Shown piece after piece: positions 1 to 32,534 of a DNA stretch of 32,534 bases. The translations under genes were made by a program, and so were the position numbers. Each line of letters opens with the position of its first letter. The stretch's first letter is position 1. This DNA comes from Lachnospiraceae bacterium (lineage in GTDB: Bacteria > Bacillota > Clostridia > Lachnospirales > Lachnospiraceae): assembly GCA_024692885.1 (NCBI GenBank), contig JAILLZ010000007.1:1-32534 (forward strand), in the 5' to 3' direction. Under the pieces are notes generated by a model. That model did not search any database and was not told where the DNA came from. It was given only the letters and a program-made list of their open reading frames with translations.

Positions 1-1552
1 GCTCAATGGCATGCATTATAGTCTCGCGCTGATCCGGATTCATTACGATATCCTCAAATCCAAACTTAGCCTCAACTCTTGTTGCCTTTTGGGAGAGTTC
101 GGAAGACATCTGTGCATTGCAGCTCTTAAACAATATAGCTCTGCTTATCTTGTCGGATTTTTCCATTGCGGCAAGGGATTTTGCGTATCTCACCGCATCC
201 TTTATCTTGCCAGGAGTAAAAAGGAATTTTGTGGACATCTCGAAAAAGTCCACATCATCCATAAACTGATAGCCTTTTGCATAATAATCCCAACAGGCCA
301 TACGTCCGTCTATATCAGGAGGAGCAAGCTCAAGCAGTGTAATCTGCTCCTTTGTAATCTCCTTAAAGTTAATACTCTCCTTAGAATTGGCAAATACAGT
401 AAATCCTTTTTCTGAAAGCTTTAAGAAAAACAGATCCATGTATCCAAAGAATTTTTCCTTTTCCTCCTCGCGATATGCCAACTCATCCAGTACACAGCAT
501 CCGTCCGTCAAAATGCATTCCCTGGTAACAGACCATATTGCCTTCTCCACAAAACCGTAATCATAAGCAAAAAGCTTTTTGCAATTCACCGCCAGTGCGC
601 GCATGTTTTTCCTGTTACAGAATTGTCTGACAAAGAATTTTCGTCCGCTTCCCTCATCTCCGAGGTATGAAAAAAGCCGGCTTCCATCGTTATATGCAAT
701 CTCCATGGCCTCAAGGACATTGGCATTGCACAGGATTTCATCCAGCTCGTCATTATCCCGGGTCAACATTCTCACAAAACGGGAATAGTTCTCATCCAGA
801 TTTAAAGGATGTCTTCCAAAAAGGAAATCTATTATTCTCTTGTCAGGGGATACTGCTGTGGAAAAAGGCATGGAAGGCACGACCCGAAGATCAAGAATCG
901 GCAAAAGCTGCTCAAGGCAGGCTGACATGTCTCCGTATGCTTTGGTTATCGAAAAGTCTACACCGTAATAAAGCTTTGCGGCAGACTCAATTGTCGGCGA
1001 TGAAAGACCGCCGTTTTCGTTGATTATTTGAAATACACCTGCATAATCGGTCTGAGTAGACGATAGAATGGCGCAGGCAAAACAGAAGTATGTAAAATCC
1101 TCAAAGTCTCGCTTTGTGCATAATGTATGAAACGGAAGGAGAATCCCTTCCGAAACGGCCGCATCGGCCCTCTCTCTTATATCCACGATTCTGTCGTGAA
1201 TGCTGATTTCGGTGTAAAAATCATCTTCCTTTTCCCCGAAATCAAAGCCTTCATCACCGGACGCAAACTCGGCGAGAAGGTCATCCAAATTATCGTCATC
1301 TGAAATATCGGAAGTATTCTCCGTACCTCCGCCTTCATCGACGCCATCCGACGCATATCTGTCATAAGAGATTATCTTATCCCTGGTAATGTCAGAAGCC
1401 ACTTCCAGGTCGGGATAGAGCACGTTTTTAAAGCCTCCCTGTCCGGAGGCAAAAACCTGTTTCATCCCCTCTAAATGAGCATCGAGAGCTCTGTTAACGC
1501 AGTCGAATACACTGCGCATGTATTCATCATAACTCTTAAAAGAACCCGCCAT
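1..1552 (-). CDS. CIS AAA+ ATPase (Pvc15-like), N-terminal part; truncated by the left window edge
   Basis: Not in the ORF track because it has no stop inside the window. Minus frame from ATG at 1552 (RBS AAGGAAGAG) is open to base 1: MAGSFKSYDEYMRSVFDCVNRALDAHLEGMKQVFASGQGG...FLFGRHPLNLDENYSRFVRML...LFSYLGDEGSGRKFFVRQFCNRKNMRALAVNCKKLF...VEAKFGFEDIVMNPDQRETIMHAIE. A degenerate P-loop-like GDEGSGRK is present, and the C-terminus resembles the segment just before an AAA+ Walker A motif (FxFEDIVMNPDQRE). Confidence 0.75.
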   Translation of the reverse strand, partial: MAGSFKSYDEYMRSVFDCVNRALDAHLEGMKQVFASGQGGFKNVLYPDLEVASDITRDKIISYDRYASDGVDEGGGTENTSDISDDDNLDDLLAEFASGDEGFDFGEKEDDFYTEISIHDRIVDIRERADAAVSEGILLPFHTLCTKRDFEDFTYFCFACAILSSTQTDYAGVFQIINENGGLSSPTIESAAKLYYGVDFSITKAYGDMSACLEQLLPILDLRVVPSMPFSTAVSPDKRIIDFLFGRHPLNLDENYSRFVRMLTRDNDELDEILCNANVLEAMEIAYNDGSRLFSYLGDEGSGRKFFVRQFCNRKNMRALAVNCKKLFAYDYGFVEKAIWSVTRECILTDGCCVLDELAYREEEKEKFFGYMDLFFLKLSEKGFTVFANSKESINFKEITKEQITLLELAPPDIDGRMACWDYYAKGYQFMDDVDFFEMSTKFLFTPGKIKDAVRYAKSLAAMEKSDKISRAILFKSCNAQMSSELSQKATRVEAKFGFEDIVMNPDQRETIMHAIE

Positions 1553-1813
1553 TTACAACTCTTCCTTCTTTACGTGAAAAACTGCCGTAGCATCAAAAAT
1601 GTTCGGTGCCTTGTTTATAGACTTCGAATCATCAAACTCACTTTTCGAAAGATTCCCCGGTTGGTCATTGATATATTTTGCCCGTTCAAAAGGCTTGTAC
1701 ATCAAAGTCTCTTCATCTTCGTCCAGAGCTGTATTTTTCTTTTTAGCATCGTTTCGGCGCTCATTCTGCTGCTGCAGAAATCTGTTGTCGATTCGGTTGC
1801 CCAATAACCCCAT
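1553..1813 (-). CDS. small hypothetical CIS-operon protein, charged
   Basis: ORF track 1553..1828. The 1828 start would be TTG; ATG at 1813 is preceded by GGGAGGG, so MGLLGNRIDNRFLQQQNERRNDAKKK... is preferred. Directly abuts the ATPase start. Confidence 0.6.
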   Translation of the reverse strand: MGLLGNRIDNRFLQQQNERRNDAKKKNTALDEDEETLMYKPFERAKYINDQPGNLSKSEFDDSKSINKAPNIFDATAVFHVKKEEL

Positions 1814-1835
1814 AAACAGCCCTCCCAAATATCAA

Positions 1836-2135
1836 CTATTCTATGTTGAGAATGTCTGAAAAACCGGTGGTTTCAAAAATCTCCATTATCATCTCGCCGA
1901 CATTGACAAGCTTCTGAACCCCACCCTTAGAAGCAGCCGTCTTCTGTCCTATCAATAAAGCACGAAGACCTGCACTTGAAATATAGGCCAAATCCTTCAT
2001 ATCAAGGATGACTTTACTGCCTTTCTGGAATGCATTTAATATAGCCTGCTGCAGTTCAGGAGCATTTGTTGTATCCACTCGTCCATCTATAAAAAGCTGT
2101 ACTACATCACCATCTCTTGTTTCCTGAATCGTCAT
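1836..2135 (-). CDS. STAS-domain protein (anti-sigma factor antagonist-like)
   Basis: 99 aa: VVQLFIDGRVDTTNAPELQQAI...VILDMKDLAYISSAGLRALL, the classical STAS signature with the phosphorylatable Ser context (YISSAGLR). Confidence 0.9.
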   Translation of the reverse strand: MTIQETRDGDVVQLFIDGRVDTTNAPELQQAILNAFQKGSKVILDMKDLAYISSAGLRALLIGQKTAASKGGVQKLVNVGEMIMEIFETTGFSDILNIE

Positions 2136-2177
2136 CTCAAAAACCCTTTCTAAACCTTAAAATATGGAACTAAAGTA

Positions 2178-3275
2178 TTACTCATATAGTATCAAACCAC
2201 CATCTATTTGTCCAGCATCCAGGGTGGCTTCTTTGAGCTTAAATACCATAGCATTAACGTCCAGATAGCTGTTTCCGTCAAGCAGACTTTCGTTGTTCAG
2301 TTCGACAATTTTGACCCTGCTTCTGATAGGTCTGAACTGATTCAAAAGTTGAAACAGAAATGTCTTTTTTTCTTCGTCCGCATGGTTTTTTATGAGGACG
2401 GTAACACCGTATCTGTCCTCCGGTCTCAAAGCGGAAATCTTCTCCTCGTTTTCCTTGTTTTCGTATGACACGATGGTATTCTGCTCGAGAATCAGAGGTT
2501 TCTCTCCGAGGACTATTTCCACACATCGCTCAAGGGCCCATCTCGATCCCTTCATGCGATTCAGCTGCCATGCTTCCTTCACTATTTCTCTCATGGTTTC
2601 TTCCGGGAACGAATCCGGAATAAGTTCCACGCCGAGCCATCTGGCATACTCAATAATCAGCTCCTGAGGGCACTTATCCATATCAAGAAGTTCAGGCAGC
2701 GCATCTATCTCAGCCTGTCTGTCATGATAAATCTCTGCAAATATGGAAATAAATCTGTGGAAAAAGCTGTCCCTCTGTCTGTATATCTCAGGAAAGATAT
2801 TTAAGAATATGTCCCCCTCCTGATCAAGGCGCATGCCATGTATATCAAAACGTCCCTCCTCCTTAACTATGATTGCAAGGAAAAGATATCTTCCCCTGCA
2901 TCCGTAGATAAGGATGTCGTTTTTCTGGGCAAAACGCTTTGCACCGAGTCGTTTCAGGAAATCCTCCTTCTCAAAAATGGAAGCATCGGATTTCAGATAT
3001 TCCCCTATATCGAGATATCTCTCTCCGTCGGTAATAACAGGGTCATCGGTGGCATAAGCATATATGTACCACGCACGCTCCTCGGCCGCATCAAGGTCCA
3101 TCACAAACCTGCCCCACTGCATTCCCTTCTCACCGCTGTCGAGAACATCGAGGAATATTCCTCCCGGAGATGCTTCGGGATCGGCGGAAACCAGGCAGTC
3201 ATCAGATTCATGAAAGCCCACCAGGCAGCTTCTCTTTATCCTGTTTTTCTTAATCGTAAAAACAATCTCAGGCAT
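2178..3275 (-). CDS. phage tail protein I-like baseplate component
   Basis: NIFPEIYRQRDSFFHRFISIFAEIYHDRQAEIDALPELLDMDKCPQELIIEYARWLGVEL...EIVKEAWQLNRMKGSRWALERCVEIVLG is typical of the Tail_P2_I-like family. ATG at 3275 has GGAG upstream; the ORF-track start 3293 is a GTG overlapping the previous stop. Confidence 0.8.
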   Translation of the reverse strand: MPEIVFTIKKNRIKRSCLVGFHESDDCLVSADPEASPGGIFLDVLDSGEKGMQWGRFVMDLDAAEERAWYIYAYATDDPVITDGERYLDIGEYLKSDASIFEKEDFLKRLGAKRFAQKNDILIYGCRGRYLFLAIIVKEEGRFDIHGMRLDQEGDIFLNIFPEIYRQRDSFFHRFISIFAEIYHDRQAEIDALPELLDMDKCPQELIIEYARWLGVELIPDSFPEETMREIVKEAWQLNRMKGSRWALERCVEIVLGEKPLILEQNTIVSYENKENEEKISALRPEDRYGVTVLIKNHADEEKKTFLFQLLNQFRPIRSRVKIVELNNESLLDGNSYLDVNAMVFKLKEATLDAGQIDGGLILYE

Positions 3276-3289
3276 AAATAATGCTCCTA

Positions 3290-5386
3290 TCACGAATGAA
3301 TATATTCAATGTCCACACTGCCCAATGTACAGAGTACAAAACTGTCGGGATAAACATTTCCCTCCGAGAGCTTCACATTTGCGCTTCCGGACGGTCTTAT
3401 GGACAAATCGTATACGTAATCCACTTCATCTATTCTCTCGAGGTTTCTGAAAACGTCGCTGTAATAAAGAGGTTCTCCAAAGGTCTTGTCTGACAAACGG
3501 TATTCGCAGGTCTTTAACAATGCCGCCTGCACCTTTTCTCTTGCCTCTTTCTCATATCCACGCCTTACACTGAGTGTACCCCTGACATTCACGGAGACAA
3601 ACTTCGGATCCCTAAGCTCTATTCTGGTTGTTAAAAGCCTTCTCTCCATCAACTGCTCCAAAATGAGAGCTTTATAGGTGTCGGAGAGCACAGGATTTGG
3701 TGAGTCGCTGTAAGGAAGTACCACGACTTCAACCAGATTAAGGTCCTCGTTCATAACCGCATGCACCTTGCTTATGCAAAGTCCCGGTGTTTTCATGGCT
3801 ATGTCCTCATAGTCTTTTGCGCAAACCGCTACATAAGGCGAGTGCACATCCCTAAAGAACCTGTCCCTCATCTCCTCAAATGTCTCTGAAAATGCTCCGC
3901 CAACACCCGGTGCAGGATTTGAAAATGTGATTTCATCAGGCAGATTCTCACCCTTAAAAATCTTTCCCTTTAAGACATTTCCGTCGGAGCCTCTTGAGGT
4001 GGCAAGCGATGCCAAAAACAGTTCTGCTCCTATATAATCTCCGGCGTCCTCTATAACCACTCTTCCCTCGTTCTCGAGAAGATGATAATAGAGACTTCCG
4101 TCCTCATTCATATCAGGCCTTACAAAGTCATATATCTTTTCACCTGACGGCAGCTTTCTCTCCGCTATTAGGCAGAAGCTGCCTCGCACAATGTGATTGT
4201 ACGGAAGCTCGATTTCCTGATTGTCGTATCCGAAAACCTGACCCACACGGTACTGTCTCATGGACTCCGCCGTGTACATAACCACACGTATTGCGTTTTT
4301 TACGCGGTCAGGACCGTAACCATATTTTTGTTTGTTAAAAAGAAATTCATACTGACCGAATCCGTGACGCACCACGTCCACAAATCTGCCCTTTTCGTCC
4401 TCAGCATGATTTGCCTCGTAGATTCTATAGCTTTTACCACTCTCTTCTTTCACGTAGATTCTCATGTATCCGGTCTCGGCGAAATCACTGTAAAGTCTGG
4501 CTTCAGACGGCTTTTGAAAAGTGAAAGCCGTGCATTTTGTCTCCTTTTGCCAGACATCAAAAAGGAAGGCTGAAAAGGATATTAGCCTTGGTGCCACATC
4601 ATAGTTTGCGTAGTCCAATCTTGCCCGAATACAATAGCCCTCTATCGGTCCGTCCGCATAAACAGCCGCATTCTCCGGAACGCGGAATCTAAGCTCGCCT
4701 GTGATGAGAAAACCTGCCGTGTAATCTCTTACCGCAAGCTCCTTAAAACCATCCTCGCAATAGCATTCCCAAACTATAGAGGCAAACATGTTTCTGTTTC
4801 TCTCGCTAAGAGGATTTCGTTTTGCGTATTCCTCAAAAAGCGCGTAGCAGATAACCTCCTCACCTGCAGGTGGAAGGGAATCCGCAAAGAAATACACCGC
4901 ATTGTCCTTTTCAGGCTTTTTACCAAACACATTTGCCGGAATACTTGTCTCAGAGTCCAAAACAAAGCCGATATCTGAAAACCTGTCTTTGCCCGCCTCG
5001 GTCGTAAAAGCACCTGTCAATCTGCAACCGTAGACGCTTGTAAGTTTGTCGGTCTCAAAAGAAATATCCCCCAGTGAAAATCTCTGGTGAGCCGGAAGCA
5101 AAAGCGGCTCTTCTATTCCCTCTGCCCCCATCAAAACCTTCGTGTTCTTTGCCTTTCTCGGTTTTATTCCGGCCATGGCAAGAAGACGTAGTCTCACCAT
5201 AGGAGGAATAAAGTCCATGGCACTTTCAAGCATGATATTTGACACGGAAATGGTGTCAAGTATGGTCATGCCCGGATCCGAAGGGTTAAAGTTTGTCCAC
5301 TCCGGATCGTAAATCGGTATGGTGAGCATGGCATCCGAAAGACGCTCGGTCACATTTTTCACTTGTTCATTCTCAATACTTAACAT
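3290..5386 (-). CDS. baseplate J-like wedge protein (Pvc12-like)
   Basis: 698 aa: LSDAMLTIPIYDPEWTNFNPSDPGMTILD...FEEMRDRFFRDVHSPYVAVCAKDYEDIAMKTPGLCISKVHAV...VVVLPYSDSPNPVLSDTYKALILEQLMERRLLTTRIELRDPKFVSVNVRGTLSVRRGY. RBS AAGGA. Confidence 0.88.
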   Translation of the reverse strand: MLSIENEQVKNVTERLSDAMLTIPIYDPEWTNFNPSDPGMTILDTISVSNIMLESAMDFIPPMVRLRLLAMAGIKPRKAKNTKVLMGAEGIEEPLLLPAHQRFSLGDISFETDKLTSVYGCRLTGAFTTEAGKDRFSDIGFVLDSETSIPANVFGKKPEKDNAVYFFADSLPPAGEEVICYALFEEYAKRNPLSERNRNMFASIVWECYCEDGFKELAVRDYTAGFLITGELRFRVPENAAVYADGPIEGYCIRARLDYANYDVAPRLISFSAFLFDVWQKETKCTAFTFQKPSEARLYSDFAETGYMRIYVKEESGKSYRIYEANHAEDEKGRFVDVVRHGFGQYEFLFNKQKYGYGPDRVKNAIRVVMYTAESMRQYRVGQVFGYDNQEIELPYNHIVRGSFCLIAERKLPSGEKIYDFVRPDMNEDGSLYYHLLENEGRVVIEDAGDYIGAELFLASLATSRGSDGNVLKGKIFKGENLPDEITFSNPAPGVGGAFSETFEEMRDRFFRDVHSPYVAVCAKDYEDIAMKTPGLCISKVHAVMNEDLNLVEVVVLPYSDSPNPVLSDTYKALILEQLMERRLLTTRIELRDPKFVSVNVRGTLSVRRGYEKEAREKVQAALLKTCEYRLSDKTFGEPLYYSDVFRNLERIDEVDYVYDLSIRPSGSANVKLSEGNVYPDSFVLCTLGSVDIEYIHS

Positions 5387-5390
5387 AGAT

Positions 5391-8300
5391 TTATCCTTGT
5401 GTTATGTGTATTTTATGTTCACCGCTCCTGCATACCATGTATGGCTTTACGGAAAGCTCCGAAAGATCCTGCTCATGTCTTCCGTCAGCATCGGTCCACG
5501 ACGCGCTAACGGATATTTTTCTGATTATGAGTCTGCTCTTTAAGTTTCCAAGCCTCATCATAATCTGCGGGATCTTAGGCATTACGCCTATTCTCCATCC
5601 GCCGTTTCCCTTTCCTTTAACAGGACTCAAATATGCATCCAGGACTTCTTTTACCATAGGCTGAAGTTCAAAACTGTCATCTATATCAACTACGTCGCCC
5701 CATATATCCACGGAAATGGCCACATACACCGGCTCCATGATTTTGATTCTCTCCGCCGGAATCGTGATCTCACAATGGTCACATATGTATTCCCTGAGTG
5801 GTGCCTCCGTCCTGTGGAATGAATATGAACCGCTTTCAAAGTCTGTCATCAGAAGAAGTAAAGCAATGTCATCTTCCCCAACTCCAAGTCCGCCGGAATC
5901 CTCGGTCACAAGACATTTCACCTGATCTATGCTGTCACTGAACCTCTTGCAGGCTCTCTCGTAATCCGAAACCGTTATCAGCCTGTAACGGCTGTGAAGT
6001 ATGTCAGCGCCTCTTTCAAGAGCTGCATCCATTGTCTCCATGTCGCTTCCGCCAAAGGCTTTAACCGGGTTTATAACCTCGCCCAGATGATGGAAGTTTC
6101 CAACCGGAGCCGTGATTGCTCCGACAGGAACATTTCCCGCTCTTCCGAGACAGCTCTTGATCTGCACCGTAAAAGCTATATTGTCGGTCACTCGTGGGAA
6201 GTCTGTCTTTAGCCCGTCACCGAAGATAATCTGTCTGTTCATCCTGTCGAGGACATATGCCCTTTTATCCTCCGCAGTGCTTAAGCTGTCCACCTCGTGC
6301 CATCTCACGTAAAAGGCGGTGATTCGTCCCGAAACATCGCGCTCCGATCTGATATTATCCGGGTCTTCCTGCTCTTTTCGCTTCATCGCAGGCTGACCGT
6401 AAAGGCCGTATTCGTTTACCCATACATCTGCCGAGAGGATATTTGAATGCGATAAAGCAAATTTCATATCCGGTACGGCTTCCTCGATGTAGTATTCCTG
6501 AACCTCATGGGTATCTATATTAGAAACCTCTACGGCATTAACCTGTATTCCCGCAACTCTTGGCAAGGAGGAATCTTTTTCATCGCCCGGTATGCGTGTA
6601 ATCCTGATCCAAAATCTTCTTCTCTCCTCAATCGAAACCGAATTCCAATCCGGCTGTGGAATGAAAAAGACGGTTCCGGATTTTGTGAATCCCTCCGTAT
6701 GATCAAGCACCTTAAGAGGCAGAAACTCTTCTCCCCTCGAATACTCAAATCTGCATCTCACACCCGAGAACCTCTGCTCATCGGCCAATGAGAAAAATAT
6801 TGATACAGGTCCGTCCGCTGGTCTTTTGTCAAATCCCAGATAAAGAGAATCTTCCGTGTATGCCGAAGGCTTAAATACTACGAGTTTTCCTTCGGAGGAA
6901 GACACTCTTGTCTCCAAAGTCACATCTTTTCTTGAGGAACCGCTTATTCTAAGGACTCTTGAAGCCTCCACCGGATTTCCGAGATATGAGAAGTCCATTC
7001 TAAGTCCGGTCACTCTCGGGCAAAAATGTACCGCCGGTCTCATATAGCAGTTGTCTGCCCGAACCAAACGCATTCGTAAAAACTTTCCCTCGGAGGCCAG
7101 CACAACGGTGCTCTTCCAGTCATCCGGCACGGTGAATGAAATGGTCTTGTCTCCCGAGATACCGTCAGCAAACAATCCTGCGTTCAACTCATCGCATTCC
7201 AAAATGCTCCAGCCAATACCGTTGTAGTACTCGATGGTTATCTCATCGGCATGTACCTGTACCGGCACATCGGCCTGAAGATTCCTTGGTTTTCTTTTTA
7301 TGACAAGTAGTCTTGCATCCTCCTCCACTCTAGATATTCCAAGTGACTCCTCCTCGTACTCCACGTGGAATCTCATTGTCACATGCGCACCGCTCATGGA
7401 AAAATAGCTGTCGTGCCCAATGTATATTTCAGAGTAAAGATTCAAAGTGTCGGAAAAAGGAAGAAAATCCTCCTTATCCCTCTCAATTCCGGAATCACAA
7501 ACTACCTCCGCCCGGACATTGTCTCCCGCTGAGGCAAATGAAAATCTCGTTGCCGTGATAACATTTTTAACAGCTCCCTCCATGTAAAGAGCCAAAACAC
7601 TGTACTCTTTTCCGGATAATGCCATCTTTCCGCACTTGAGGGATTTTTTGATTACCAAAGTTTCTCCGTCTCCCAATTCCTTTATCTCATCCACCGGAGA
7701 AAAGATCTCGTAATCATTGTAATAAAATACTTTTATGCTTCCATCCAGAATGCCTTTGTAAACGTCCGCTCCACCCTCAATCTTCATGTAAATCGAGGTG
7801 TTTTCCACATCAAATACAGACGGGTGGTAAAAAACCATCATGTTATCGCCTATGCCTTCATGCACGCCAAAAAGCGTGAACGGTTCCATAGGCGGCGCCA
7901 TAAGCATGTAACTTCCGTCCTCTTCGCCTTCTTCCCCATCGCTTTCACGGCTGCCCAGAAGACCCGGCATATCAAAATTGCCCTTAAGCGGAACAACTTT
8001 TCCACTCTTTGTGTCGGACATAAATATATCCGTAATGGAAGACGATGTTACATAGAGACTCTGTTCCGTCTCAAATACCACATTCTCTGCCTCAGAAACT
8101 ATCTCTGATGCCATGAGTTTTGTTCCCTTCGGGACATAGGCTCCGGCTATCGTATCTGAAGTCAAAGACATCAAAACTATACTCTTTGCCGGTTTTGCCG
8201 GAAGCAGAGAAAGATCCAAGAAATTGACGAACTCCCTGTGATAACGCTCCGTTATTCTGTTTCTCTTTTCACCTATGGCCTCGGTCTGATCGGCATAAAC

Positions 8301-8435
8301 CATTCCCAAGGCTGTACCTATATCGGGATTGTCCCTGTCAAACCGCCATTCGGGCGTATACGAAGAAGCCAGACGCTCTATTTTGTCCAGCGTTTCTTCC
8401 CGTATATCGTTTTCATTGGTCGATTTCTTCGTCAT
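5391..8435 (-). CDS. large baseplate J-like assembly protein (Pvc11-like)
   Basis: 1014 aa: ERLASSYTPEWRFDRDNPDIGTALGMVYADQTEAIGEKRNRITERYHREFVNFLDLSLLPAKPA...IIFGDGLKTDFP...YRLITVSDYERACKRFSDSIDQVKCLV. Typical putative baseplate assembly protein of CIS clusters. Confidence 0.88.
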   Translation of the reverse strand: MTKKSTNENDIREETLDKIERLASSYTPEWRFDRDNPDIGTALGMVYADQTEAIGEKRNRITERYHREFVNFLDLSLLPAKPAKSIVLMSLTSDTIAGAYVPKGTKLMASEIVSEAENVVFETEQSLYVTSSSITDIFMSDTKSGKVVPLKGNFDMPGLLGSRESDGEEGEEDGSYMLMAPPMEPFTLFGVHEGIGDNMMVFYHPSVFDVENTSIYMKIEGGADVYKGILDGSIKVFYYNDYEIFSPVDEIKELGDGETLVIKKSLKCGKMALSGKEYSVLALYMEGAVKNVITATRFSFASAGDNVRAEVVCDSGIERDKEDFLPFSDTLNLYSEIYIGHDSYFSMSGAHVTMRFHVEYEEESLGISRVEEDARLLVIKRKPRNLQADVPVQVHADEITIEYYNGIGWSILECDELNAGLFADGISGDKTISFTVPDDWKSTVVLASEGKFLRMRLVRADNCYMRPAVHFCPRVTGLRMDFSYLGNPVEASRVLRISGSSRKDVTLETRVSSSEGKLVVFKPSAYTEDSLYLGFDKRPADGPVSIFFSLADEQRFSGVRCRFEYSRGEEFLPLKVLDHTEGFTKSGTVFFIPQPDWNSVSIEERRRFWIRITRIPGDEKDSSLPRVAGIQVNAVEVSNIDTHEVQEYYIEEAVPDMKFALSHSNILSADVWVNEYGLYGQPAMKRKEQEDPDNIRSERDVSGRITAFYVRWHEVDSLSTAEDKRAYVLDRMNRQIIFGDGLKTDFPRVTDNIAFTVQIKSCLGRAGNVPVGAITAPVGNFHHLGEVINPVKAFGGSDMETMDAALERGADILHSRYRLITVSDYERACKRFSDSIDQVKCLVTEDSGGLGVGEDDIALLLLMTDFESGSYSFHRTEAPLREYICDHCEITIPAERIKIMEPVYVAISVDIWGDVVDIDDSFELQPMVKEVLDAYLSPVKGKGNGGWRIGVMPKIPQIMMRLGNLKSRLIIRKISVSASWTDADGRHEQDLSELSVKPYMVCRSGEHKIHITQG

Positions 8436-8904
8436 TTACGTAATCTCCTACAGACTCCAAAACATCCGAAAGATTTACCTCTTCTTTCATTTCCTGCTGC
8501 TCTCCGATATCCACCGCCTTATCCAGATAAAACGGAAACACCAGGTTTTCCGGGACATTGTCTTCACGCACCGTGTACCTTAGGTTAAAGAGAAGAACTC
8601 CCTCCTGCGAATTGTCCGCTGTGAGTTCAATGTCATCTATTCTCGGCTCACACCGCGCGATTTGATTTATGATTTCACGGCGCAAGAGCTGCATATTCGT
8701 TGGATTGATGGCCATGAACGCGTAGTTGTTCAAAGTGGTTCCGAAATCGGAACGCAAAAGTCTCTCACCAACAGTGGTTTTCAATATCAAAAACAGGCTT
8801 TCCTTTACGGACTGTTTTCCCTCCGATGTCTCAATTCGACCGGTAGCCGCGTTTACCGAAAAAGGAAATGCCGCTCCTCTTCCCAAAAAATTCTCATCCG
8901 GCAT
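8413..8904 (-). CDS. gp25-like baseplate wedge protein (Pvc9-like)
   Basis: 163 aa: LGRGAAFPFSVNAATGRIETSEGKQSVKESLFLILKTTVGERLLRSDFGTTLNNYAFMAINPTNMQLLRREIINQIARCEPRI; classic gp25/lysozyme-like wedge signature. RBS AAGGAGG. Confidence 0.93.
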   Translation of the reverse strand: MPDENFLGRGAAFPFSVNAATGRIETSEGKQSVKESLFLILKTTVGERLLRSDFGTTLNNYAFMAINPTNMQLLRREIINQIARCEPRIDDIELTADNSQEGVLLFNLRYTVREDNVPENLVFPFYLDKAVDIGEQQEMKEEVNLSDVLESVGDYVNDEEIDQ

Positions 8905-8914
8905 AGCTGCCTCC

Positions 8915-9721
8915 TTATATGTTTACAGATGGTGCATTCAACGTAATATTTGAGCCGCTCTTCACGAAAACACTTCCTCCGGATGCCTCTATGGACACCG
9001 ACTGACCCTTGATTGATGTGTTTCCGTCACTGGTTATTGAAAGCATCTGACCTGCCTTAACGTTCACGTTGCTGCCCTTGATGGTAATGTCGTTTTTCTT
9101 TCCGTTGATTACTATCTCGCAATCGGAAACCTTGACGGTGAATTTGTCGTCACACTCGATGTTGATACGGCTGTTTTTTGTGTCATATATCATCTTTGTG
9201 GTTTTTGTTTTATCAGCAATTGTTATCTTTTCGTTTTCATTGTCCAGTTCTATCTGATGGCTCTTCTTTGCCGTCTGAATCTGGATTTTGTCCTTTTCTC
9301 CGTCATACCCCGTATCCACAAAGGTCAGGGTTGAACCGTTTCTCGTGGTAATCTTTTTGTACACGTTATTTGCATCCACGGCTCCCTTCTCGAACTTGTC
9401 TCCCTCTCTCGGAACACAGCCTATAACGTAAGGGCGCTCGATATTTCCGTACTCGAAAGCCACCAGCACCTGATCCCCTATCTCAGGCAGGAAATAGTGT
9501 CCCCAGTTTTTACCTGCTGAAGGCATGGCTACACGGCACCATTGAAGCACATTTGCATCATCCTCCCTCGATGTTATGGCCACACAGACGCGCCCCGGGA
9601 AATTCTCGTTATAGTTTTGTATCACTTCGCCGATCATTACCCCGAATATTCGGTTGTCACCGGTCTCTGTTTTTTGGACATCTCGTTTGACCATGTCGGA
9701 TAAGGTGTCATAAAGTGCCAT
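8915..9721 (-). CDS. gpV/gp5-like spike protein (VgrG C-terminal-like)
   Basis: 268 aa: MIGEVIQNYNENFPGRVCVAITSR...WCRVAMPSAGKNWGHYFLPEIGDQVLVAFEYGNIERPYVIGCV (OB-fold), then a repetitive beta-strand tail ITIKGSNVNVKAGQMLSITSDGNTSIKGQSVSIEASGGSVFVKSGSNITLNAPSVNI. RBS AAGGAG. Confidence 0.9.
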   Translation of the reverse strand: MALYDTLSDMVKRDVQKTETGDNRIFGVMIGEVIQNYNENFPGRVCVAITSREDDANVLQWCRVAMPSAGKNWGHYFLPEIGDQVLVAFEYGNIERPYVIGCVPREGDKFEKGAVDANNVYKKITTRNGSTLTFVDTGYDGEKDKIQIQTAKKSHQIELDNENEKITIADKTKTTKMIYDTKNSRINIECDDKFTVKVSDCEIVINGKKNDITIKGSNVNVKAGQMLSITSDGNTSIKGQSVSIEASGGSVFVKSGSNITLNAPSVNI

Positions 9722-9747
9722 CTGTTATTCTCCTTAAGTTGTATTAT

Positions 9748-11352
9748 TTATAAAACTGCATTTGCATCAAACTCCACTGCCGGCGCCTTTGCTGTTATTC
9801 TGGTGATATATCCGTTTTCCGTATCATAGATATGTCTGACGCTAGTCACATAAAAATTGTTGCTTACGCCCTCGCCGAAGGATGTCACGCATATGAATCT
9901 TCCCGGCATCATCTCAGGCAGCCCCACCATTTCCATCTCAAGAGTACCGAAACGGTAAGAAATCTCATCTGCTATCGCCTTTGCCCTATCCTCGGCATCC
10001 TCCTTTGAAAAAAGGGTTGAATCCACGTAAACATATTTTGCGTTTGATACTATCTGTTTTGTCTTGCTACCCATGGAAAGCTTGGTTCCTATTTTTTGAG
10101 AACTCGATATAAGTGCCCCCTTTGTAGGGTTTGTTGCTCTAACCTCCACCTTCCCCACCTGTGTGGTAAGGTCGTACTCTATATCAAGAGCCTTTATGCC
10201 GTTATCACTGTTTAGAGTGATGAGCAAAGGTTTTATCGACTTTGCTTTTCTGAAATATGGTTTTCCCGCAACAACAAAAAATTCGTAATCATAACGTTTT
10301 GCTACCTTAATGACAAACTCGTAATCGCTCTCATCCACCATCTCAATGGTTTTTTCACGGGCCGGTTTTATAACTCCCGGCTTTGGAGTAGGCTTTCCCG
10401 GAGGCGCCGTGAGTGCGAGGGCTGCTTCCGCAGCCTCCTCTGCAGCCTTTTTGGCTTCCATGGCCTGCTTTATGGTCTCCTTAATCTGAGCCTCGGTCTC
10501 CTTTGCCTGTTTTATGGTATCCATAACGGTTGTTACCGTATCCGTAACCCTGTCTATGGTGTTCATGGCTGTCTGAGCTGCCTCCATGATACCTGCTGCT
10601 CCCGGAACGGATGCTACAGCTACACCGGCAGCTGTTCCCGCAGCGGTCTTTGCCGCATATTTAGCCTTTTCCGCAGCCTCAGATGCCGCTGTATCAAGGG
10701 CTTCGCCAAGACCGCCTATTATACTGTCCGTTACCTTGTCGGAAAGCGCTGCCCCCGCCTGTTGGATTGCTGCCTGCTGTGCCGCCTCCACGGCTGCCGC
10801 TGCAGCTCCAGCTGCACCCTGCTTTTTATCCGGCGAATCCTCTATCGTGTTTTCGAGGTCAGGTGCATATTCGGAAAGAAGTCCCGAATATCTGGAGTCG
10901 CCAAGAAGTGTCTTTACCGCATCCGAGTAATATTCGTCTTCCAGCTGCATCGACCTTTTTCCCGCCATCATCATTGCCTTGATATCGAGGGCCGTGACCT
11001 CGACGCACGCCGGGCTTTCCGTATCCACATGAAAAGCCACCTTGGCTATATAGCCCACAAAAACCATGGTTTCCTTCGCCTCATAGCCCACAGAGATTTC
11101 CACGGTGGCTCCGAGTTGAATAATCTTTGAGAATTCATCTGTTTTAAACTTATGATTCTCGGCATCGTAGGTTTCAAAAACCATGAAGGTTGCAATCGAA
11201 GCCTCGTAATTGCAAGTGTTCTCTATAACCACATTGCCCAGAAACAGTTTGCTGTCCCTAATGGAAGTACCGTTTATGACAGCATTTGCTCTAGGCCCCA
11301 CGAAATTTCCGTATTCTTTTTGTAAGGTTTCGTATTCGAATTCCGCTCCCAT
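9748..11352 (-). CDS. gpD/gp27-like hub protein with internal Ala-rich helical insertion
   Basis: SKLFLGNVVIENTCNYEASIATFMVFETYDA...ISVGYEAKETMVFVGYIAKVAFHVD...VTALDIKAMMMAGKRS...IEMVDESDYEFVIKVAKRYDYEFFVVAGKPYFRKAKS...YVTSVRHIYDTENGYITRITAKAP is late-control-D-like. ATG at 11352 (GGAGAAGAT upstream) preferred over ORF-track start 11517, which overlaps the preceding gene by 118 nt. Confidence 0.85.
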   Translation of the reverse strand: MGAEFEYETLQKEYGNFVGPRANAVINGTSIRDSKLFLGNVVIENTCNYEASIATFMVFETYDAENHKFKTDEFSKIIQLGATVEISVGYEAKETMVFVGYIAKVAFHVDTESPACVEVTALDIKAMMMAGKRSMQLEDEYYSDAVKTLLGDSRYSGLLSEYAPDLENTIEDSPDKKQGAAGAAAAAVEAAQQAAIQQAGAALSDKVTDSIIGGLGEALDTAASEAAEKAKYAAKTAAGTAAGVAVASVPGAAGIMEAAQTAMNTIDRVTDTVTTVMDTIKQAKETEAQIKETIKQAMEAKKAAEEAAEAALALTAPPGKPTPKPGVIKPAREKTIEMVDESDYEFVIKVAKRYDYEFFVVAGKPYFRKAKSIKPLLITLNSDNGIKALDIEYDLTTQVGKVEVRATNPTKGALISSSQKIGTKLSMGSKTKQIVSNAKYVYVDSTLFSKEDAEDRAKAIADEISYRFGTLEMEMVGLPEMMPGRFICVTSFGEGVSNNFYVTSVRHIYDTENGYITRITAKAPAVEFDANAVL

Positions 11353-11399
11353 ATCTTCTCCGTGTCCGTCCGAAATACTTATGTTAAACAAAAAGATGT

Positions 11400-12278
11400 T
11401 TACAATCCCAAAATATTCTGAGCATTCTGCGTCCAATTCGGTCCGAGCGATGTCTTTCCGTTTGTGAATGCTTTCTTGTAGTACTCCATCCAAGGTCCCT
11501 TTTCCTTGCCGTTCCATACAAGTACAGGGTTATTTGCATCTGCCAAGATTATCAATAGCTCTATGGTGGCTCTTGTAGGGTGACCGTTCGGATCGAATAT
11601 TGTATATGTGGAATTTGCACTGGTCAGTATTCCCGTATATGTCATGTCGCCCCAATAGAACGACACCATTCTCGTGTAATTGTTTCGAAGCATGGCTGCA
11701 AACATCTCCACGTCCCTTTGAATGGATCCGGATTCACCGTCCGTAAGCCATGATTCCGCCGATTCCAAATATGATTTTCCCGCATCAACCAATGATGAGT
11801 TCACACCCGGAATGCTGATTCCCATTGAAATCTGACTTGATATAGTCCTGTCCACAATAAGTGGAATTCTAAGCTCCAGGTTTGCCTGTCGAGTCTGGAA
11901 TGTAACCTGGATTCCCTTTGAACACTCGTTCATCGGAACCTCGGCAGTACCATGACCGGTCAGTGATATTCTGTTTGGATTAAAAAGCACTTCATAGCGC
12001 AAGAATTTTGTTCCGTTTTTTGCTTTTCTTGATGAAGAGCCCAAAACATCTCTCATGGTTCTTGCCATTGTGGCTTCAACCTGCTCAGTCACCTTCTTTT
12101 GAAGCTTTTCCGGATCAAGTCCCATGGACGCAAGCTGAAGTTCTGTTGAACTCTTTAAAGCCTGCCTCTTTGTATCTATTTCTTTTCCGACTTCACGCTG
12201 GTCCTCAAACTCTAGGATTGCCTTATCAAGCATTCCCGGAATGATGCCGGCGAAATTGCTCTTAAAACTATTAGACAT
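11400..12278 (-). CDS. CIS tube-terminal/hub-adaptor protein (Pvc7-like, CIS-tube N-domain family), paralog 1
   Basis: 292 aa: FLRYEVLFNPNRISLTGHGTAEVPM...MLRNNYTRMVSFYWGDMTYTGILTSANSTYTIFDPNGHPTRATIELLIILAD. The VxFNPxxI and FxWGDMxYxGxL motifs are shared with the next gene. RBS AAGGAG. Confidence 0.75.
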   Translation of the reverse strand: MSNSFKSNFAGIIPGMLDKAILEFEDQREVGKEIDTKRQALKSSTELQLASMGLDPEKLQKKVTEQVEATMARTMRDVLGSSSRKAKNGTKFLRYEVLFNPNRISLTGHGTAEVPMNECSKGIQVTFQTRQANLELRIPLIVDRTISSQISMGISIPGVNSSLVDAGKSYLESAESWLTDGESGSIQRDVEMFAAMLRNNYTRMVSFYWGDMTYTGILTSANSTYTIFDPNGHPTRATIELLIILADANNPVLVWNGKEKGPWMEYYKKAFTNGKTSLGPNWTQNAQNILGL

Positions 12279-12290
12279 AGGACATTCTCC

Positions 12291-13055
12291 TTATCTGTAT
12301 GAGCTCATGTACTCATTCTTTCTGAAGACCTTCTTTATAACGTTATCCCAATACTTCTGATCTTCTTTGTCATTTTGATCGTAGATATGCTGAAGAGTCA
12401 TTCCGACTTTGGCGTAGATCGGATTTCCATCCTTGTTGAACATCGTGTACTCAACATTTACGTCCATCAGCTTTCCTCTGAAAGCCATGTCTCCCCACAT
12501 AAAAATCATATCCTGGGTCGCCTTGTTGTTGATGAGTCCAAGAAGTCCCTGCACCTGATTTATTACGCTGAAAGGACCGCCCGCCAAATCCTTGGCTAAA
12601 TCGTAAATCGTCTCAACATTGAACCCCATAGATGTCATATCAAAGGCATCCTGATTGTTGATATTCTCTATTATCAACTCAAAACTCATCTGCGTCTGAG
12701 AGATAAGCTGTGATGCCTGGGTTACATTGTTGCTTCCGATAAGATATCCGCCGCTTCCTTTACCTGTTGTATTCAGCTTTATCGATGAAGGATTGTACTG
12801 CACCTCAAGCGGAATGTATCCCTCGGTGGAAAAGCTGTTATTCTCCCCCATAAGAGACTGCAGACTGCTCATTCTTGCAGTTGCCTGCTTGTAGGATTCC
12901 TTTGCCTTACTTATCGCCGAAGTGGCAGCCGCAAAGGCATTTTGTCCCGCAACGTCATCCGCCTCTGTTCCCGTTATGCTGTTGTAATCCTTGATACACA
13001 GTATCGCTTTATTGACATTACCTACCGCGTTTTGCAAAGTATCCAGAATTGCCAT
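12291..13055 (-). CDS. CIS tube-terminal/hub-adaptor protein (Pvc7-like, CIS-tube N-domain family), paralog 2
   Basis: 254 aa: IPLEVQYNPSSIKLNTTGKG...DMIFMWGDMAFRGKLMDVNVEYTMFNKDGNPIYAKVGMTLQHI; same motif order as 11400..12278. No LysM motif evident at the C-terminus. Confidence 0.72.
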   Translation of the reverse strand: MAILDTLQNAVGNVNKAILCIKDYNSITGTEADDVAGQNAFAAATSAISKAKESYKQATARMSSLQSLMGENNSFSTEGYIPLEVQYNPSSIKLNTTGKGSGGYLIGSNNVTQASQLISQTQMSFELIIENINNQDAFDMTSMGFNVETIYDLAKDLAGGPFSVINQVQGLLGLINNKATQDMIFMWGDMAFRGKLMDVNVEYTMFNKDGNPIYAKVGMTLQHIYDQNDKEDQKYWDNVIKKVFRKNEYMSSYR

Positions 13056-13060
13056 ACAAA

Positions 13061-15559
13061 CTATACTCCTCTCCTGCTTCTTTCATTGGCGAGTCGCTTT
13101 TCTATCTGCCTGTACACCTTGTCTGAAATCGAATTCATCTTTCTGGTCATTCCCTCATCTATGAGTTCTTCCAGACGTCTTTCCTGATCAATTAGTTTTT
13201 TGTCAACTATGTTGCTTATGACTCTTTCATCTTTTTCGTGATGTTCTTCCACTGTATGATGTTCAACTGTTTTCGTGTTGGTTGTTCTGCTTCTCTGCAA
13301 TGCCTCCAGAGTCTCTTCATCAATAGCGGTTTCAGTGGTTTTATGAACCAGAGAAAGGTTTTCAACCGCTCTCTCCATCTTTTCCGATGCTCGTCTCTCC
13401 GTAGTATGAACCTGCCTTGCTTTTGCAAGTTCTCTTTCCAGAGTGTTTTTTATAAAACCTTCCGTCTCACGAATATTTTCCTCAGAGTCTCTTATCTCGT
13501 TTTGTATCAGCCTGTTTTCTCTGAGATGCTCCGTCGTGGCACGGCTTACTTCATTCTCGTAAAACTCTCTGTTTTCGCTTTCAGTGAGATTATTAAGCTC
13601 ATGTCTTTCATTTTCCTCTATAAGCTGATTTAAGCTGTTTTCCTCAGAGGTCCTAAGCTGCCTTTCCGTCTCCGAAAATGAGGTCTTAAATTGCTCCAGG
13701 TTGTTTATTTTCCGGTGTTCAGCCTCACGAAGTGTTTCTTCTCTCTCGGTGAATTCACTTTGATTTAAAACGTCCTGTCTCAAATGCTCTATCGAAGCCC
13801 TGTCTGTTTCGTTTTGATATACTTCATTAGACCTGTTCTCGGTAAGATTGTTAAGATTCCTTCTCTCATTCTCCTGTCTTCTGTATTCCCTTATATTCTC
13901 ATCCGAGATTTTCAGCTGCCTTTCAACTTCGCGATATGAATTTTCAACCTGGCGACTGTCATACAAAAGAGAACCTATGTCATTCTTTGTAATCTGCACT
14001 CCCTCCGGAATAATCTCCGGATGCTCCAAAAACTGCTGGATAAGAGTGAAAGCGTCAGGAGACTGGGTAAGTACGAGTTCACCTCTTTTTCTTTCGTACT
14101 CCTTCCTTCTCTCATCGGCCTTAATTCCTTCCTCACGGTATTTCTGCATGAATACCTCGGGACTTTTTAGAGCCTCCTTCTGTGCCTCCTCTATCTCTCT
14201 TCTTGTCTTTCTTGGGATGGATGCCTCATAATTTCTTGTCAGAGCATGCAGATGAGCTTCATAAGTAGCTCTCATCTGACGATTGTTTTCCTCAATATTC
14301 TGAGTGAGCTGCTGACGAAGCAAATTGTTTTCTGTTCTGCTTAAAGATGCATCTGTTCTCTCTGAAACAAATGTATTCTCCGCTATTTCATCACCTTTGA
14401 TATTTGTGATATCCGACGCGTTAAAAGCATTTTCATATGTATTTTGAGAAACGCTAAACTCCTCGCTGTCGTTCGTTTCAACAACATAGTTTAGGAGTTC
14501 GCTCTTTCTGGCATCGATATCCGATATCAGTTCCTCTCTGTTTATGCTTTGAAAATCCAGATTCAAAAAGCTTTCTGCATTTGTTATGCCTTCCTCAATC
14601 AAAGTCATGTTTCGGTGGAGATTTTCGGTAATCCTTTTAAAAGTGTTTTCCTCACTCCTGTAGAGGCTTTTTGCTATGGAATACCAACTGTTTTTGTATT
14701 CAAAATTCTCTTCACGCCGACTGACTGTTGCCGATCTTATCACCGACAAAAGCGCTGCCGCCGTGATACTTCTTTTTGCATCCTCCTCTGTCTCTTCCGG
14801 AAGAGCCGCCTCATTCTCATAATAATTGTCATGTCTGTAGATAAGCGGGAGTTCCTCTCCTCTGACCTCGTTTATGAGTGCCTGAAGCAAAAGCTTCTCG
14901 GCGGTTTCCTTCTGCTCGGAAATATTTATCTCGTTTTCCGTAATCTCGGAAAAGCCTTTTTCCTCCTGATAAAAATTGGATAAAACCTGATATAACGCAC
15001 CTGTCTGCAACCTTTTGAATATGGATTGATGCAGATTGTTTATATTGGTTTCATCAAAGCTTTGATTTTCTTCTTTTCTGCTCTCGGATGAGGAAATGTA
15101 TTCCTCCACCAGAGCCTTCATCTCTTCACTGTGATTCCAGTACGCATTCAGTTTTTCCGAAAAATCCCGCTGCTCGTTTTTTATATTTTCAACCCGCTTC
15201 ATAAAAGAAGCAGTTTCGGTAATTCCAAGCTTGTGCAATACATCCGTGATAAATACTCTGTCCTGATAGGTCAGGTTTACCGAATCGGACAGCGCAATAC
15301 GGTTCAAAAAATTATTTATGATCTCTATTTTTTTTGAGTTTATCTCCCTCACATTCACCGTGGAAGACATGTTTACACTGCTGCCTTCATCGAGAAGAAA
15401 AACCTCAGGTGGAGCGGTTAACAGATGAAGAAAATCCTCCCCCGTTACAGACAAATCAAAAAGCTCATAGTTTCCGATTATTCTATTGGCAAATCCTTCT
15501 CCCACAGTTGTGATGGGTGTACTTATTCTTGAGCGTATAGGTGCCTTTATTTTAAGCAT
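13061..15559 (-). CDS. large Glu/Arg/Asn-rich coiled-coil protein of unknown function with internal repeats
   Basis: 832 aa; short globular N-terminus (MLKIKAPIRSRISTPITTVGEGFANRIIGNYELFDLSVTGEDFLHLLTAPPEVFLLDE) followed by hundreds of residues of E/R/N-rich heptad-like sequence. RBS AGGTAA. Confidence 0.85.
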   Translation of the reverse strand: MLKIKAPIRSRISTPITTVGEGFANRIIGNYELFDLSVTGEDFLHLLTAPPEVFLLDEGSSVNMSSTVNVREINSKKIEIINNFLNRIALSDSVNLTYQDRVFITDVLHKLGITETASFMKRVENIKNEQRDFSEKLNAYWNHSEEMKALVEEYISSSESRKEENQSFDETNINNLHQSIFKRLQTGALYQVLSNFYQEEKGFSEITENEINISEQKETAEKLLLQALINEVRGEELPLIYRHDNYYENEAALPEETEEDAKRSITAAALLSVIRSATVSRREENFEYKNSWYSIAKSLYRSEENTFKRITENLHRNMTLIEEGITNAESFLNLDFQSINREELISDIDARKSELLNYVVETNDSEEFSVSQNTYENAFNASDITNIKGDEIAENTFVSERTDASLSRTENNLLRQQLTQNIEENNRQMRATYEAHLHALTRNYEASIPRKTRREIEEAQKEALKSPEVFMQKYREEGIKADERRKEYERKRGELVLTQSPDAFTLIQQFLEHPEIIPEGVQITKNDIGSLLYDSRQVENSYREVERQLKISDENIREYRRQENERRNLNNLTENRSNEVYQNETDRASIEHLRQDVLNQSEFTEREETLREAEHRKINNLEQFKTSFSETERQLRTSEENSLNQLIEENERHELNNLTESENREFYENEVSRATTEHLRENRLIQNEIRDSEENIRETEGFIKNTLERELAKARQVHTTERRASEKMERAVENLSLVHKTTETAIDEETLEALQRSRTTNTKTVEHHTVEEHHEKDERVISNIVDKKLIDQERRLEELIDEGMTRKMNSISDKVYRQIEKRLANERSRRGV
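13420..13940 (-). repeat. approx. 86-aa duplicated coiled-coil segment inside the 832-aa protein
   Basis: VERQLKISDENIREYRRQENERRNLNNLTENRSNEVYQNETDRASIEHLRQDVLNQSEF... aligns to TERQLRTSEENSLNQLIEENERHELNNLTESENREFYENEVSRATTEHLRENRLIQNEI...; the ERQL codons are 258 bp apart (ctgcc at 13916 vs 13658). Confidence 0.75.
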
Positions 15560-15565
15560 TCAATA

Positions 15566-16582
15566 TTACCTCGCTCTCTTATCTCCTTTTAAGAAGCTGA
15601 CCACGTCGGCTCTGTCCTTATCCTTTGAAGGTACAGTCGCATGTCTATTGTCAGTTTCGTTATCTTTCTTTTTACTGCCGTGTTCGGTGATTTTCCACGA
15701 TTTCAGCTTTGCTCTGTCCTTGTCCTTCACAGGCCTGGCTGCGCTTCTCATGTCGGATTCCGTATCCTTCGTAATATCATGCTCACCGATTTTCCATAAA
15801 CGCTGCGTTGCTCTGGCACTGTTCCACTCCGGGAAAGGATCGTTGGCGCGACTGTTCGGGTCGCTCCTTTTTTTATTCCAATCCACTATGTTCCACGGTT
15901 TCTTCACCATGTCGGCATTCGGTGTGGTGAGTGCAATCATTTCTCTGTAGGCTATGGTGGTAACCTCTTTTAAAAGACCGCTCTGCTCTGCGTTCAGTTC
16001 TCCGTATTCCTTGCCGGTAACTATGCATCCGGTAAAGGCATAAAACCTTATAAACTCGGTCTCTGTGAGAGTATCAGCAAATCCCGCTGAAGATGAGCTA
16101 ACTCTCGATACAGCTAAAATCAAAGGAAGAACCATCTCTGTTCCAAGCTGCAGAGGGTCCACCTTATCTATTCCCACATATCTTTCCACCTGAAGAGTAA
16201 AACGCCTTGTAATCGGCTTTCTTTTCAGGATTACGTAATCGTTTCGTCCGCCTTCCTGAATCTCTTCAAAATCATTTTCCTTTGTAAAAGCTCTTACGGA
16301 TCTGCACGGAGCATCAAAAACTCCTTCTACTCTCAGGAAAAAATTGAATGAAGGCGCAGGCTCTCTGTTATAGTTCCAAAAATAATCCGTAGTGAGAAGA
16401 TTTGAAAACCAGTCTGATGCCCCGGATCCTGTCTCTTCCTGATACCCGTAATTTCTGACTGACTCTGCCCTGGTGTCATCTTTAGAAACGGTTCTGCCGT
16501 CAGTGGTAGTGGCAATGTCCTTGTATTTCGGTGCATTTATAACGGATTTATTTGATTGTTGATTCTTGTTCTCATCCGCCAT
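15566..16582 (-). CDS. second gp19-like tube/tail protein (Pvc5-like) with C-terminal repeat extension
   Basis: 338 aa: YFWNYNREPAPSFNFFLRVEGVFDAPCRSVRAFTKENDFEEIQEGGRNDYVILKRKPITRRFTLQVERYVGIDKVDPLQLGTEMVLPL, a tail-tube-like fold signature. RBS AAAGGAG. Confidence 0.72.
   Translation of the reverse strand: MADENKNQQSNKSVINAPKYKDIATTTDGRTVSKDDTRAESVRNYGYQEETGSGASDWFSNLLTTDYFWNYNREPAPSFNFFLRVEGVFDAPCRSVRAFTKENDFEEIQEGGRNDYVILKRKPITRRFTLQVERYVGIDKVDPLQLGTEMVLPLILAVSRVSSSSAGFADTLTETEFIRFYAFTGCIVTGKEYGELNAEQSGLLKEVTTIAYREMIALTTPNADMVKKPWNIVDWNKKRSDPNSRANDPFPEWNSARATQRLWKIGEHDITKDTESDMRSAARPVKDKDRAKLKSWKITEHGSKKKDNETDNRHATVPSKDKDRADVVSFLKGDKRAR
15600..15896 (-). repeat. three approx. 33-aa tandem units at the C-terminus of the tube-like protein
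   Basis: WNIVDWNKKRSDPNSRANDPFPEWNSARATQRL / WKIGEHDITKDTESDMRSAARPVKDKDRAKLKS / WKITEHGSKKKDNETDNRHATVPSKDKDRADVVSF. DNA of the last two copies is offset 99-102 bp (ctctgtcctt at 15610 and 15712; gattttcca at 15689 and 15788). Confidence 0.8.
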
Positions 16583-16595
16583 AGTTTCTCCTTTA

Positions 16596-16778
16596 CTACA
16601 AGCGTCGTCCGCTCATTTCCGTGATACTCTTTTCCCTGCTTTCTCTGGAGGGTGAAAGCTCCTTGTTGATGGAGGATATTTCGCTGCACCATCGTCTGCG
16701 GTCCACATGCGGCAGTCCTGCTACCTCATCCTCCCCCCAATGGAAGTAATATGAGATGAATGCCATCTCACGGTACAT
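16596..16778 (-). CDS. small DUF6760-like protein (Pvc6-like position)
   Basis: 60 aa: MYREMAFISYYFHWGEDEVAGLPHVDRRRWCSEISSINKEL, resembling the small conserved 'YHFHW..EEV..L.H.ERRRW..EI..IN' protein of CIS clusters. Confidence 0.75.
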   Translation of the reverse strand: MYREMAFISYYFHWGEDEVAGLPHVDRRRWCSEISSINKELSPSRESREKSITEMSGRRL

Positions 16779-16798
16779 CTCATCCTTTGGGTAAAGCT

Positions 16799-17161
16799 TT
16801 AACCCTCCTCTGTAAAATTTAATGGCACCTCAAATGTCTTTCCGCAGTCCGGACATACAGCCGTAATCTTCGGTGGTTCGACATCGTTTATTCTCTGGTA
16901 CATGTCCTGGAGAAATGCCAAATCAGCCGTAAACAGTTTTTCTATGTGGGTGGCGGTTATAACCTCCACACCTTCCAAATCTGTTATGACCTTGGAAAGC
17001 ACTACTATCGTAAGATAAGACGGATTGGACAACACTCTCGGGTCTCTGGTTGCTGAGATTTCGTCACCTGCTGTGGCAAGTCTCATATGACCTTTTCTGT
17101 GAACGTTGCCTTCCTTGTCTACATACCCCTTTGGTAAAGTAAATTCATATACTGTCTCCAT
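16799..17161 (-). CDS. tail-assembly-chaperone-like small protein with CxxC motif
   Basis: 120 aa: EFTLPKGYVDKEGNVHRKGHMRLATAGDEISATRDPRVLSNPSYLTIVVLSKVITDLEGVEVITATHIEKLFTADLAFLQDMYQRINDVEPPKITAVCPDCGKTFEVPL. Confidence 0.7.
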   Translation of the reverse strand: METVYEFTLPKGYVDKEGNVHRKGHMRLATAGDEISATRDPRVLSNPSYLTIVVLSKVITDLEGVEVITATHIEKLFTADLAFLQDMYQRINDVEPPKITAVCPDCGKTFEVPLNFTEEG

Positions 17162-17196
17162 ATTTTCCCCTTTCCCTCTCTAAAAATCTCTGGCAA

Positions 17197-17220
17197 TCCG
17201 GGGAGAAATATCTCCCCGGA
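17197..17220 (-). promoter_or_regulatory. perfect 10-bp GC-rich RNA hairpin immediately 3' of the tube gene
   Basis: Minus strand TCCGGGGAGA-TATT-TCTCCCCGGA, 14 nt after the tube gene stop; followed by TTGCCAGAGATTTTTAG, i.e. no immediate U-tract. Confidence 0.75.
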
Positions 17221-17233
17221 AGAACACAAACTT

Positions 17234-17734
17234 TTAGTTCGGTATAACGAGCTCCTCATATGCAAGTTCAACGCTCTCAATAGCAACGTCAGATGTCTTT
17301 GCATCAAGATCCGGTGCATTGTACTTGGTTACCCATGCATTTGTGAGAATCCATACACGATCACCTGTTACTGTTTCAGAAACCTGTGAAGGTGCCTCAG
17401 CGTTTATATCGATAAGCTCTATTGTGACATTTGAACGAGGTATCTGTCCTCTTCTCTCACTTACACACTCACGAATCCACTCTTTGAATGTGGAATCCAT
17501 TGTGTAGCCCATCTTTAATGTTACATTACCGTGTTTAACAAGTCCCGGTAACTTTACAGGTGCAAGGCTGTTTGCATTGCCCTGACGGAACTCAATTACA
17601 TCAATTGATGCCTCGATACCGGATACTTCAGAAAATGCTGCTGTACCTGCTACTCCATCCACATTGACGATGAAGTTCATCTTCGTCAACGGATAAGCCA
17701 GGCCATCATTAGTTTTATAAGGATCTGTAGCCAT
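17234..17734 (-). CDS. CIS inner tube protein (gp19-like, Pvc1-like)
   Basis: 166 aa: MATDPYKTNDGLAYPLTKMNFIVNVDGVAGTAAFSEVSGIEASIDVIEFRQGNANSLAPVKLPGLVKHGNVTLKMGYTMDSTFKEWI; canonical. RBS AAAGGAG. Confidence 0.95.
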   Translation of the reverse strand: MATDPYKTNDGLAYPLTKMNFIVNVDGVAGTAAFSEVSGIEASIDVIEFRQGNANSLAPVKLPGLVKHGNVTLKMGYTMDSTFKEWIRECVSERRGQIPRSNVTIELIDINAEAPSQVSETVTGDRVWILTNAWVTKYNAPDLDAKTSDVAIESVELAYEELVIPN

Positions 17735-17759
17735 TGCATTTGCTCCTTTCGTTACTCAA

Positions 17760-19460
17760 TTATTCCTCGGTTCCGCCGCCGGCTTCGGCAGTGTGCTGTG
17801 TTACACGGAAGATTACGAACTCTGCCGGACGTGAAGGTGCAATACCGATATTGCAGATCAGGCGGCCATTCATAATGTCATCCTTCGACATTGTGGAAGC
17901 TCCTATTTCAACAAAATATGCCTCGCTTGGCGAAGATCCTGCCAACATGCCGTTTCTCCAAAGAGTATCTAAGAATCCTGATACAGTCATATTTACTCTC
18001 TGCCACAAAGCAGCATCGTTCGGCTCGAATACTACCCAGTTTGTAGCAGTCCTGATAGACTCCTCAACGAAGATGAAAAGTCTTCTGACATTGACATACT
18101 TGAATGCCGAATTTGTGCTGGCTGTGCGTGCGCCCCAAACTCTGATTCCCTGTCCAGGAAGTGCGCGAATGAGGTTGATGCCCTCAGGGTTTAAGATATC
18201 CTGCTCGTCCTTGGTGTAATTTACTGAAAGACCTGTACAGAATACAGCTTCATTTGCCGGAGCTTTGTGTACACCACGATTGATATCTGTCCTTGAGTAG
18301 ATTCCCATTACAGCTCCTGAAGGAGGAATGTATGCAGACTTGTTTGAAGCTCTGTCAAATACCTCGATCCAAGGATGATACATTGCTGCATATGTTGAAT
18401 CTATAATGCTTCGATAATTAATGAGTTCCTCAGGCTTTGTCATATCCTTCGGCATATCAAAAACTGCGAAACGGTTTTTAAGGTTCTCACAATGACCAAC
18501 CAGAGCAACTACTACTTCAGGCATAGTAACGCCCGGAACTGCGATCATGCTGATGTTGTCATTCTCTACGAATGATGCGATACCGGTTCTGTTTCCAGGT
18601 CCGTTATCCTCACCGATGAATGTTCCCGCATTAACTTTTCCGATGCTTCCGTCACTTCCGCCGTCAAGAGTAACAACACCTGCTGTTAAGCCTTCACCAA
18701 GGATTGCCTCAACAGGGTTTCCTGCTTCCTTAAGCTGATCGACTTTTATCTTTACGAGTTCACTCTTTGCCATTCTCGCATCGATGTAGTTTGGAGATGT
18801 CGGGTTGAAGTTAACCTCTGCATAGTTCTCAACCTCATCACCAGCTCTAACGCTGACATTTACTGTAACGAGATAAAGAACTGTCTTTGGAATAACTCCG
18901 TCATCAACAACTGATGCTGCAAAGTCTTTTTCGAAGGTGATTGTATCTTCGTAAATGGTAGCTATACGGTTGTACTCGCCATTCACTTCTACGATATCTC
19001 CCTCGCGGAATCCATCTGCACTTTTTGCTATATATCCGCTACCGCTCTCTGCGATAAGCTGTAATTTTCTTTTCTCCACCGTATCGAGAGAAATCTGAAT
19101 ACGGTTGCCCCATTTACCTTCGTTAGCTGCTTCCACCGTAAGAATTCCTGCTTTAGCGGTAGCTTTCTTAGCATCGTTAGGAATAACGCGGGCTATAAAG
19201 CATCTTGTTCCACCGTTTGCAAAGAACTGCTCAACGCTGTTTGCCAGATAACGATATTCACCGTGGGTAAACTCGCTTAAAAATCCGCCGTACTGACGTT
19301 TAAAGCTCTTTATATCAGTGACAAGCTGCGGTGCTCCCTTTACGGGACCTTTCTCGGCAAGTCCAACAAATCCTGCTGTACTTGTTCCTACGCCTTCGAT
19401 AGATCTGGGCGAATTATCATATTCCTCAACATATACGCCCGGTGATAAATATTCAGCCAT
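17760..19460 (-). CDS. contractile tail sheath protein
   Basis: MAEYLSPGVYVEEYDNSPRSIEGVGTSTAGFVGLAEKGP...YIPPSGAVMGIYSRTDINRGVHKAPANEA...INLIRALPGQGIRVWGARTAS...YVNVRRLFIFVEESIRTATNWVVFEPNDAALWQRV. ATG at 19460 with AAAGGAGATAGTA upstream preferred over the GTG at 19490. Confidence 0.97.
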   Translation of the reverse strand: MAEYLSPGVYVEEYDNSPRSIEGVGTSTAGFVGLAEKGPVKGAPQLVTDIKSFKRQYGGFLSEFTHGEYRYLANSVEQFFANGGTRCFIARVIPNDAKKATAKAGILTVEAANEGKWGNRIQISLDTVEKRKLQLIAESGSGYIAKSADGFREGDIVEVNGEYNRIATIYEDTITFEKDFAASVVDDGVIPKTVLYLVTVNVSVRAGDEVENYAEVNFNPTSPNYIDARMAKSELVKIKVDQLKEAGNPVEAILGEGLTAGVVTLDGGSDGSIGKVNAGTFIGEDNGPGNRTGIASFVENDNISMIAVPGVTMPEVVVALVGHCENLKNRFAVFDMPKDMTKPEELINYRSIIDSTYAAMYHPWIEVFDRASNKSAYIPPSGAVMGIYSRTDINRGVHKAPANEAVFCTGLSVNYTKDEQDILNPEGINLIRALPGQGIRVWGARTASTNSAFKYVNVRRLFIFVEESIRTATNWVVFEPNDAALWQRVNMTVSGFLDTLWRNGMLAGSSPSEAYFVEIGASTMSKDDIMNGRLICNIGIAPSRPAEFVIFRVTQHTAEAGGGTEE

Positions 19461-19497
19461 TACTATCTCCTTTCTTTGGGCCTTTGCCACTTAATTC

Positions 19498-19878
19498 TCA
19501 ATTAACCTCGGTTTGACCGGGATATGTGATGGATATCACTCCACCATACATGCACATACAGGTGCATTCATTGGAAAGACATGGGTTTCCTCCCGCAAGT
19601 GTCTTTGCCTTATTCCCCGGTATCCACGCCGTTGTTGCGGGCACACAGGGCTGCGGTGTCAAAACACCCAGTGCCGCTGCTGTTGCTGCCGCCACCTGTG
19701 GATTTGCGGGATTTTTGCACATTCCCATGGTCGGTATATTAACCATAGGTCTTGCATCCTGTATCGTAGCAACCGGCTTCCCCTTTATCAGGAACTTCTG
19801 CTGGCTTGTAACCATAAGTTGTCCGCCCACATCTCCGAAAGGGCACATAAGCTTTGCGGTTGCTGTTACATAACTCAA
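19498..19878 (-). CDS. PAAR-like (DUF4280-type) spike tip protein, Cys-rich
   Basis: 126 aa: SYVTATAKLMCPFGDVGGQLMVTSQQKFLIKGKPVATIQDARPMVNIPTMGMCKNPANPQVAAATAAALGVLTPQPCVPATTAWIPGNKAKTLAGGNPCLSNECTCMCMYGGVISITYPGQ. Start codon is TTG (GAGAAGACTTGAGTTATG), overlapping the upstream TGA. Confidence 0.85.
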   Translation of the reverse strand: MSYVTATAKLMCPFGDVGGQLMVTSQQKFLIKGKPVATIQDARPMVNIPTMGMCKNPANPQVAAATAAALGVLTPQPCVPATTAWIPGNKAKTLAGGNPCLSNECTCMCMYGGVISITYPGQTEVN

Positions 19879-20663
19879 GTCTTCTCCACCTCCTCACGAT
19901 CAACCGGATTCTCGAATTTCTTTGCTTTTTGAAGCATCTCATGGGTCATCTCGTTAAAATCGCCTTTGATGTAATACCAGCAGCCGTCTTTCAGGTATCT
20001 CAGGATCACCGGTGTTTCCGGTGCCTGTCTCCTCATGGCGATTCGATACGTTCCCCCTTCTTCCACATTTCCGAATACAATTCTGCAAATCGGCGCATTT
20101 ACCGAAAACGGTTCTTTCAGCGGATATCTGAGCTTCATCTTTTTTGCATCGATGTTTTTTTCTATCTCGATATGTTCAAATGTCTCTTCCTGCGCATGCA
20201 GGATTCCATAATGCACATCTTCAAGATATCTGCTGCCCTCCATCTGAAATACGCTCATCTCCTGACGCCTTGCATTGTAGTCGCTTATGCAGCATCTGGG
20301 TTTTGTAAGCCCTATTGCCTCTATCTCGGAAAGCTTTGGAATCCTCCCGGTAATCTCTACAGTATTCAAGTTTACCAGGCTTCTTCCGTCCGGTATGAGA
20401 TAGACGATTGCCAACGGCTCGTTTTCATTCATAAGCTCGTATCTGATTTTTGTTGTCACCGGATAATACCCACGAACCTTTGTGAGAAGATCAAAATCCT
20501 CTCTGCCGGTATCCAGAAGAATGAATGTGCCCTCTCCCCTCTTTTCCGGTCTGATTGGTTCTCCGTTCCTAAAGAAATTAATATCTCTTTCCGGAACAGC
20601 ACGTCCGTTAGTGGTATCTACCAGCGAGATAACCAAATCGAGCTTGTAGGAAATGATCGACAC
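19875..20663 (-). CDS. unknown beta-rich protein encoded between cap and PAAR genes
   Basis: 262 aa; N-terminus MSIISYKLDLVISLVDTTNGRAVPERDINFFRNGEPIRPEKRGEGTFILLDTGREDFDLLTKVRGYYP looks like a beta-sandwich/carboxypeptidase-regulatory-type domain. GTG start after GGAGG. Confidence 0.65.
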   Translation of the reverse strand: MSIISYKLDLVISLVDTTNGRAVPERDINFFRNGEPIRPEKRGEGTFILLDTGREDFDLLTKVRGYYPVTTKIRYELMNENEPLAIVYLIPDGRSLVNLNTVEITGRIPKLSEIEAIGLTKPRCCISDYNARRQEMSVFQMEGSRYLEDVHYGILHAQEETFEHIEIEKNIDAKKMKLRYPLKEPFSVNAPICRIVFGNVEEGGTYRIAMRRQAPETPVILRYLKDGCWYYIKGDFNEMTHEMLQKAKKFENPVDREEVEKT

Positions 20664-20666
20664 CCT

Positions 20667-21269
20667 TTATTGACCTCCTTCCATATCCTGCTCTCCGGTT
20701 ACATGCAGTCCAAACTGTGCTTCCGTTACGCGTGGCGTATCGATAACAACTTCACTCGACAGGAATACGGGTGCTGCTTTATAAAACAGGCTTATCTGAT
20801 ACGGCTTATTGATTGCCTGCCACACCCTGACCTTTTCCTCAAGGCTTATCTTCGCTTGAGACAGCACTATCGGGGGCTCCTGTGTATCGAGCCAGGACTG
20901 CAACTGGTTCGGCAGCACCGAGGAATTGTCATTCACTATCTGCGCCGCCTTACCTATTATCTTTTGTACATCCGGGTCTTTGAGGCCCATCTGGCCTCCC
21001 CCGTTTATAAAAAGCATGTAGTAAAGACCGTAAGGTCTCGGAGGTTTCTGTAACTGCACCCTGCCTTTTCTAATTGTTGGGGGCAAAGCTACATTCATCT
21101 CCTCCCTGATATCGTAAAGGTACAATCCCACGATATAGTCGACGTCCTGCGACGCCGGGGATGAGATTTCGATGTTGTTCGGAGACGGAATCGGTTCCGG
21201 ACACATCTTTTCTCTCAGTACCTTGCATATGTAATTGCTCACATCCGAAATGATGGGATAATCTGCCAT
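20667..21269 (-). CDS. DUF4255/Pvc16-like CIS cap protein
   Basis: 200 aa: YPIISDVSNYICKVLREKMCPEPIPSPNNIEISSPASQDVDYIVGLYLYDIREEMN...RPYGLYYMLFINGG...LEEKVRVWQAINKPYQISLFYKAAPVFLSSE; typical of Pvc16 N-domain proteins. Confidence 0.88.
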   Translation of the reverse strand: MADYPIISDVSNYICKVLREKMCPEPIPSPNNIEISSPASQDVDYIVGLYLYDIREEMNVALPPTIRKGRVQLQKPPRPYGLYYMLFINGGGQMGLKDPDVQKIIGKAAQIVNDNSSVLPNQLQSWLDTQEPPIVLSQAKISLEEKVRVWQAINKPYQISLFYKAAPVFLSSEVVIDTPRVTEAQFGLHVTGEQDMEGGQ

Positions 21270-21278
21270 AATATCACC

Positions 21279-24200
21279 TTAACTGTTGTTTAAAAATGCT
21301 ATGAACTCCAATGCTCTTGCCTTAACATCCGATGTCACGCAAACAGCTATCTGTGTCTGTGGAATCGGCTCCTCCTCACAACTGAAGTAGGTTAAAGCAT
21401 CTTTCTCTCTTATGTAAGTCACGGTCTGTCTCACTGCCTTACCTGTCAGCGAACGTCTCTGTCCGTCTGCGTTCTTAACGACATCGCTTCCAGACAAAAA
21501 CGTGAGATTGCTTCCGTTTCCGGTCATTGTTGTCTCTTCCGTGCTTCCATAGTAAATGTATCTGTATATTGTCACATCACCTATGGCTTTCAGGCTTACA
21601 TATTCCGTATTTCTGTCTGCCATATATTGATCGTAAAGATAAAACAGATCATTCAAATGTGCTCTGGCCACCTGTGCCGCATAAGCACCGGCCACTGTGT
21701 TTCCATCATTTCCCAACATGGAAAACGCTGTAATCACCGCTGCGAGATCCTCGTCTGAAAGTGATGACAACGGACCTCCGAAGAAATCATCCAAAGCCGC
21801 ATCCAATCCGTTCACGGAATACAAATCTATTCCGTTTCCGGTTCCACCATCATCAGCATCTGCTGCAGCTTTATCCAATATGTTTTTCATCAAAGCGTTG
21901 TTGCCGCTGTCTTCTCCCGAACCGCTTCCGCTTCCTGAACTACTTCCGCTTCCTGAGCCGCTTCCGCTTCCCGTTCCACTTCCGCTTCCCGAGCCACTTC
22001 CGTCTCCCGTTCCACTTCCGCTTCCCGTTCCACTTCCGCTTCCTGAGCCACTTCCGTCTCCTGAGCCACTTCCGTCTCCCGTTCCACTTCCGCTTCCTGA
22101 GCCACTTCCGTCTCCTGTTCCACTTCCGCTTCCCGAGCCACTTCCGTCTCCTGTTCCACTTCCGCTTCCCGAGCTGCTTCCGCTTCCTGAGCCACTTCCG
22201 TCTCCCGTTCCACTTCCGCTTCCTGAGCCACTTCCGTCTCCCGTTCCACTTCCGCTTCCCGAGCTGCTTCCGCTTCCTGAGCCACTTCCGCTTCCCGAAC
22301 CGCTTCCGCTTCCTGAACCGCCGCTCATTGAAGAGAGCTTATCCTGAAGCTTTGCGAGTGCATCCTTTGCTCCAAGTGCCGCCAGTCCGGATACAGCTGC
22401 TTCCAGCTTTGTGGTATCTCCGCCTCCAAGGGCTGATACCGCTGAATTGTAAAGTGAATCTATAAGTTTATCCTCACCTGCACCCATGGCTGCTCTCGCC
22501 TGTTCCTTTTCTCTGGTGGATGCATTTTCGGAATTCAAAATTGCATTGAGCTTATCTGTCTCGTCCGTTATTTTTTTCTTTACTTCCTCGATTTCGGCTT
22601 CCTTCTGTTTAGCTCCCTGAAGGTCGTTATTATCGAGGCAGCCCTGCTTTTCCTCCTCAAGCTCGTTCATCTCACTCTGAAGGTTTTGCAGGTCACTTCT
22701 TAAGCTTTCATTCTCTGCGAGTATCTGTTCAACCACATCCCTGAGCCACTCTATATGCTCGTCGTTCACTATGGTGCAGTTGGCCTTCGCATTGTCTATC
22801 TTTATCCAATCGTAAAGTTCTGTCGTCCAATCTATCCTGTCAAATATAAAATCCAGTGCTTCCGCCGGTTCCATACGTTTGCGTTTGGCATCTATCAAAA
22901 ATTCAAGTTCGGACCTGGCAGCTTCCATATCGTCATACTGCGCCGTCAGATATGACTCAGCCGCAACCGCTCCCGATGATCTGAGTGCCGTAGTGTATTC
23001 CTCGGAAACACCTGACGAAATTGCACTTTTGTATAATGTGTCCGCTTCCGGAAGAAATACGCTCTCAATCCTTGTATACTCGGATGACTGGTTTGCTATC
23101 AATCCATCACGGATGTTATACAAATCCATGAGTCCGTCCACCGCATCCTTTGAGGAGGATTCTATAACCGACATACTGAAGTCATATTCGTATCTTCCCA
23201 GTATGGTTTCTCCGTCTTCTATGAGTGAATTTGACAAGTGATCGTAATATGCGTTTGAAGCGCTCTCTTCGGCACTTGAAAAACCTTCTGTCTCTGAGAT
23301 TGAGGTTACAAATGTTCCGCTGTAAAAACCGACACCCTCAAGAAGCTTATCTCCCAAAGGAGTCATCAAAGCTTCAGGCTCCTGGATGAGTTGTCTGAAT
23401 ACCTCGGCTCGTCTTGTGGAATCCACTTTTCCCATAAGGTTGTAAACAACCTCAGCTCTCTCATTGTCCCCATTTGCCATCAGAGAATTGTATAATTCCT
23501 GAAGAGTTGCCAACCTGCTGTCACAAAGATCTGTCAGATCGTTATGAACATCATTGTCAAAGAAATCGTAAAATGCATTGTATACGTAGGTGTCCATATC
23601 CACGGATCGCTCCGCGTTATCCCCTTCTTCGTAGATATCTCCGCCGCCAAAAAGGCTTCTGATTCCCGATACAACCCTCTGTCCTCTCATCTTTAGGAAG
23701 TCCGCAAGCGAAGGTTCCTCTGCGTTTTCGTCCCCTGCATAAGCTTTTCTCAAAGCCGACAATTCAGGCAAATGATACAAATCATAAGGATCCGGATCGT
23801 CGAATCCGCCAACCACGGAACCCGTCTTTGCATCCAGCATCACACCATCCGCTCCGACTACCTTTGTGATGTAGAGTTCCGCCAACTCTTCCTCTGTGGC
23901 TGCAACTCCACTTTCAGGTCCCAAATCCTTAAGCCCTGCTGCATCGGTGATGTTTCTCCATGCACCGCCTGCCAGTTCCGAATAATAGTATCTCGTGGTC
24001 TGTTCAGACTCCGATGCGCTCTCATCAGCCTCTGCAAAAAGGTCGTCCGTCAAAGCCGAAAGAGCAATCAGATAAGTTCCGATAAACAGGGTGGAATTCT
24101 CTATATCATGGGTTGCCCTGTAATCCTTGTACTTTATTGCAGTTGAGGGATCAAAGGCTGCAAATGATCTCAACTGGGGAACAGCTATGATTCCCAGGAT

Positions 24201-24308
24201 TAGGGTTGCCACAAGTACAAGAGCGGCCAAGAGCTTATCAAAGCCCTTTTTATTCTTTTTTATCCTATACCTCGTATCCTTACGAACCTTGTAATCCTTG
24301 TCCCCCAT
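21279..24308 (-). CDS. membrane-anchored coiled-coil protein with Gly/Ser/Asp/Thr repeat linker
   Basis: N-terminal basic cytoplasmic tail then TM (KLLAALVLVATLILGIIAVPQL); large helical ectodomain, coiled coil (LAENESLRSDLQNLQSEMNELEEEKQG...), GSGSGSGTGD repeat, C-terminal domain. ATG at 24308 with AGAGGG upstream preferred over TTG at 24329. Confidence 0.8.
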   Translation of the reverse strand: MGDKDYKVRKDTRYRIKKNKKGFDKLLAALVLVATLILGIIAVPQLRSFAAFDPSTAIKYKDYRATHDIENSTLFIGTYLIALSALTDDLFAEADESASESEQTTRYYYSELAGGAWRNITDAAGLKDLGPESGVAATEEELAELYITKVVGADGVMLDAKTGSVVGGFDDPDPYDLYHLPELSALRKAYAGDENAEEPSLADFLKMRGQRVVSGIRSLFGGGDIYEEGDNAERSVDMDTYVYNAFYDFFDNDVHNDLTDLCDSRLATLQELYNSLMANGDNERAEVVYNLMGKVDSTRRAEVFRQLIQEPEALMTPLGDKLLEGVGFYSGTFVTSISETEGFSSAEESASNAYYDHLSNSLIEDGETILGRYEYDFSMSVIESSSKDAVDGLMDLYNIRDGLIANQSSEYTRIESVFLPEADTLYKSAISSGVSEEYTTALRSSGAVAAESYLTAQYDDMEAARSELEFLIDAKRKRMEPAEALDFIFDRIDWTTELYDWIKIDNAKANCTIVNDEHIEWLRDVVEQILAENESLRSDLQNLQSEMNELEEEKQGCLDNNDLQGAKQKEAEIEEVKKKITDETDKLNAILNSENASTREKEQARAAMGAGEDKLIDSLYNSAVSALGGGDTTKLEAAVSGLAALGAKDALAKLQDKLSSMSGGSGSGSGSGSGSGSGSGSSSGSGSGTGDGSGSGSGSGTGDGSGSGSGSSSGSGSGTGDGSGSGSGSGTGDGSGSGSGSGTGDGSGSGDGSGSGSGSGTGSGSGTGDGSGSGSGSGTGSGSGSGSGSSSGSGSGSGEDSGNNALMKNILDKAAADADDGGTGNGIDLYSVNGLDAALDDFFGGPLSSLSDEDLAAVITAFSMLGNDGNTVAGAYAAQVARAHLNDLFYLYDQYMADRNTEYVSLKAIGDVTIYRYIYYGSTEETTMTGNGSNLTFLSGSDVVKNADGQRRSLTGKAVRQTVTYIREKDALTYFSCEEEPIPQTQIAVCVTSDVKARALEFIAFLNNS
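21916..22323 (-). repeat. approx. 400-bp low-complexity tandem repeat (GTGDGSGSGSGS-type, 36-bp unit on a 6-bp base period)
   Basis: Encodes GSGSGSGSGSGSGSSSGSGSGTGDGSGSGSGSGTGDGSGSGSG...; alternating CCACTTCCGTCTCC/CGTTCCACTTCCGCTTCC blocks on the plus strand. Confidence 0.95.
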
Positions 24309-24349
24309 ATCATTCCCTCTGACTGTCAAAGAAAATCATCAGTTCATTT

Positions 24350-24371
24350 GTGTGTATTATACTTTACACAC
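24350..24371 (-). promoter_or_regulatory. candidate -10 box (TATAAT) embedded in a 7-bp perfect inverted repeat
   Basis: Minus strand GTGTGTA-AAGTATAA-TACACAC; TATAAT at 24361..24356, about 50 nt upstream of the ATG at 24308, in the largest intergenic gap (24330..24409). No good -35 at 17 nt; a TTGACT lies 36 nt upstream (24398..24403). Confidence 0.5.
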
Positions 24372-24409
24372 CTACACTCTTTCTGTACAAAAGTACTAGT
24401 CAAGAAACA

Positions 24410-26611
24410 CTACTCAGTTTGTTTTATTATTGCTCTGGCGTAGATGTCCGCCTTGGCATCATAAAGGTAATTCTTATCTGCGTCATAGCATTTGATTACG
24501 ACCTGATCTATGGACTCCTCCAATGCTTTCGGATATCTTATTCCTTCATCCACACCACATAACTCTTCAGAAATCAAAGCATGTCCATCTGCATCATATA
24601 CCACGAAATATTTCATGTTTTCTATGGCATTCGGTATAAGCTTAAATGTGACGGTCGTGTCATCCGAATTTTCTGTAAGTTCATAGCTTCCGACCTGATT
24701 TGGAAGTTCCGTTGTTCCCTCGTATGCAGGTATCAAAAGTTCACCCTGAAGTATTCCCGGATCTATCTCGCAATCTGCTATGAATGTATCTCCGTCGTAA
24801 AGTCTTATGATTACTTTTTCAACGTTGGCGGTAGCCGTCATAAGATGTGTTATGACACTGTCTGAAGCTGTTCTCTCGCCAACTTTTGTTCCGTCGCACC
24901 AAAGTTCGAAATCCGTAATGTTGTATTTGAAATCTTCAGGAACACTTATTCCCAAATCAAATACCAGGGTCTCATACTTCGGAACAATGTAATATGAGGC
25001 TCCCGAAATGTTATTTGCCACTACGAGCTGAGTCCCGAATTCATTTCCGAAATCTTCTCCGGTGAGTATCTTATCCAATGCTCCGCAGGTCAAACGGTTA
25101 AAGCTGTTTACATTCTGGCTGAAGGTAGTAAGTGCATCGAGTTCCTGTAGCTGTAAATCCTCGTAGGCATCAAGGATTGAATTGTATTCTGCTGCATCTA
25201 TCTCACCGAGCCTGTACTGTATTCCCGACTCCTTGTAGCCCTCTTCCTTATCCTGTCTCTGTTCCTGCAAAAGCGTGTATGTATTTCTAAGGCCAATGTA
25301 GGTATTGAATGCGTCTTCAACTTCGTCCTCTTTGTCGGACTCGGCGATCTTAAGCTCTGTCGTAGTGTTGTAATATTCTAAGATAGTGTCGTAAAGTGCA
25401 TTTGGGTCATCCTGCATATACCACGATCCGTCAGCTTTTCCTTTGAAAAGGGTCTTTGCAAAGCTGAATCTGATCGGCCAGATACCTATCTTGTAACTGC
25501 CTTCCCAATATCTGTCGATAGCCTTGAGAAACTGCTTGTTAGCCTGTTTCAGTTTTGTTTTGTTTATGGTCTTTCCTGCTACTACCGAATTATAGTATGG
25601 GGCAATTATAGCCATGTCCCCGGATTTCATATTGCTGCTTATTGCACTGTAGACCGTTGTAACATCAATGTAAGCAAGACTTTTGTTCGCTCTGCTTTCA
25701 TAGATTTCCGAATCGTTATCCAACGTATGTTGTTTAAGATACTTAAGGTCTTTTCTGTCCAGCTTATTTATGATATCCGTGGTGTAAGGTACCAAAAGCT
25801 TATAGTCGGAAAGTGTAGGGTCCGAAACATTGCCGTAATCATCCACAAAACCCACCAGCTTGGCTAACTTTTTACATGCCGCATTCGTAGAGCTTATGGT
25901 GGAAACTATCTTTGACTCTATGTCCTTTACTCCCTGCTCCGCCTCTTTTAAGTCAGCATCGTTTTTTTCTCCGGTAGCCACCATTGCCGCCACCTTAGCC
26001 TTCTTATCTTTTGCGATAAGCAGTCTTTCCTCATCCATTTCTATGGATTGACGCCCTTTATATATGGTGATATAGAGGTCTGTCACCTTCTCATTCAAAT
26101 CGAGTTTGAGCGCCTCTATCTCTTTTTTGGTTTCTCTTACCTCCTCCAATGCTTCCATAGGTTCATAGGTTGTCTCCCTTATTTCCTCAAAAGTGAGGTC
26201 CCTAGGAAAATCCATTGAAAAAAGGAATCTCCAGTGAAAATGTTTTACGTATTCTCTTTTTATCGCTGCGGACTTTACTTTGTTCTCATACTCGGCCTGT
26301 TTTTTTTCAAGCTTTTCGTTGAGATCGTCCAGTTTCACGCTTGTGGCATAGGCCAGCTTTTTTGCAGCATCCAAAGTGAGTGTCTTTGAAGGTACATGCT
26401 TTGATTCCGAACTCTCGGAAGTAGCAGTCGAGTTCGTTGCATCTCCCCAGCCACTGCCTGTACCCTGCTCTGAAGGCACATCAACGGTAACTGCTTTGGA
26501 TCTTCCCCCGGAAAAAAACACTATGACGCCGGCAAGAAGAAATGCTGTCGCGATAAACGCTTTCCACGGTATTCTTTTCTTTCTGATTCTTCTTACCTTG
26601 CGATCATTCAT
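24410..26611 (-). CDS. membrane-anchored TolC-like (outer-membrane-efflux-like) coiled-coil protein
   Basis: N-terminal TM (RIPWKAFIATAFLLAGVIVFFSGG); TLTLDAAKKLAYATSVKLDDLNEKLEKKQAEYENKVKSAAIKRE...ALKLDLNEKVTDLYITIYKGRQSIEMDEERLLIAKDKKAKVAAMVATGEKNDADLKEAEQGVKDIESKI...LRNTYTLLQEQRQDKEEGYKESGIQYRLGEIDAAEYNSILDAYEDLQLQELDALTTFSQNVNSFNRLTCG matches the TolC helical-hairpin pattern. ATG at 26611 with AAGGGG upstream. Confidence 0.65.
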   Translation of the reverse strand: MNDRKVRRIRKKRIPWKAFIATAFLLAGVIVFFSGGRSKAVTVDVPSEQGTGSGWGDATNSTATSESSESKHVPSKTLTLDAAKKLAYATSVKLDDLNEKLEKKQAEYENKVKSAAIKREYVKHFHWRFLFSMDFPRDLTFEEIRETTYEPMEALEEVRETKKEIEALKLDLNEKVTDLYITIYKGRQSIEMDEERLLIAKDKKAKVAAMVATGEKNDADLKEAEQGVKDIESKIVSTISSTNAACKKLAKLVGFVDDYGNVSDPTLSDYKLLVPYTTDIINKLDRKDLKYLKQHTLDNDSEIYESRANKSLAYIDVTTVYSAISSNMKSGDMAIIAPYYNSVVAGKTINKTKLKQANKQFLKAIDRYWEGSYKIGIWPIRFSFAKTLFKGKADGSWYMQDDPNALYDTILEYYNTTTELKIAESDKEDEVEDAFNTYIGLRNTYTLLQEQRQDKEEGYKESGIQYRLGEIDAAEYNSILDAYEDLQLQELDALTTFSQNVNSFNRLTCGALDKILTGEDFGNEFGTQLVVANNISGASYYIVPKYETLVFDLGISVPEDFKYNITDFELWCDGTKVGERTASDSVITHLMTATANVEKVIIRLYDGDTFIADCEIDPGILQGELLIPAYEGTTELPNQVGSYELTENSDDTTVTFKLIPNAIENMKYFVVYDADGHALISEELCGVDEGIRYPKALEESIDQVVIKCYDADKNYLYDAKADIYARAIIKQTE

Positions 26612-26612
26612 A

Positions 26613-27851
26613 CTATGAATCCCCTTCATCCATAGACGATATAAAATACATATCAAAACCGCTGCCACCGGAATCTCTTGTCAAAAACGAATAAACAAGT
26701 CCGTTCTTTTCAAATGAATACAAGTAAACCGGATAATTGTACGTGTAGGAATTTACCGTTATCAAATCCTGAAGTTCCGTAACCACGTCCATCTCAGGTG
26801 CCCCTGAATATACGGATTTCAGTTTTGACATCTCATATATGCCCACAAGTTCCGGATATGTGGCATAGGAATCACCCTGATAAGAAGGATTTCCCAGCAC
26901 TTCTTTTATATCCGAAACCGAACTGCACACATTGTTGCCAAATTTGATGTAGTCCCTAAGGACATATATCTCTTTTATTGTTGAAGCATCTCCGATTTCC
27001 TCATTATCCACCGGAATCGAATAAATAACATCTATATCGGAAAGATATACTCCCATGTATTTGGATCCGCTGTAAACCTTGCGGTGTCCTACATATGCGC
27101 TTGCAAGCTCCGAGGTCTGCATTCCGACCATCTGGCTGTAAGCTATATCATCAGCTGCAAATGTTCCTGTGAATGCCATGTTTCCGGAAGTGTCGTAAAG
27201 CATTCCTGTGCCTTCCTTCATTCCGGCAACAAATTCTCCCTCATATTCCATGGCGCCGCTCTCACGAAACAGCTTTCCGTTGCCGCTAAAAAGGTTTTCA
27301 TGAAAATTACCGGTGTATTTAACTACCTCTCCCGGATAATAGAGTGTGCCGTTTCCCTCATACTTGCTCTTATCAAATGAGCCAATGTAGACCTTGTTGC
27401 CATCTCTGTCAAACAAAGTTCCGTAACCGCTCACGTAGCCCTTCTCGACATTTCCTTCATATGCCAAATATCCACCCTTACCCTTAATCCTTACAGTGCC
27501 AGACTGAATTCTAAGCATGGCGGATGTGTATTTGTATGTCTTAATGCCGTCGGCACTGCTGAAGGAACCGAAAGGCGCTCGCACCATCACTATGTACAAA
27601 AGCGAAACCGATCCGAGTATCACTACTACGGCAAACGCCAGTTTCTTAGATACCATCCAGTTTCCGATTGTATAGTAGTCATTCTTATGCTGTGGTTTGA
27701 TGTCCAGGAGCTTTACAAAGAATTCCCTGACCTTTGTAAATACCCTTGTCCTCAAATAAGAAAGACTGGTATACATCCGGAGTTTGGTGACGATTGGCAT
27801 TATTCTGGATTTAATTGCATTAACGATTACTGAAAAAAAACCCTGATTCAT
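26613..27851 (-). CDS. membrane-anchored MORN-repeat protein
   Basis: 412 aa; TM (LAFAVVVILGSVSLLYIVMV) followed by MORN repeats. Confidence 0.85.
   Translation of the reverse strand: MNQGFFSVIVNAIKSRIMPIVTKLRMYTSLSYLRTRVFTKVREFFVKLLDIKPQHKNDYYTIGNWMVSKKLAFAVVVILGSVSLLYIVMVRAPFGSFSSADGIKTYKYTSAMLRIQSGTVRIKGKGGYLAYEGNVEKGYVSGYGTLFDRDGNKVYIGSFDKSKYEGNGTLYYPGEVVKYTGNFHENLFSGNGKLFRESGAMEYEGEFVAGMKEGTGMLYDTSGNMAFTGTFAADDIAYSQMVGMQTSELASAYVGHRKVYSGSKYMGVYLSDIDVIYSIPVDNEEIGDASTIKEIYVLRDYIKFGNNVCSSVSDIKEVLGNPSYQGDSYATYPELVGIYEMSKLKSVYSGAPEMDVVTELQDLITVNSYTYNYPVYLYSFEKNGLVYSFLTRDSGGSGFDMYFISSMDEGDS
27160..27470 (-). repeat. MORN repeats within the 412-aa protein
   Basis: YEGNVEKGYVSGYGTLFDRDGNKVYIGSFDKSKYEGNGTLYYPGEVVKYTGNFHENLFSGNGKLFRESGAMEYEGEFVAGMKEGTGMLYDTSGNMAFTGTF: four to five about 23-aa YxGxFxxxxxxGxGxL units. 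Confidence 0.88.
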
Positions 27852-27862
27852 CTAATCACCCG

Positions 27863-30181
27863 TCAATCCATATGCAATCTTAAAAGTTCTTCAGCCGGAC
27901 CCTGATTCAATAATCTCTCACTCTCGAAGAGATACCATTTTACAAGTGCGTCCTTAGGCACTTCCTTCAAAATCTCCGAAAACAAATTTCTCGCAAGATA
28001 GAAATTTGAAGATTTAAAGCTTTCCATTGCCTTGCTGTATTTTTCCAGATTCTCTTTCTTGCCGTTCCTGATGCTTACAGGATTTGCGGCCAAAACTTCA
28101 TAGAGATCCAGTTTTATTTCGCCTTCGCGGATATATCCCACGTAACGAAGTCCATCGGAAATGCCCTCGTGTCTCTTCACACTCTCGGTAATGCAAAGGC
28201 AAAGACCAAGTTTTCTGAGCCACATCGAGTATTTCTCCAAAAGAGCTGATTCTTCCGAATACAAAAATGCTATGCTCTGAAGACTTGTTCCGGCCACCCC
28301 GTATCTAAACTGTCCAAAATGCAGCACCACTCCGGCTCTCGGGCTTCCCGGCCAGACGTTACTCTCCTCGTGGCAGAAATCAATTCCAAACGGAAGGACC
28401 TGTTCCTTCTCCTTGAACACTATTTTCACCAGGCCGACACTCATATCACTTGATACAAGGACACCTCCGCTTTTTTCCTGGTGTTTTTCCATAATTGAAA
28501 GAAGCCTGTTCATGTCGGAAATATTGTCAAGCATTCTCATTTGCTCATCTGCCACTGACAAAATGGCTTCTGTTCCGTTAAATTCCGCCACATCCCCGAC
28601 TTCCACTTCAGCGATTGAAGTCTTGTCCAGGATGGTCTCTATCTTTTTTGGGGCAAATCTGAAATATGCCTCATATACCTGATATGCGGTGTAATTCATT
28701 CTTCTGAATGCCATCGCTATCTCGCCCAATGCTTCCCAATGTTTGGCTATGCGATATGGTTTGTTCTCCGGTATTACAACTTCCTCTCCGCTTCCCTTTG
28801 ACACTTCACCCATCGTATCCGAAAGCTGATGTAATGCTCTGTATTCAAAGAAGCTCTTTACCGAGAATATAATGGCAAATATGAGAAGAGCCACTCCTAA
28901 AAATAACCAGACCCTTAACATATCCCAGATATTTATCTCTTCCAGCTTGTAAAGCCCTGCCAAAACGTACGGAACCTGATTGTCCCCTTCTTTCATGGAG
29001 ATTACCGACACGGCATATCTTTCTCCGCGATAACGTATCACGCCATGTGCACTCTTGTCAGAGACAGCCTTCATACAAAGCTTTTCAAATTCGCTGCCGT
29101 AAAGATCTTCGCAGCTCATATTGTTTCGTCCTCTCTTTGAGGCTACAGTTTCAAGGTTGCCGTCGATAACCAATGTATCCCAAAGAGATCCCGACAGGCT
29201 TGTCTTTAAGGAATCATAGTTGTCATCTAAAGTGAGTTCATCGGCAACCTTATCTTTAAGTGCATCCAAATAACCGTCCATAAATGACAAGGTGGCCTGC
29301 TCCGTCTCCCTTAACCCTCTCAAATGTCCCGGAACACCGGTAAGGGAAAGCAGAACTGCCATTCCGCAAATGCATAGAATGGCTACTGAAATAAACGGAT
29401 GTCTGTTGCAAAGGATGATTAGTGCAAGAATAGCTATCGCACCTGTTGCCAAAAGAACCAGAAATACAGTTGTTACCGTAGGAAAAGCATGCATTCGGTT
29501 TATAAATCCGATGCTTGCGGATAAATATGCGTTCTTAGCAGTTTCATCTATCTTGAAGTATTCCCCCGGTGCTTCTTTATCTGTCCAAATATTGAGGACA
29601 CCACCCCTGTAAACTGCTTCGAGATAAATTGAACCATCGGTGGATTTCTTCTCAAATATCTGCTTTGGAGTTTCTGTCTCCTCGTTTTCATTCGAAAACT
29701 CATGTATTACAGAACTCTCGATACTGAAAATGTATGCGCCTGAACCATCCTCCTCCACGACACCTATATAGAATTCCCCCGCCTCCTCTGAAGCGGATGA
29801 AACTCTGGTGTCTTCCGGAAGACTGAAAGCTGAAGATTGTTTCATTGGATTAAGATTGGCATCAAAAAGAACGAGAACATGATATCCCCCTGTGGCAGCG
29901 ACAATCATCGGGCCTTCTTTCCATGTTCCAATGTACTCAAAGGCAGATAATCCCAGTGTCTCAGCGCTGGTTAAGACATCTAATTTGTTCTCTGTAAATT
30001 TGTAAGCAGAGGAGCCATTGCTCCTTTGATCAATCACATATGACACTTCATCTGATGAACAGCCACCAAGATATGCACCCTTTCTTTCCGATGAATCCAT
30101 GGAAAGAAGTACCCCCTGCATAATGCATAAAATTGCGACAATCCAAACGATCAGCGCCAATATCAGCATTCTTCTTTTCAT
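27863..30181 (-). CDS. multi-TM sensor-like protein with degenerate class III adenylate-cyclase-like C-terminus
   Basis: 772 aa, about four TM segments (LILALIVWIVAILCIMQGVL; VTTVFLVLLATGAIAILALIIL; FISVAILCICGMAVLLSLTGV; LRVWLFLGVALLIFAIIFSV), HAMP-like linker, then FRFAPKKIETILDKTSIAEVEVGD...LDLYEVLAANPVSIRNGKKENLEKYSKAMESFKSSNFYLARNLFSEILKEVPKDALVKWYL, which resembles the flanks of class III cyclase domains. Confidence 0.65.
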   Translation of the reverse strand: MKRRMLILALIVWIVAILCIMQGVLLSMDSSERKGAYLGGCSSDEVSYVIDQRSNGSSAYKFTENKLDVLTSAETLGLSAFEYIGTWKEGPMIVAATGGYHVLVLFDANLNPMKQSSAFSLPEDTRVSSASEEAGEFYIGVVEEDGSGAYIFSIESSVIHEFSNENEETETPKQIFEKKSTDGSIYLEAVYRGGVLNIWTDKEAPGEYFKIDETAKNAYLSASIGFINRMHAFPTVTTVFLVLLATGAIAILALIILCNRHPFISVAILCICGMAVLLSLTGVPGHLRGLRETEQATLSFMDGYLDALKDKVADELTLDDNYDSLKTSLSGSLWDTLVIDGNLETVASKRGRNNMSCEDLYGSEFEKLCMKAVSDKSAHGVIRYRGERYAVSVISMKEGDNQVPYVLAGLYKLEEINIWDMLRVWLFLGVALLIFAIIFSVKSFFEYRALHQLSDTMGEVSKGSGEEVVIPENKPYRIAKHWEALGEIAMAFRRMNYTAYQVYEAYFRFAPKKIETILDKTSIAEVEVGDVAEFNGTEAILSVADEQMRMLDNISDMNRLLSIMEKHQEKSGGVLVSSDMSVGLVKIVFKEKEQVLPFGIDFCHEESNVWPGSPRAGVVLHFGQFRYGVAGTSLQSIAFLYSEESALLEKYSMWLRKLGLCLCITESVKRHEGISDGLRYVGYIREGEIKLDLYEVLAANPVSIRNGKKENLEKYSKAMESFKSSNFYLARNLFSEILKEVPKDALVKWYLFESERLLNQGPAEELLRLHMD

Positions 30182-30195
30182 ATAGTTTATCTCTG

Positions 30196-31041
30196 CTATT
30201 TAGATAGATTCTCCGTTCCTATAACCTTAAAATGGTTATACAGGAAGGAAAGCCACAACACGTCTCCAAATATAATCTGAGAAATCAGTGATAAAAGTGC
30301 TATTACAACCAGTATCACGGATATACGCAACAGTATTGCAAATATCCTGTCGCGATTTCTCATATACACATTTTTTATCTTGGCAAGGATTCCTCTCTTT
30401 TCTTTAGGAACCGCTGCAATCCTTATATCCCTGTACAGCTCGCTGAACCTCGAATAGCTCCGATTGGCCATCTTTCTGGTTATCAACTGATAGCTTATTG
30501 TCTTGTCGGAAGACTGAGGTTCCAGGATATCTCGGATAATGTTGGCACAGGCATATACGCATTCCGCCTCACCATGGTCCAGGTCGAACTCCTTCAAATC
30601 TATCTCATATCCGAAGAAGATTTCATCATCCACATCTATGTTTACCTGACGCTGCTTGAGTATCAGATATAGCAGCTGCCATGGTATATGGGAACCTATG
30701 CAGGTCACCAGTATATTCATTGCGATGTCCTCGCATCTGGTGAGGCTGTACGCATCCCCCATATAAAAACTGTCGATGGGTCTGGCCTGTTTGTATGGGA
30801 AGACCATCATAAGGTCTCCCTCGGAGATAAAGGTATCCACGATTCTTTCTGCCGCTGTGTCCGATGTTTCCTCAAGAAGCTTCAGAAGATGCTTCACTAT
30901 CGAGTGATCGTGCACACAGAGCACGGTGTAAAGATCGTTTGCAGACGAGCGAAGGTCACGACAAACATAAACATCGTTTTTTTCGCCTTTTAAAGATACC
31001 TTTACAACCAGAAGCTGCTGTCTGGCAGATTCAAACGTCAT
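30196..31041 (-). CDS. pseudokinase-like protein with C-terminal TM
   Basis: 281 aa; FISEGDLMMVFPYKQARPIDSF (hinge-like), RCEDIAMNILVTCIGSHIPWQLLYLILKQRQVNIDVDDEIFFGYEIDLKEFD (alpha-E and catalytic-loop-like without HRD/DFG), then basic segment and TM ILLRISVILVVIALLSLISQIIF. Confidence 0.5.
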   Translation of the reverse strand: MTFESARQQLLVVKVSLKGEKNDVYVCRDLRSSANDLYTVLCVHDHSIVKHLLKLLEETSDTAAERIVDTFISEGDLMMVFPYKQARPIDSFYMGDAYSLTRCEDIAMNILVTCIGSHIPWQLLYLILKQRQVNIDVDDEIFFGYEIDLKEFDLDHGEAECVYACANIIRDILEPQSSDKTISYQLITRKMANRSYSRFSELYRDIRIAAVPKEKRGILAKIKNVYMRNRDRIFAILLRISVILVVIALLSLISQIIFGDVLWLSFLYNHFKVIGTENLSK

Positions 31042-32534
31042 TCATTATCCCCATTGAAATCTTTTTTCTTTACGATGGCGTATGCATAAGTTGAAATCAT
31101 CGGCATATCCGTGCAGTAAATCCTGATTTCATATACGCCTTCCTTGGAAGGTGCCGTGTAGATACCGTCTGCAGATATCTCACCGCTTCCCGGTTCTGTA
31201 AGCTCGTATGAAATGGATGCCGGCTCCATATTGTGATATGAGATACCGAAATAATGATTCTCCTTGACTCCCATAACGAAGGTAGGTGTCTCAGCTGAAA
31301 TACTCTGATTTTTGTCGGCACGTACCTTTTTGGTATCCGTTCCCGAAGGGAATCTGATGGCTACCCAACGATATGTCAGCACCAGAAGATCCGCATCCTC
31401 CAAAAGCTGTGCAGCAACCACGAAACTTCCTTTATCATTCAGCACTTTCACGGCAGTCTCTGCCTTGGCTGCACCGGCCTGATTGAACAGACGGGAGTTG
31501 CCGTAGATTGTGCTCTTTGCATTCTGTCCCAAAGACTCGTCCTCAGAGAGATACTCGTATCCCACTTCCACATATACATTTCCGTTTCCGAGTCCGTGTA
31601 CTATCTCTCCGGAATAACAGATATCTCCTTCTCTTGCATCCATCCCGAGAGGTATCTCAACTATACCTGTAGCGTATTCGATACCGTTTGAAACAGGAGC
31701 CGCACTTTCCGTCACCGGAGAAGGAGCTGCTACGACATTTACATCTCTGATATCAACATCCTTCTTAAAGAACTCGAGTAAATCTCCTCGTTTCAAATCG
31801 TCCGAAGGAGCGGAAATGTATTTTTTGACGTTCTTTTCTTTTACTTCTTCTATTACATAAGCGCTGTCGGTTCTAACAAGACGAAGTTCGGCAAGCGGAA
31901 TATAATCTCCTGCTCCTCCCACTGAACGCATCTCGAGAGACATCTGTCCAAGGCGCTTATTTACAAGTTTTAATGGGGAAATATCTTCCAGGGAAATCCT
32001 GACTGAAAAATTGCTGTCAACCGGAATCTCCGTGCCATCTTCGCTTCCCACTGCCGAACGGGATTGAAGGATGACATTGGTCTCAACGGCATCTGTATTT
32101 AAAACCTTGAGCCAGTATTCAAGATTGCATACTTCACCTCTTGAAAGGTGGAGGTCCTTGACATCAATGGCTACATCATGGCCGCCTGCTGCGGTCTCAA
32201 AACCAGGCACCTGAAGTACACCGTGATAATCCAAATCCACATCGACGTTGCTTCGTTTGGTAATCTTCACGATGATTTTTACATTCTGGCCCTTGCACAC
32301 TGTTCCGGGCATGATTACTTCGCCGGAATAATTGCTTGTTGTAAACAGATTTTCGCGAGTCAGAAGCTCGCTCTCCATTTCAAAAGGTTTCTCCAGCTCA
32401 GCTGTATCGACGAGATACAGTTCGTATCCCTCCGTGATCCTGTTGTATTCGTATTCTTTGTCCGTATCCGAATGAATCGGTGAATATACGGTATGTGCAG
32501 GTTTCTCGCTGTAACGAAGGCAAAGCGTTACATC
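31038..32534 (-). CDS. Ig/BIG-like domain protein, N-terminus beyond right window edge
   Basis: ORF track starts at 32378, but the frame is open to 32534 (DVTLCLRYSEKPAHTVYSPIHSDTDKEYEYNRITEGYELYLVDTAELEKPFEMESELL...). C-terminus ISYELTEPGSGEISADGIYTAPSKEGVYEIRIYCTD is a bacterial Ig-like domain. Confidence 0.75.
   Translation of the reverse strand, partial: DVTLCLRYSEKPAHTVYSPIHSDTDKEYEYNRITEGYELYLVDTAELEKPFEMESELLTRENLFTTSNYSGEVIMPGTVCKGQNVKIIVKITKRSNVDVDLDYHGVLQVPGFETAAGGHDVAIDVKDLHLSRGEVCNLEYWLKVLNTDAVETNVILQSRSAVGSEDGTEIPVDSNFSVRISLEDISPLKLVNKRLGQMSLEMRSVGGAGDYIPLAELRLVRTDSAYVIEEVKEKNVKKYISAPSDDLKRGDLLEFFKKDVDIRDVNVVAAPSPVTESAAPVSNGIEYATGIVEIPLGMDAREGDICYSGEIVHGLGNGNVYVEVGYEYLSEDESLGQNAKSTIYGNSRLFNQAGAAKAETAVKVLNDKGSFVVAAQLLEDADLLVLTYRWVAIRFPSGTDTKKVRADKNQSISAETPTFVMGVKENHYFGISYHNMEPASISYELTEPGSGEISADGIYTAPSKEGVYEIRIYCTDMPMISTYAYAIVKKKDFNGDNE

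Follow-up and report, generated by a model that had tools for sequence, protein, structure and literature searches.

A predicted class III cyclase pseudoenzyme encoded in a conserved CIS operon of Clostridia

The locus and its genes

The window analyzed here (32,534 nucleotides) is the whole of one contig, C19, in the draft genome (81% complete) of a Lachnospiraceae bacterium. It carries a minus-strand operon for a contractile injection system (CIS), a phage-tail-like injection machine, and the gene of interest, termed CYC, lies within it (Table 1). Genes recognized by Pfam included those for sheath, gp19-type tube, CIS_tube, Phage_base_V spike, gp25, baseplate J, tail I, Pvc16_N, and a DUF4280/PAAR-like protein; the operon is thus a genuine CIS, and these genes, together with the conserved gene order, bore out the initial annotation, which had placed CYC in a CIS operon. 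No defense family was matched by PADLOC. CYC is separated by 14 bases from the upstream gene (p281) and by 11 bases from the downstream MORN gene.

Table 1. Features of the window and of the CYC protein
Feature	Residues	Position	Strand	Basis
p498, conserved module protein, N-terminus beyond contig		31038..32534	-	Homology, gene order
p281, predicted pseudokinase, C-terminal TM helix; in group A always adjoins CYC		30196..31041	-	AF2, Foldseek, motifs, order
CYC, whole gene, 772 aa, four-TM, predicted class III cyclase-like pseudoenzyme domain		27863..30181	-	ORF, translation, homologues, AF2 model
CYC TM1	6-24			Hydropathy, AF2 helices
CYC ectodomain 1, all-beta	37-210	29552..30073	-	AF2 secondary structure
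CYC TM2 + TM3 hairpin	about 234-285	29327..29482	-	Hydropathy, AF2 helices
CYC ectodomain 2, mixed alpha/beta, Cache-like by position	286-417	28931..29326	-	AF2
CYC TM4 + HAMP-like linker	418-505	28667..28930	-	Hydropathy, AF2
CYC conserved transducer segment, YFRFAPKKIE...VEVGD	506-530	28592..28666	-	Inside most conserved stretch, 476-530 (46 group A sequences)
CYC cyclase-like pseudo-catalytic domain, six of six catalytic positions replaced	531-697	28091..28591	-	Foldseek PDB, profile to CyaB/bPAC, residue tables
CYC TPR-like helical tail	698-760	27902..28090	-	AF2 helices, conservation, weak TPR matches in relatives
MORN-repeat protein, N-terminal TM region, conserved module gene		26613..27851	-	Pfam MORN 1.5e-8, gene order
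OEP/TolC-like protein, N-terminal TM region		24410..26668	-	Pfam OEP 5.9e-5, gene order
SG, long protein, N-terminal TM region, Ser-Gly-rich linker, module gene		21279..24329	-	Translation, gene order
Pvc16_N, CIS marker in association test		20667..21269	-	Pfam 2.5e-26
CIS structural genes: p262, PAAR-like, sheath, tube, tube-like and coiled-coil proteins, CIS_tube, spike, gp25, baseplate J, tail I		2178..20663	-	Pfam, conserved order
STAS anti-sigma-factor-antagonist-like protein, in CIS operon		1836..2135	-	NCBIfam TIGR00377 8e-19, Pfam STAS 5.5e-18

The initial annotation gave the interval 28100-30181, which identified the same gene but cut 237 bases from the true open reading frame, and with them nearly the whole of the C-terminal flank that it quoted. 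The translation contained all three of the strings it quoted: FAPKK...VEVGD (residues 509-530; window 28592-28657), EAILSVADEQ (residues 538-547; window 28541-28570), and LYEVL...VPKDA (residues 693-745; window 27947-28105). Hydropathy predicted four TM segments and two extracytoplasmic stretches, and the latter, also seen in the AlphaFold2 (AF2) model, agreed with the two extracytoplasmic regions originally described. A HAMP-like linker had been described as well; AF2 helices were found at the HAMP position, but the Pfam HAMP family was recognized only in relatives of the window protein. Weak Cache matches for ectodomain 2 were likewise found in relatives only.

The neighboring protein p281 was modeled by AF2 with a pLDDT of 83.5, and Foldseek matched it to PknB (4eqm; E 8.7e-7), indicating a kinase fold. 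The motif at beta 3, LYTVLCV, is without Lys, and no recognizable HRD motif or Asp was found in the catalytic-loop region. A long hydrophobic helix lies at the C-terminus (residues 230-258). Since p281 has a kinase fold lacking the Lys and the HRD Asp, the gene for a predicted pseudokinase adjoins that for a predicted pseudo-cyclase.

Several other features of these loci deserve mention. The OEP/TolC-like protein sits in the CIS operon of what is presumably a single-membrane bacterium, where it may span the cell wall. The linker of the SG protein is a Ser-Gly-(Thr/Asp) repeat that differs in length between relatives. STAS and SpoIIE-phosphatase genes were observed in or near several CIS loci (window 1836-2135, L012:1191-2996, L018:7546-9234, L062, L063, L068, L167, and L176, the last on contig C17 of the window's own genome, G000), and may make up a partner-switching control module. 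Contig C17, which probably continues the CIS locus of the window, carries a dCache-SpoIIE gene, an ORF resembling the SpoIIE/HATPase protein of L068, an AAA gene, and a fragment of another. MFS-type proteins were also encoded near CIS loci (L167:1541-4585, minus strand; L059:16061-18976, plus; L015:14917-17001, minus; L053:3-1637, plus), some of them fused to a Cache/propeller-like ectodomain of the same kind as that of receptor cyclases. Two of these, in L059 and L167, were considered as intact cyclases near CIS loci and rejected, being ectodomain-MFS fusions.

Cyclase fold and catalytic residues

No Pfam or NCBIfam family was matched by the window CYC alone. A search of 98 related genomes recovered eight CYC homologues, the relatives being Lachnospiraceae; three of the eight passed the Pfam cut-off for Guanylate_cyc (L006, L008, L011) and five that for HAMP (L006, L007, L008, L010, L011), and pairwise matches join the window protein to these relatives. 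In L008, whose FTDIRSFT motif is intact, the alignment with the window protein spans residues 415-751. Eight CIS-linked domains, one of them from the window, gave a profile that matched solved class III cyclases (CyaB, 3.4e-12; bPAC, 5.7e-12), and the group A profile on its own found no PDB relative by sequence. The cyclase kinship of group A is visible through pairwise intermediates, the mixed profile, and the structural model, not through the group A profile alone.

The AF2 model, for which 45 homologues were used alongside the window protein, had a mean pLDDT of 86.2 and a pTM of 0.57, the latter making the relative placing of the domains uncertain. When the model was compared with the PDB by Foldseek, the top matches were class III cyclases (bPAC, E 5.5e-10, probability 1.00), with TM scores, normalized by target length, of about 0.6-0.7 for the isolated cyclase domains of bPAC, CyaB, Cya2, and CyaC. 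Residues 531-697 adopt a class III cyclase fold, as the initial annotation had proposed from the flanks of the domain.

It had further proposed that the cyclase was catalytically dead, with EAILSVADEQ in place of the metal-binding segment. Both proposals held: ILSVAD aligned opposite FTDIRSF of an intact relative, all six catalytic positions were replaced, and no intact residues were found at alternative positions. Compared with the intact G064 protein, the window CYC has S and G (or V, depending on the alignment) at the two metal-binding Asp, D or S at the base-specifying Lys, F at the base-binding Thr/Asp position, A at the transition-state Asn, and K at the transition-state Arg. Judged by these residues, CYC is predicted to be a dead cyclase.

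Placement of catalytic columns is imperfect at about 20% identity, and the counts that follow are subject to that error: among 69 CIS-linked proteins, none of the six catalytic residues was kept in 45, one in 22, and two in 2, and 12 non-CIS relatives kept five or six of the six. The replaced positions vary freely among CIS-linked copies (S, N, T, Q, and others at the first metal-binding Asp; F or Y at the base-binding site). Degenerate CIS-linked proteins were also found in a further Lachnospiraceae genome (G551) and in other Clostridia families (G643, G362, G592, G659). When a two-residue tolerance was allowed, one CIS-linked sequence, L149, showed all four key residues near their places, which we treated as noise. 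Non-CIS proteins of family f66 have intact catalytic residues; those of family f30, from genomes of about 1 Mb, keep most of them, with Lys for Arg and more losses in a few. The f30 cyclases in L157-L159, L161, and L164-L166 (genomes of 0.8-1.2 Mb) were without CIS linkage where looked at, and independent decay of this family is possible.

It is very improbable that nucleotide binding or product formation persists in this domain by means of the replacement residues: although the fold is kept under purifying selection (see below) and L149 shows the near-match just described, no replacement residues are conserved, the positions vary freely, and most of the best-conserved columns of CYC fall outside the cyclase-like core.

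Distribution, descent, and selection

A scan of genome contigs with the CYC protein as single query returned zero relatives. The A2 alignment has no stretch conserved enough for such a scan, and the neighboring Pvc16 was therefore used as query. Among the 80 loci collected in this way the order p498-p281-CYC-MORN-OEP-SG-Pvc16-p262-PAAR-sheath-tube recurred; CYC was seen in 48, including every locus in that collection that showed p281 or p498. In the group B layout, OEP and SG are absent and CYC is placed after the PAAR-like gene. Named carriers include Butyrivibrio and Pseudobutyrivibrio.

Association with CIS was examined in 299 Lachnospiraceae genomes, one per genus, counting pseudo-cyclase profile matches with E below 1e-38 as strong and Pvc16_N matches above the family's cut-off. 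Strong pseudo-cyclase matches occurred in 22 genomes and Pvc16_N in 24; the two occurred together in 20, against 1.8 expected (hypergeometric p about 3e-25). In 19 of these 20 both genes lay on one contig within 11 kb, and in the twentieth (G247) the pseudo-cyclase was on a contig carrying other module genes. Weaker profile matches were ordinary cyclases where examined. Four CIS genomes were without CYC: two lacked the whole membrane module (L067, L068), one was interrupted at a contig edge, and one was G215, in which p498-p281-MORN-OEP-SG were present, p281 was followed directly by MORN, and CYC was naturally absent (L069, G215:C22). Since this CIS keeps the rest of the module, CYC is not strictly essential. 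CYC also occurs in other Clostridia families and is a conserved membrane component of the CIS gene set.

In a maximum-likelihood tree of 43 domains, in which two rows (G125 and G281) had long branches, the CIS-linked sequences all fell on one side of a single branch (support 98/93); their nearest neighbors were three intact receptor cyclases outside CIS loci. The CIS-linked CYC thus share a common origin beside receptor cyclases. The intact relatives appear, from their sequences, to carry a larger NHL/propeller-like region.

Whole-gene dN/dS was calculated for twelve close pairs: nine were near 0.07-0.10, one was 0.10, and two were higher (0.56 and 0.32), the highest belonging to a pair with very low dS. 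Within close pairs the cyclase-like domain gave mostly 0.02-0.11 and the linker values below 0.09. Because dN/dS is low in most close pairs, we conclude that the dead cyclase-like domain is maintained by purifying selection. Decay of CYC as a pseudogene was rejected; the gene is intact, dN/dS is low in most close pairs, and the gene is kept across genera.

Proposed function and known systems

Conservation within CYC was measured in 46 group A sequences as the frequency of the commonest residue, averaged over each region. It was highest in the linker (476-530; 0.63), followed by the TPR-like tail (0.56) and the cyclase-like core (0.43), and lowest in the ectodomains (0.37). The conserved linker and tail point to docking or relay; for the tail, we infer docking from its conservation. 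Four group B-type loci encode a short pseudo-cyclase (open frames of 325-354 aa) without an ectodomain, three of them also without an N-terminal TM segment. In the same four loci a homologous sensor is joined to a SpoIIE phosphatase in a separate gene; in five other group B-type loci that sensor is fused to the pseudo-cyclase, and no SpoIIE gene was present in the stretch seen. Three of the four short forms make up one clade of the tree, and the loss of the ectodomain and the swap of the sensor were therefore counted as one event.

We lean towards the view that the clostridial CIS membrane module has recruited CYC, a class III cyclase pseudoenzyme, which would act there as a membrane adaptor or relay and not as an enzyme. 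On this view, CYC would dimerize like its ancestors, through its TM, HAMP-like, and cyclase-like domains, and would share the cytoplasmic membrane with the MORN, OEP, and SG proteins and the putative pseudokinase p281. Docking would fall to its linker and TPR-like tail, whose surface would keep the CIS or its regulators at the membrane or bring them there. In proteins that have ectodomains, an outside signal would travel through the HAMP-like linker to this docking surface as a change of conformation, instead of as cAMP. That CYC is missing from the CIS that lack the whole membrane module counts in favor of an adaptor or relay, as does the dispensability of the ectodomain where the cyclase-like part and tail are kept, which argues for such a role over that of an obligate sensor. 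Counting against it, the CIS of L069 does without CYC, and the nearby SpoIIE and STAS genes are equally compatible with a role in gene regulation. A wider and more tentative possibility is that the dead pseudo-cyclase and the pseudokinase form part of a platform that would dock clostridial CIS to the cytoplasmic membrane and would couple outside signals to recruitment or firing without a second messenger.

The initial annotation named CYC a candidate trigger for firing. In such a role, a signal from a target or from stress would be sensed by the ectodomains, and sheath contraction would be set off by the dead cyclase fold. The ectodomains themselves, the HAMP-like linker, and descent from receptor cyclases fit this explanation, as do the other sensor-type genes (ectodomain-MFS, sensor-SpoIIE) near CIS loci. 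Yet the ectodomains are the least conserved part of the protein, and one clade of CIS-linked copies has lost them; sensing therefore cannot be the universal core role, and we consider a firing trigger unlikely. Quite unlikely, in our judgment, is that CYC is no part of the machine and instead regulates expression of CIS genes through SpoIIE phosphatase and STAS partner-switching. Such control would account for the STAS gene in the operon, the presence of SpoIIE genes within or close to several CIS loci, and the fusion of the sensor domain to SpoIIE where the pseudo-cyclase is without it, but most group A loci are without SpoIIE within the stretch seen, CYC is embedded among the MORN, OEP, and SG membrane genes, and the sensor swap is a single evolutionary event.

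Full-text literature searches, of partial coverage, found no published description linking CIS with guanylate cyclase, pseudokinase, or Butyrivibrio; for CIS with Lachnospiraceae a cockroach-gut genome survey was the one match, and the word cyclase is absent from the main text of an eCIS survey (PMC8213781). The CIS-linked pseudo-cyclase is likely to be new. As an adaptor or relay, it would belong to a candidate platform that is conserved in Lachnospiraceae of the gut and rumen and in other Clostridia. It also offers a clean example of enzyme exaptation, with one clade in which every examined CIS-linked copy is predicted dead and with intact relatives outside CIS loci.

CYC has its fold and an upstream HAMP-like linker in common with class III nucleotidyl cyclases (PF00211; bPAC, CyaB, CyaC, Cya2) and their membrane-receptor forms, and its TPR-like tail in common with intact relatives; it differs from these cyclases in the replacement of every catalytic position and in its location in a CIS operon. 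Degenerate GGDEF/EAL receptors such as LapD, which contains a HAMP domain, and FimX bind c-di-GMP. They resemble what is proposed for CYC, a dead signaling-enzyme fold serving as receptor or relay, although the folds differ. For p281 the comparison is with EssB/YukC, the TM-anchored pseudokinase of type VIIb secretion in Firmicutes. Both would be TM-anchored pseudokinases of a Firmicutes secretion apparatus, but the secretion systems are unrelated and EssB was not among the p281 matches listed.

CisA is one published answer to the question of how Gram-positive CIS find their position and receive the command to fire. In Streptomyces coelicolor, contraction of the CIS depends on this membrane protein, which is bitopic; its cytoplasmic N-terminus is largely unstructured, and its C-terminal domain is periplasmic-binding-like (PMC12237407). 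CYC is set apart from this published description by its four TM segments and cyclase-like cytoplasmic domain, and the function of CisA rests on experiment whereas that of CYC is proposed here from computation. Both are membrane proteins conserved in CIS clusters and plausible adaptors between the CIS and the cytoplasmic membrane, and CisA is the nearest functional precedent for CYC.
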